Source of the DNA: Petrosia ficiformis
Taxonomy: Eukaryota > Porifera > Demospongiae > Haplosclerida > Petrosiidae
Direction of reading: 5' to 3'
NCBI GenBank assembly: GCA_947044365.1
Contig: OX345642.1
Span: forward strand, 4,463,598 to 4,527,597
DNA: 64,000 bases
This document shows positions 1-64,000 of the stretch, in pieces. The notes under the pieces were generated by a model. That model was not told the origin of the DNA. It saw only the letters and a list, made by a program, of their open reading frames with translations, and made no database searches. The translations under genes and the position numbers were made by a program. Within the stretch, counting starts at the first letter, position 1, and each line of letters begins with the position of its first letter.

Positions 1-760
1 TGGTAGTGAGAAACCAATCTCTTTTGTCTCATGCACCTTGGCTACAAGTGAAAGAAATTATGCACAATTGGAAAGGAAGCTCTATCATTGATGTATGGAG
101 TCAAGAAGTTCCACAGTACCTTTATGGAAAAAAATTCAAACTGCTTACCAATCATAAGTCTCTGACAGCTATCCTTGGTCCAAAGAAGATATTCCCTTCC
201 TAGCTGCTGCCAGACTGCAAAGGTGGGCACTTCTCCTATCAGCCTACAATTATGAAATCTCCTTTAAACCAACACAAGATCACAGCAATGCTGATTGGTT
301 GTCCAGACTTCCCTTACCAAATCCGAATTCCGAAACTCAACATGAAGCAGTTACTGTTTTCAATCTGGCCCGAGTTCAAACACTACCCGTTACAATTCAA
401 CAAATACATACTACTACCAGATGAGACTAGGAGCAAGATATTGACTTACGACAAGACTGGGTGGGCCAGACAATGTTCCAGGAGAACTCAAGACATACCA
501 GACAGAATGAAATAGGAATTGAAAATGGTTGTTTGATGTGGGGAATTCGAGTTATCATTCCTAAGAGTCTACAGCAAAGAATATTGGAGTCTCTACAGCT
601 ATGTATGGTGGAGTGGGCTAGACAAGGATATCGAAGACCAAGCGAAGATATGTCTACCTTGTCAAGAACAAAAGTCGAAGCCTGCAGTTGCACCCCTTCA
701 ACCACGTATATCTAATCTTTTTATCTGTTGATATATACAGTCTGTACTGTTACTACAATA
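1..760 (+). pseudogene. Ty3/gypsy retrotransposon pol remnant (RNase H and integrase start)
   Basis: Conceptual translation in shifting frames shows the end of a gypsy-type RNase H domain (YLYGKKFKLLTNHKSLTAIL at about 115-180, then a short LAAARLQRWA stretch near 200-230 in another frame). The linker to integrase and the zinc-finger region of integrase follow (about 500-715, including WGIRVIIPKSLQQRILE). Several frameshifts and stops break the reading frame, so this is a dead fragment cut off by the left window edge. The order RNase H then integrase is that of Metaviridae. No LTR was recognised after it. Confidence in the family is high; the exact right boundary is uncertain. Confidence 0.85.
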
Positions 761-2836
761 CATGTACAAGTAGCTTCAGAGAGTGCATTCGTTTATGTGC
801 CACATCCATTAATTGAATGAGCTCCCTGGGGTGACAGAAAAATAGTATATAAGCAGGAAGATTATAATCATCAGAGGGGCAAGTCTGAGCAAACAAAAAT
901 TGCATCTAATAAATAGGAAAATGTGGTAATCGTCCATCGAAGTGGCATTCAAACAATCCAACTAGCAAGATCAAAGAGCATATGTAATCCTGGCTATGGT
1001 GGGACTTAGCCAAATTGTAATTATAATTAGAGAAACAGACGTGATTAATCAATGAAACACACATGTATTTTACAATGATCTACTTACCCAAAAATAGTAA
1101 TATATCATCTTTTGTCAATACAATAATAACAGTTGTGTAAATAACAGTTTAGTTGGCAGATACTTTTTACTCAAACCATTCATGCTTTGATCTGAGGATC
1201 ACAATCGTGAATTAAATACTATAAATAGTAGAGTAGTTTTAATGAGCCTTAATAACACGGTAGAGTTTTTTTTTTTAATTATCAATAACAATAATAAAAT
1301 TATTATTAATAAAAACTGTAACATTAATTAAATACTACTAAATATGATCATATTCTTGGAGATTTCTAAACCTACTTAGTGTATTAATGTTTTTGTATTA
1401 GTCTTCCATTATGTATAATATCATTAGTGATAATCAGAGACCAATTGAAGACAACAACATCTACCAAACCATTTCACAACAATAGAATCATTTTTCAACC
1501 TTTGTATAGCCACTGACATAATTATGTATGATAACTGACCAAGTATCTTGAATACTGTCCATGTTTGTTGTAAGATTATCCAAACACGAAGTTGACCCAA
1601 TCCAACTGGAGAGTAAGTTATATTTAGTGGTAAAGTTGTGTTATCAACTGTGATCCACTACAAAGAATATGAATTGTATGAGAAGAATATATTACTTATC
1701 AGATGAAAGTATCATGACTTGATTTGATGGTTCATAAGAATCAGTAATTTTATCAGATGAGTGATAAATGACTATCAGTTCAAGTCCATTGAATATACAT
1801 ATATATATATACCTGTAATTGTCTGTCTAACACTTTCATGTGATCACACTTGATTATAGGAAGGTAAGTCCATTTACCTGGGATAACTCTATAATGAAAT
1901 TACAACTGTATTTCACTGCATACAAGTCAATAAACATGAAAAAGATAACCAAACTAATACAAACAAACACACAGTGTATTAAAATCCCATCTTACATGGA
2001 CATGTAGAGAAAGCCACACTCTCTTATACACTTTTATAGAGGTTGTTACTTTAAATTATCTCTATATCTCCTTACATACAAGAATAAAAACCAGGTGTAT
2101 TGCTGCATGTAATACAGTTATAGTACTCATCTTAATTTGATTGTTTCTTATTTATCCATCACTGGAAGTATAATTAGTCTTAGTTCAAGGTGGTTGTAGG
2201 CTAGCCTCTATCGTCATGTAGGCAGAGGGTTACAACTTTGTCTGTCTGTGTGTATGTCTGTTACAAAACATTCTCAGAACACTAGAAGCACCAGCACTCC
2301 AAATTGAATTGAAGTATTGCCAGCTACAACACAAATCTCAGTTCTCTATGAAATCTTGCAGTTCTTGTGAATGTGATTCAAGCATAATAATTTGTACATG
2401 TGGAGTTTCGTGTCTTATTGTAATTATTTTCTGTCAATAAATAATTGCTCTCCAATCATACTTATGGCAAATGTTTTACACTGCAGGAATTCATTATGTT
2501 AGTGATTAATATTACATACACAAAGGGACTAATACAACTGCAGTAGTATAAAGAAACACTGAATGCTTGCAGTAGCAAATTAAATTTAAATTCAATGGAC
2601 AATATTAAGAATGTCTATATACATGTCAGCTCTACTACATATTCAGCAGGTAATATTAAAATCTGATAATATTTGAATGACTATAATTATGTACAATGTA
2701 CATGTATGTACTTTTAATGTAATTATTAGTTATGATTATATCCAGTGGTATAGAAACAGACAGTTATGTACAGGATATCGTCTGATAAAATATCTGGCAA
2801 TCAGCTAACTATTCTACACTCCTGATTATATCTCAC
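761..2836. other. No recognised gene; probable intron of the CLPTM1L-like gene
   Basis: AT-rich sequence with no coding stretch I can name. Because the CLPTM1L-like gene on the minus strand has exons to the right and its remaining exons are missing, this stretch is probably intronic. It contains simple AT runs and no clear terminal repeats. Confidence 0.4.
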
Positions 2837-5800
2837 TTGATAACTTGGGACATGAATAGTATTTCATCTCGTAATAGGTACCAGTCTTCTTCAACCCCAA
2901 GAATATCTAATACTGGTATCCAGTGACTGACTGGAGATGCTGATGTGTTGAATACTGTTGACTAATGGAAGAAGAACACAAAGAAAATTTGTAACTTGAA
3001 ACACTGTATATTGAATGATGGACGACGGAATATAAAATTAATTTAAGATGTTCAGTGCATGTATGTGTACATGTACATAACTACAATGAAGATTGGATTG
3101 CATGGGATAGTAAATATAAAATAAGTACCACTATTTCACCATACACAGATTGATGAATGACTATATTAGGTAGAGACTATAATCAGGACAACTTTAAGAC
3201 CCAGTCTTTTTTTAATATTCTATATATATTTAGGAAAGTAGTGTGGCGTAGTGGTTAGAGCTGGTGCCTCTTGATCGCAAGGTCAGTGGTTCTGGTTCTG
3301 CTCTTGGCATGTTGTTTTCCTGGAGGAAGGAGAGCTTGTTAAATTTAAAGGGTTGATAGTAGCTCTACCTCATCTAATTATAGGTGTTGTAGGATTGATT
3401 GACTGGGTCTTAAAGTTGTCCTGATTATAGGCTCTACCTAATATAGTCATTCATCAATCTGTGTAAGGTGAAATAGTGGTACTTATTTTATATGTACATA
3501 ACTATAGGTATACAAGTGTCATGCCACATTTATATGATGTTTGTATGTATGCATGTGCATGTGTGTGTTTGTGTTTGAGTGCAGAGTTTACATATAGTGA
3601 ATATAGATGTATAAGTTACAACATCATGGATTCAGAAATACATTGCAGCATTTAGAAATGTATTATATGTGTGAATCAGCGCGATAATTATTAGATCGCA
3701 AACGTACAGACGATAATGATGATTCGAGACAAGACTAGTGTATTGAGATGTATTGTTATCTCGTGATAAGTTGTTGCAGTCTGATTACCTATCAACTAAG
3801 AAATCCCTACATGGCAAGGATGCATGTGTGTAATCTTGGTTTACTCAGAACAACATCCTGCTATAATTCCTCTATACATGAATATGATGTAGTCTACAGA
3901 CAGCAACCGACACAACTGCTTTAAGCATGGTGTTCATAACTGCATAAGTCTCGTGACCATTACATGAAAGGAGATACAGTCAGAGCAGTAGTCTAGCGTA
4001 GCCAGCCCCTCCCACTCTACACTAGCAGTGTAGCAACAGCTCAGTGATACATGAGGAACTTAGAATTGTATGGCCAATTGTCATTGAAACATGCTACAAT
4101 GTAGGTACTTCCAAATTCTTATAACTTCACTTTCAAAGTGAGAGTATGCATCATAATTGATTGATTTAACAATGAATACTGTCACATATAATTATATTCA
4201 TTTCGAGTTAAAAAGAAATAATAGAATGGGGTATTATATTCCTCATATGCAACAATCCAAATTATAATTATAATGCAATATTAATACAAGTTGGGAAATG
4301 AATGTATCCCATCCATCCAAACACTCTGTAGTCTAGCATAGTAAGACTATAGTACTAATTAAGCTGAGAAGAGTACTTCAAATAAATTTATTACAGCATC
4401 CTATTAGGTATAATATAATGCAGGATGTTTTTGCTGCATATGGATGTAAATAATTAAAACACTTTACATAAGACATAACTAGCTATATCACCAGGCAGAG
4501 AACGTATCTTACATTAATAAAATTACAAATAGAATGTGGCTAATCTTTTCGACTTCCGGTGGCATAGGCCCAGCAGACTGCTGCTATTTACAAGAGAATT
4601 TCTACTCGCATTATCAAGAAACACATTAAGAATTCCTGCTTAAAATGATGATGATCTCGCCTATAATATCATATTTTTTTCACAGACATAAAAAGCACAG
4701 TAAGAGAAAAGCAATGTATTTCACACATTAAGCGATATTCACACACACACACAATCATGGTGGATTGAAAAGGTGTAAATAAATTCCATAGTATGTTATT
4801 TACACACTCTTCAATCAACTATGAAATTAAGCGAAAATAAATTCCCTGCGAAAAATAACCGCTATACAGTATAAAGTATTAATATATGTTTCATCAGTAT
4901 TCACAAATGCTGTGCATTTATAACACATGCATTGCAGTGTTGATAAATACATGTGTACGTACAATGTAGTGAATGTACATATACATTGCATATATACACA
5001 CATACTGTGTGAACAGTCTCACACACACACACACACAACTTTGTTCTTTTAACTCTATTCACTTCTGTCTAAATTAATAAACTCCCTAAGTTTAAATAAC
5101 TGACCTCAAGTCTACACAAGGACATAATTTGTTATGTATGCCTGCACATGTGCAATGGAAAGGGAGTTTAAACACATTCTAATCTTAAATAGAGTGGAAC
5201 CATTCTATTAATGTATAAATTCGTGCTTTGGAACATGGTATTTTATTTTTATTGTTATTTAACTTAATTTTAAAAGCTGTCAAATTTAAATAAATAAGAA
5301 TAGGAACTTGGATAGAGAGGGGAGGGTTGGGATCCCACAAAGATGTCTTAATCCTAGTTCTTATTTTCCAAGGTCAGACTATCTGCAGTGAGACCTATGT
5401 TACCAAAGCATTACAATCCTTATTACTGGACAGACAAGTACCCTGCCAACTCCCTTGTAATAATTTTGCAATACATTTCTAACACACACACACACATATA
5501 CACACACATACCACATACACAAATTACAAATACAATACCTCGTATTCTCCAGTGGCTAAATTGAATTCTGCTGCAAAAGGAATCAAATATTTTGTTAAAG
5601 GAGCAGTAATGATTGTGAATTTGTCATGATTAGATATCTTCTCTGGTGATTTATCTTGTGGACCAACAAATATATGAGCATAAAGTGTTCCATTATTAAG
5701 TGTTGATTGAGGGATAGTGACATTCAGTTCTCTAATGGAGTATAAACAAGAATATCTATGATGATATTCAAACAATCATACTTTGATTAAACAATCATAC

Positions 5801-8800
5801 TTTGATACACTATAATAAATAATAAATAATAAATCATTCATTATATTGTAAGCAATACTTTGTAGCTATGTGATAGAGAGTACATAATACATTATGATTA
5901 TACTCCCACATAACCAGGTCCTCCTTTAACGAAGTGGATGGTCTGGTGGATTGCTATTGACTATCTTGTTCTGTGTACTCAGTAGAACTTGTATCTAGTT
6001 AAGTAGGATTGTGTGTGATATGAAAGCTTAAAACATCAAGATGAGGTTTATTGTGTTTTATTCTTTCTTCCATTCCTTTACTGTATACCTTATATTAACA
6101 TTTTTGTTGTTTTAATATTATACATTAAAATGATTAGTCCTTTTTTACTCTAGCTTTTGAGATTTTCAGGCACGAATTCTTTCTTTTGCAGTCATAATAT
6201 AAGTTAATTATACTAGTGAGTTTAGTGTTAGAAAGCAAGTTATATACTACAGTAGAGAACTGATCTTACTGAAGTTACTTTGAAAACAAAAAGAGAATGC
6301 ATAGCAATTCTAAAAAGAATAGTGGTGGATGTCCTCGAGAATGTATACATCAGGAGAGTTATATTAAATATCAGATTTCTCAATGGCTGATGACATCTTT
6401 TATAAATGATCACCATAGTAGAAAACCTAGATTCAGGGCAACACATCGTAACTGACTCGCCTTATCTAGTGGGCAATAAGATAAACAAATCAGCAATGTT
6501 CAAAACATTTTCAAAAGCCATGAATACTTTCTTCGCCATCAAAAATGCTTATTATGTGATCCAACACTCAGTACTTTAGTAAGGAAGGTATAATGATATG
6601 TACACATATATATTATATATCTATGATATATATATATATATATATATTGATGTTAGTAAGGGTAAATATTTTGCATAGTGGAAACCACAAACAAGCGTCA
6701 CAATGTAAATTTTTCACCCTTGGAATCTAAATAGCATGAATCCCTCCAAATAGGTGTATATATAACCTATATTATATATATATATATATATATAAATTAC
6801 AGTATAATAAATAATAATACCTTAAAATTGTTTCATTTCTCATAAAATTAGTTTCATTAAATATTAATTTATGTTGTGTCATCAAACTACTCCTCTCTTG
6901 TGTGGATACATATACCATGAGCTGTATAAAATAAATAAAGACTATTATTATAATTATACGTTTTTGTAACAAAATCAAAAAATATTATAATTATAAGCAT
7001 ATAATTATAATAGCATGGGTGAAAGTGAAATCTAGCCATTATTTAGAATAAACCTCATGAGTGTTTTTATGGCCTGTAGGGCCATCCCTATGATTGCTTT
7101 CCCACGGGTTTGAACTACATGTATATATATAAATATATCACAGTTTTTGATACATTTTGAAGCATGGGCCAAATTGGGATGGTTAGTGTGTGCACCACTG
7201 GGAATACATTTGAGCCAATTAACAAAGAGTTAATGCTGTTAGTGACAATATAATTATAATTAACTGCACCATTTAGCCCAAGGAGAGAACTGTGCTGTGC
7301 CAAATAAGAAGCTCTTTGGGCCAATGATGTGCCATATGAGCTTATCAAAAACACTGATATATATATATATATATATATATGTATAATTATGTTACACCAC
7401 CCCCGGGGTGCAAGGTATTTATACTTACCGAGCCCGAGGGCGAAGCCCAAGGATGAGGTGAGTATAAATGTGATATACACCGAGCGGGGGTGGTGCAATA
7501 AATTTATTTCATGACGAAAGCCATGCTTCAAAGGAAACTGCACATCAAAGAAAGCGTCCTCGTGAAAAGTGATGTCTTGTATCGAAGATAAGGAAAATAC
7601 TGACCCACACCCAACTAAAAAGCGCAAATTGTCCCTTTCTCTTAAGAACCGTGATAGATTTAAGGCGATAACGGACGAGAAGCTTGACACGATGTCAAAG
7701 CCGCAAGTGCCAAAGAACACAGTTGTACTGTGGTGAGCACTGGTGACAGAATTGCTCACCAGATGCTTATTTCCTGCCCTGGTAGAAAGAGAGTTCAGAA
7801 AATCTTTGGATAAAGAGAGACATAGACAAACACGAACAACAATAACTGATATAGAGGAGAAGCCCAGCTAGCATCTGATAGAGATTCTTGTGCACGTAGA
7901 TGTTTGATGCAGACAAGACTAGATGAAGGTAGACATAGATAAACACAGACAAGGCTAACTGACATAGAGAACCCTAGCTAACATCTGATAGAGATAGACA
8001 TATAATGAGCTTGTAGCGTACTACACTCAGAAGGTAGCTTATAAACTGCAAAAGGTATTTAGAACAGGAAAGACAAGTACAGAGAAGATTGAACAGAGTA
8101 GGAGAGAGAGCGAGAGATGTAACAATCATTTATCAGACAAAAATTATATTACATTCATTTGTATAAATTATGATTGATTCTAGACAATAATTCTTTCAAT
8201 GACCATACTACACTACTATGCTTAGAACATACTATGTTTGCCTAGCTTAAACTGCCGAAGGCTAATATAATAATTAATAATTATAATATTATGCCACTTA
8301 TGCATTATGCGTTGTATACATAGATAAGAAAGTTACATCATTCCGGGGGTCATCTACCATTCTTTTATCATAATTATTGATTTGACTTGTTCAGTTTCTG
8401 TGCAGGTATAAAACGAATATCCTAACATTAAAAATCCACCCGGGGGCTCGGTCAATTAATGGTGTAAAAGAACGTGCGCTCAAGCTCAGCAGAAAGAAAG
8501 CTGTGTAGCTTACGTAGAAACTGCTAAGCTATTCTACCTGAAATATATTCCCCAAGGCCCTTTAAAAGGTAAACAGAGTAGATAATCAAAATAATAACTA
8601 TAATAGGCTGATGTGTTTCAGGCATGATAAAGTTAGCCATGATTACTGAATGCTGGACACCACAAAGCAGTCATAGGGGTATTTTATTCTCTATATATCT
8701 TGTTTTTCTAAAGTGGTGGTAAAATATCACGAGACGGTGAATGGCCAACGTTCACAAAGCAAGTGCTTGTCCTGACTTAGCTGCTAGGAGTAACTAACTT

Positions 8801-10300
8801 TCACTTACAGTCTTACACCATATCTGGAGGATTCTTCTAGCTCCTGTAGAATTGTTTCAGTTAGGGCATACATATGACTATGGAGAAGTAAAAGCCAAAT
8901 CTTGAGCAACAACAAAAAAGGGGAAAAATCATGTAGGATTTCTGTGGGGTATATATATAATGGCCGGTTAGGCAGAACTTACCATAATTATTTTTATTTT
9001 AACTAAAAAATTGTTACTTTGGTAAAGAGCTGGTGATGTTGGTATTATTTGATATTGCTATCATTCATCATTTTACAATCTAATTTATAAACTGATATGT
9101 CTTGTTTTCCTAGTGATATGGCAAACAAATTTTGTTGTGACAAAACTTCCTATGACAGGCTAATTCTGGAAGTTCTCAAACTTTGTAAAATTATTGATTT
9201 CTCCAACATATTAATTTTGTGCAAATAGTCTGTGTTATATCAGGAATACAATAAATATGAACGAAAACTGTATTTAATTTATAAAATGAGAGTGAGATAA
9301 AAGTATCTTCCTAATCTTAAGACTTAGTGGTCATACTTGAGAGATTGCTGTATTTCTTACCAGCATAAAAAATAACATTGCTGCTAACATGTGAAATTAT
9401 CTTCATTAATTTTGTTGTCCTTTTAGAATTTGAATTTTTAATTTAGACCAGCTCCACTTTCAAATTTGCAGGGTTCTACCCAGATATATAATGCATATGA
9501 CCTCTGAATGCAACACTAAGCTATCAGAAACTGCAACTTATGATTAGTTTTTAAGATGCATTCTAACTATTAAAATTGTTTTGATGCTTAATTAAAGCTG
9601 AAGCTATTGGTTTTTAGTTCACCTGCTGAAGTATAATTCAGTGCTACTTAGATATACTTCTACTGACAAAGATTTCAATGTTTTGTATATTATCTAGAAT
9701 ATTGGTTAAAAGTTGAAAACATCCAGAACTAGACCACTTCCAGAATTAGACCACTATGTCTATAAACTTTCTGTTCTGTTATTTACTAACCTGTACAAGG
9801 GGTCTGACACAGGGCTGAAATCTCGTATACATGTACTTCAGTGGCTGAGATCTTGAAATCTCATTTATTTACAGTAAACGTCCATATATTCAGTACATTG
9901 TGTTTGAAATCTTAATTAAATTCGTTGTACACAAAAATAGCCTGTGTCAGACCCCTCAAACCTGTACGAACACAGTGCGTCTTTGCAATGATTTTATATC
10001 AATTGTTAGCATGCACAAAATTTAAAGCATCATCGCAGTGAAATTAGAGATTGGTATCTAATTATAATATTATAATAATTATATAGGTATATAGACCTCT
10101 CTATACAATAATTATGATAATTATTATCAAACCTGCATTTTCGTTTTCATAAAGTATTCTGGCTTGTAACAATTTGAATCACTTTTCTCTTTACAGCTTG
10201 CTATCACAGTCAGGTTATAAAAGTCAACTATACATAAAGTCACAAGTAAAATAAAAATAGATACTACTGTACAAGAAAACGTACAGGAACAGACTGCCAT
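2837..10300 (-). CDS. CLPTM1L: CLPTM1L-like multi-pass membrane protein, 5' four exons
   Basis: Exons on the minus strand: 10133-10300, 6821-6921, 5539-5731, 2837-2961. Phases join as 0, then 2, then 0, and every junction is GT-AG. Exon 1 (56 codons) starts MAVCSCTFS and holds one hydrophobic span. Exon 2 begins LMVYVSTQER. Exon 3 contains ELNVTIP and NNGTLYAHIF, then APLTKYLIP and NLATGEYE. Exon 4 contains PVSHWIPVLDI. These match the luminal N-terminal region of the CLPTM1/CLPTM1L family, including the signature NNGTLY and PVSHW. Family members are ER/Golgi or plasma-membrane proteins; human CLPTM1L is linked to apoptosis resistance and, more recently, lipid scrambling (knowledge of the family). 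The C-terminal membrane part is not found and should lie left of the window. The long introns hold a foldback/SINE composite, a hAT-like MITE and a Crypton-like fragment. Exons 1-3 are firm; the exon 4 donor is less so. Confidence 0.82.
3114..3493. mobile_element. Foldback element with 93-bp inverted arms around a tRNA-derived SINE head
   Basis: Positions 3114-3206 and 3401-3493 are near-perfect inverted repeats of equal length (ATATAAAATAAGTACC... read from both ends). The 194-bp centre contains a tRNA-like head at about 3240-3311 with an A-box-like GTGGCGTAGTGGTTAGAGC and a degenerate B box (GGTCAGTGGTTCTGGTTC). The element may have TA-type target duplication. It lies in the CLPTM1L-like gene's intron. 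Confidence 0.8.
7139..7356. mobile_element. hAT-like MITE, copy 1
   Basis: About 220 bp bounded by short inverted termini CACAGTTTTTGATA and TATCAAAAACACTG. Two further copies occur at 18367-18593 and 23391-23614 (reverse orientation). Copies 2 and 3 have 8-bp flanks that agree at 7 of 8 positions, as expected for hAT-type insertion. This copy sits in AT microsatellite, so its flanks are uninformative. Confidence 0.75.
7572..7736 (+). pseudogene. Fragment resembling the N-terminus of a Crypton-derived (KIAA1958/ZMYM-like) protein
   Basis: A 54-codon open frame begins MSCIEDKENTDP, continues KKRKLSLSLKNRDRFKAI, and then TDEKLDTMSKPQVPKNTV before a stop. The pattern of a basic stretch, then a 'Kx-VPKNT' motif, resembles the N-terminal part of tyrosine-recombinase-derived proteins common in sponges and cnidarians. 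The recombinase domain itself is absent, so this is a fragment or an isolated 5' exon. Next to it (7390-7505) is a GC-richer stretch with CACCACCCCCG and its inverse. Family assignment is from memory of the motif and is tentative. Confidence 0.4.
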
Positions 10301-10348
10301 TTTTATGACCCGTAGGACCATCCTATATCCTTAGGGGTGTGGCTCTGT
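10301..10348. promoter_or_regulatory. Shared divergent promoter of CLPTM1L-like and HMGR-kinase genes
   Basis: Only 48 bp lie between the ATG of the minus-strand CLPTM1L-like gene (10300) and the first plausible ATG of the plus-strand HMGR-kinase gene (10349). An in-frame stop at 10313-10315 lies just upstream on the plus strand. There is no TATA box. The 5' leaders must be very short or overlap, unless transcription starts inside the opposite gene. Confidence 0.6.
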
Positions 10349-13300
10349 ATGATTATGGATGATCGAGACCAGTACGGTCATCCACGAATACCACACCGTG
10401 GTTATTATGAGAAACAATATTGCGATGAAAGAAGGAGATGGGCAGAAAAGTTCTGTACCTGCGAACTCAAACATGTTGGACAATGGTGGAGAGATGAAGG
10501 TAGGTTTTATAATTGCACATTGCAATTGATCCAAATTAGTGTTGTTTTAGTTAACTATAACAAAAAAACCTCTTTTAATAAGGTATTGTGACTTTTAGTT
10601 AACTAAACTATAACTAAATTACAAGTCTACTGTAATAACTATAACTATCTAAAATGAAAATTAGCTAATAATGGCACATTAGTTAAGGTGGTACTAGGGA
10701 GTGGGCGGATGCGACTCCAATCAGTTTCAAAATAGAATATTATATAATATGACTCTAACCTGGTGTAATGGCAACCTTCATATCTTCTAATCACCTTTAT
10801 AGGGTCCTGGAAGTGATAAAACATATATAAAATGTCCATTTTTGTAATCGCAATAAGTACAAAACGGAGAAAGCCACGCCCACCAATCATGGCATGCACC
10901 AAGTACAATGCATTTAGAGAAAACAAATAGAGCCGTTTTCTGGAAATTCATTTTACTTTTATAGTTACAAGAGGCTGAAGAAAGCTGAATTCTGTAGCTT
11001 TTCACTGAAACCATAAAATCTACCTTTCTAGGCACTATCAAACTCCGATCTTTCTCAGAGAGCAACTACAGTTACCCGCCATTGTTTCCCACCCACCGCC
11101 CCCTCCACCACCCGTGGGGCGTGTTTAGGTTTGTTTCTGAAAATAAACTATCTGAAAATAAACTATCAGTCAAAACATTTAGGCCCAATAATTATACCCC
11201 CGGGTGGGTGTGGCTTCCAAAAAATACAGAATGGAACCAGATTGTATGCAGCAAGAAGCTTGCAAGACTAGAAACTGATTGGAGTAGCATCCGCCCACGG
11301 AAAAGACTACAACCTTAATTAACACCCCTTTTAGTAAGCCAAAAATTATTTTAGTTAATCTATAACTAAACAAAAATTAGGATAAAAAAGACATACTATA
11401 AATACAACTAAAAGAGGTTATTATTGTTATACTAAAACAACAGATTGCTATTCAGATAATTATCATTACTAATGAGTGTACTAGTTTCCTACCATAATTT
11501 AATCATATGATGGGATTAGTTGCTGAAGCAGCAACTTGCTATGATGTGCTATTTAAAGAAGGGAATTTATGGAGTTTTACTTGGTAAAGGCCAAAGTTTA
11601 GAAAATTATTGTTTGCCTTAATTTAATTAAGACTGTGGCTAGGATCCTGTCAAGACTGTGACAAAAGTCCTGGCAAGACTGCTAGAATCCGAGCAAGAAT
11701 GTAGCTAGAGACCTAGCAACGTGACCAGCATATTATCTGTTAGAGTAAATAGAGTCCCAGCAACTGGAATTCAGACACAATTCAAAATTAACATCATTAC
11801 TAACCTTAGGAAGTGAACCTATAATAATACTAAAAGGGATGGAGAATATATGCAGCTATCCACATTGGGTGGTTGTTGCGAGCAGCTTGAGAAAAAATAC
11901 AAAACTAAATTTGTTTAGACTGGAACCCTGAGATCCTATGGTTCAGTGAATTTGGTCATTGGCAAGACTCTCAGTAAAAATAAACAAGTCCCATTGCTAC
12001 TTGCCAGGACTCTAGACTCTATGTTTAATTAATCATCTTTGTTCCACCATAGTAATTAATACTTTCAAACGTATTGTCAATGTTGTGTTATCATTAGTAG
12101 CCATCTTGGAGGAGTAAGAGTTGCATATTTGCGGTACAGATAACTTGGCCGTCATTCTCTTTCTGTACCCCAAACTTGACCCCTTTTGCAACACAGAGCA
12201 CTACTTCTAGCAACTTTCTTACTAGGACTCGAATGTCTTCAAGTGCTTCGTAAGAATAAGTGTTCTCCTTCTTTTGACAGCAACTGGGGCAAACAAAACA
12301 GCCCCACCACAAGTTGACACCAGCTACACCCATGATATCAGGTTTTACAGCAAGAGAAATGTCTCATCTACCCAGCAGATTTTGTGGGCAGCATCACTGA
12401 AACCCCAAATTGCAAGGCAGTTGTGCCCCCTTTGAACCCCCATGATAGTGACAGACGAGTTTTTATTGTCCATTACTTAGTTTTATTATCAACTATCTGG
12501 TTTAATGACTAGTTGAAGAGTTATACATGTTCATAATGTTTAGTCCCAAAAACTCCCTTAAAGATGTACTTAATTACAATCCAATAGTGATTATAATAAT
12601 ATTTATGTACATGTAGGTTCTGATGATAGCTGTTCATGCAAAAAGCTAAAAGGCAATATTGAGAATCCAATTGGTCTTGTGAAGGTGCCTGTTGGTAAGT
12701 AGAACATAGATTACATGTACATGAATGTGTTTATGATACTACAGTGCAACTCAAATAAAATTACCAATGCTTCTAAGCCACAGTGTGATGAAGTTATGAA
12801 TGACAAACTTGAAATTGTACTTTCACGGTACTTGATTATACTTATTTGTACAGTAAAACTGAGGTATATATAGTGGAATACTTATATATTGTAGTCATAT
12901 ACTTATAGGTGCAATAAATGACTGCTTAGTGAAGTAAATTGGTACTACCTGTTATATCTCTTGTGTTTGTAAGCACTGTAGTTCTATTAATGCTTTTCAT
13001 AAATGCATGTATATAATATCATGTATTAAGTATGTTTGAGTAAGTAGTGGCTTAGTAATCCATTCAGATATAAGAAAACCATATAGTACATGTATATACA
13101 AGAACATTTCAATAAAAATGGAAGATGATGTAGGGACGTCAAACCCCAAAATTATGTGAACAAGGTTGGGAGGACCCAAATTAAACAAACCACTTCCATA
13201 TAACCCTACATAAGTACTTAAACCGCTATAAAGCAAAATACAAAGAGCTGTACTGATAAGTGTTGAAATGTATGGGTGACCATTTTTTTCCGTGTCATTC

Positions 13301-16300
13301 CTACATGAGAGTACTACCATACTCTCTGATAATGTAGATACTTCAAATGTATACTTTCAGCAACAGTTTTTAGCTCTATGGTGCATTTTTGGTGATGTGA
13401 CATACATGTAACTTGTGATGTAACTGATGATCTCAATCAATTTAAAATGTTGAGTTAATTTCAATGTACTCTAACTTGTGCAAATTATAGTTATTTTCAA
13501 TTTTACTGTATGTTCATGTTTTGATTAATGATTATTATTACTCTGTAGGCTTGGCTGGACCTCTAATAATTCATGGCCATTTTGTAAATGGTTATACTCT
13601 GTGTCCTTTTGCTACCACTGAAGGAGCACTAGTTGCTTCTGCTACTCGTGGTGCAGCCCTCCTGACCAGAACTGGTGGTGTTACTAGTCGTGTTTTAGAA
13701 CAAGTCATGATACGATCACCATCTTTTCATCTTTATTCTGTTGATGATGCCGAAGCGTTATTTAAATGGATTCAAAGAAACAGAGATGCTCTTCAGAAAC
13801 AGATTAAACTCTTTAGTCGCCATGCTCAATTAACTGACGTTCGTCCACATCGATTTGGTTCCATCTTAATAGTGCAGTTTAACTTCCAGACTGGAGAAGC
13901 TGCTGGGCAAAATATGGTTACCATGGCAACCTGGCACTCATGCAAATGGCTAATGAATGTAATAGAAAAAGAGATCCCAACGCTAAAAATTAAAAACTTT
14001 TATATCGAGTCTCTTGCCAGTGGTGATAAGAAAATGGCCTTCTCTAACCTAATGTCAACCAGAGGTGTGCATGCTATAGCTGAAGCCTGGATACCTGAAT
14101 CTGTTATAAGAGACACCCTGAAAGTTAGTTCATATTACATGTACATTCCTCTCAAATTCTTTAAATCACCATATATCTTACTTCTTTAAAAAGAAGCAAG
14201 ATATATGGTGATCATAAATCCTAAATCAACCACATAATGAATGATATTCATAATATTTTGAAAGCATCTTTGTATATTATTATTCCTCTTCTTACCTTCT
14301 AAAGGTTCTTTTAAATTTATAACCTTTGCTTGAGCACATTTTCTTTACATAACACACCATTAATTTATTCACCCCCAGAATAATAAAAGTTACTTAACTA
14401 TATTATATACATGTATAACACACATTGGGTGTGTTCCACATTAACTCCAAATTTAGTACATCCCAATCTTGTTTGCATTCTGACAAATAATTTCTTTTCC
14501 TTGTCCTAAATTCAACTACTTTTCTATATAGACAACTGTGGAAGATCTGTTGAGGACCTACAGAATGATGCAGTTCAGTGCAACCAGAATTGGTTGTTTA
14601 GGATTTAGTATCAATGTTGCTAATATCATTGCAGCTGTATTTACAGCTACTGGACAAGATATTGCATGTATTGGTGAGAGTGCATCTGCTCAGTTTATAT
14701 TAGAACCGGCAAAAGCTGAGGAAATTCAGAAATATCAACAAAGAAGTAAGTCTAGTGTTTCTATGTTATATTTATATGTGTTATATCGATGTATATACTG
14801 TAGTGAAAACTGATACTTATATCTCAGTAGATAATTAATACATGAAGGTGTAACCCTAATATACATATTTATATACAACTATGTTGTTACTTGCTGACTA
14901 TTGTATCAACTAAACGTACATCATTATACTTCATAGCTAAATTTTGCCAAAGCCAAAAGATTTAATTCATCAGCATGCTTGCTATACATGTACATATAAA
15001 TGTATACTTATGAGAATTATAATTGTAATAGATATTTGTTAAAATTTGATTTAATCACAACATGCATCAGAAAAAATCTAATATATGAAGAGAAAATTTT
15101 TCGAGAATTTTAATTATATAGTTATTATATTATGATTTACTTACTCTGAATAACACTGGCTTTGACAAAGATCTAACATTTATCAGAATGAACTGGTACT
15201 TAAGGGAACAACAGAAGAGTATGATAGGCTATCCTGCTAAGATTTAGAGATTAACATAAATACATCACAACATTTGAGAGACTTTTAGTTTTGATACATT
15301 AAATTTTCTATACTTACAACATTCTAGAAAGATTTGCTTATGGTATTTGCATATCTCAGTAGTTCACTTAGTTAGAAAAGGAAGAATCTATGGAGATTTC
15401 ACTAGTTTTGTTACCAGACATCGTATGCTTACAGCTTGACTGATCAAGCAAGGATTTTCATGCTTTGCTAGACATTTAAAATGTTTGCTAATTAAGAACC
15501 ACTCACAGGAGGTAACATTACACTAGTGAAATTAGTGCAATTGTTTCAATAATAACTATTGTTTGATAAAATTACAAACCACTTCCATATAACCCTACAT
15601 GAGTGAGTGTATCAAAGGAACCGCCAGTGCTACATGTCAGATAGAGTATGACAGTTTAGTTATATCAGAGAATATGGTAGTACTCTCTATGTAGGGATGT
15701 CATGGAAAAAAATGGCCGAAAGTATGTGAACAAGGTTGGGAGGTTAACGTAGGTTCCAAAATTAAACAAACCACTTTCATATAACCCTACATAAGTACAG
15801 CTCTTTGTATTTTATAGTGGTGTAAGTACTTATGTAGGGTTATTGGAAATGATTTGTTTAATGTTTGGTCCTACATAACCTTGTTTGCATACTTTTGAGG
15901 TTTTTACGTTCCTACATCTTCATCCATTTTTTTTTGAAAATGTTTTTTATTATTCTTGTCATGGTAGTTTTAGTTATATCTCTTAAGGTTATGGTATAGT
16001 GTTTTGCCCAAGTGGGAGGCACGGGTAAGCCACCTACAGCTGATTACATATCAAAATTGGAACTGCATGCATGCTATTTTTTGCTGTCAGTTTATTCCCT
16101 GGATACCGGAATTCCTGTGTGTTATTTACTTATAGTCAGGTGTGGGCAGGGTGGCTCGAAGAGTTTTCACAGAGACGGCAAATAGTGGCAAAAGAGTGGC
16201 AAAAATCAAAGCTTTTTGTGGTCATGGACTAGTAGAAATGGTGTCTGCAAGAGACAAGTGACTATATCTCTAGTTCTATGGCTCAGAGAACTAAACGCTG

Positions 16301-17519
16301 TTCGAGTCGCCCTCAAGTAAGTCCAAAAGTAGTCGGAAATGGTGAAATAGAAGCACTGTTGGTGGCTAGATTTGATGCAGAAGATCTGGCAGATGAGAGA
16401 TCGACCTCAGTGGCTCAGTATAAGACAGCAAGAAACAAGCGCCAAAGAAATCGGGACTTTTTACAGTAAACTTTTCATTGTTTGTTATACAGTTTTATAA
16501 AGAAACTGCAGTTTTTGATAAAAGTATCTCATGAATAATTAATGACAAAGTGAAACCAAAATGAATTTTAAGCAGGGTTATATGGTTTAATAAAGCAAAT
16601 ACACCCACTTAACATAAACAAATTAGTAACTTTAGCCTCGGGCTCAGTTACTGTAAATCTGATACAGCCTGCCTAGAAGTGTTATAATTATATATGATAG
16701 AAGTATGAAGTATTTAGCCTCTATTATAGTGTAAGTATAGGGATGTTTATAATAGCAGCCTCAGTATTGGTGTTGTCTGTTTTGTCCTGGAAATCTAATA
16801 ACATCAAACAAGAAACCCCTTTGCCATCTTAAGCTTTCTTCACATGTACACAAATAAACATTAAATGAAATATATGAATACCCAAATCAATTGTGTTCGA
16901 ATGTTTTGATATTTTTTTTTAGTATCTGTATATATATTATACATGTATAATTATACATATATTATATTATTAGTATGTATGTAATGCACAACTATACATA
17001 CATGTAACACTGATGAATGGGATGATATGATGTACATATATACATATACTAGGAATACGTATGCGCAGGACTGCCTCGCTCACACTAAACTGTAGGTGTG
17101 GTCAATTATCCAGAAAGGTGAGGTTTTAGTCACACAGGTATATTTTCCTTTACACTTATAATGGCTGGAAAGAAAAAAGAATTTAGTTACTTGTTATCTT
17201 GTGAACTTTGCAATTATGCTAACATACATGGGATTGTCTTGCCTCTCATTCACTCTCATCTAGATCTCGCTGTTTCTGTTCTCTACCTCTTAATTTCTCC
17301 TCTGTCTTGGCCTCTTCTGTAGCTCCCGCTCTTTGCTTCCTTTTTTTCAGTGTAGCTAGGTGTCGAAGCAACGAAGGCATGCTGTAGGTCCCTCACTCGT
17401 CTCTACATTAGAGCAGTAAGCCACACAGTCAACTAATTAACGTACCTGTGGTTGTATGTTTAATTATTGCATTCCTGAGTGTGACAGAACCACATATATA
17501 AATATATATATATATATAT

Positions 17520-17550
<31 letters not shown>

Positions 17551-20500
17551 CAAACTAAGGTCGAGATTTCACTACACTCCCGGATTAGTTGCCTCGCACT
17601 AAGGTGCCCGGCAATTAAGTTGCAGATGTATGCATACCTAGTAATTACATGTAACTGCTTTTACATTGACTAACACTTATTATAAATATGATTTAAATAA
17701 AAATTAATAACGATAATAACAATTTCTTTTTTACAGTCTCTTTTGAACCAAACTCTGTTTCAGCTCTTCAAGAAAGTCGTAATGAAGATGGTGTATATGC
17801 ATGTATGGTTCTTCCTAGTCTGGTTCTTGGTAGCATTGGTGGAGGAACATCTCTTGCTACACAAAAAGAATGTTTACAACTTATGGGATGTCACGGAATG
17901 GTATGTATACATGTAGATAGATAAGTATATATTTCCATTACACACAACACTTTTGTACTTCAAATTTAATTTCCACAACCATATTTTACTTAATAAATGT
18001 TGCAAAAATCAAAGCTATACAGTTAGATATAATATTCAATCTTACATGTAACTGTGCCTCCATGCTTCTCCTGGCAGTATCATAGCATGATTTTAGTATC
18101 TACCTCTATCCTGAAAGTTCTTCGCTCCAGCTAAGCAAGTTTAATCATTAAAAAATATAAATATGCATATTGAGTTGATGCAAGGAGTATCCACCCACAC
18201 ATGATATTCAAGAATAATTTCAGCCACAAAGAAAGTAGTGGTGTTGAAAAAAAATTTGTGAAGTATGTACATGTACTTTATGGTGCTAGCTACTGGAAAG
18301 CCTGTATTTAGGATTGTTGTGCACAGTACAATAAATCACATGTTAACCCTCAATTTACATATATAGCACAGTTTTTGATACAATTTGAAGCATGGGCCAA
18401 ATTGGCTCAACAATAGTTAGTGTGTATGCCATTGGGAAGACATCTTGAGCTAATTAACAAAGCGTTAATGCTGTTAGTGACAATATAGTCATAATTAACT
18501 GTCCCATCTGGCAAAAAAGGTGAGAACTTTGCAGTGCAAATTAACAAGCTCTTTAGGCCAATGGTACACCATATGAGCTTATCAAAAACACTGATATATA
18601 AACAGCCGAGTGCTATTGTAATCATTTGTGTGTTTGTCTGTGTGTTTGTTACTATGTTGTTAGCAATTGAAAACATTGATGTTTCAAACAAGCTTCTATA
18701 CCACAAGAATAAAATTGAACTATATATTGGTTTGCTACTTGATAGGTACAGTTTCAAGCACATTATAATTAAATTGATCATACAGGTTTTTATGACTGCA
18801 TAATCATTTATTTAAAGCTCTATATTGTCATATAAGGTTTGGAAACCTATGCAATCACTTGCATGTGTAATTAAAACATTAGACAGGATAAGCAAATAGA
18901 AGTGTAGGTAATGGATTTTTATTTTTCAGTCATAACCTGTATTTACAAGTATGACCAATTAAATTGCATTCAAGCCATTGTACATGTACTAGCCAATACA
19001 TTAGACAATTCAATTTTTGTTGCAAGTACTCAGTGTACTTTACCACAAGTGTAGCTACCTCTCATGTAGTCTACAAAACACACTCAACTAGGGAATGCTT
19101 GCATGTATGCAATCATTGTAGGGTGAGCCTGAGAAGGTGTGATTAGAATAACTAAATTTTTGACACTGAGCAAGTTTAGTGAGTTTGAGATGGAATAAGA
19201 GCAAAATGCAACAGTTCATTGGTTGGTTTTAGAGGTATCCCCTGTTAAATAAAGTAGGAATAATCCCGATGTTAAATACTTTATTGGAAAACATCTCAGA
19301 TGCCAAGGTGCTCAAAATTTCAGTCTATTTTAGACAAATGAAGCTTATCTTCTCTTGGACAGTCGTGTTTTGCTCTTCTCTTCAGTCTCTGCAGCTCGTT
19401 TAGCTCTTTCCCACTCTCTTGTTTTTCTCAATCTTCCATGTGCAGAGTAAGAAATTGAAATTCAGTCACAATTTAATAGAACATACGAAATCACATACGA
19501 TACATACATTATATACAGTGGTTTAATAGAACATATGGAATCACATACGATACATAAATTATATACAGTGGTTTAATAGAACATATGGAATCACGTATGC
19601 TTCACTAACTTCCTATTGTGGGGCTCGCTCAGGCTCACCCAAATAAATTATCAGTGATAATCTGGTTACAGATGAATTGTGGTCTGTGTAGTCATTTGTA
19701 ACCACATAGCTTACTATGAGTTATAAAAATTTTCATAACTTCATAACTGATATGTTAGGAAAGGCTTATCATTTTCTTTTTTGAAGTCTGCAAGCATTTG
19801 AAGTCCCAATGTTCCTACTTTTTGCAGAAATTGTAGTGATACATAGACAGACATATACTGGGTACATTACAGATAACAGTAACCCTCAGCTCCAACTAGA
19901 TGGCTAAGTGCTAATTTATGTTTGACTTCAGAAATATTATCACTTCCACTGTTCCACAGACTATTAATGTTTAGCACTTTCCTCATTGTCAGGTTATAAA
20001 TGTCACAAAATGTAGTTCCTATAGTACTGTTATCAGAAGTGTTGATAGTAATTAAACTCATGTTGTGTCTTAAGTAATTGTGTTGCTCCAGTATTAGTAT
20101 TTATTTGCGATGTGGTTTCAAAATCAAGTAAATTCAATTTTGATATATCACATATAGAATAGTGTTGCTCGACTTGGTGAGATCATTGCAGGATTTGCAT
20201 TGGGTTTAGACCTGTCTACACTGGGAGCTATTTCTAATGGAACATTTGCAGCATCACATGAAAAACTTGGCAGAAACCGACCAGAGAATGGTCTCAAAGA
20301 GGAACATCTTAATAGAGAATTCTTTGAACATGTTGTTGGAGAGAAGGGAACTCTTATAAGCTGGGAACCATTTAATGTAAGTCAATACCAGACAAGAGAA
20401 TTATATGCATAATTATGTGCTGATTTTGATTATGTACTCACTTGCAATAACTGTCCATGTATTACTAGTTAGTGTATCTTCAATTCTTGTATATATGTAC

Positions 20501-21908
20501 ATGTATATCTATTACTAAACCTACTAAACATTTTATATCCAGCTGTCGCAATGTGTTTGTATTTAGCTTTTTACCCTATGCACTATGCTGTGCAAGGGGT
20601 TAAGCGATTGGTTCTGTCTGTCCGTCTGTCTGTTATGCAATAAGAAATTGGAATCAAACTTTAGACTGCTTTAAACATCTTACAAACACATCAGCTAGAA
20701 TATAGTCATATAATAAAGTATGCATACCTTGCAGAAGCTAATGCAGTTCACAGTATTTGCAATTCCTGAGTTTCCTTATTATCAGTTTAGAAAAGTCCAC
20801 TACATTGTATGTTGTCCGGTCAGTCACGCCCTTTATAATAATTATTTATAGCAACTGTTGAGCCTATTCAAGAAACTAAAGATATTCTTCAATGACTCAG
20901 CTAACATTATGCATTATTGTATGGGGTATGTTTCTAAGAACATCTAGGTTTTAATATCTTAAATTGGGAATATTTCGTGTCGAAAATATTTAAAATTTTT
21001 ATTTTTCGTATGTATAAATTTTCGTACATGCATGTTATTATTTACGAATACCGTTTATTTCCAAATACCCATTAATTTTCGAATTTTTAAATTTCGTACG
21101 CATAAGTATATACTAAAATTTTTGTAGTACGAAATTTTCCCGAATTACGGTAAGAAATACAATTACATTGTGTGAGTTTATACACTATTGAAATAAACAA
21201 TTAAGTGTGTGGGATTTGTCAGAAAGTTCAACATGGCTCTAAACCTGAAATACAAGTTGTGTAGTAAATGCATACATCTGGATGTATAAATCATTTTAAT
21301 ATATATAGTATATACATGCTTAGTCTGTTACTACATTGTTGCTACATGTTGAGATATTAGAAGTTATAAAACATTTCAGTTTCTTGGTATTTGAATGTAC
21401 ATAATTATGGTATATAGTAATTATCACACACATACAATTAAATGACACACAATAATGCCAGTATATAAAATTTGAGTGTGCACACGCTCCACTTTGCTGA
21501 AATGGAATTCCACACACTTGCCAAAGGGTTATCACACATACATTTAATACACAGTAATTATGATTTGTTTTCTTCATTATGATTCATGTTATTAGGTGAA
21601 CACAGGTAATAGTATAATATCTGAACTCACAAAGGCAGAGATTGTGAAGAAAGTTGGTCATTTTGGTATCACTGTTCATTACAAGGATATTAAAGGTATC
21701 AAACATTATTATTATTACACAGAACAGTTTAACAAACAATCCATGCATACAGCTTGTATATGTAAAATATACATAATGATAGTGTTACACCAATATTTCA
21801 GTAGTCAATAACACATGACTTTAGATACCATATAACTGTTTTTTCCAAGACATAAAATCTTGCAGTTACAAAATACTATCAAAATATACATGATAATACT
21901 GAGATGAG

Positions 21909-21939
<31 letters not shown>

Positions 21940-22198
21940 CACCTGAGGCAAATGAAAAATGAAAAAATGAGTTGCCTCAGGTGGGATTCGAACCCACGAC
22001 ACTCTGCACTCCGGACAGATGCTCTTACCAACTGAGCTACCAAGGCAGCTCAGCTGGCAGGGTCCAAATCAAACATCTCACTCATACACCTGTGTGAACA
22101 GGCTAACTAAACCGGTATACAAGCGAAGGCTGGGGTAATTAAACCACCAAGACGCCAAACACTAAACCTAAGTATATACATGATAATACTGAGATGAG

Positions 22199-22229
<31 letters not shown>

Positions 22230-25200
22230 CACCTGAGGCAAATGAAAAATGAAAAAATGAGTTGCCTCAGGTGGGATTCGAACCCACGACACTCTGCACT
22301 CCGGACAGATGCTCTTACCAACTGAGCTACCAAGGCAGCTCAGCTGGCAGGGTCCAAATCAAACATCTCACTCATACACCTGTGTGAACAGGCTAACTAA
22401 ACCGGTATACAATGTACATGTAATTATATGTACATGTATACCATGATAGTATTTGTAATTACATGTACATGTAACATCTCATTTCTTTAATAAATGGATA
22501 TGGTTCTGAGAAATTTTGTGAAAGAAAGAGCATTTTTGTTTTAATTTAATGGGTGTTGTCTTCATGTTAATTGCTAATTGTATGATGAAATGTAATAATG
22601 AAAAGGCTTGAGTGGCTTGGTAGTATTATTTTTTTTTGTAATTCACCAACTAAAATTATGATTCAAGCAATTTTTGTTATTGCCAAACATTTTGGTAACT
22701 ATGTAGTCACATGTAACTTCATCAGTGACATATAATAATAGCAAACTCTGTTTTATTATATGTCACTGATAAAGGTAAATGCATTATCACCTGAACAATT
22801 TGAAATACAAAAGTTTCTTTGGAACATATTTTGGTTTGTGATAAACAGACATGAGAGAATTACTAACAAAGGAAAACTGAAATAGTCAGGAATCAAACTC
22901 AGGATCAAACTCAGGACTTTCTAATATTTAGTCAGGCATTTCTTATCATCTGAACCACCAGACTTCTTGATAGCAGAGGAGTGTAGGATTGTACTAATCC
23001 CAAAGGTAGCTTAAAACCCAGCTGTTTCTGACTATCTCAAAGACCTAGCTGGCTTACGCTGACAAATAGTATACTAGAAAATTATGTTATTAGTACATTT
23101 ATTACAATATTCATTACTATTATCTACTAATAAGACTAATAAAAATAACATAGAAATTCAATTAATATTGGGAAAAGTATAGGGAATGATACATAGTAAG
23201 TTATATGTTAAGAGAAGTGGCTTAACAAACCAGATATAGTGAACTGAATTCCATGTTTTAAATACAAATTATGATGCACCAGTAAAAATGTTTGTTTGAA
23301 ACTCCTTTGGTTCAGTTGGTTGGTAAAGAGAAAGAGCACTTACAGGTTTCCATTATTAAACCTTACAGCATATAATAATTACATGTACACCAGTGTTTTT
23401 GATAAGCTCATATGGCGCACCATTGGCCCAAAGAGCATCTTATTTAGCACTGCACAGTTCTCTCTTTGGGCTAGTGGCACAGTTAATTATGAGTATTTTG
23501 TCAGTAACAGCATTAACTCTTAGTTAATTGGCTCAAGATGTGTTCTCAATGGCGCACACACTAACCATTTTTGAGCCAATTTGGCCCAAGCTTTAAAAGT
23601 TATCAAAAACTCTGCTGTACACATATAGTAACTTAGTAAGGCATTTTTTTGAAAGCTGTCTTTTTCAAATAAGCTTCACGTTGGAAGTTTTAATGTGATG
23701 CACACATGGTATTGAGTTTGTCTTTCATAGTATTATGCCTTTTTTTAATTAGGTCATAATCCTTTCATTTTTATTAATACCTATGTACCAAGATATATAA
23801 TGTATAAACTCTTATGATTTGACCAGATTCCAGTGTCTTAAGATCAGTGTTTCGTTTCATTAAAACCATTTCTCCTTCTTTCTTTACAGGTCAGATATGT
23901 GTTATGAAGGTAGTGATAAAGTCAAAACCCACTGATGTAGAGACATGTAACATGATAAACAAAATGGCTCTTGGATGTGGATTCACTCTAGCTTCAATTT
24001 ATGAAAGGAACAAAGCAGAGACTGGATTTAGGTACAATGATTATAATCAAGAGAGAAAGTTATTCAATAGGATCAATAGTGGAGTACACAATCATACATG
24101 ACCCACTGTTCAAAATAATGTCCAGCAATTGACACCATTTTCTGTACAGTTTCCATCTTTGTTTGGACAAAATTGCATTTATTGTCTGGATAAATTCCCT
24201 GATCAGTTATAAGAATAATACAACAAAATAAGCACAATAACTTCACAGTGACATTAATTTTCAGTGAAAAGCAGTCATAACCTTTTGTGTTATCTTTATG
24301 TCTTATAAAGTTATAAGCCATAAATAAGTGCAATGCTGGTTTGTGAGACAACTTGCTTGTCAAATATTGTTTTGTCCAGAATTTTCTGCTGGACACTTTC
24401 AGCTATTTCGAGAACTGCATGAGCTAAAATGTGTATTGTACCATTTGTATCTATAATTATATATATATGTATGTATATGTGCATTGCACTATACTCTACT
24501 TTACTGTGTGATTACACAACCGTATTATCATACAAAGATACTTGTACCTTACAGTTAATTAGCTGTACTTATTGTCCACCAGTGCATGGTTTAAATGTTA
24601 AAACATCATTTAACGAAATCCTTATAGTTTTCGTGATATCATTAGCAGAACAACCAATTGAGTATTTTTCTTTCTCTGAGACCTAACCACAATATTGCCT
24701 GTAGTTTGTAATTGTTTCATTTAACAATCCTGTTTACAATAAAATATTACATGTACGTACATGTACATGTACATGTGTGTCATATACAGAATGTTGATTT
24801 TGCATTGTAATGAATATCAAATTAAGTCCCAGTATTAGGTACTCTGCCATTTTGCAATGTAGTATACAATTTATGAATTCTGTATTACTCTTCAACTTCA
24901 CCAAATCAGGTCATCAATAAGCAATGAAATGCCTGTACTATTAATGAACTATAGAATATATGTAGTAAATTAGAATCTTATTAAATTCCTGTAAAATATT
25001 GTGAGTATAATTATTTACATTGAGTATTAAAACACTTGGTAATCTACTTAATTATATTTACAGATGCTAGTATTGTTATTATTATTGTTATTATTAAATG
25101 TATTTATTTTTACTACTACTATTACAGAATGTGTCAAGTCAGAGAAGTTGAACTGGCTCGTCTCAATAACCAATATGTAAGGACTTTTTCTCCAGCAGTT

Positions 25201-28200
25201 CATCATACGATACAAAATACAAAAAAGGTACAATGAGATATACAAAATGTATGTCATCTTATATCTCCTATACATTTGCATATAAGACCTGAAATGGATA
25301 CCTGGTTATTCATGATTATAATTATCTGTTGAACAAAACCAAGGATACTTTTATAAACTTCTATAGGAGTTCTTTACAACAAAAAATTATGTAAAAATTA
25401 ACTTCAAATGAGCCACAAATGTTTGTTTGATTAAAACAATTATTCAGGTACACAACTGTTGTTGGTGAACAAATATCCAGATAGTGAAAGACAGGATCTA
25501 TTCCAATCCTAATACATACATACGCAATGTCATACATACCTTATACCACATACAATTGACACACACTTGCACACACCCACATACGCAGACACACACTTGC
25601 ACACACTTGCAAACACATACTAAAACACACTCTTGCAAACATACCCACGAATATGTATAAGTATGAATAATTTACTTTTTATCCAAGGATATTCATGTAA
25701 TAGTAATGGACTTTATTGATGAAAAACAATTCACACACTTTAATACTGTTCATGATATTTCAGTTTGGAGAGAGGATGATATGAAGGTAATATCTATTAT
25801 ACCACAAATAAACTGTACATAAGTATTATTAATTATTATCTATCACTATGTTAGTTACTGCAATGATGTAATTGAAAAATAACAACTGAGCTAATCCCTG
25901 TGGTAGTTTGAGCAACGGAAATAGTCCTGTCTGAGATTTTATTCTGTTTATACAAGTGTTTTCACAATTCATTAGCAATGAAATATGAATTTAGGTGGTG
26001 CATTTTAACAAATTCTTATTGTGACAATTTGAAACATTCTATAACAAGTTTGTAACGTATTTAAAAATGTCTTTTTTTTTGTCTCCAATAGTTTGTCAGA
26101 TAACCCTTTTGTCTCATTTTGTGATTATAAATATGAGCATATTTCAAAGGACAGTTGTTCATCCTTTATAATCATTTCATCAGAAGAGCTCATTTGTGCT
26201 AAGATATACATGTACATGTGTGTCAGCATTAGTTGTATCATATAGGCTCATTGCTAGGTAGTGTTGTAATATTATGGTAGTGTTTTCAGTAGATATATAA
26301 TTCTTAGTCCACATTAACGAGGTATAATTATTTACTTTTCCCATATTAGTATATCATTTCTGTTCATCTAGCTGCTGTAATTAGTATCATGTTAATTGTA
26401 GGAATGCCAGGTTAAAATGTTAGCTCTAAATGTAGAGTTTGTAGATTTGATGCAGTCTACCAACTTTCTATCACTTTTTACTACTATATGCTAGAGAACA
26501 ATGATCATTAGTAATAGTAACAGTATGTTAACTATACTAATTTACATGTACAAAAGTCACTGAATAAATAACATGTTAGAATGTATCAGATCTTAAATGA
26601 TTATTAATAGATGTCTATGAAGTACCAGTACAGTTTATATAGGGATGTTAATACCTAAAACCACAAAAACAATACTCCCTTCCTGAGTGCTTATGATATT
26701 TAGGTCACTATACTGAACTCTTTACTTTCTTTATAATATAATACACACAGGTGGTATTACGTGATTTAGCTCAAATTCATGCTTCATTTATGGAAAATCA
26801 CAACAAAATTCTAAGCAGTCCTTGGCTAGAAGAAATGGGAAGAGAAAAAATGGTATCTTTACGACCTTTATGGCTGGCTCTCTTACAACATGCTGCTAAT
26901 GAATTCCCGCAATTTTGGAATAAGAAATGGTTAGTCTAATCATTGTTATTACATTTCTTTAAGGCCTTTTTCTGCAGTCTTACTATTATGAGTTAAAATC
27001 CCAATACCTTTGTTTCAATATAAACCACTCATATACTGTATGTGACTATGTGTGTTAGTAAGCGATGGGACGGATTACAGGTTAGGCCACATAAACAAAA
27101 TTCATTGTTTCTCATCCTCTTGTTTACACAATATTAATGCGGAGGGCGGGTATTTACTATTTACATTTTAACACTTTTTATAATTAAAACACCACACAAC
27201 CATACCAAGGTTTTAGAATTTTTATTCCTGACCTTATCTGAACGATTACCAGCACCATGTCAGATATATAGCCTCTGTTTATAACATAGTTGTAAGTGTG
27301 AATACTAACAATATTTACTATATCAATCACCTTTCTCCTCCACTGCTCAGATACGGTGTAGCTAGTGTCACGTGATGCTGTGGTAAGAATCATGTGACCC
27401 CCAATGATAATTGGTGCAGGCGGGGATGAGAAACAATAAATTTAGTTTATGTGGCCTTAGCAATCAAAATGCAAGTGAAAACACATTTTAAACCTGTCTC
27501 ATAGGGCTGTGCAATATTGTCTATTTTGAGAATTGATTAATAGATGAAAAGATACTCCAGTATTACTAGTAATTTACTACATACCAAACAAATAAATACA
27601 CACACCAAATAATAAAACATTTGTGTGTATAAACTATAAATAGACCTTCAAGCACTACTAACAACTACATGTACTATAGTACTAATTATATCCTTAAATC
27701 CTCCCTTTCTGTATAGTGTAATGTTGACTCAATCAACAGTCACTGCATTACATAAATATCAGAGTACGATAGTACTCTCTATGTAGTGATGGCACTGAAA
27801 AACAATGGCCGTCCATACCTTTCAATTGCAGGTCATAAGCTGAAATCTCTGTTAAAATTATAGAGATAAGTTGTAAATTTTTACACGCATGTAATAACTT
27901 AATTTAAATATAAAGATGCCTATTACTTTTTCTTACTTATTGCTACCTTAGATAAATGATATACCACACAATCCTACCATCCTGTGCTTACTAACCAGCC
28001 AGTTGTACATTTTTTTTCTTCTGTGTTCTGAAACTAAATTTTTGCTAGCTTCATGACTTCATTGAGTTAAAAAATAATTTCTGATTTGAGCTGGCATGGT
28101 GGATATAAATTTCTACAAAAATGAAAACATTACAGCTGGCCAGTCCAAATGCACACAGTCAAAAATTGCTGAAAAGCATGGTTATTCCTAAATTAAAAAC

Positions 28201-28515
28201 ATGAATAATATGATATCTATGTAGTAAAACAATACCCACCAATATCCAATTATGTTCACAACAGCAATTATGTTGGGCAATGAGAAACAGCAGAATTGCT
28301 GTATTGGCAGAAATGACAGAAATGGCTATATTACGCATTCAAAGTAGTATAATACTTATACAAACTAGAGAATACAATGAATGCTCTCACAGTGCAGAAC
28401 CCTCACCACAAGTGTGATTGGGAAATAAGAATGACTACTGACAAGAAAATAATTGCAGACTATACTTGATTGTATATAATAATAATAATTATACTGAGAT
28501 TATAAATATTATACT

Positions 28516-28546
<31 letters not shown>

Positions 28547-31418
28547 TACAACTTACACTCCAGTCCTAGCAAGAGTACATAATTCCTAGTGTATATAAGA
28601 AGCACAGTGGTTGAAATCCTTTTTAAAAAAGTTTTGTGCAAATTTGTGGTTTCAATCACATGCATGAAATGAATAGGTGGAGCTAGAAATTGACAGTCAT
28701 GGCAAGGAGCTTAGAGCCAGCTCGATGTTGTAGCAGCCACTACTTCAACTGTACTTGATTTCAAGCTGTGATTCGACAGTGGTAGCCTTCAAACAAGATG
28801 AGTTATGTTTACATGTACTTGTTTGCTACCAGAAGTCTTCTGAAATAGTGAAATGGCAATTTATAAAAATTGTCATAACATTATAACTGAAAAGTTTTAG
28901 AAAAAGGTCTTCTTTTATTTTCATCCTTATGTAATTTCACGTCTTTGGGTAGCTCAATTGAAGTCCCAATGTCTCATGACTACATGTATACATAATTATA
29001 ACATTATTATTGAAAACCATTTCTTTTCCCCACAATTCCACTGTTTCTTCTTTCCCTTTATGTTTTGTGGCCACTGTTTATTAAATGTGTTTGTACATGT
29101 TCCACAATAATTGTGTATTTGTTCATTGAATTGGTATCTTTATAATTGTTAAAATATTCACATTGATAGTCATGTACTGTTTACTATTGCTTTTCTAACC
29201 TTTCACAGGGTAGAAATTATGGAAAATATTGTTGAAAATATTGAAGAACTTTGGACTCCACTACTAGCTGCTCAGAAAACACTTGTACATAATGACTGTA
29301 ACCCTCGTAACCTTTGTCTTCATTTGCCTATATCTACCAGCATCCAGAAGAAATCTTCATCTGTTCCCTTTTCTGATTCACGTATTTTATGTATTTACGA
29401 CTGGGAGCTAAGTAGAGTGGATGTACCACAGCATGATGTTGTTGAGTTTCTTGCATTTGTGCTACCTCCATCAACTAGTATTGATCACAGACTGAGTCTA
29501 ATAGAGTTTTATAGGAAACATTTGGAATATTACAGTGGAATTTCATTTCCAAAAGACAGGTAAAATGAGTGATACATGTACATGTGTAGTATTATTATAC
29601 CTTAAGCAATTTGTTTTGCATTTTTTGAGCTGGAGCGACAGTGAATGTTTAAAAATTCAAATCCAATATCAACGCTGAAAAAACTTAAGTGATGCCATAA
29701 ATATTATAGTACTATTCCTATCACTAATTCCAACAATATGAGTAACCATCACATGGAGATGTAACACATGTGCATAATCAGTGTGTGTGTGACAATGAAT
29801 GGTGTGAGATGTGCTCTCCATGCATAATGATTCTTGTGGTTTAATCAATCCTGTTTTGATTGTGTGTGATGCAGGAGTAATATAAAACAGGACACAAATT
29901 TAAATAAAAACCTGTTTCTCCTACATACAGACTACAGTATGTATTAGTAAAATTCCAGGATAAGTTTGTTTGCCATACTATATACCAGGTTATTTTTATT
30001 TGTATTTAGGTTTTAGAACAAATTTTGGCTAGTGTTTTGTTTCATATTGTCATCTTCATAATTATGCATTTGTAATTTTCCCATGGTGCGGAAGAATTTT
30101 AACTTGTAAAAGAAACTTTCAAACATTTATACCTTGCTATCTATGAATTTCTTAGAAGGTCTTCTGTCTTACTAAGTAGCTAAAAGTCACTGCTATTTAA
30201 AAAGTTCAGAAGTTATACAGGCGAGTAGAAGTTGGCCATAGTCTGACATTGCCACTCCTTCGCATAGAGCCAGTAATGCCAGACGAATAGTCTAAACTGT
30301 AGTAAACTGCTATTGACATAAACAGGTTATTAGATAATGTTGTTATCAATAATTCTTGAGTGATGGATAGAGCAGAGTACTCTGTTATCCACAGAGACTA
30401 GCTGTAATATGATCCTCTGCTACTGATTGTACAACAGAGTACAGACTCAAGTTCTGACAAAAGTGGTGACTAGTCTCACGAGCCAGACTCTCTGTTCCTT
30501 GAAAGAAAATTTGTTATTAAGCAAATTATTATTGGGTGTAGTAAATGAGTCTGGTGAAATGCTTACGTACAGCGATTTTCACTTCACTTGGATCAGTTCC
30601 GTCCCATAACCACACCTCTCTGTTAACATATTTACAGCATGCACGTACATATATAATTGTCTTGCAGAGGGTGTGGTTTACGGATGGAACGAACTGATCT
30701 AAGTGAAGTGAAAATCGCAGTAAGTTGTGCACCAAAACGTATCTATTACTATTCATGATATTCATAACTCGTGGTCACAGGTCTATAGGCTTCATTGACC
30801 ATGAGGGAAATAATTGCTTTTTCCCTTGCAGGCTTCGTTGACCGCGGAGTTATGAATATCATGAATAGTAATAGTATATGTTTTGGTGCACAACTTACCG
30901 ATGACTTGTAAGCATTTCTCTTTCTGTCTCATATCCCCGCCCACTATAGCCACACCTAATAATAATTTGCTTAATCACAACTTTGTTTTCAAGGAACAGA
31001 GTCTGGCTCGCGAGATTATAGATACATAGCCACTCCCCCAATATGTTTTTTGTTCCGCCACCTATGCTAACTACATGTAAAAGTGCCATTTTCCATTTTA
31101 TTTAGTTATAGTTATTACAGTAGACTTGTAATTTAGTTATAGTTTAGTTATACAATGTAGTTATAATTAACCGAATCAACACTACTTATGCATCTCTTTG
31201 TTTCTTTTTTCATAATATCAAATTTCAGATTCTTGGCTGTTTACAATGTAGCTTCTCTTGATTTTGCTGTTAATCGGCTCCTCATGTACACAATGGCTCA
31301 TACGTACAAAGACTACCATTTTCTTCCTCGAGTGGTGAAATCTCATTTTAGTTACATTATTCATGAGATTGAAGCTGGGAATATCAATTTGGACAATCAT
31401 ATGAGGTCTAAACTGTAG
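10349..31418 (+). CDS. Class I HMG-CoA reductase fused to an APH-like kinase, 853 aa, 13 exons
   Basis: Exons: 10349-10499, 12617-12694, 13549-14123, 14532-14745, 17737-17900, 20158-20376, 21596-21695, 23890-24031, 25128-25227, 25688-25786, 26751-26929, 29209-29559, 31229-31418. All junctions are GT-AG and every phase matches; the total is 2562 nt, 853 codons plus TAG. Residues ~20-467 form an HMG-CoA reductase catalytic domain. Residues ~468-853 form an aminoglycoside/choline-phosphotransferase-like kinase. There is no N-terminal membrane region, unlike the usual animal HMGR, so the protein should be cytosolic. HMGR makes mevalonate from HMG-CoA with two NADPH; the kinase substrate is unknown. 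The start could also be the ATG at 10355, or lie in an unseen upstream exon, but the adjacent divergent gene makes that less likely. Introns carry many mobile elements. A prokaryotic origin of the fusion with later intron gain is possible (inference). Confidence 0.88.
10538..11444. mobile_element. Foldback element in intron 1 of the HMGR-kinase gene
   Basis: Outer inverted ends read GTTGTTTTAGT...TATAAC (10540 onward and the complement ending near 11441), with AACCTCTTTTA shared inside both. An inner inverted pair lies at about 10681-10728 and 11271-11325 (GGGCGGATGC...CAATCAGTTTC and its complement). The left end lies 38 bp from the exon 1 donor. The left 120 bp are also found, inverted, at 31090-31184 in intron 12. 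A GC-rich ACCCACCGCCCCCTCCACC stretch lies at 11090. Confidence 0.7.
13097..13345 (-). repeat. Dispersed intronic repeat, copy 1
   Basis: Contains AACAAGGTTGGGAGG, ACCACTTCCATATAACCC and (complement) GAGTATGGTAGTACTCTC. The same blocks recur rearranged at 15577-15945, and a short piece is at 27755-27830. All three copies are in introns of the HMGR-kinase gene, which suggests a non-autonomous element family. Confidence 0.55.
14165..14212. repeat. Short hairpin downstream of exon 3 donor
   Basis: ATCACCATATATCTT and its complement AAGATATATGGTGAT flank CTTCTTTAAAAAGAAG, giving a nearly perfect stem of about 23 bp with a minimal loop. It lies 41 bp inside intron 3 of the HMGR-kinase gene. It could be the relic of a small palindromic element or could affect splicing; nothing decides this. 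Confidence 0.6.
15577..15945. repeat. Dispersed intronic repeat, copy 2, internally inverted
   Basis: Carries TATGTGAACAAGGTTGGGAGG and ACCACTTTCATATAACCCTACATAAGTAC, then the inverted form GTACTTATGTAGGGTTAT. This makes a large imperfect palindrome. Shares blocks with 13097-13345 and 27755-27830. Confidence 0.55.
16278..16469 (+). CDS. Hypothetical 63-aa ORF inside intron 4 of the HMGR-kinase gene
   Basis: Open frame starting MAQRTKRCSS, charged and rich in Arg/Glu/Asp, ending RQRNRDFLQ. Codon use looks more gene-like than the surrounding intron, and a good donor-like GTAAGT lies at codon 14. I recognise no family. It could be a fragment of a mobile-element gene. Low confidence that it is translated. 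Confidence 0.2.
   Translation: MAQRTKRCSSRPQVSPKVVGNGEIEALLVARFDAEDLADERSTSVAQYKTARNKRQRNRDFLQ
18367..18593. mobile_element. hAT-like MITE, copy 2
   Basis: Termini CACAGTTTTTGATA and TATCAAAAACACTG, 227 bp, in intron 5 of the HMGR-kinase gene. Flanking octamers ATATATAG and ATATATAA agree at 7 of 8 positions, consistent with an 8-bp target duplication. Same family as 7139-7356 and 23391-23614. Confidence 0.75.
20955..21152. mobile_element. Palindromic MITE with TACCGTAA-type ends, copy 1
   Basis: Inverted ends read GGGAATATTTCGT...ACGAAATTTTCCCGAATTACGGTA. The interior has ATTTTTCGTATG, TTATTTACGAATA and AATTTCGTACGCATA, many of which pair with each other. A second copy, at 53838-54048, has the complete TACCGTAAATCGGGAA left end. 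Likely a TA-inserting non-autonomous element. Confidence 0.75.
21973..22046 (-). tRNA. tRNA-like gene, copy 1 (anticodon reads GGA by position; doubtful identity)
   Basis: The 74-nt minus-strand sequence folds as a cloverleaf. The acceptor is GCCTTGG with CTGAGGC (two wobble pairs), the D stem is GCTC/GAGC, the anticodon stem is TCTGT/GCAGA with loop CCGGAGT, and the T stem is GTGGG/CCCAC with loop TTCGAAT. A and B boxes are good and a T-run follows (Pol III stop). By position the anticodon is GGA (Ser), but there is no long variable arm and base 33 is C instead of U, so a normal serine tRNA is unlikely. It may be a tRNA-derived repeat or pseudogene. Confidence 0.6.
22263..22336 (-). tRNA. 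tRNA-like gene, copy 2
   Basis: Identical to the copy at 21973-22046, including the C33 and GGA loop, the B box GGTTCGAATCC and the downstream T-run. It arose by the 290-bp tandem duplication. Confidence 0.6.
22880..22970 (-). repeat. Degenerate tRNA-derived SINE head
   Basis: On the minus strand GGTGGTTCAGATGATAAGA resembles an A box and GAGTTTGATCCTGAG a B box, which is duplicated at 22891-22914. No acceptor pairing remains. It lies in intron 7 of the HMGR-kinase gene. Confidence 0.45.
23391..23614 (-). mobile_element. hAT-like MITE, copy 3
   Basis: Starts CAGTGTTTTTGATAA and ends TTATCAAAAACTCTG, inverted relative to the other two copies. The flanks ATGTACAC and CTGTACAC agree at 7 of 8 positions, supporting an 8-bp target duplication of hAT type. 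Confidence 0.75.
27084..27457. mobile_element. MITE-like element with ~34-bp terminal inverted repeats
   Basis: AGGCCACATAAACAAAATTC and TTGTTTCTCATCC at the left end match the complement of GGATGAGAAACAATAAATTTAG and TTTATGTGGCCT at the right end. The roughly 370-bp unit lies in intron 11 of the HMGR-kinase gene. Confidence 0.7.
30474..31184. mobile_element. Multi-arm foldback element in intron 12 of the HMGR-kinase gene
   Basis: Three inverted pairs are seen. The outer pair is at about 30474-30540 and 30950-31020 (GAGCCAGACTCTCTGTTCC and its near complement). The second is at 30570-30606 and 30678-30716 (GATTTTCACTTCACTT...). The third is at 30724-30772 and 30846-30897 (GTGCACCAAAACGTAT, ACTATTCATGATATTCATAA). 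The right end 31090-31184 matches, inverted, the left end of the intron 1 element at 10538. It ends 45 bp before exon 13. Confidence 0.75.
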
Positions 31419-32101
31419 AAACTCTTTATTACAATCTTTTTTTTAATTCACTGTTATATAGTAATAATTTTTTATAGGTTGTTGTGAGTTATTGGTAATC
31501 ATTACTGTGGAAGTTAAAATCAAACATGAGGGCCCATAGCAAGCTGAAAATAAGTAGTCAGGTTTACAAAGTGAGCGACCAACATTTTGGATACGCTATT
31601 CTATTTATGATGTGATGTACTTGACAAACATGTAATCAAATTCCTACAAGCAACAATCTCTGTTTTTTTTTTTTACAACACCCTTAAAAACTAGGAACAG
31701 ATCTTTGCTGTGTTATTGTGTAATATACTAGCATATGAGATTACGTTGATCAGTTCTAGCATAGATTGTATAGACTACTGTAGTCTAACTCAATTGAAGC
31801 TATCACCAGATTCTCACATAGCCAGCCCCTCCTACTCTACAACTACAAGCAGAGTGGGAAGGCTGGCTAGCAAGTTCCTTCTAGCTGTACCCAAAGCATT
31901 GTTATTCCTTATTAATAGTAATAAAAAAAAGATGATTACAGCTATCATTGCATTCCATAAAAAAATTCTGAACTCCTATCTAGTGCTATAAATAACTTTC
32001 TGCACTTGCATAGCAATTTTAATTGTCTCATGATAGCCACACCTACTCCAGAAATTGCCTAACTACTCCTCCACACTAGTAACATACCATTCTTCTCGTC
32101 G
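31419..32101. other. Intergenic, HMGR-kinase 3' end to ankyrin gene start
   Basis: Contains the 3' flank of the HMGR-kinase gene and the short promoter region of the next gene. Only poly-T tracts and a CCAGCCCCTCC(T)ACTCTAC block stand out; that block also occurs at 4000-4020. No coding signal is seen. Confidence 0.5.
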
Positions 32102-35100
32102 ATGATGGAGACGAATTGTTTTAATGCTTTTGTTGATGGTAGAAGTGAAGAAGGTCTCCTTCTATTAAAAGATATAAAAGACCCAACGAAATTAAAGGAC
32201 AGATATGGCAATACTCCATTACACTTTGCTGCTGAACACGGATGGTGTGACGTAGTTGAACTCTTAGTTAATGAATATAAGTTTGATGTCAATAGTAGGA
32301 ATGTTACTAATGAGACTCCAGTACATTGGGCTAGTTTAGCAGGACGTTTAGATGTAGTAAAATATTTTTGTAACACTGGTAAATGTGATTTGTCTGTTAA
32401 GTCTGATTTTGGTCATACTCCGTTGGATGCAGCTCGTTATAATAAACATCAGGAGATAGTTGAATTCATAAATGAAGTATTGATCATAAATTGTAAGTGA
32501 ATTTACATAGATCTTGTATTTGTAAAGAAGCAACATGCCTTTATTTCAGAGATTTATAATGTGTGTGTGTGTGTGTGTTAAATAAATTGTTTGTGTTATA
32601 TACCGCACAGTAGAATTAATAATCATTATTATTACTACTATAATTAATTTCTTCATTGAATTTTGTTTGTGTGTGTGTGTTTAGGGCTTGGATGATTATT
32701 CAATCAATATTCAAACTTCAGATTATTGATTGTATGTCTGATATTAATTATTCCTAAAACATTTTAAGCATGAGACAGCAAGTAATATATGATATAATGG
32801 AAGTGACAGGATGCCTTTTGATCATCAAATGGGAGTTTCCTGCATTAAATGACTTAATTGGCCTAGCCCATTGATTTTGATCAATTACCACTCGATTTGA
32901 AGTTAGTGATGGTTGATTACAGAATCTTAGCTGATTCCCAGCCCTGATTATTATGTGTGTTCATTCTGACAAAGCCATACCCTCAATAAATATGTTGTTA
33001 TCTGTTGTTCTGACAGTTTGTATTATATGTGTATATACAACATAGAACACAGTAGTATTTCTGATACAATAATTGATTTATTAGTGTGTATGGACTAGTC
33101 AGGCAGAGCCTGACCCTAGGCTATGCTAGGCATATTCTGGATTTGTTTCAACTTCTATGGCTTTGGGTGTTATACACATCATTATAACTCGGTTTAAAAA
33201 TATGCTTGTCTGATATTTCATTAATGCTACCAAGGTGTAACCACAACTTTTCTTAATCCATCTACTACAGTGCAATGATTTTCCATATTCAGTTGGTAAT
33301 ACACTAAACACATATTCACCACTAATAAAACTAGCCACATGTTCCTTTGCTCTCGTTTTTTTTGTGGGGTTGAGACGAAGTCTGGTTTATCGACCAAACA
33401 TTTTTGTCATAGCCATTGAGGTGTTAGTATGCAGAATGCAGAGTGAATCTCATTAAGATTCTATGAATATCATTAAAAGAGAGACAGATAGTGAGTGGGG
33501 GAGTAGTTTGTGAAGTAACATTCATGCAATACCACAAAGAAATAATCTTATTTTCGATTTTTCTGTTGGCCCCCAACTGAATATGGAAAGTTTATATGTT
33601 ATTCCTTGCTCCTGAGAGTGTTCGTAGATATTTTGCTTGGAAAAATTAATATTTTACCATTTCCCTCATGATGGATCAAAAGGAGAAATTCTCTAGTATC
33701 GGGAGTAGTTTAGAGTATATATTAAGAGTTTTAGGCCACTATTTTTCTGGATACTGTTAAAGATGTCATGGAAGGCACAAGCTTAGTTCGTATGCATTAG
33801 CCCTGTGTCTCTAGTAAACATTCCACAATAGAGAGACATCCTCTTGCTGAGGGGTGTGGCTTATCTACATACATTGATATTAAATGAATTGCATTTATAC
33901 ATACATACTATTAACCCTTTCAGTGTATGGTTACTATGGTTACTATGGTACTTGTGTTTGATGTGGTTAGGTACATTTTTGCATTTATATCCTGTTGCTA
34001 GGTAGTATTATTGTGGTGCCACCATGTCCTCTGAACCATGCAATATCTGTACTATATCGTGTCTCAAGGCAATATTTTTTTGTAATAAAAAATATGACAA
34101 AATTATAATAAATTTATAACAGGAGCTCATGAGCTTGACCACAAAGTGTAAGAGTAGGAGTGGTAAACAACCATGCATTTAATTAAATTGGTCAAACTAT
34201 CTGTCTGACCGTCTGTTACTATTTTTAGAACCCATATGTATACGCCTTCGTTAAACATGGCGTCTACATCTCAACGATCTCCAAAGTTAGTTATAAAACG
34301 AACACGTCTGGAGGCATAAATGAAGTCACCTACTATCAAGAAAGTAAGAGCATGATTTGAGGAAGCTGAGAAATAACTATTCAAGAGTGTTTGACATCAT
34401 TGCCTTCTGTCATTGAAGTGATTGCAGTGAAGGCTTCCTACTACTTTGTCAATGGCCTCACTAGGAACATCTTCACAGTCTACATGAGCCAGAATAACAC
34501 TCAATTCTATTCTCTGTTATACAGGAAACTTAGTCAATGTAGTATATAGTAGCTTTTCATTTTCTAGAAGCCATATTTAACAAAAGCGTATACACGTGGG
34601 TTCTACAAATAGTAACAGACAGTCAGACAAATAGTTTGACCAATATAATTAAATGTGTTGTTGTTTACCGCTCCCACTCTTACACCTTCTCACTATGGGC
34701 TCCTGATGTAGTATATTACGATTATATCTAACATGATTGGTGTACATCCCAGATATACCACCTGCCTTGTATTCAGAGGTTTATGTAGAATTGTAGATAT
34801 ACCCCTCTGGTTATATTCACACAAACCTCCTCCACAGTAGGTAGTATATCTGGTTTATAAACATCTAAAGAGTCTTAACCATGGTTTATATTTTACTGTT
34901 TTACTTATGACATCGTTAATTTATTTATCATATCTACTACTCATGTACATATGATTTTATACACATGTGATATAATATACTATAATCATTGATTTATAGT
35001 GGCAATGAAAGAAGGAGGTGGGAAAATGAAACCATGTAATGCCATATTACATGGACCACCGGGGGTCGGTAAATCTAGTTTGAAGAGAGTCATTCTAGGA

Positions 35101-38100
35101 CAGTCGCCCCTTCCGGAGGACCAACAGAATGCTACACATATTATTGAAAAAGCTGCCCGTGCAGTAAGCACAGATCGTTTTGCAACTAATGGAAGAAAAA
35201 TATTAGCAGAAGTTGATAATACTGACATATTAAAGATGTTAGCAAAGAAAGCCAAAAGCCTTCGTCTCAACAGCCACAAACCCCAGCAACATGACTCTAC
35301 TCATCATCATACACCTGTGAGTGTTACATTATTTATTAATGTTTTTGAGTATGTCTGTATACATAATTATGTTTTTATAGTATACTGTATGTGTTTTTGT
35401 GTACATTTGTATGTTGTACATTTGTGTGTATATCAGCCCAAAGCGCGTTTAGCGCGTTGTTAGCGCGCTTTAAAAAACTAGACGAAGTGGGTGTGGTGAC
35501 AACACGCCTTCAATTAATTAATTTTTGCTCCGTGTAAGCGTGCGTTTTCACTGACTACTGTACTTTCAAACACTCACTTTGGTTCTTTCCTGCAACTAAA
35601 GAAGAATGTTTTTGATATTCTTAGTAGATCTTCTGTCTAACTAAGTGAGTTAAAAGTCTGTACTGTTTAAATTTTGAAATTTATCGCTTACAGTTTCTTA
35701 AGTAATTAACTAATTTTAATAATAATTCCAACCACACCTACCTTGGATGTAAATTAATAAATTATACTGATTGCGAGGTGTGGCTCAGCATCTCATTAAA
35801 ATCAAAACCTTCTTGGCAACCGAATACAGGCAATTTGCAACTTTCTCAACTACTGGAGCAATCTAACAGTCAACTCAACCTTGCTTACCAATTACTGCAA
35901 GCACAGCATCTACTCAAGTCTGCAAGCGAATGCTATTTGTCACTTATTCTCCCAACATCGCTTTCTCTCTCGCTAGAACCAGCTAGAAACCAAGTCTATA
36001 CATCACACAATACATAACATCCCGTTCTACTCTCCTTTCACTTTTTTTTTTTTTTTTAAGTACTCTAAGCTAACTTCAAAGTAACATCAAAGGGCGGACA
36101 CTTCAATCAAAGCACTGATAGACCACATCAAACAAAGCGTGGGCGTTTTAAACAATAGAATGCCGACATGCCGCCACCACATTGGTATACTCTCGTAATC
36201 TACAGTAATTTGGGGTGTGGTACATCCAAGACCCAGGCATTGCAGTGAAATTTAGTGATCTAATAAGTAGGTGTGGTACTTCCTCTCTGACAGGATTGTG
36301 TAAAATTAAAACATTAAAAAACTGAAAGTGTTATACAGCTGTGTAAAAATGTGGGCGTTGCCCTTCAAACGTTTGCCTTACTGGCTTCCCAAAGCATAAA
36401 GTACATCAATGGCTTTCTTAAGAATTCTTTTTTCCAGCAAGCTAAGTTAAAATGTTGAGTTTTATTTTTAAAAAAAGTTATGGAGCTGAAAGGAGTTCGA
36501 TATTAAACTGATAGTCAACTCAGTCACAGATTTAGATTGCAAAAAAGCTAAGTACATTAGATTTAGTGGGCTCTTAGAGAAGGAGGTAATGCAATGTACG
36601 AAGTAAACTTTAGTAAAGTGTAGTAAATGGTGTGGTTATGTAATTAATTAGGGGTGTGGGTTTAAGCGCGCTTGGACTTTTTTCTAAGGAAAACACTGGT
36701 GTATATGTATATTTCCATTACAGGAATCGCAACATCCTGTTGAATCTGTGAGCAATTCTCCTCTGAATACTAGTAATTCAATAACATTGGAATCTATCAG
36801 AGAGCAGTTGGCTGACCAAGTGGAACCATCATCTGTGATATTTGATGTCGATTGGATGCATTTGACTGATTCTGGAGGTCAGCCACAGTTTCTAGACGTA
36901 CTTCCTCTTCTGTATCGTAGCAAATCTCTTCACATAGTAGTGACACGACTCGATGAAGGGCTTGATGATAAGCCAAAAATCCGTTTCTACCACAAAGGAG
37001 AAGATGTATATACACTTCCAGATCGGTTGACACTTACTAACCGAGAATTTATAGAAAGGGCTTGTCAAATTGCAGAAGCACAGGCAATTCCTGGAAAGTT
37101 TATGTCTAGTGTCATGGTGGTTGGCACACACAAAGATTACTTAGATAAACTAGGAATTGTTGGTGAAGTAAAGCTTAAAGAGATCAACAGAGAGTTGAGA
37201 AAGGTTCATCAAAAATACAATCGTGTCCTCATTTGTAAGTCCAAACATGAGGTAATCTTTGCTGTTAATGCTATGGCTCCAGTTGGAGAGGAACGCCAAC
37301 ATTACACTGAAGAGCTTCAAGATTGCATTCTGAAGGAAGCACAGAAAACGGGAGAGGCGATTGATGTACCTTTGAAATGGCTTGCATTCCACCTTGATTT
37401 AGACAAAACAGGGGGTATTGTTCGAAAATCAGAATGTTATAAGACCGGTGAAATACTAGGAATGGGAAGGAGTGATGTCGAAAAAGCTCTGAAATATTTC
37501 AACAAAGTTGGAGTACTTTTTCACAACCCAGATGATGTTCCTGACCTGGTATTCACTGAAATGGATCCACTCATTAGTAGAGTATCCAGGTTAATCACAG
37601 CCTCATTTATTACACCAGTAAGGTGTGTCACAGCACCTTATGACAGATTGAGAGAGAAAGGATTGTTTAACAAATCATTTTTGCCCACCATATTTGAGGA
37701 TCTTTACAAGAGCAGAGAAGAATTCGCTGACGATGATTTCCTGAACGTACTGGAGTCTCTCAAGATTGGTGTTCACATTGGAGATAACGACTACTTTCTT
37801 CCAAGTGTATTGCCGTTTGAACCTCCTATTGATGATCCCCCATTTCCAATGAGCTGTGTTCCTCTTGTGTTCACATGGGATGAACAGATTCTACCTCATG
37901 GTTTCTTTCTCACGTTTGTTGTCGAGTTGTTGCATCAAAAAGGAGTTAGAGACAATATTCACTTTGAGTTAAAAAAAGATGTCCTCCAGTGTCGTTATAT
38001 GATACAAGTAACAGTATCAAAGAATAAAATACCAGGTTTTCTGAAACTTATAGACAGAAAGAGATGGATAGAAATCTGTTATTTCTGCAGTCGAATGGGT

Positions 38101-38727
38101 ACGAAGTACTGCCCACAGTTACTAGAAATTACCAGTGATGCAGTTGAAAGGGTAGTAAAGAGGTTTGAACACACAGGTATGAAGTCTCATCAAATTGGTT
38201 TTCGTTGTGTTCTTTGTGATACCGACGATCACTATTGTCTTCTGTCACATGATTACAGTATGGTATCATGTTCAAAACATGATGCACCAGTAACACCTGA
38301 GATGTCATGTTGGATAGGGAAATTTGATTGTAAAACACCTTTAACAGGTAATGAGTCACTTCTCTTATTGTGATCATTACCCCTGTGTACATCAATATTC
38401 ACTATAGGTGATGATCTTGTATCAGTATTAAGAGCTACTGTTGAAGTTGCTGACTGGTATTTCCTGGGTCTTGAACTAGATATACCTTATTATCTGCTGA
38501 ACGAAATTAAATGTGGTGGTTATGATGAGACTGATTGTAAAAAAAAGATGATATTAAGATGGTTAAATGCAGGACAAGCATCTTGGTCCTCTCTTGCTAA
38601 AGCTCTAAAGAGTCCCTTAATTAACAAGAAGAGAGTTGCGGAACAGATTATCAGAGATCATTCGTAAGTATTATATCAGAACATGTAAACTTATTGAAAT
38701 TGTTATTTTCATCTCTTAAACAGGTAG
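32102..38727 (+). CDS. Ankyrin / Roc-COR-like GTPase / Death domain protein, 863 aa
   Basis: Exons: 32102-32492, 35000-35316, 36724-38347, 38408-38663, 38724-38727. Phases 1, 0, 1, 2 match and the last exon completes a Ser codon and TAG, giving 864 codons. Exon 1: about three ankyrin repeats (GNTPLHFAAEHG, NETPVHWASLAG, GHTPLDAARYN). Exon 2: P-loop GPPGVGKSS and a His-rich end. Exon 3: DSGGQPQF (switch II/DxxG-like), THKD (guanine-specificity NKxD variant), a COR-like region (VPLKWLAFHLDL, KALKYFNKVGVLFHNPD), and a Cys/His-rich part. Exon 4: a Death domain with WYFLGLELDIP and SWSSLAKAL. This is DAPK/ROCO-like architecture without a kinase. Such proteins may act as GTP-dependent scaffolds in death or innate signalling (inference from domains). 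The P-loop and switch are split by a 1.4-kb intron. Confidence 0.87.
34126..34712. mobile_element. Foldback element with ~135-bp inverted arms in intron 1 of the ankyrin/Death gene
   Basis: The left arm (about 34126-34262) and right arm (about 34567-34712) are inverted copies: GAGCTCATGAGCTTGACC..., GTAAACAACCATGCATTTAA, TTGGTCAAACTAT, GTCTGTTACTATTTTTAGAA and GTATACGC all recur in complement. The ~300-bp centre has no coding sense that I can recognise. Confidence 0.75.
35440..36690. other. Intron 2 of the ankyrin/Death gene with a possible element
   Basis: CCAAAGCGCG at 35440 and CGCGCTTGG near 36667 are complementary and could bound an insertion of about 1.2 kb. A poly-T run lies at about 36042-36058 and GTGTGGT-type motifs recur. 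No gene was seen; the 79-aa Ser/Gln/Leu-rich ORF at 35778 looks spurious. Confidence 0.35.
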
Positions 38728-39204
38728 ATATCGATGACCACTTGAACAGTAACTATGGTAACAATGACACCTCTTGCATTTTGATAATACATGTACTTAG
38801 AATAAAAATTTATTATGACTTTTGTACTATTAATAATACATTTTTGTTCATAAAATTCTATTTCCGTCTCAAAACACGTTATTATATGTACAAAAGAGCG
38901 GAAGTATTGTGAGAAAAGAGAAGATAAAACAACAGCTGGAGAGGAGGACATTGACTGGAGGTTACTACTTTTAAATCACACTGTTATTACTGTGTTTCAA
39001 ATAAATTGCGTGATAAGAATGTGTGATGCAGTAGAGGTGTGGCTGCTAAGAGCACACTACAACTAGTACTGCTCTTTCATAACTGCTGTCATATCAGAAG
39101 TATACAGTTAAGTACGTATAATCAGTGGCATATGCCCAGGGAACCTTCACCTGTGCCCAGCCAACTGCTGAATCTCATCATACATTTTGAACCACTGCGT
39201 ACTA
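38728..39204. other. Intergenic after the ankyrin/Death gene
   Basis: AT-rich 3' flank. An AATAAA-type signal lies near 39000 (AAATAAATTG), about 275 bp past the stop. No gene. Confidence 0.4.
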
Positions 39205-39607
39205 TAGTTGTATATACCAAATGTGGCATCTACAATTACATCCACAATACCATTGATATCATGGCTTCTAGCTCTGAAGAATTGAAGACAAGGAATGTTC
39301 ATGTCCAGGCCCCATTAAAGAAACCTAGCTTGAAATAAAAAAAAGCATCATAATTATTATATATGGCATCTACCATTGCAATTTCTATCTCCGAAAAGAA
39401 ATTTGAAGACAAGGCCCTCTGTTGAAGTTGGCAATATCATGAACACCACAAAGTTTACCACTCCACAAACTTCACTGAAGATAATTATAATTATACTACC
39501 AATCCATAGTGCAAATGTGAAAAACAAGCCATAATAATAATTATTATTGTTATTACTGATTAATTAAATTTATGATAATTATGCAGATTATTCTAGTAAT
39601 TACATTT
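39205..39607. repeat. 3'-flank repeat shared with 61330-61698 and 63765-64000
   Basis: Carries CATCTACAATTACATCCACA, ATGGCTTCTAGCTCTG, GTTCATGTCCAGGCCCC, AAGAAACCTAGCTTGAAATA, TACCACTCCACA and GATAATTATAATTATACTACC. All recur in order at 61340-61620, and most at 63770-64000. At two sites it directly follows a decayed receptor-tail exon, so it was duplicated with it. Confidence 0.8.
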
Positions 39608-40946
39608 TCATACCCAGGTTCCAATAGTATTTGATTCAAACTCAATTTAAATAGCAATATGACCAGGTTTTACATCTCTTCTCTTGTGATCTTTGGGAGG
39701 CATAGAAGTAAAAGTGTGAGGGTTTTGATAATCTCTGTTAGAACGAGGTAGGGGTAGACATGGCCATGACAGATAACGTTTAGAATGATGTTTTCCATCA
39801 CATTCTAACCCCTGTCCTGTACTTTTAAGTGTGTCAATATCAATGACAAAGTCATTGGGTTGTTTGGATGGGGCTGAAGACTTTTTTGGAGGTGCAGTTT
39901 TGGTAAAAAAAGGACTTAATACTTCCAAAAGTTTTGGACATAGTGGACAAAGAAGGCATTTCTTCATTGACCTTTTGGGATGAATAGTTGATACATTTGA
40001 AAGAATATTGTGTGGAAGTAGGCCACTTGCTGTGAGTTCAGCCTTGGCACATGGAGTTTGAGCTACATGCAGTTTCTGAATAGGAGCAGTTGGTCCACTG
40101 GAATGAGTAACATGTGGAGTTGCATCACTTGTGGTTTCAGTGGTCTTACTAGCATAAGCTTCATTCAGTTTCTGAGCACATGGAGTAATTAATTGTTTTG
40201 GAAGAGTAAGTGAGTTACTTTTTGATATTGCAATGACCTTTGGTGATTGAGGCAGAGGAATATTTGGTCTTTCTGAAAGAACACAATGTGGAAGCTCTTC
40301 AATGGTCAAACTTGCATGACCAATTCCATCATCATTCTGAATAGGGAGTGTAGATGGCCCATTTGAATGGACAACATGAGAATCTATTCTGTTAGGTGGA
40401 TTCTTGTATGCATGAGATATTGCACCTGGATTTACATTAGCTTGTGACCTAGGCCTGTAGCATACACTCTGTGGTGCAGAGTTTAGATGAGATTTCTGAG
40501 TTATTGATTCAGTGGATGGGAGTTTAGATTTTGTTTTTCAACAGGCAGTCTGGGACAGACAACTAGAAGTAGACGCTGACACAGGAGTTTGAAATACAGT
40601 TTTTGCATCGTAGCAAGTTTTTGATATGGTGTACAATGTTGATGATATGATCCCATTTAGTCCAATTGCAGTAGAATATAAGAGGGGAGATAATTTCCGG
40701 GGGAAGTAGAATGAAGAAGGGAGATGGGATATTGACAACGGAACATGGCTAAATTTAAACCCAGTACTTCGTACAGAAGAATGTGATGGTAAAATTGATG
40801 CAGAATTTGGAGTGTCCAGGAGTGATTCTTTGCTGTATTTTTTTGCAATTTTGTATATTGGAGTGAACTGATGATTTTGAATTGACAGTATTGATTTGAA
40901 TTACTATGAATAGCAGATCTAGATCCTACATTGTGCTTGGTTTCCA
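39608..40946 (-). pseudogene. Decayed copy A of the receptor cytoplasmic-tail exon
   Basis: Aligns with the last exon of the receptor-like gene at 51283-56113, including the intron acceptor (TTTGTCTATTCTTAG) and the terminal GTWV codons. It has a 1-nt deletion soon after the acceptor (near 40890), a CGA-to-TGA stop near 40543, and a CAA-to-TAA stop 14 codons before the end. An extra ~130-codon middle region with SERPNIPLP and SLTLPKQLITP is shared with copy C but is absent from the intact gene. Retention of the intron border shows DNA-level duplication rather than retroposition. The upstream exons are missing here. Confidence 0.85.
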
Positions 40947-41067
40947 CTAAGAATAGACAAAGAAACAGAGATGTCAATATTGATTCAATGCTCGTATTAG
41001 TAATGACATAACATGCATATTATTATTTCAAATGAACTTAAGTTATTGTAATGCTTAATAATTTATA

Positions 41068-41295
41068 CTAGCGAAATAACGGCCTTCGGCCGTTTTCTAA
41101 CTCTCCTTGAATTTAAACTCATCTTTAAAACTCAAACGTCTTTACAACGCTGAAATGTTGACATGTCAACGCCTCCTTTTATAACATCACGTTAACACGC
41201 GCATGCGCACATTATAGCGTTGGTATTAACGCCTAATTTTCTGGGTCTTTGTTGCGGGGGAATTCAACAGACAGACACGGATAATTATATATAGA
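41068..41295 (-). mobile_element. 228-bp non-autonomous Helitron with intact ends
   Basis: On the minus strand it starts TCTATATATAATTATCC and ends with hairpin ACGGCC-GAA-GGCCGT, a short spacer, then CTAG. It lies between A and T. The paralogous flank at 52345-52385 lacks it: TTTATA joins directly to TCATTTC, which is the expected empty site. All Helitron end rules (5' TC, 3' hairpin plus CTRR, AT target, no duplication) are met. Confidence 0.88.
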
Positions 41296-41339
41296 TCATT
41301 TCGTTTTGGCTTCAATAATAATTATATGCAATACTACTT

Positions 41340-42207
41340 ACTTGTCCCATTTTCTATACATACAGATTCAGTCTACCAGGTCCATGGATCATACATGACC
41401 TCACTATCTCATATAACTCCGGATCTTCATTCTGATCTGGAATTCTGTCATTGTCATTACAGTTTATCTTCATCTTTGCATGTGACTGGAATTCAATCAT
41501 AATTATAAACATGTGCAATTGGTACATCAAAGAACATGTCTGTTTTTAATGTCATTCAACAACTCCGCTAAATGGAGTTTGAAAACTCTACTTACAAGGT
41601 CAGGCCTATATTCAGACGTCTGACCATCTCTCAAATTCTCTGTAATCTCTCGTGCTTTAGGATTGCACATGTAAGTGAGAAAGAGATCATGTTTGCCATA
41701 CTTTGCAACAATTGCCATAGCATCTTGGTAGTTTTGTTGCATGGCTCTTGGACTACCAGCAAATGTTGATAATAACACTACTAGAGTCCCTATTCTTATG
41801 TTTCTGCAGTGTTCTGCCATCAGGCCAGAGTATAATTCAACTCGCCTGGTTATTACAGATGTAGTATAACCTACAACCTTCTGTTTTCGCATATGCATCC
41901 ACAGCGTACTGTTGAATTCGAAACAGCTTTCCTCCACTGTGAATAGGGCTAAATTCTTACCTTATAGCCGTCCGATAACAATAAAATTATTGCATTGTAA
42001 TTTTGGCTGTCCGGTGCCCTTCAACATTATGCAATGTATTATACCAACCTAGATCTCCCTTAGGAAATAAAAGAGGATAACACATGGGATCTAGGTTACA
42101 TGACATACGCTGTGGTGGTGTTTATTTTGGATAGATTACAACATCTCTATTTGCAGGTGGTGCACCATCTTCACCAATGAAAACAGCAGCTACTTCATAA
42201 TGAGTTC
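41340..42207 (-). pseudogene. Helitron replicase (Rep N-terminal/helicase-like region) remnant
   Basis: Minus-strand reading in shifting frames gives EVAAVFIGEDGAPP, LDPMCYPLLFPKGDLGW, QQYAVDAYAKTE, then SPRAMQQNYQDAMAIV, KHDLFLTYMCNPKAREI, RPDLVSRVFKLHLAELL, and after another shift IVRSCMIHGPG. These are the landmarks of the Helitron-like N-terminal domain (PF14214), in order. Frameshifts and stops make it dead. The reading frame runs exactly into the CACTA element at 42208 and resumes at 50401. Confidence 0.9.
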
Positions 42208-42235
42208 ACTGTTAAAACATTGGAGTAACCATTAC
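42208..42235. repeat. Left terminal inverted repeat of the CACTA element
   Basis: CACTGTTAAAACATTGGAG then TAAC. The first 11 bases match the right end exactly in inverse, and GAGTAAC recurs in both. Subterminal repeats with AGTAA/TTACT continue to about 42350. Confidence 0.85.
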
Positions 42236-42492
42236 TCTTTAAAGAGAGTTGCAGCAGCCGGGCAAATAAAACTCTTCAAGGGAGTAAATTTTATTACTCC
42301 AAAAGAATTGTGGTAACACCTTTTCAGAGTTGCAGTAATTGAATGTGGAGAGTAAAAGTGATATTGACAAAAATTCTTCTGAATAAGAACTATACAGAAA
42401 TCAGTATATAGATAATAATTACTATTAAATTTATAATAATACTACAGTAATGGCATATCTTTATGTACATGCATGCATGTAAACAATATTTT

Positions 42493-45400
42493 TTATCGGA
42501 TGGTCGAAATACTCGTAAGTAGAGTACATACTGATGTGGGTAGCTTCTGGCTGTCCTTGATTCCCATCAGAGTATTCTGCAGGAGAATTAGTAGAGGGTA
42601 CATAGGTCTTGGGTATACTATGTCAAAAACAAAGTATGCACAAATCAAGTTTGCCAGAGCATCTTCAAGTGTAGTTGTGCTGACTAAGAACTGAGACTTA
42701 ACATATATGAAGTATTCTGTTATATCATCACTGTCAGCAACAACTATGAATGGCTCTTTCCTTTTCAGTTTCTGCACTTCGTCATCCACATCAACACAGC
42801 CCTGTGTTAACAAAGGGACAAAATTCAGTTAACGTATATCGAGAAAGATCGGATATTATAGAAAAACATTCCATCACACAGATCAAACTACACTCTAGAT
42901 GCAGACTTACTTGATGCTAGAGTGAGCATGCATAGTGGTTCCTTATCATTCTTCATGCATTTTCAATTATCCCATGTAGAAACTTTACCAAAAATTATTG
43001 AAGTACTTGATTGGTTATGTTATGTACATGTGTAGCTGTTATTATGAACTAAAGCATAATTACTGTTTTGGTGAGTTTACAATCTACAACTGAATACCTT
43101 TCTTTCTGTACTAATAGCATGCAGTGATATAGAAGGAAGAAGAGTAGGTGCAGCTGTTAATATTCCAGCTGGCCTATACTCAGACACTGTTTTTGACAAT
43201 TGACATGTACTACAGTGTGAGTGCTTCGATTACTTTAACAATAGTGTCATGAATTCACCACTGTCATTGAATTAAAGATGGAAGATACAACAAGAAATGC
43301 ACTTACCATGCACGAATGTAGGATACTAAATTTTGTCTTCTGTGATCTTGGGTATAATAGGTGCTCAAGTGCAGTTATACACTTCTCTGTATCATCTGCA
43401 GAAGTGGGTACATGTACATGTAAATGTCTATGCATGAAAATGTCCTTGAATTAATGAATGTCAAGTGAATGCACTAAGCCTTTTTTTTACAGTGTATTAA
43501 GCATTTTACCATGGCACTCAGGTGGGATAATAAAGGTCTCCAAAAGATAATGTATACTCACTTCGTTTGCGCATTATCTAATTTCAACCTTTACAAGCCC
43601 AATTATTGTGCCACATCAACACACTTAATGCGCTGTAAAGAATAATTATTACTTGGTATTACATGAGAGGAATATTTCAATCATTACCTTCTAAATCAGC
43701 AAGTTTAATTTTGAGTGCAGTGCTTGATAAAGCCTCTTTTTCTATGTATCCCAGTATAGTGGGCTGCCACCTGGTTATCCACTCTTCCACTAAACCGGAA
43801 ACCCCTTCTATATTCGTTATCACCTTGAACTCTCGTCTTAACTACATGTATGTTGAGAATTACAAAAGAGAACAGTTGTGTTTCAATGTGTGTCACAAAG
43901 TGTACCTGTACAGATATATTCTCATTTAATCTCACTCAGTATATACATACATGTAAAGATATGAGTATATATGTACATGTACATCTGCATATGGATGTAC
44001 ATGTAGATCAGTATCAGACTCACCCATCGTTCCGAATTAAGGAACGGAAACTTTGCCAATACTTCCACTACTTTCGGTTGCTCGTCAACTATCCACTTCC
44101 TCCGTGTTGTGAAAGTGTCATCCATCAGACTTTTCATTGTCTTTGATTTTGGATGACTTTTTTCAGTAAATTCAACCTTTAGTTGATATACAAGCTTTTC
44201 GTATTCAGCTTCAGGGAGGGACTCTCCTTTAGGATGAAGGTAGAAACGGCTAGGGGTAGACCCTTTGGCTACTTTGTTAGGTGGTTCATCTACACTGTCA
44301 TTGTTTGAATCGTTTGGTAATTTCCTTTTTGATCCCTTTCTGGAATTTTTAAATCTGTTTATCAGTTTACTTCGCCAGGTTGACTGTATATATATAACAG
44401 AACATGTACATGTACATAGGGAATAAACATCATATCATTTATATGTGAGCCACCATAGGAAAATGCACTACTACTAAAACTAATAATTTTGATCAAACAC
44501 TTGCATGTATCTTTAAATAATATTTAGTAGTCGTGCATTTTCCTATGGCTAGTCACATAATTATATGACTGTAGAAGTATAAACTATATAGAAACTGTTA
44601 CATGACACATTACTCTCACATAGCCACATCCAAAACAGTCAGAAAGAATCGGGTACTCTCTAACCAGTAGTTCACAGATATGGCTGTACTCATCCGAAGT
44701 GGGGTAGGTTACATGCACCATAACTAGTGTGGACACAGCAGCAATGATCTCTTTCCGGACTGAACTTGTGATGCTCGATTTGTCTCCACTGTTTTAGGGC
44801 CATCATTGTACGAGTTGAAAAATTTTTAGGCACTTGGAAGTTCTGAAGCCAGTTAGAATGTGGTTGAACGGTAGTTCCAACCTTCACAATGCGGTTAGGT
44901 GTACCAGAAACCTCCTATGTACAATGCAGTGCAGAGAAACAACATAATCATAATAATGATAGTTTAGAAAGGCACTGCAAAGTCTGTAATTACTTTATAA
45001 AAATCACATCAGTAATATGATGTATCTATATAACTGTATTGTACATGTACTACATGAATGACTATATATACTCTAACTAAAGTAGAGAAGCTGATTGAAC
45101 ATACATGTAGAGCTGTCAATGAAAGTTCCTGAGCGTCAACATGCACATTTTGATGTCACTCAAATAAATGGTCTATTGCTAAGATAGCACTGTATTATTA
45201 AAAGGTAATAGTAACTAATCTGATGATCATCTGGTAATGGTCCAATCTGAATGTATTTATGGTTATGACAGGTTCAAACAAGATAATTCCACTTACTTGT
45301 TCTCCTTTTGAATGCGCCTGAATGCTTGTGGTTGCCTTGACATGGTAGTTAGAAGTATCACTGTTATTCTGCAAGATGGAATGTATAAAGTGGAATAGTA

Positions 45401-45777
45401 CCATGCACTATTCCTTACTTCCAGACATTATATATGTGTTTGTGTATTAAATTCAAGCAGCTGGAATTACATCCTAGATTCCATAACTACTGTAATGTGT
45501 GTAAAAGATGACTCACTTGCTCAGATAGCGGATTTAGCAACTTTATCACTCTGCTCTGTAGTTCCAACAACTCCACAACATCACCAATTGCCGTCACCAT
45601 CCTTCCCATCTGCTGTTCACTTAGTTTCATAAAGCAATGTCCACTAATTTTGTTCATTCGGAATGATTCAGTCACAACTTCATCGAATCTTGTCGACAGA
45701 AAGTCGCAAAATTCAAAAACATTGAGACTTGGGATTCTTTTCTCAGTCAATCCTTCCGCTAAGACTGCCATGAACAT
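42493..45777 (-). CDS. SAMD3-like protein carried by the CACTA element (one frameshift)
   Basis: Exons: 45517-45777, 45297-45368, 44620-44914, 44024-44383, 43688-43841, 43307-43395, 42493-42801. Exon 1 encodes a SAM-like domain (VFEFCDFLSTRFDEVV, GHCFMKLSEQQMGRM). Exon 3 has YPTSDEYSHICELLVREYPI and FGCGY, exon 4 has WRSKLINRFKNSRK, and exon 5 has SGLVEEWITRWQPTI; this series is typical of SAMD3-like proteins. All junction phases agree except across exon 3, which is one base too long. An extra T in the complement of about 44790 moves the frame. With that indel discounted the gene has 513 codons including the stop, close to vertebrate SAMD3. It faces the transposase gene across ~250 bp. A MITE sits in intron 3. 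The function in transposition is unknown; it may be the second-protein role that TNPA plays in plant CACTA elements (inference). Confidence 0.8.
44444..44557. repeat. ~110-bp palindromic MITE in the SAMD3-like intron
   Basis: CCATAGGAAAATGCAC...ACTACTAAA pairs with TTTAGTAGTCGTGCATTTTC then CTATGG; outer TGTGAGCC/GGCTAGTCACA also pair. This hairpin inserted within the CACTA element and is therefore younger than it. Confidence 0.75.
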
Positions 45778-46027
45778 AAGAAATTAAGAATTTCACACCA
45801 GTTGCGGCAGGCGCTGATTCGCCGCTGAAGTGTATATAGATTTATGCGCATGCGCGGTTAATGCCCACTTGCCCCACTATTGATTGAATCATTGAAAACA
45901 GACTAGAGAGAGGTGAGTAATTGTATAGCTACAATCATTTGTATGGCCAATAAACAATCATGGTTCTATTAATTTACATATACTGTTTATGTGTATTTAA
46001 TATACATATTTCCATATGTAGGGTTTG
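45778..46027. promoter_or_regulatory. Divergent promoter of the two CACTA genes, with a 5' UTR intron for the transposase
   Basis: The two start codons lie 250 bp apart. GAGAGAG|GTGAGT at 45912 and CATATGTAG ending at 46020 define a likely 5' UTR intron, so the real promoter is about 45780-45900. That part is GC-richer and has the palindromes TGCGCATGCGC and GCGGCAG. Confidence 0.55.
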
Positions 46028-49968
<3,941 letters not shown>

Positions 49969-50372
49969 TAAGACAAAATAATTAAGTGTATTATTAATTT
50001 TGAATCATGATAACAAAGTTTAATTTATTTCATTTTAAATTTCTATTAATAAAGTAATTCAAATGTTATCAATCACTAACACTATCAAGTCTACATTTGG
50101 CTCCTCCTACATGTATAATTATAATCATGATGCTATACTGGACTAGTAATTGGGTTAAACATTAACAGTTGCATTAAACATTTTAACAGTTAAAAGTTGC
50201 TTAAAGTTAGAATTTTAATCACACTATTATGCAAAATCAATTATTGATGTATTTTGTTTATAATTATGTAATTACTCCAGTATTGCTAATTACTGTTACT
50301 ACCCTGGAGTTATCTTTACTCGGGTAGTAGCTCAAACTCCACATTTAAGAGTAAACAGGTTACTCTGCATAG

Positions 50373-50400
50373 TTACAGTTACTCTGCATTTTTAACAGTG
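50373..50400. repeat. Right terminal inverted repeat of the CACTA element
   Basis: The complement reads CACTGTTAAAAATGCAGAG then TAAC. GTTACTCTGCA is repeated inside it, and further TTACTC motifs run back to about 50270. Confidence 0.85.
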
Positions 50401-50620
50401 TTGGCTCATTGTACCTTCTCTGATCATGCAGGACCACGTTTAAAATGAAGTCTCACCTCTCTTGGTGTTCTATTTTCTGCACATGCAGACCTTTGTTCTT
50501 CTTGCTCAACTTCATGCATGTACTTATAACAGCATATGGACTGCTTTCATCAATGACATTCTGTATGATTTGCATAACATCATTTGTACATGTTCATGTA
50601 AAAACGATGTTATGTCATAT
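50401..50620 (-). pseudogene. Upstream part of the Helitron replicase remnant, beyond the CACTA insertion
   Basis: The complement gives NVIDESSPYAV and, after shifts, RYNEP at the CACTA junction. It continues the fragment at 41340-42207 in the same orientation. Heavily decayed; the start is not found. Confidence 0.6.
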
Positions 50621-50703
50621 TATGTGATAAATTCATATGCCTGTTTACTGCTTTATTACCCTCAATAATGTATAATTGTCCATACTGTAATTCTTCACCA
50701 TCA

Positions 50704-50826
50704 TTTAGATGCAGGGTGTTGGTACAATGATAAGTCTGACCATGTTTAGATGCAGGGTATTGGTACAATGATACGTCTGACCATGTTTAGATGCAGGGTA
50801 TTGGTACAATGATAAGTCTGACCATG
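50704..50826. repeat. Three tandem 41-bp units
   Basis: Unit TTTAGATGCAGGGTRTTGG followed by TACAATGATAMGTCTGACCATG, repeated three times with two or three substitutions. A fourth unit is cut short near 50832. Confidence 0.9.
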
Positions 50827-50984
50827 TTTACGGAAACAATAAGTACCATGACCCTGTGGAATGTCTACATTAGCTCCAAATGCAAATGCATTAGTATAAT
50901 CCAGATGTTATTTGTGAGAATCTTGTGTGGAACCCATTATCACATTATGACTTCACACAATTGATCTGTCCTGGTATAATTCTG

Positions 50985-51180
50985 TCTCTAATTCTCCTTG
51001 AATTGATGCTCATCTTCTCAAACTTCTTTATAACGCTCAAATGTCAAATTTACTGTCAACGCATCTTTTTATTACTTAATGTGTGCACCTCAATGTCTAA
51101 TTTTCTGGGTACATCTAATTTTCTGGGTCTTTTTGTGGGTGAATTTGACAGACAGACAGACAACAGTAATTATATATAGA
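50985..51180 (-). mobile_element. Truncated second copy of the non-autonomous Helitron
   Basis: Similar to 41101-41295: CTCCTTGAATT, AACGC, GTCAACGC, CTAATTTTCTGGGTC and the terminus AATTATATATAGA followed by T. The hairpin/CTAG 3' end is missing. CTAATTTTCTGGGT is duplicated inside. Confidence 0.7.
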
Positions 51181-51282
51181 TTATTGTTATTATTACAGAA
51201 TTGATAGATTATTAAATATTAAATTTACCATTTATTATAATAATGCAGATTATTTTTAGCTCAGTTTATAATAGTTACATTT

Positions 51283-54200
51283 TCATACCCAGGTTCCAAA
51301 TGCATTTGATTTAAACTCAATTTGAATAGCAGGTTTTCCATCTCTTCTCTTGTGATCTTTAGGACACATAGAAGTAAAAGTGTGAGGGTTATGATAATCT
51401 CTGTCAGAACGAGGTAGTGGTAGACATGGCCATGACAGATAACTTTTAGAATGAGGTGTTACATCACATTCTAAACCTTGTCCTGTAAATTCTCTTTTCA
51501 TTGTGTCACTATCAATGACAAAGTCATTGGGTTGTTTGAATGGGGTTGAAGGATTTTTGGGGGATGAAGTTTTGGTAAAAAAGGACTTAATACTTCCAAA
51601 AAACTTTGTACGAAGTGGCCAACGCAGGCGATTTTTCATTGACCTTTTGGAACGTGTAGTTGGTTTTTGGGGACAAATAGTTGGTTTATTATGAAAAATA
51701 CTGCGTGGAAGTAAGTCACTTGCTGTGATTTCAGTCTTGGCACATAGTTTTTGAGACACATTGAGTTTCCGAGAAGGAGCAGTTAAATGAGAAGGGAGTT
51801 TAGACTTTGTTTTTCGACAGGCAGTCTGGGACAGATAACTAGAAGTAGACCCTGACACAGGAGTTTGGAATACAGCTTTTGCATCAGAGCAGGTTTTTGA
51901 TGTGGTGTACAATGTTGATGATATTTTCCCATTTTGTCCAATTGCAGTAGAATATAAGAGGGGAGATAATTTCCGAGGGAGGTAGCATGAAGAAGGGAGA
52001 TAGGATATTGACAATGGAATATGGCTCAATTTAAACCCAGTACTGGATAGAGAAGAATGTGATGGTAAAATGAATGTAGAATTTGGACGATCGAGGAATG
52101 GTTCTTGACGGTATTTTTCTGCAATTTTGTATATTGGAGCAAACTGATATTTTTTGAATTGACCGTATTGATCCGAATTGCTATGAGTAGCGGCGGATCT
52201 AGATCCTACATTGTACTTGGTTTCCACTATAAATAGACAAAGAAACAGAGATGTTAATATTGATTCAATACTCGTATTGAGTAATGACATAACATGCATA
52301 TTATTATTTCAAATGAACTTAAATTATTGTGATGCTATAATAATTAATTTTATATCATTTCATTTTGGCTTCAATAATTATATGCAATACTACCTTCATG
52401 GTTATTGGCATCCTTACTTAAGTACATTGCATAAGTGGACGAAGTTCATTAGGCAAGGGGGGGCCACAACTAATTGTTAATGCAAACCTGAACTAATTAG
52501 TAATGAAAACAAGCTTGAAGTAAGTTTTAAGGGGGGGGGGGGCACAATGCCCCTGGTGCCCCCCTGTTTCCGCCACCTATGCATTGCAATAGAGTTGAAA
52601 TTACCTAAAGCAGGTGAATAGAAAGAAATATCTGTTTCTTCCTTGATCTCAAGGATGGTTTCCAACTGACATGATGGCGGTGTAGTAGGTGGTATATATA
52701 CACGTTCTGCATACATCATGGAAACAGTATTCATGCTTTCAGTTTTGAAAGTTGTTAAAATTGGATAATCCTGTTCTTTCTTTCCTTTTGGTACTACAGG
52801 AGAAAGTGAGTGGAAAGGATGTTTTGATGCCTCATTCTGTTCAACAGATTCATGAAGTGGGATAAGGAGATTGACTGATTCTGAATTTATGTTTTTATTT
52901 TTTTTGTTAAAATGTATGGTAGATTTATTTTCATTGCTGTCAGTAACCAGTTTTTCATCAGATTTTAGTAAAACATCTCTTTGTTCTTTTTTTACTTCTG
53001 ATAAAGATATAGAAACTGGAGATTCTCCATAACATTTGTTGTTACTTGAGAAGTCAAAAGGAAGTGGACAAAATTTATCACTTATTTTTTTAAGTTGAGA
53101 AGATTTATTAAGATGAGGCTTGTTCAGAGAAGTAGTTTTTCTGTAAAGAAAAAAAAAACATAAATAGAAAATTATTTTAATGGATTTAATTTTGATCTCT
53201 GTGTTGTCTTCGTTATCTCTTGTTAAAACAAAAATTTGGTTTCTGCTTCTTCAATGGCCTCAACTATTTGAGAATGCAAATCAAGCTGCTGTATTTTCAT
53301 TGCAATTAGAAACAGCACTCTTTTTACACGTTTTTTGTGTTTGTGTTTTATACGTACATGTACCTGAATTGAATAAAGTGTCCCTCTCTTTGACCTTGTA
53401 TCAATTGTAAGATAAACTTTCCACAGAAACATGTCACTTCAATCAATAGTAGTAAAATGCCAATTGGAAGAACCATGATTCCAATGAAGTATCTCCATTG
53501 AACATATTGACCTTCAAATGATGTTTGTATTTTCCATTGTTTGGTTTCATTTGATAATGGAGAAGGGAAACCAAAAGTCTTAGCTGTTGGTCAAAACAGA
53601 AATTGCATTTTCAAATTGTATGTATATCTTGTATTATGTTATTTATTATTATTTGCATTGTTTATTATGTATGTAGTATGATGTACGTAATTATACATAA
53701 ACATTGATGCAAAGTAGATATTTATGTTATATACATGCAATGCATGATTAAAATTTTACGTACATAATTATATGTGTAGATATATAATTATTGTTATCAC
53801 GTAATAAATAGGTTTGAAATATGCTATAATAATATTATACCGTAAATCGGGAATATTTCGTCTCTAAAATATTTCGAATTATTATTTTTCGTATGTATAA
53901 ATTTTCGTACGTTTGTGTTGTGTGCGTACGTTATTATTTACGAATACTGTTTATTTCTAAATACCCGTTTATTTTCGAATTTATAAATTTCGTACGCATA
54001 CTGTTATACGAAAATTTTTATAGTATGAAATTTTCCCAAATTACGGTATATAATACAGCAGTGAAAAACTCATTCCTCTAACAGTTGAAACAAAATTGCT
54101 GCCGGAAGCACAGTTCATACTTCCAATTATTGAATTTGCAGACAAAAATTGAAAATTCTATATACAACTATTGAATGTATGTGACTGTATACATGTTTAT

Positions 54201-56113
54201 AGATGTAGATGCAAGTATGTATTACAGGTAACAATAAATAACCAGAGCCCTTCTTTTATATACCTGCCAGTTGGGTGTATTGTTCAAGTATAGTGAACCT
54301 CTTTATCAATATTCCACTTGCGTAAGTCAGTAAAACATTCAATTTCTTAATAGGTCTCAGCTTTAGAAATCTTCCTATCTTCATATGATAGTATTGCTTA
54401 ACATGGCCAAACCTCAGTGGTACTTTAGTACATGTGCCTACGCAATTATTCTGACTGTTGCCAGTTATCTATGTTGATGATAGAAATGCATCAAAATACA
54501 TACAGTAGCTGAATTTTTATTCAACCTTATATTTTTTATCATGCTCATTTTCTTCCAAAGTACAGTTCAGTTCAGTGTAATGGAGAGCATTTTTAAGCAG
54601 ATATATTTCTTGTTCACCTACAAAATGTGGGTAAGTATTATAATTACTATGCAGGCAGATATACATAGGTAAAAGTATATATGTACCATGTGTATATATA
54701 TAATTATACATATATTTATGTATGTATAATGCATGTTGCTAAAATTATTTAATTGTAGAGCCCTATACATATGTATTTCACATTCACCTGCTAACTGTTC
54801 AAATTCTTTTATCAATGGTTCACTTTGAGATAGTGAAAATGTATCCTTCACTTTCACATGATTAGCAAGCACTCCATGAGTAACAACCATAGGGTAGTGC
54901 TGATGATCAACATGGTCAATCCTCAGATGTGGATTTGTACATGTTCCTGTGTGACTATTGCCAGTTTTCTTTGTGGACAGAAACACATCAAAATACACAT
55001 AGCACATACATACAAGAACAAACCTCCTGTATTTCATGTGAAGTCCAATAAAGTGCTATTGAATTAGTAATTTTTTTGACAGAAATACTTGCACAATGAT
55101 TCTGCCGTTCACCTGAAAGTGTAATTTTATTTTTAAATTTTATTTAGGTAACAAACAGAGCCCTTCTTTTATTTACCTGCCAGTTGGGTGTATTGTTCAA
55201 GTATCGTGAACCTCATTATCAATATTCCACTTGTGTGAGTCAGTAAAACATTCAAATTCTTAATAGGTTTCAGCTTTAGAAATCTCTCTTGAGTAGCAAA
55301 CATATGATGGTATTGCTTAACATGGCCAAACCTCAGTGGTACTTTAGTACATGTGCCTACACAATTATTCTGACTGTTGCCAGTTATCTATGTTGATAGA
55401 AATGCATCAAAATACATACAGTCGCTGAGTTTTTATTCAACCTTATTTTTTTTATCATGCTCATTTTCTTCCAAAGTACAGTTCAGTTCAGTGTAATTGA
55501 GAGCATTTTTAAGCAGATATGTTTCTTGTTCACCTACAAAATGTGGGTGAGTATTATAATTACTATGCAGGCAGATATACATAGGTAAAAAGTATATACG
55601 TACCATGTGTATATATAATTATACATATATTTTTGTATGTATAATACATGTTGCTACGTACGTATTTCACATTCTGCTAAATGTTCAAATTCTTTTATTA
55701 ATGGTTCACTTTGAGATAGTGAAAATGTATCCTTCACTTTCATGTGATTAGCAAGCACCCCATGAGTAACAACCATAGGGTGGTGCTGATGATCAACATG
55801 GTCAATCCTCAGATGTGGATTTGTACATGTTCCTGTATGACTATTACCAGTTATCTTTGTGGACAGAAACACATCAAAATACACATATCACATACAGACA
55901 AGAACAAACCTCCTGAATTTCATGTGAAGTCCAGTAAAGTGCTATTGAATTAGTAATGGTTTTGACAGCAATACTCGTACAATGATTCTGCCGTTCACCT
56001 GAATGTATAATTATATTGATTATTTAGCAATGCGCTATTAAAATTTAACCTTCTCCAAAACACTGCAAGAGAATAAGAACAATTATAAACATTTTAGTTA
56101 AAGAGCACAACAT
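51283..56113 (-). CDS. Unrecognised modular type I membrane receptor-like protein, 968 aa, 12 exons
   Basis: Exons: 56050-56113, 55910-55998, 55671-55854, 55442-55533, 55177-55387, 55024-55112, 54788-54968, 54526-54617, 54264-54468, 53364-53583, 52605-53140, 51283-52226. Every junction keeps frame; the total is 2907 nt. Exon 1 encodes a signal peptide (MLCSLTKMFIIVLILLQCF). Exons 2-9 encode four related ~90-residue modules, two exons each, bounded by phase 1 introns as in Ig/FN3-type shuffled domains. Shared motifs are TGNS..., GTCT and QLAGE. Exon 10 has the membrane span (about residues 434-456, FIGIMVLPIGILLLLIEV). The ~510-residue tail is Ser/Pro/Lys-rich without a known domain and ends GTWV, a class I PDZ ligand. 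I do not recognise the family. A cell-surface receptor or adhesion role is inferred only from architecture. Confidence 0.8.
53838..54048. mobile_element. Palindromic MITE with TACCGTAA ends, copy 2
   Basis: TACCGTAAATCGGGAATATT at the left, TTTTCCCAAATTACGGTA at the right; the interior is the same as 20955-21152 (TTATTTACGAATA, ATTTCGTACGCATA). It lies in an intron of the receptor-like gene between the last module and the membrane exon. Confidence 0.78.
54264..55998 (-). repeat. 886-bp tandem duplication of a four-exon block
   Basis: Exons at 55910-55998, 55671-55854, 55442-55533 and 55177-55387 match those at 55024-55112, 54788-54968, 54526-54617 and 54264-54468 one for one, introns included. 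Exon lengths are 89/184/92/211 against 89/181/92/205. The high intron identity implies a fairly recent event. Confidence 0.9.
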
Positions 56114-56936
56114 TTTCTTCCAGCTACTTCAACTATAAAATAAGAATGACAGCTAGCTAGCTGTAGATCGCTGGGCGTATATTAAAAAAAAAAAAACGCT
56201 TCTAAAACCACACCTACAAGCGCGCGTACACCTATGCGCGCATTTACGCGTAAGTTATGTTGCCTAGTTACCAATAGAGAGGATCAACAAGGACATGGAC
56301 AAGATTGCTGCAACTATAATTTTAGTTTGATATTGTACTTAAATCATAACCACATCTCCGCAATTATTGTACAGGCAGTGGCATAACTGAGTGTCAGTAC
56401 AGCAAATTTGACTGACAGAACAGCGGTAATGAGTAGTCTCACGTATATATATATATCAACCTCTGCAGAGGGTTGGGTCTGGCTGCGCGAGACTAATCGC
56501 CGAGTAGAGCAAAGTATAAGATTAGCTATTTATATTTGCATACAATTTTAAATGGTTAGCTCCGCACCAAATTTTGTTCCTTAGTCAACTTCTAATGATG
56601 AATATACTGTACACTGAAGTATTGAAATGTTCTTGCATTGGTTTGAATAATTCTCTGTGCTTGTGCAAGAATAATCAATAAAATTATGATGGTGGCTAAG
56701 CTACAACCTACAAAACAAAAAACACTTATTGAAGTGATTACACCAATATTAGCACCCAATTGTGAAATTTGCAATTTGCACTGCGTGACAAAGATTGGTC
56801 TAGCAAGGGGAAGCTTAATTTTTTCATATTTAAGCATTAAAATCAACTTCATATATATAACTATAATTTTCGCCAATAACAAAATTATTATTGTTGTGGG
56901 ACAATTTAATTTTGTTTCTATGGTAATACACTAACA
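56114..56936. other. Intergenic between the receptor-like and F-box genes
   Basis: Contains the receptor promoter side, a GCGCGCGTA stretch (56220-56250) and a short ATATAT tract. A 96-aa minus-strand ORF (56592-56882) includes a hydrophobic span ending ILLIILAQAQ and an internal acceptor-like TTTTTGTTTTGTAG. It might be a stray membrane exon but lacks partners. A short inverted block near 56435-56500 resembles the GAGCCAGACTC arms in the intron 12 foldback. Confidence 0.35.
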
Positions 56937-58883
56937 TCACCAAAGAATTCGTTCACCAAAATTCATTTCGTGTGAAAACAAATAGTGTATCTGTTCATAA
57001 TGTTCTATTTTAAAGTCTGTCAAACCTTCTTTCTGTGCCAACTTCCGGAACTCTTTAAAAAGATGTAAATAATTGCGTTGATTGGTCTTACGAAAAGCAA
57101 TATGACAATTCAAAAGTTGTGTGCAGTTGGTTAGTAAATGAAATACATGACTCAGAGGAATATTATTGCCAATCAATATGAGGTCTATGAGTTTATTGTT
57201 ATATCCTTCTTCAGGTACTAATGACATGAAGAAACCATTGGAAATATTCATCTGATAGCACAAAATGGTAAGATGCTTCAGTTTTGAGTAAATTCCTATA
57301 TCTTCCGGCAATACAAGAGTGGTAGAATGTCCTTCAGTAATAACACAAAGTTCTTCAAGTACTTTACAGCTATGTAGCACCTCCCCTAAAGAACACCTAT
57401 TGAAACATTTTGGAATATGAAGCTTGAGGTAAAGGAGATAGGCCAAGTTAGAAATCATAGGCAACATACTCTGTTGAATTAAAGGACTTTCACATTCAGC
57501 ACATGATGTCATATGCTGAACTTGCAAAGCTGTTAGTTGCTTCATAGATTTCAGTTGGTCTGACATAATTACATAGTCTGCAACTGGTACATGAGAGATA
57601 CGCTTACTGCTTCTATCTTTAATAACACTAGATTTAACATGTGGTAGAAATGCACAAGGAGTTGTGGCCAAATATTTTAGTGAACTGATGTTAGCTAACA
57701 AATTCCATAGATCTTCTGTATCAGGTACATAAGAGGATTGCACTATATTCAATCCTTGAAGCTTTTTACAGAATATTGGCAATAAATATAATACTTCATT
57801 AATTGAAACTAATTTTCCATCAAAATCTATAAACCTTGTGGATGAAAAGTTCAGTTCAAGCAAATTTGGAGTTTGGGAAAACAAAACTTCTAGAAATCTT
57901 ATTCCGGGTAGGTGATGGTTATTAAAGTCTAAGCATGTGACATTAACACCATGTTCACTATAGAGGACTGGTGGTATATTATCATTTGAAGACAATTTTA
58001 AGGAACCACATATATAGGTATTAGACTCAAATAATCGTGGAGAAACAACCTGCTGTATATATATCAGTGGTGAATCATAGCAGTCAACTTTAGTTACGAG
58101 GTGAGAGATACCGGAGTCATAACTATATAGCGGTTGTTGATAAAACGGTATGAATGTAGGTCTACTTTTAAGTAAACGATACACTGAGGCAATTGCATGA
58201 TGATCTACAGTACACTGCAGTGAAAATTTACATACAGAAATCCGAAAGAGTTGGACAAGACTCTTGTCCATCACAAGAGCTACATATGGAGGTCTGAAGT
58301 TGCAATTTTCCCATATAGTGAAAAAATCATTTGGATATGTAAATTTACTATTCAAATGCAAAACGAGATACTGCAGAGATGAGAACTTAGTGAGGTGTTT
58401 TTCAAAAGATTTGAACTGACCCTCAAAGTGGGTTAGGTTTGGAAGAGCAGTTTGGATTTTTGTCATTGCTAAATCAGTGATTATAAATCCACACAAACTA
58501 AGTCTTCTTAAAGCATTACATGATGTTACATTGTGTACATACTTAGAACTAAAAGGAATTTGACCATGGAGTTGAAGTGTATGTACTCGGGACTGAGAGA
58601 TCTTCAAAATATTTTTAACATATTTCTCATTCCTACACTGGTTAGGAGTGACAATCACTTCTTTCCACAATGATGGGTCACTGAGGGCTGCATAGAACGA
58701 CTTCGAAATAAGTCTCAAAGACATTTTATCTCTGTTATCTAGGAAACGACATATGTTGAAGATAATCTCCAGAGGTAGTGAATTAAATGGTGAATTACTT
58801 TCAGCAGCAAGTGGAATAGAGCAGATATCATCCTGCATTCTTACTTGGTCTGAATAATCAACTTTTCTCCTTTTTGCTTCCAT
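56937..58883 (-). CDS. F-box and leucine-rich-repeat protein, single exon, 648 aa
   Basis: An intronless frame with an N-terminal F-box (SLPLEIIFNICRFLDNRDKM, then LRLISKSFYAALSDPSLWKE) and a long stretch of irregular leucine-rich repeats (NALRRLSLCGF, LPNLTHFEG, CKVLEELCVI, SKLKHLTILC). F-box/LRR proteins are substrate receptors of SCF ubiquitin ligases (family knowledge). I prefer the ATG at 58883 (MEAKRRKVD, good context) over an in-frame ATG at 58955, because the latter lies in the promoter shared with eS4. Lack of introns among intron-rich neighbours may indicate retroposition. No closer subfamily could be named. Confidence 0.87.
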   Translation of the reverse strand: MEAKRRKVDYSDQVRMQDDICSIPLAAESNSPFNSLPLEIIFNICRFLDNRDKMSLRLISKSFYAALSDPSLWKEVIVTPNQCRNEKYVKNILKISQSRVHTLQLHGQIPFSSKYVHNVTSCNALRRLSLCGFIITDLAMTKIQTALPNLTHFEGQFKSFEKHLTKFSSLQYLVLHLNSKFTYPNDFFTIWENCNFRPPYVALVMDKSLVQLFRISVCKFSLQCTVDHHAIASVYRLLKSRPTFIPFYQQPLYSYDSGISHLVTKVDCYDSPLIYIQQVVSPRLFESNTYICGSLKLSSNDNIPPVLYSEHGVNVTCLDFNNHHLPGIRFLEVLFSQTPNLLELNFSSTRFIDFDGKLVSINEVLYLLPIFCKKLQGLNIVQSSYVPDTEDLWNLLANISSLKYLATTPCAFLPHVKSSVIKDRSSKRISHVPVADYVIMSDQLKSMKQLTALQVQHMTSCAECESPLIQQSMLPMISNLAYLLYLKLHIPKCFNRCSLGEVLHSCKVLEELCVITEGHSTTLVLPEDIGIYSKLKHLTILCYQMNISNGFFMSLVPEEGYNNKLIDLILIGNNIPLSHVFHLLTNCTQLLNCHIAFRKTNQRNYLHLFKEFRKLAQKEGLTDFKIEHYEQIHYLFSHEMNFGERILW

Positions 58884-59009
58884 CTTCGGGTTAATTATTT
58901 CTGGGGCGGAGACTGTAATTTGCGCATGCGCTTTATGACTTTCTCTTCCAATCAAAGTGAACTTTAATATTTAAGTGAAATATAATTCTATTTCTGTCTT
59001 CTTTTATAG
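58884..59009. promoter_or_regulatory. Divergent promoter of the F-box gene and eS4
   Basis: About 125 bp separate the F-box ATG from the first recognised eS4 coding exon. It includes TGCGCATGCGC (NRF1-like palindrome) and CTTTCTCTTCC, a pyrimidine tract like the 5' TOP of ribosomal protein mRNAs. The eS4 start-codon exon was not found here. Confidence 0.5.
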
Positions 59010-60839
59010 GGTCGTGGACCAAAGAAACACTTAAAGCGTCTTAATGCGCCTAAACATTGGATGTTAGATAAGCTTTCTGGAAGATACGTAAGTTATTGCT
59101 TTTTTTTTTATGAAGAACATTTTATTTTGTATTTAAAACACGATGGTGTTTAATATTACTTATAATTGTGTAGGCACCAAAGCCATCTCCTGGACCTCAC
59201 AAACTAAGAGAATGTATCCCTCTAATAGTATTTCTTAGAAATCGGTTAAAGTATGCTCTGACAGGAGATGAAGCAAAGAAAATTGTTAAGCAACGACTGA
59301 TTAAAGTTGATGGCAAAGTACGAACGGACACAACCTATCCGGCAGGCTTTATGGGTATGAACACTTGTTTAATTTGTGGCAATTAGTTGTGAACTGATAA
59401 TTTCCTATTGTTAAGTAGTTATTTTACTGTACTGTTGTATGAGAAAAAAAGATATGATCCAGCGATAGCATGATTGTCAATGATGTTAACTGTACATTTC
59501 ACTGTTTTAGGTATAACCCTTAGACGGTGTATTTACACAAGAAATCTATCTGTACTTGTCATGTGAATTTGATTGTGATACAGATTGTATTTCACTTAGT
59601 GGCCAAATGGTGATATAAACAATGGTATTTGTTTAAATTCCAACTCTACAGTTGACTTTGCAACTGTGTAAAAGCTTATAGTTAGCTGTTATGATGTCAT
59701 CATTTATCAACATAACTCCCTTAAAAAGTAATTTAACAAGTTATTGCATAATGATTTAGTAGTTGCGGTTCAGAATGAGGGAGACTACAAGACTCATCCC
59801 TCACGCTAAGGGCAAGATTGTGTTTGATGCATGGGTTAATATACTAGTGTGTTCTCTCTAAGAAGACTCCAGTATTGTGGGTCCTTCTGAGAACTCGTTG
59901 CCTTCATCCTACTATCACAGTAGAGCAATACATATATAACATATAGCAAAAGAAACCATAAAATATTGTGGTGGAACTATAGGGAAATACACAAGTGGTG
60001 CTGTGATGTATGATTTTTACACACTCTCTGATCATGCTGTAATCACTGGTTATGGCTGATGATGAGTAGACGCGCTAACTGAGTGCCATCATTTAATTCT
60101 ACATGGGGGGATATTCTGGAACTGTATTACATTGTCGTTTTGATTAATTATGATAACTAGCACTTCCAGATTGTATATAGTGTTTTATTTTTGTCAGTAT
60201 TGATTACAGGCAATAGGTGAAGTACATGTATTAAGTAGAATTTGAGTACAAGCTTCTAATTTAAACATAACAAGTAGTGTAATTTACATTCCGAAAGCTA
60301 GTGTGCAGTACAAGTACATTGGGTTAATGAACAAAGGACTTAAAAAAGAATACATGTATTTTAATGCATGTACTTCAGTGCAATTACTAATGTACTTCGC
60401 CCCATTCCTCGTTGATTTGAGTAATAGAAAGCTCAGTAAAATGTACTTAAATGAATAGTTTTAAAAAAAAATTGGTACCACACATACATAGATGAAAGGA
60501 GTACAGTAACCCTCTGCTCCGCTTATGTGGGCAAAGAATATTTTAGTCAATTGCTCAACTTTCTTTCGTTGTATAAACATGACCATTTGATCAAACAAAT
60601 CTGTGATCAAACAAATCTGTGTACAACTGAACACATGTTCAGTTGTACACAGATTTGTTTGATAAGCTAATAATCACAGTCACAATTATGTAACAAATTT
60701 GATGATACATGTACATGTAATACCATTTGTATTATACACAGATGTTGTTAGTATTGAAAAAACTGGTGAACACTTTCGTTTGTTGTATGATGTCAAAGGT
60801 CGTTTCACTATCCATAGGATTACTCCGGAGGAAGCAAAA
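59010..60839 (+). CDS. RPS4: Ribosomal protein eS4 (RPS4), three exons, incomplete in window
   Basis: Exons: 59010-59087 ([19 protein letters not shown]), 59174-59354 ([20 protein letters not shown]... through PAGFM) and 60742-60839 ([20 protein letters not shown]... ITPEEAK). Phases 0 and 1 match and the sequence is typical eS4 of the small ribosomal subunit. The residues before GRGPKK, including the initiator Met, must be in a tiny upstream exon that I could not place. The C-terminal ~150 residues (KOW and RNA-binding parts) are not found in the following 3.1 kb, so intron 3 exceeds the window or the gene is truncated. A decayed receptor-tail copy lies in that intron. Confidence 0.93.
60606..60663. 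repeat. Perfect 28-bp-arm hairpin in eS4 intron
   Basis: ATCAAACAAATCTGTGTACA...TGAACA, a 2-nt loop CA, and the exact complement. Another direct ATCAAACAAATCTGTG lies just before it. Confidence 0.9.
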
Positions 60840-61329
60840 GTTAGTTGTATGGCAATGTTCAACAATCATTATTATTATTATACAGTCATGTTACATGTAG
60901 TTTAAAATGTGCTATGATGACTAGGAATAATCCCAGCTCGCTTTGAACTTGGGTCTTGAACCTGAGTTTTGAAGAATGCTAGTTCCTTTTTCTTACTGAG
61001 CACACTTTGGGTAGACTTGAGCACATTATGGTCAAATTGTTTTTTTCACCCATTATTCTTGTGAGCAATTCCCAAGACCATTCACGGCATATTCCCCTAT
61101 TATGAACATCAAAGGATGTATTAATATACAAATGGACGAAGAGGATTCAGCTTTTCAGCCCTGCTTTTTTGGGCATTTATTTATAGTAATAATTAATAAC
61201 TGACTTCTTGATCTCATGTTGCTATTTCAATTCTTGCCAGTTGACTCTTCGAATGATATCTCTCCAGATAGGATTTGCCCTTACTTCATGAAGTGGCTAT
61301 AACAGTACAACTACATTATATATACTATA
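60840..61329. other. eS4 intron 3, first part
   Basis: No coding signal is seen. GAACTTGGGTCTTGAACCTGAG at 60943-60964 resembles a decayed tRNA B-box region and may be an old SINE. Confidence 0.35.
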
Positions 61330-61698
61330 ATTATACAAAATGTGGAATCTACAATTACATCCACAATACCATTGATATCATGGCTTCTAGCTCTGGAAAA
61401 AAAACTAAATTGAATGTTCATGTCCAGGCCCCATTGAAGAAACCTAGCTTGAAATAAAAAAAAGTATCATATTATATATGGCATCTACCATTGCAATTTC
61501 TATCTCCGGAAAGAAAATTTGAAGACAAGCATTGCAATGCCCTCCGTTGAAAAGTTTACCACTCCACAGACTTCACTGAAGATTATCGTAATTATACTAC
61601 CAGTCCATCGTGCAATGTTTTTATTGAAAAACAGAATTGATTAATTAAATTTATGATAATTATGCAGATTATTCTAGTAATCATTTCAAGTTACATTT
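61330..61698. repeat. 3'-flank repeat, copy next to pseudogene C
   Basis: Same ordered blocks as 39205-39607 (ATGGCTTCTAGCTCTGG, GTCCAGGCCCCATTGAAGAA, TACCACTCCACA), about 90% alike by eye. Confidence 0.8.
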
Positions 61699-62678
61699 TC
61701 ATACCCAGGTTCCAATAGTATTTGATTCAAACTCAATTTGAATAGCAATATGACCAGGTTTTACATCTCTTGTGATCTTTGGGAGACATCAACGTAAATG
61801 TGTGAGGGTTTTGATAATCTCTGTCAGAACAAGGTAGTGGTAGACATGGCCATGACAGATAACGTTTAGAATGAGGTGTTGCATCACATTCTAACCCCTG
61901 TCCTGTAAATTCTCTTTTAAGTGTGTCAATATCAATGACAAAGTCATTGCATTGTTTGATTAAGGCTGAAGACTTTGGAGGTGAAGTTTTGGTAAAGAAG
62001 TACTTAATACTTCCAAAATTTTTGGACATAGTGGACAAAGAAGGCATTTCTTCATTGACCTTTTGGGATGAATGGTCGATACATTTGAAAGAATATTGTT
62101 TGGTAGTAGGTCACTTGCTGTGATTTCAGCTTTAGCACATGGATTTTGAGCTACATGCAGTTTCTGAATAGGAGCAGTTGGTCCCGAGTAACATGTGGAG
62201 TTGCATCACTTGTTGTGGTTTCAGTGGTCTTACTAGCAAAAGCTTTTTCACCATCATTCAGTTTTTGACTACATGGAGTAATTAACTGTTTTGGAAGAGT
62301 AAGTGAGTTACTTTTAGATATTGCAATGATCTTTGGTGATTGAACAACATTAGGCAGAGGAATATTCGGTCTTTCTGAAACAACACAATGTGGAAGCTCT
62401 TCATTCAGTTGGATTTCAGTGGTCAAACTTGTGTGACCAATTCGATCATCATTCTGAATAGGGAGTGTAGATGGCCCATTCGAATGGACAACATGGGAAT
62501 CTATTCTGTTAGCTGAATTCTTGTACGCATGAAATATTGCACCTGGATTTACAGCAGAATCATTGGGTTGTGACCTGTAGCGTGAACTCTGTGGTGTAGA
62601 GTTTAGATGAGATTTCTGAGTTATTGATAGAACAGTGGTAATCTGATTATAACTTATCACTATTATGCCTGAGTACAA
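61699..62678 (-). pseudogene. Decayed copy C of the receptor cytoplasmic-tail exon
   Basis: Shares with the intact gene and copy A the blocks DFVIDIDTLKREFTGQGLEC, SKRYLSWPCLPLP and DRDYQNPHTFT. A frameshift after DHKRC removes the normal end, and another splits the exon near 62150 (ORFs of 104 and 175 codons). The middle region (SERPNIPLP, SLTLPKQLITP) is as in copy A. It lies in the eS4 intron. The acceptor side is not preserved. Confidence 0.8.
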
Positions 62679-63764
62679 AGATTTGTGAGAATCTGAAAAT
62701 ATTGTCAGTATATTATTTTAACTTCCAAAAACTAGGCGATAGAAAGAATTTCAGTGAAGTTCAAGTGCCTTTTCCAGAACACCAAATGTATGATAATTAT
62801 TGTTATAATAATTATAATTATAATTTTATAAATTATGGTAAATGAACAGTATTAAGTAGGAATGTTAAATTAAAACCAAGAACATGCAAACAAAGTTCGG
62901 AAGTAGAGTCCTTAGCTCCTTTATTAAAGCTTTAGCCCACCTCTATAGAATTATAATATCTCTTGAGATTAAATCATTTCTTTAGTATATAAATATTAGA
63001 ATATGGTAATTTATAATATTTAATATACTAGTCTCAAAGACAACATAATTATATATAACCATCTCAACTTGTTTTCTGATATAGTGGTATTGAATTGTGG
63101 AGTATCAATGTCTATCCTGCAGAAATTATAGTATTACCATTATACAAGCAATCAAAGTTGTATACTTGGATTTGAATACAATGGTATAATTATATAGATT
63201 ATTAATGATCATTAATACTTTTTTGATAATTACAGTAGTTATTATTGCTTTTTTTGTAATATTAATTATGAATAATAAAATTTCTGTCTCAAAACGTTTT
63301 AATAGACATGATTCTAAAATGGAAACGCACTCCTCCATGGTTTCAGAGTTATCATTGTTTGAAAAGTAGAAAGCCCTTAATCCTAAACCCTAACACTAAA
63401 CCTAATAATTAAACACTAAATCATAAACACAAGCCTAACCCTAATTCCAACATTTAACATTACAGCCTAACCTACAGTATTTTTTTCTGATCAGTAATCA
63501 AAAGAGGAACTAGACAGGAAAATATTGAGAGAAAAGAGATAAGATAAATGTAGACGTTTTTCTCATGTGGCCAGATATTCACCATAAGGCCAATGAGACT
63601 AGTTAGGGATTTGAGTAAAGACAGCCGGTGAGGAGGACATTATTTTTTTTGTGGGAGGATATTGACTGGAGGTTGTTCTTTAACATTCCTTTTAAATCTG
63701 CGTCCTGTGAGCTTATACTGTTATCATTATAATTCTCAAATATAATATAATTATACTAAAAGTG
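62679..63764. other. No gene recognised; short telomere-like stretch at 63380-63475
   Basis: AT-rich. At 63380 the sequence reads CCTAAACCCTAACACTAAAC then further CCTAA-type units, a degenerate run of the CCCTAA type. No open frame of note. Confidence 0.4.
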
Positions 63765-64000
63765 AAACAACATGGGATCTACCATAATACAATCGATTTC
63801 TAGCTCTGAAAAGAAAAATGAAAGTTGAAGACAAGGCCTAGGATTGTACATGTCCAGGAGAAAACATAGCTTTAATTGAAATAAAAAGCATATGGCATCT
63901 ACTATTGCATCCACAATAGCATCGTGATTTCTAAAAGAAAATTTGAAAACATTTACCACTCCACAGACTTTACTGAAGATAATTATAATTATACTACCAA
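63765..64000. repeat. 3'-flank repeat, third copy cut by the window end
   Basis: GGGATCTACCATAATACA, TTCTAGCTCTGAA, ACATGTCCAGG, CATATGGCATCTACTATTGC, TACCACTCCACAGAC and ATAATTATAATTATACTACC match 39205-39520. It predicts a further receptor-tail copy just beyond 64000 on the minus strand. Confidence 0.7.

Follow-up and report, generated by a model that had tools for sequence, protein, structure and literature searches.

The window analysed here is a 64,000-nucleotide stretch of the Petrosia ficiformis genome (contig OX345642.1). On its + strand, at 10349-31418, lies a predicted gene whose 13 exons, rebuilt from the window, give a single frame of 853 codons plus a stop (CDS of 2562 nt). All 12 introns are of the GT-AG type and the rebuilt frame has no internal stops, in agreement with a preliminary description of the locus that had joined 13 phase-matched exons into one frame. 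The product would be a fusion of an HMG-CoA reductase (HMGR)-like domain with a kinase domain. Its exons are listed below, with identities relative to the Amphimedon relative P0001.

Exon 1, 10349..10499, + strand: start codon, residues 1-50; 58% identity with P0001
Exon 2, 12617..12694, + strand: 77% identity with P0001
Exon 3, 13549..14123, + strand: HMGR-like domain; catalytic E101 and K237/K238; E230 at the site of human S684
Exon 4, 14532..14745, + strand: catalytic D311; N296 at the site of human H752
Exon 5, 17737..17900, + strand: glycine-rich loop GSIGGGT
Exon 6, 20158..20376, + strand: catalytic H428; HMGR domain ends and linker begins
Exon 7, 21596..21695, + strand: linker, then kinase domain begins
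Exon 8, 23890..24031, + strand: kinase N-lobe; lysines of KSKP conserved without exception in 50 relatives
Exon 9, 25128..25227, + strand: kinase
Exon 10, 25688..25786, + strand: kinase
Exon 11, 26751..26929, + strand: kinase
Exon 12, 29209..29559, + strand: kinase catalytic loop H701, D703 and N708; also D738
Exon 13, 31229..31418, + strand: C-terminal part and stop codon

Intron 7 contains two tRNA-like copies on the - strand (21971-22047 and 22261-22337; Ser, GGA according to ARAGORN), 290 bp apart, in an apparent near-identical tandem duplication. Open reading frames near the fusion gene lie at 36688-38370 (+), 56937-58967 (-) and 32063-32497 (+); the matches obtained were to COR-A (Roc-COR), below the cut-off, F-box and ankyrin repeats. 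When the 64-kb window was searched for further partners from the bacterial operons described below, only the fusion itself matched.

The 853-residue product matched the Pfam families HMG-CoA_red at residues 26-433 (E 2.2e-93), EcKL at 565-780 (E 9.1e-10) and APH at 570-762 (E 9.5e-6), all above the gathering score. The residues named as catalytic in the preliminary description were each found at the position given, E101, K237/K238, D311 and H428 in the reductase half and H701, D703, N708 and D738 in the kinase half. The membrane region of animal HMGRs, said there to be missing, is indeed absent from the 13-exon model as built from 10349 onward. All 13 exons could be aligned with P0001, at 45-77% identity per exon. 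At the join of exons 6 and 7, the frame was continuous in all nine aligned relatives; the sequence just before the join is variable among them and a SIxxxL motif immediately after it is conserved. The alignment of every exon and the continuity of the frame in the relatives indicate that the gene model did not arise by chance.

The possibility was considered that two adjacent sponge genes had been merged by a faulty gene model. Exon 6 read into intron 6 gives 12 extra residues and then a stop, so that a short isoform is possible. However, the frame of the relatives runs on across the join, and the fusion also occurs in prokaryotes as a single open frame. Bacterial and archaeal genomes were scanned and yielded 407 loci that code for a relative; the 80 best were retained and checked for the fusion. 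A long open frame contained the reductase motif in each of these 80 loci, together with the kinase loop in 78; the frames of the other two reached the contig ends. Furthermore, P0005, which we take to be Syssomonas, carries both halves, and its name (Colp12, trinity) indicates a transcriptome assembly, so both halves are probably on one mRNA in that organism. The bacterial single-frame fusions and the continuous frame in the relatives led to rejection of the artefact, which is very improbable. At the level of sequence, the reductase-kinase fusion is confirmed as a real gene architecture.

The modelled kinase half has the APH/choline kinase fold, as judged from the best 50 structure matches listed, with 11-12% identity to corramycin phosphotransferase (8agy) and choline kinase (6yxs). 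Both features that mark APH/EcKL-type kinases, a score above Pfam gathering and the catalytic-loop motif, were present. The protein differs from the APH, EcKL and choline-kinase-fold kinases (8agy, 6yxs) in that its kinase is joined to a reductase. A sequence search with the kinase half of P0001 found no solved relatives up to E 10, and the 853-residue product had no match to the GHMP-kinase family in Pfam or NCBIfam at E 0.1.

The reductase half is predicted to adopt the class I HMGR fold. Residue numbers were transferred from the human HMGR chain, and conservation was assessed in an alignment of 50 relatives. The catalytic residues of both halves were invariant in 50 of 50, including E559, K691, D767 and H866 of the reductase; the CoA-site residues S565, R568 and K722 (49 Lys, 1 Arg) and the cofactor-site residue D653 were also retained. 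However, the acyl site is changed. The S684 site was occupied by Glu in 45 rows, Asp in 4 and Ala in 1, the H752 site by Asn in 49 and Asp in 1, and the M657 site by Gln in all 50; no row has Lys at the K735 site or in the two adjacent columns, and each column beyond these has a single Lys. From human statin-complex structures, we take K735 and S684 to be contacts of the HMG carboxylate, with H752 beside them. The bacterial loci gave the same picture, with Glu 66, Asp 11, Cys 1 and Asn 1 at the S684 site (79 matched of 80) and Asn 74 and Asp 1 at the H752 site (75 matched of 80). R590, D690 and K692, which also belong to the HMG site, are retained in the family; the pocket is thus modified and not abolished. 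The fusion also missed the NCBIfam HMGR cut-off, scoring 258.6 bits against the 441.8 required by TIGR00533. Relative to class I HMGRs such as the human (1dqa) and Methanothermococcus (6hr7) enzymes, it has changed S684, K735 and H752 sites, a gene model lacking the sterol-sensing membrane region, and a C-terminal kinase. In the Petrosia genome (191 Mb, 29 contigs), PF00368 matched only the fusion gene and a canonical HMGR on contig C10, which retains SGNYCTDKK, SKNLVGS and NAHAAN and has its HMG-carboxylate residues intact.

The same domain pair had been suggested as a search in bacterial and sponge proteins, and full-length matches were found in both. From 5.8 billion proteins, scoring was confined to the 7995 candidates with the most shared words, and among these at least 785 relatives of the fusion were found at E<=1e-3. 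Query coverage exceeded 90% in 113 of the 120 listed relatives, corresponding to homology over both halves. The listed full-length relatives come from Amphimedon, Ephydatia, Capsaspora, a protist, two chytrids and many bacteria, and the six eukaryotic relatives aligned across the join keep both halves. The precomputed Pfam annotation of four eukaryotic proteins (P0001, P0003, P0016 and P0090) shows the reductase domain only, so that the eukaryotic kinase half is divergent. The earlier impression of a peculiarity of one animal was thus overturned by the 785 or more relatives and the 407 bacterial and archaeal loci, and a fusion unique to Petrosia was rejected given its relatives in other sponges, protists, chytrids and bacteria. 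According to precomputed Pfam, some bacterial relatives (P0022 and P0028; P0067 and P0089) have three domains, DUF3419-HMGR-kinase and PilZ-HMGR-kinase, the extra domain being N-terminal.

In the trees, the eukaryotic fusion proteins formed one clade nested within bacterial sequences. The Petrosia protein grouped with those of Amphimedon and P0002, and next with that of Ephydatia, with support of at least 99. The position of this clade and the occurrence of relatives in many bacteria bear out the suggestion of a bacterial origin with introns gained later. The gene would represent an ancient acquisition of bacterial DNA by opisthokonts that sponges have kept, and in the Petrosia genome it is now interrupted by 12 introns.

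A second HMGR of bacterial origin has been published for demosponges. In the sections of Conaco et al. 2016 (PMC4784904) consulted, it was found in all demosponges examined, clustered with prokaryotes, occurred also in Capsaspora and some fungi, and was proposed to have been transferred into the opisthokont ancestor; it was labelled class II and given a role in isoprenoid synthesis. Going by that description, it is the same gene as the fusion. The account differs from ours in that the fusion has a predicted class I fold, an attached kinase, a changed HMG site and bacterial lipid-gene neighbours; the words 'kinase' and 'phosphotransferase' are absent from the main text (PMC4784904). A term search of PMC13342648 gave no HMG-CoA term, and searches of open-access full texts listed no account of an HMGR-kinase fusion or its operon.

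The gene neighbourhoods of the 80 bacterial loci were then compared. The fusion open reading frame was clustered in 68 of the 80 loci (ORF cluster 0), the greedy ORF caller having missed it in some. Frequent neighbours were a dikinase, UbiA, an AMP-binding ligase and phospholipid head-group genes. The dikinase was present in 45 of 80 loci and UbiA in 41, 36 of them also with the dikinase; 13 of 80 had none of the tracked neighbours. Neighbour proteins matched archaeal-type families (UbiA, CarS, archaetidylserine synthase and PSD), several with NCBIfam scores below cut-off; the likeness to archaeal-type phospholipid synthesis concerns the neighbours of the fusion and not the fusion itself. Geranylgeranylglyceryl phosphate synthase was not among the neighbour families listed (25 of 156 and 25 of 63). 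A specialised metabolite, which the preliminary description had also suggested, may be involved, and the genes surrounding the bacterial fusions suggest a lipid.

Several further genes were observed at these loci. The operon protein L036:15199-16302 has a predicted tandem GNAT fold and 14 relatives, e.g. L010:15149-16276, for which Pfam gave nothing at E 0.01. In the loci from Nocardia and Gordonia, UbiA is followed by a polyketide-synthase-type gene with ketosynthase and thioesterase (L041:7464-10127, L048:6632-9328), which suggests a polyketide or fatty lipid chain. In actinobacterial loci such as L061 and L062, the fusion is followed by a thymidylate-kinase-like gene. Among 60 pooled actinobacterial neighbour ORFs, two were KAS III and two acyl-CoA dehydrogenase, and the actinobacterial neighbours suggest a secondary-metabolite setting.

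The Petrosia genome also encodes an intact PPDK-type dikinase of 23 exons on contig C9 (6906648-6913781; L092, L093), with the histidine motif LSHSAVVARELG. It is bacterial-like and related to the dikinase that adjoins the fusion in bacteria, and is unlinked to the fusion gene. Its sponge relatives, annotated as rifampicin phosphotransferase-like or PigC, come from Halichondria, Geodia, Dysidea, Sycon, Oscarella and Corticium, six sponges absent from the listed fusion bearers; that list may be incomplete, since a second HMGR was reported for every demosponge examined by Conaco et al. (PMC4784904). In the dikinase tree, the eukaryotic proteins formed one clade (support 100), with Bdellovibrionota-type and unnamed proteins around it; most fusion-linked dikinases lay elsewhere. 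The tree includes two foreign, ketosynthase-type c43 rows (L041, L048), with a branch length of 4.31 at the root. Within the operon set, the sponge gene had its best tblastn match in the L063 dikinase. That match made a shared donor of fusion and dikinase attractive, but a joint transfer was rejected, since in the wider tree L063 is the only member of the inner group that is fusion-linked among the loci analysed. The separate grouping of the dikinase and its presence in sponges without a listed fusion mean that the two proteins need not cooperate, and their cooperation in the sponge is a guess. A family search of the Petrosia genome did not find CarS; DUF3419 gave one short match there; tandem GNAT, UbiA and PSD were not found in single-sequence searches, which are weak.

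These results are best accommodated if an early opisthokont acquired, once and from bacteria, an HMGR-fold acyl-thioester reductase joined to a small-molecule kinase of the choline-kinase/APH fold, the product being a phospho-alcohol for lipid synthesis. We give this reading a probability of about one half. The reductase half would convert a CoA-bound acid other than HMG-CoA to a primary alcohol with NAD(P)H, as the catalytic and CoA-site residues are kept while the acyl site is changed. The kinase half, going by its fold and motifs, would phosphorylate the alcohol so formed. In bacteria, the adjacent PPDK-type dikinase, or in some actinobacteria the thymidylate-kinase-like protein, might phosphorylate the product further or consume it in another way. 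A membrane lipid, which an MMPL system may export, might then be built from it by enzymes of the UbiA, CarS-like/CDP-alcohol transferase or DUF3419 type. The coupling of reduction to phosphorylation that had been proposed from the sequence is thus retained as the likeliest logic. Against the lipid model stand the 13 loci without a tracked neighbour, the retained HMG-site residues, the sponge partners that were not found, the divergent eukaryotic kinase half and the separate affinities of the sponge dikinase. Moreover, the donors of UbiA are normally allylic diphosphates and no polyprenyl synthase was among the 25 listed of 156 neighbour families. In addition, 34 of the 80 loci are from Pseudomonadota and some are near-duplicates (the L068 and L069 dikinases are identical).

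One alternative, in line with an option named in the preliminary description, is a true HMG-CoA reductase with an APH-fold mevalonate kinase, taking HMG-CoA to mevalonate and mevalonate 5-phosphate for isoprenoids. It would account for the class I fold, the four catalytic residues and the retained R590, D690 and K692, and the actinobacterial thymidylate-kinase-like neighbour could, by analogy, be a phosphomevalonate kinase; the animal phosphomevalonate kinase is a P-loop enzyme. However, the HMG-carboxylate site (S684, K735 and H752) is changed across the family, and a canonical HMGR is encoded elsewhere in the sponge genome. Furthermore, a metabolic census was made of the genomes of 14 fusion-bearing bacterial loci, out of 15 chosen. 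DXR, an enzyme of the MEP pathway, was present in 14 of 14, HMG-CoA synthase (PF01154) in only one (Actinoplanes sp. TFC3, 49.5 bits, over the cut-off), and mevalonate kinase above cut-off in none, with weaker matches in six; weak matches to either enzyme mean little because controls such as E. coli also give them. PF00368 was represented by the fusion alone in 11 of the 14 genomes, by two fusions in one, and by an additional HMGR-like protein of ~400 residues in two. One of these proteins, from the gamma proteobacterium HdN1 (L095), stands alone, with Ala at the S684 site and His at the H752 site, and is a different variant; the other, also standalone, is a second protein in the genome of L010 (Moraxellaceae, L096), and PF01154 matches are absent from both genomes. 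Leucine breakdown could supply HMG-CoA, so the census weakens the mevalonate reading without excluding it. Despite the isoprenoid role assumed in PMC4784904, this reading is weak and the mevalonate step is doubtful.

Comparably doubtful is a version of the lipid reading in which a branched short-chain or prenyl acid, as a CoA ester of the 3-methylcrotonyl, geranyl or phytenoyl type, yields the prenol on reduction and, after two phosphorylations, a prenyl diphosphate for UbiA, a salvage independent of the MEP and mevalonate routes. The frequency of UbiA together with the dikinase agrees with it, the AMP-binding ligase could form the CoA ester, and a small branched acyl group would fit the HMGR fold. 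However, DXR was found in every genome searched, and the polyketide-synthase-type protein after UbiA in L041 and L048 suggests another kind of chain. It was also considered that the protein works in degradation or that one of its activities has been lost; it might then be, for instance, a regulator, or a lipid-alcohol oxidase whose kinase traps the substrate. The missed NCBIfam HMGR cut-offs would be expected of such a protein, but the invariant catalytic residues of both halves and the retention of both halves in the six aligned eukaryotic relatives make it improbable.

If the phospho-alcohol reading holds, a new metabolic step may tentatively be proposed, a 'reductive phosphorylation' of a lipid acyl-CoA by one protein. 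Together with the dikinase, it might yield alkyl or prenyl diphosphates outside the MEP and mevalonate pathways for an undescribed ether-type phospholipid of many bacteria; sponges and other early opisthokonts would have taken over the start of the pathway and may still make a related lipid. The second HMG-CoA reductase of sponges, as described in PMC4784904, probably has a function other than isoprenoid supply. Bacterial and early-opisthokont proteins now annotated as HMG-CoA reductase or phosphotransferase would then constitute a misnamed family, and a conserved lipid operon would become testable by deletion and lipidomics, some of its carriers being cultured gammaproteobacteria.
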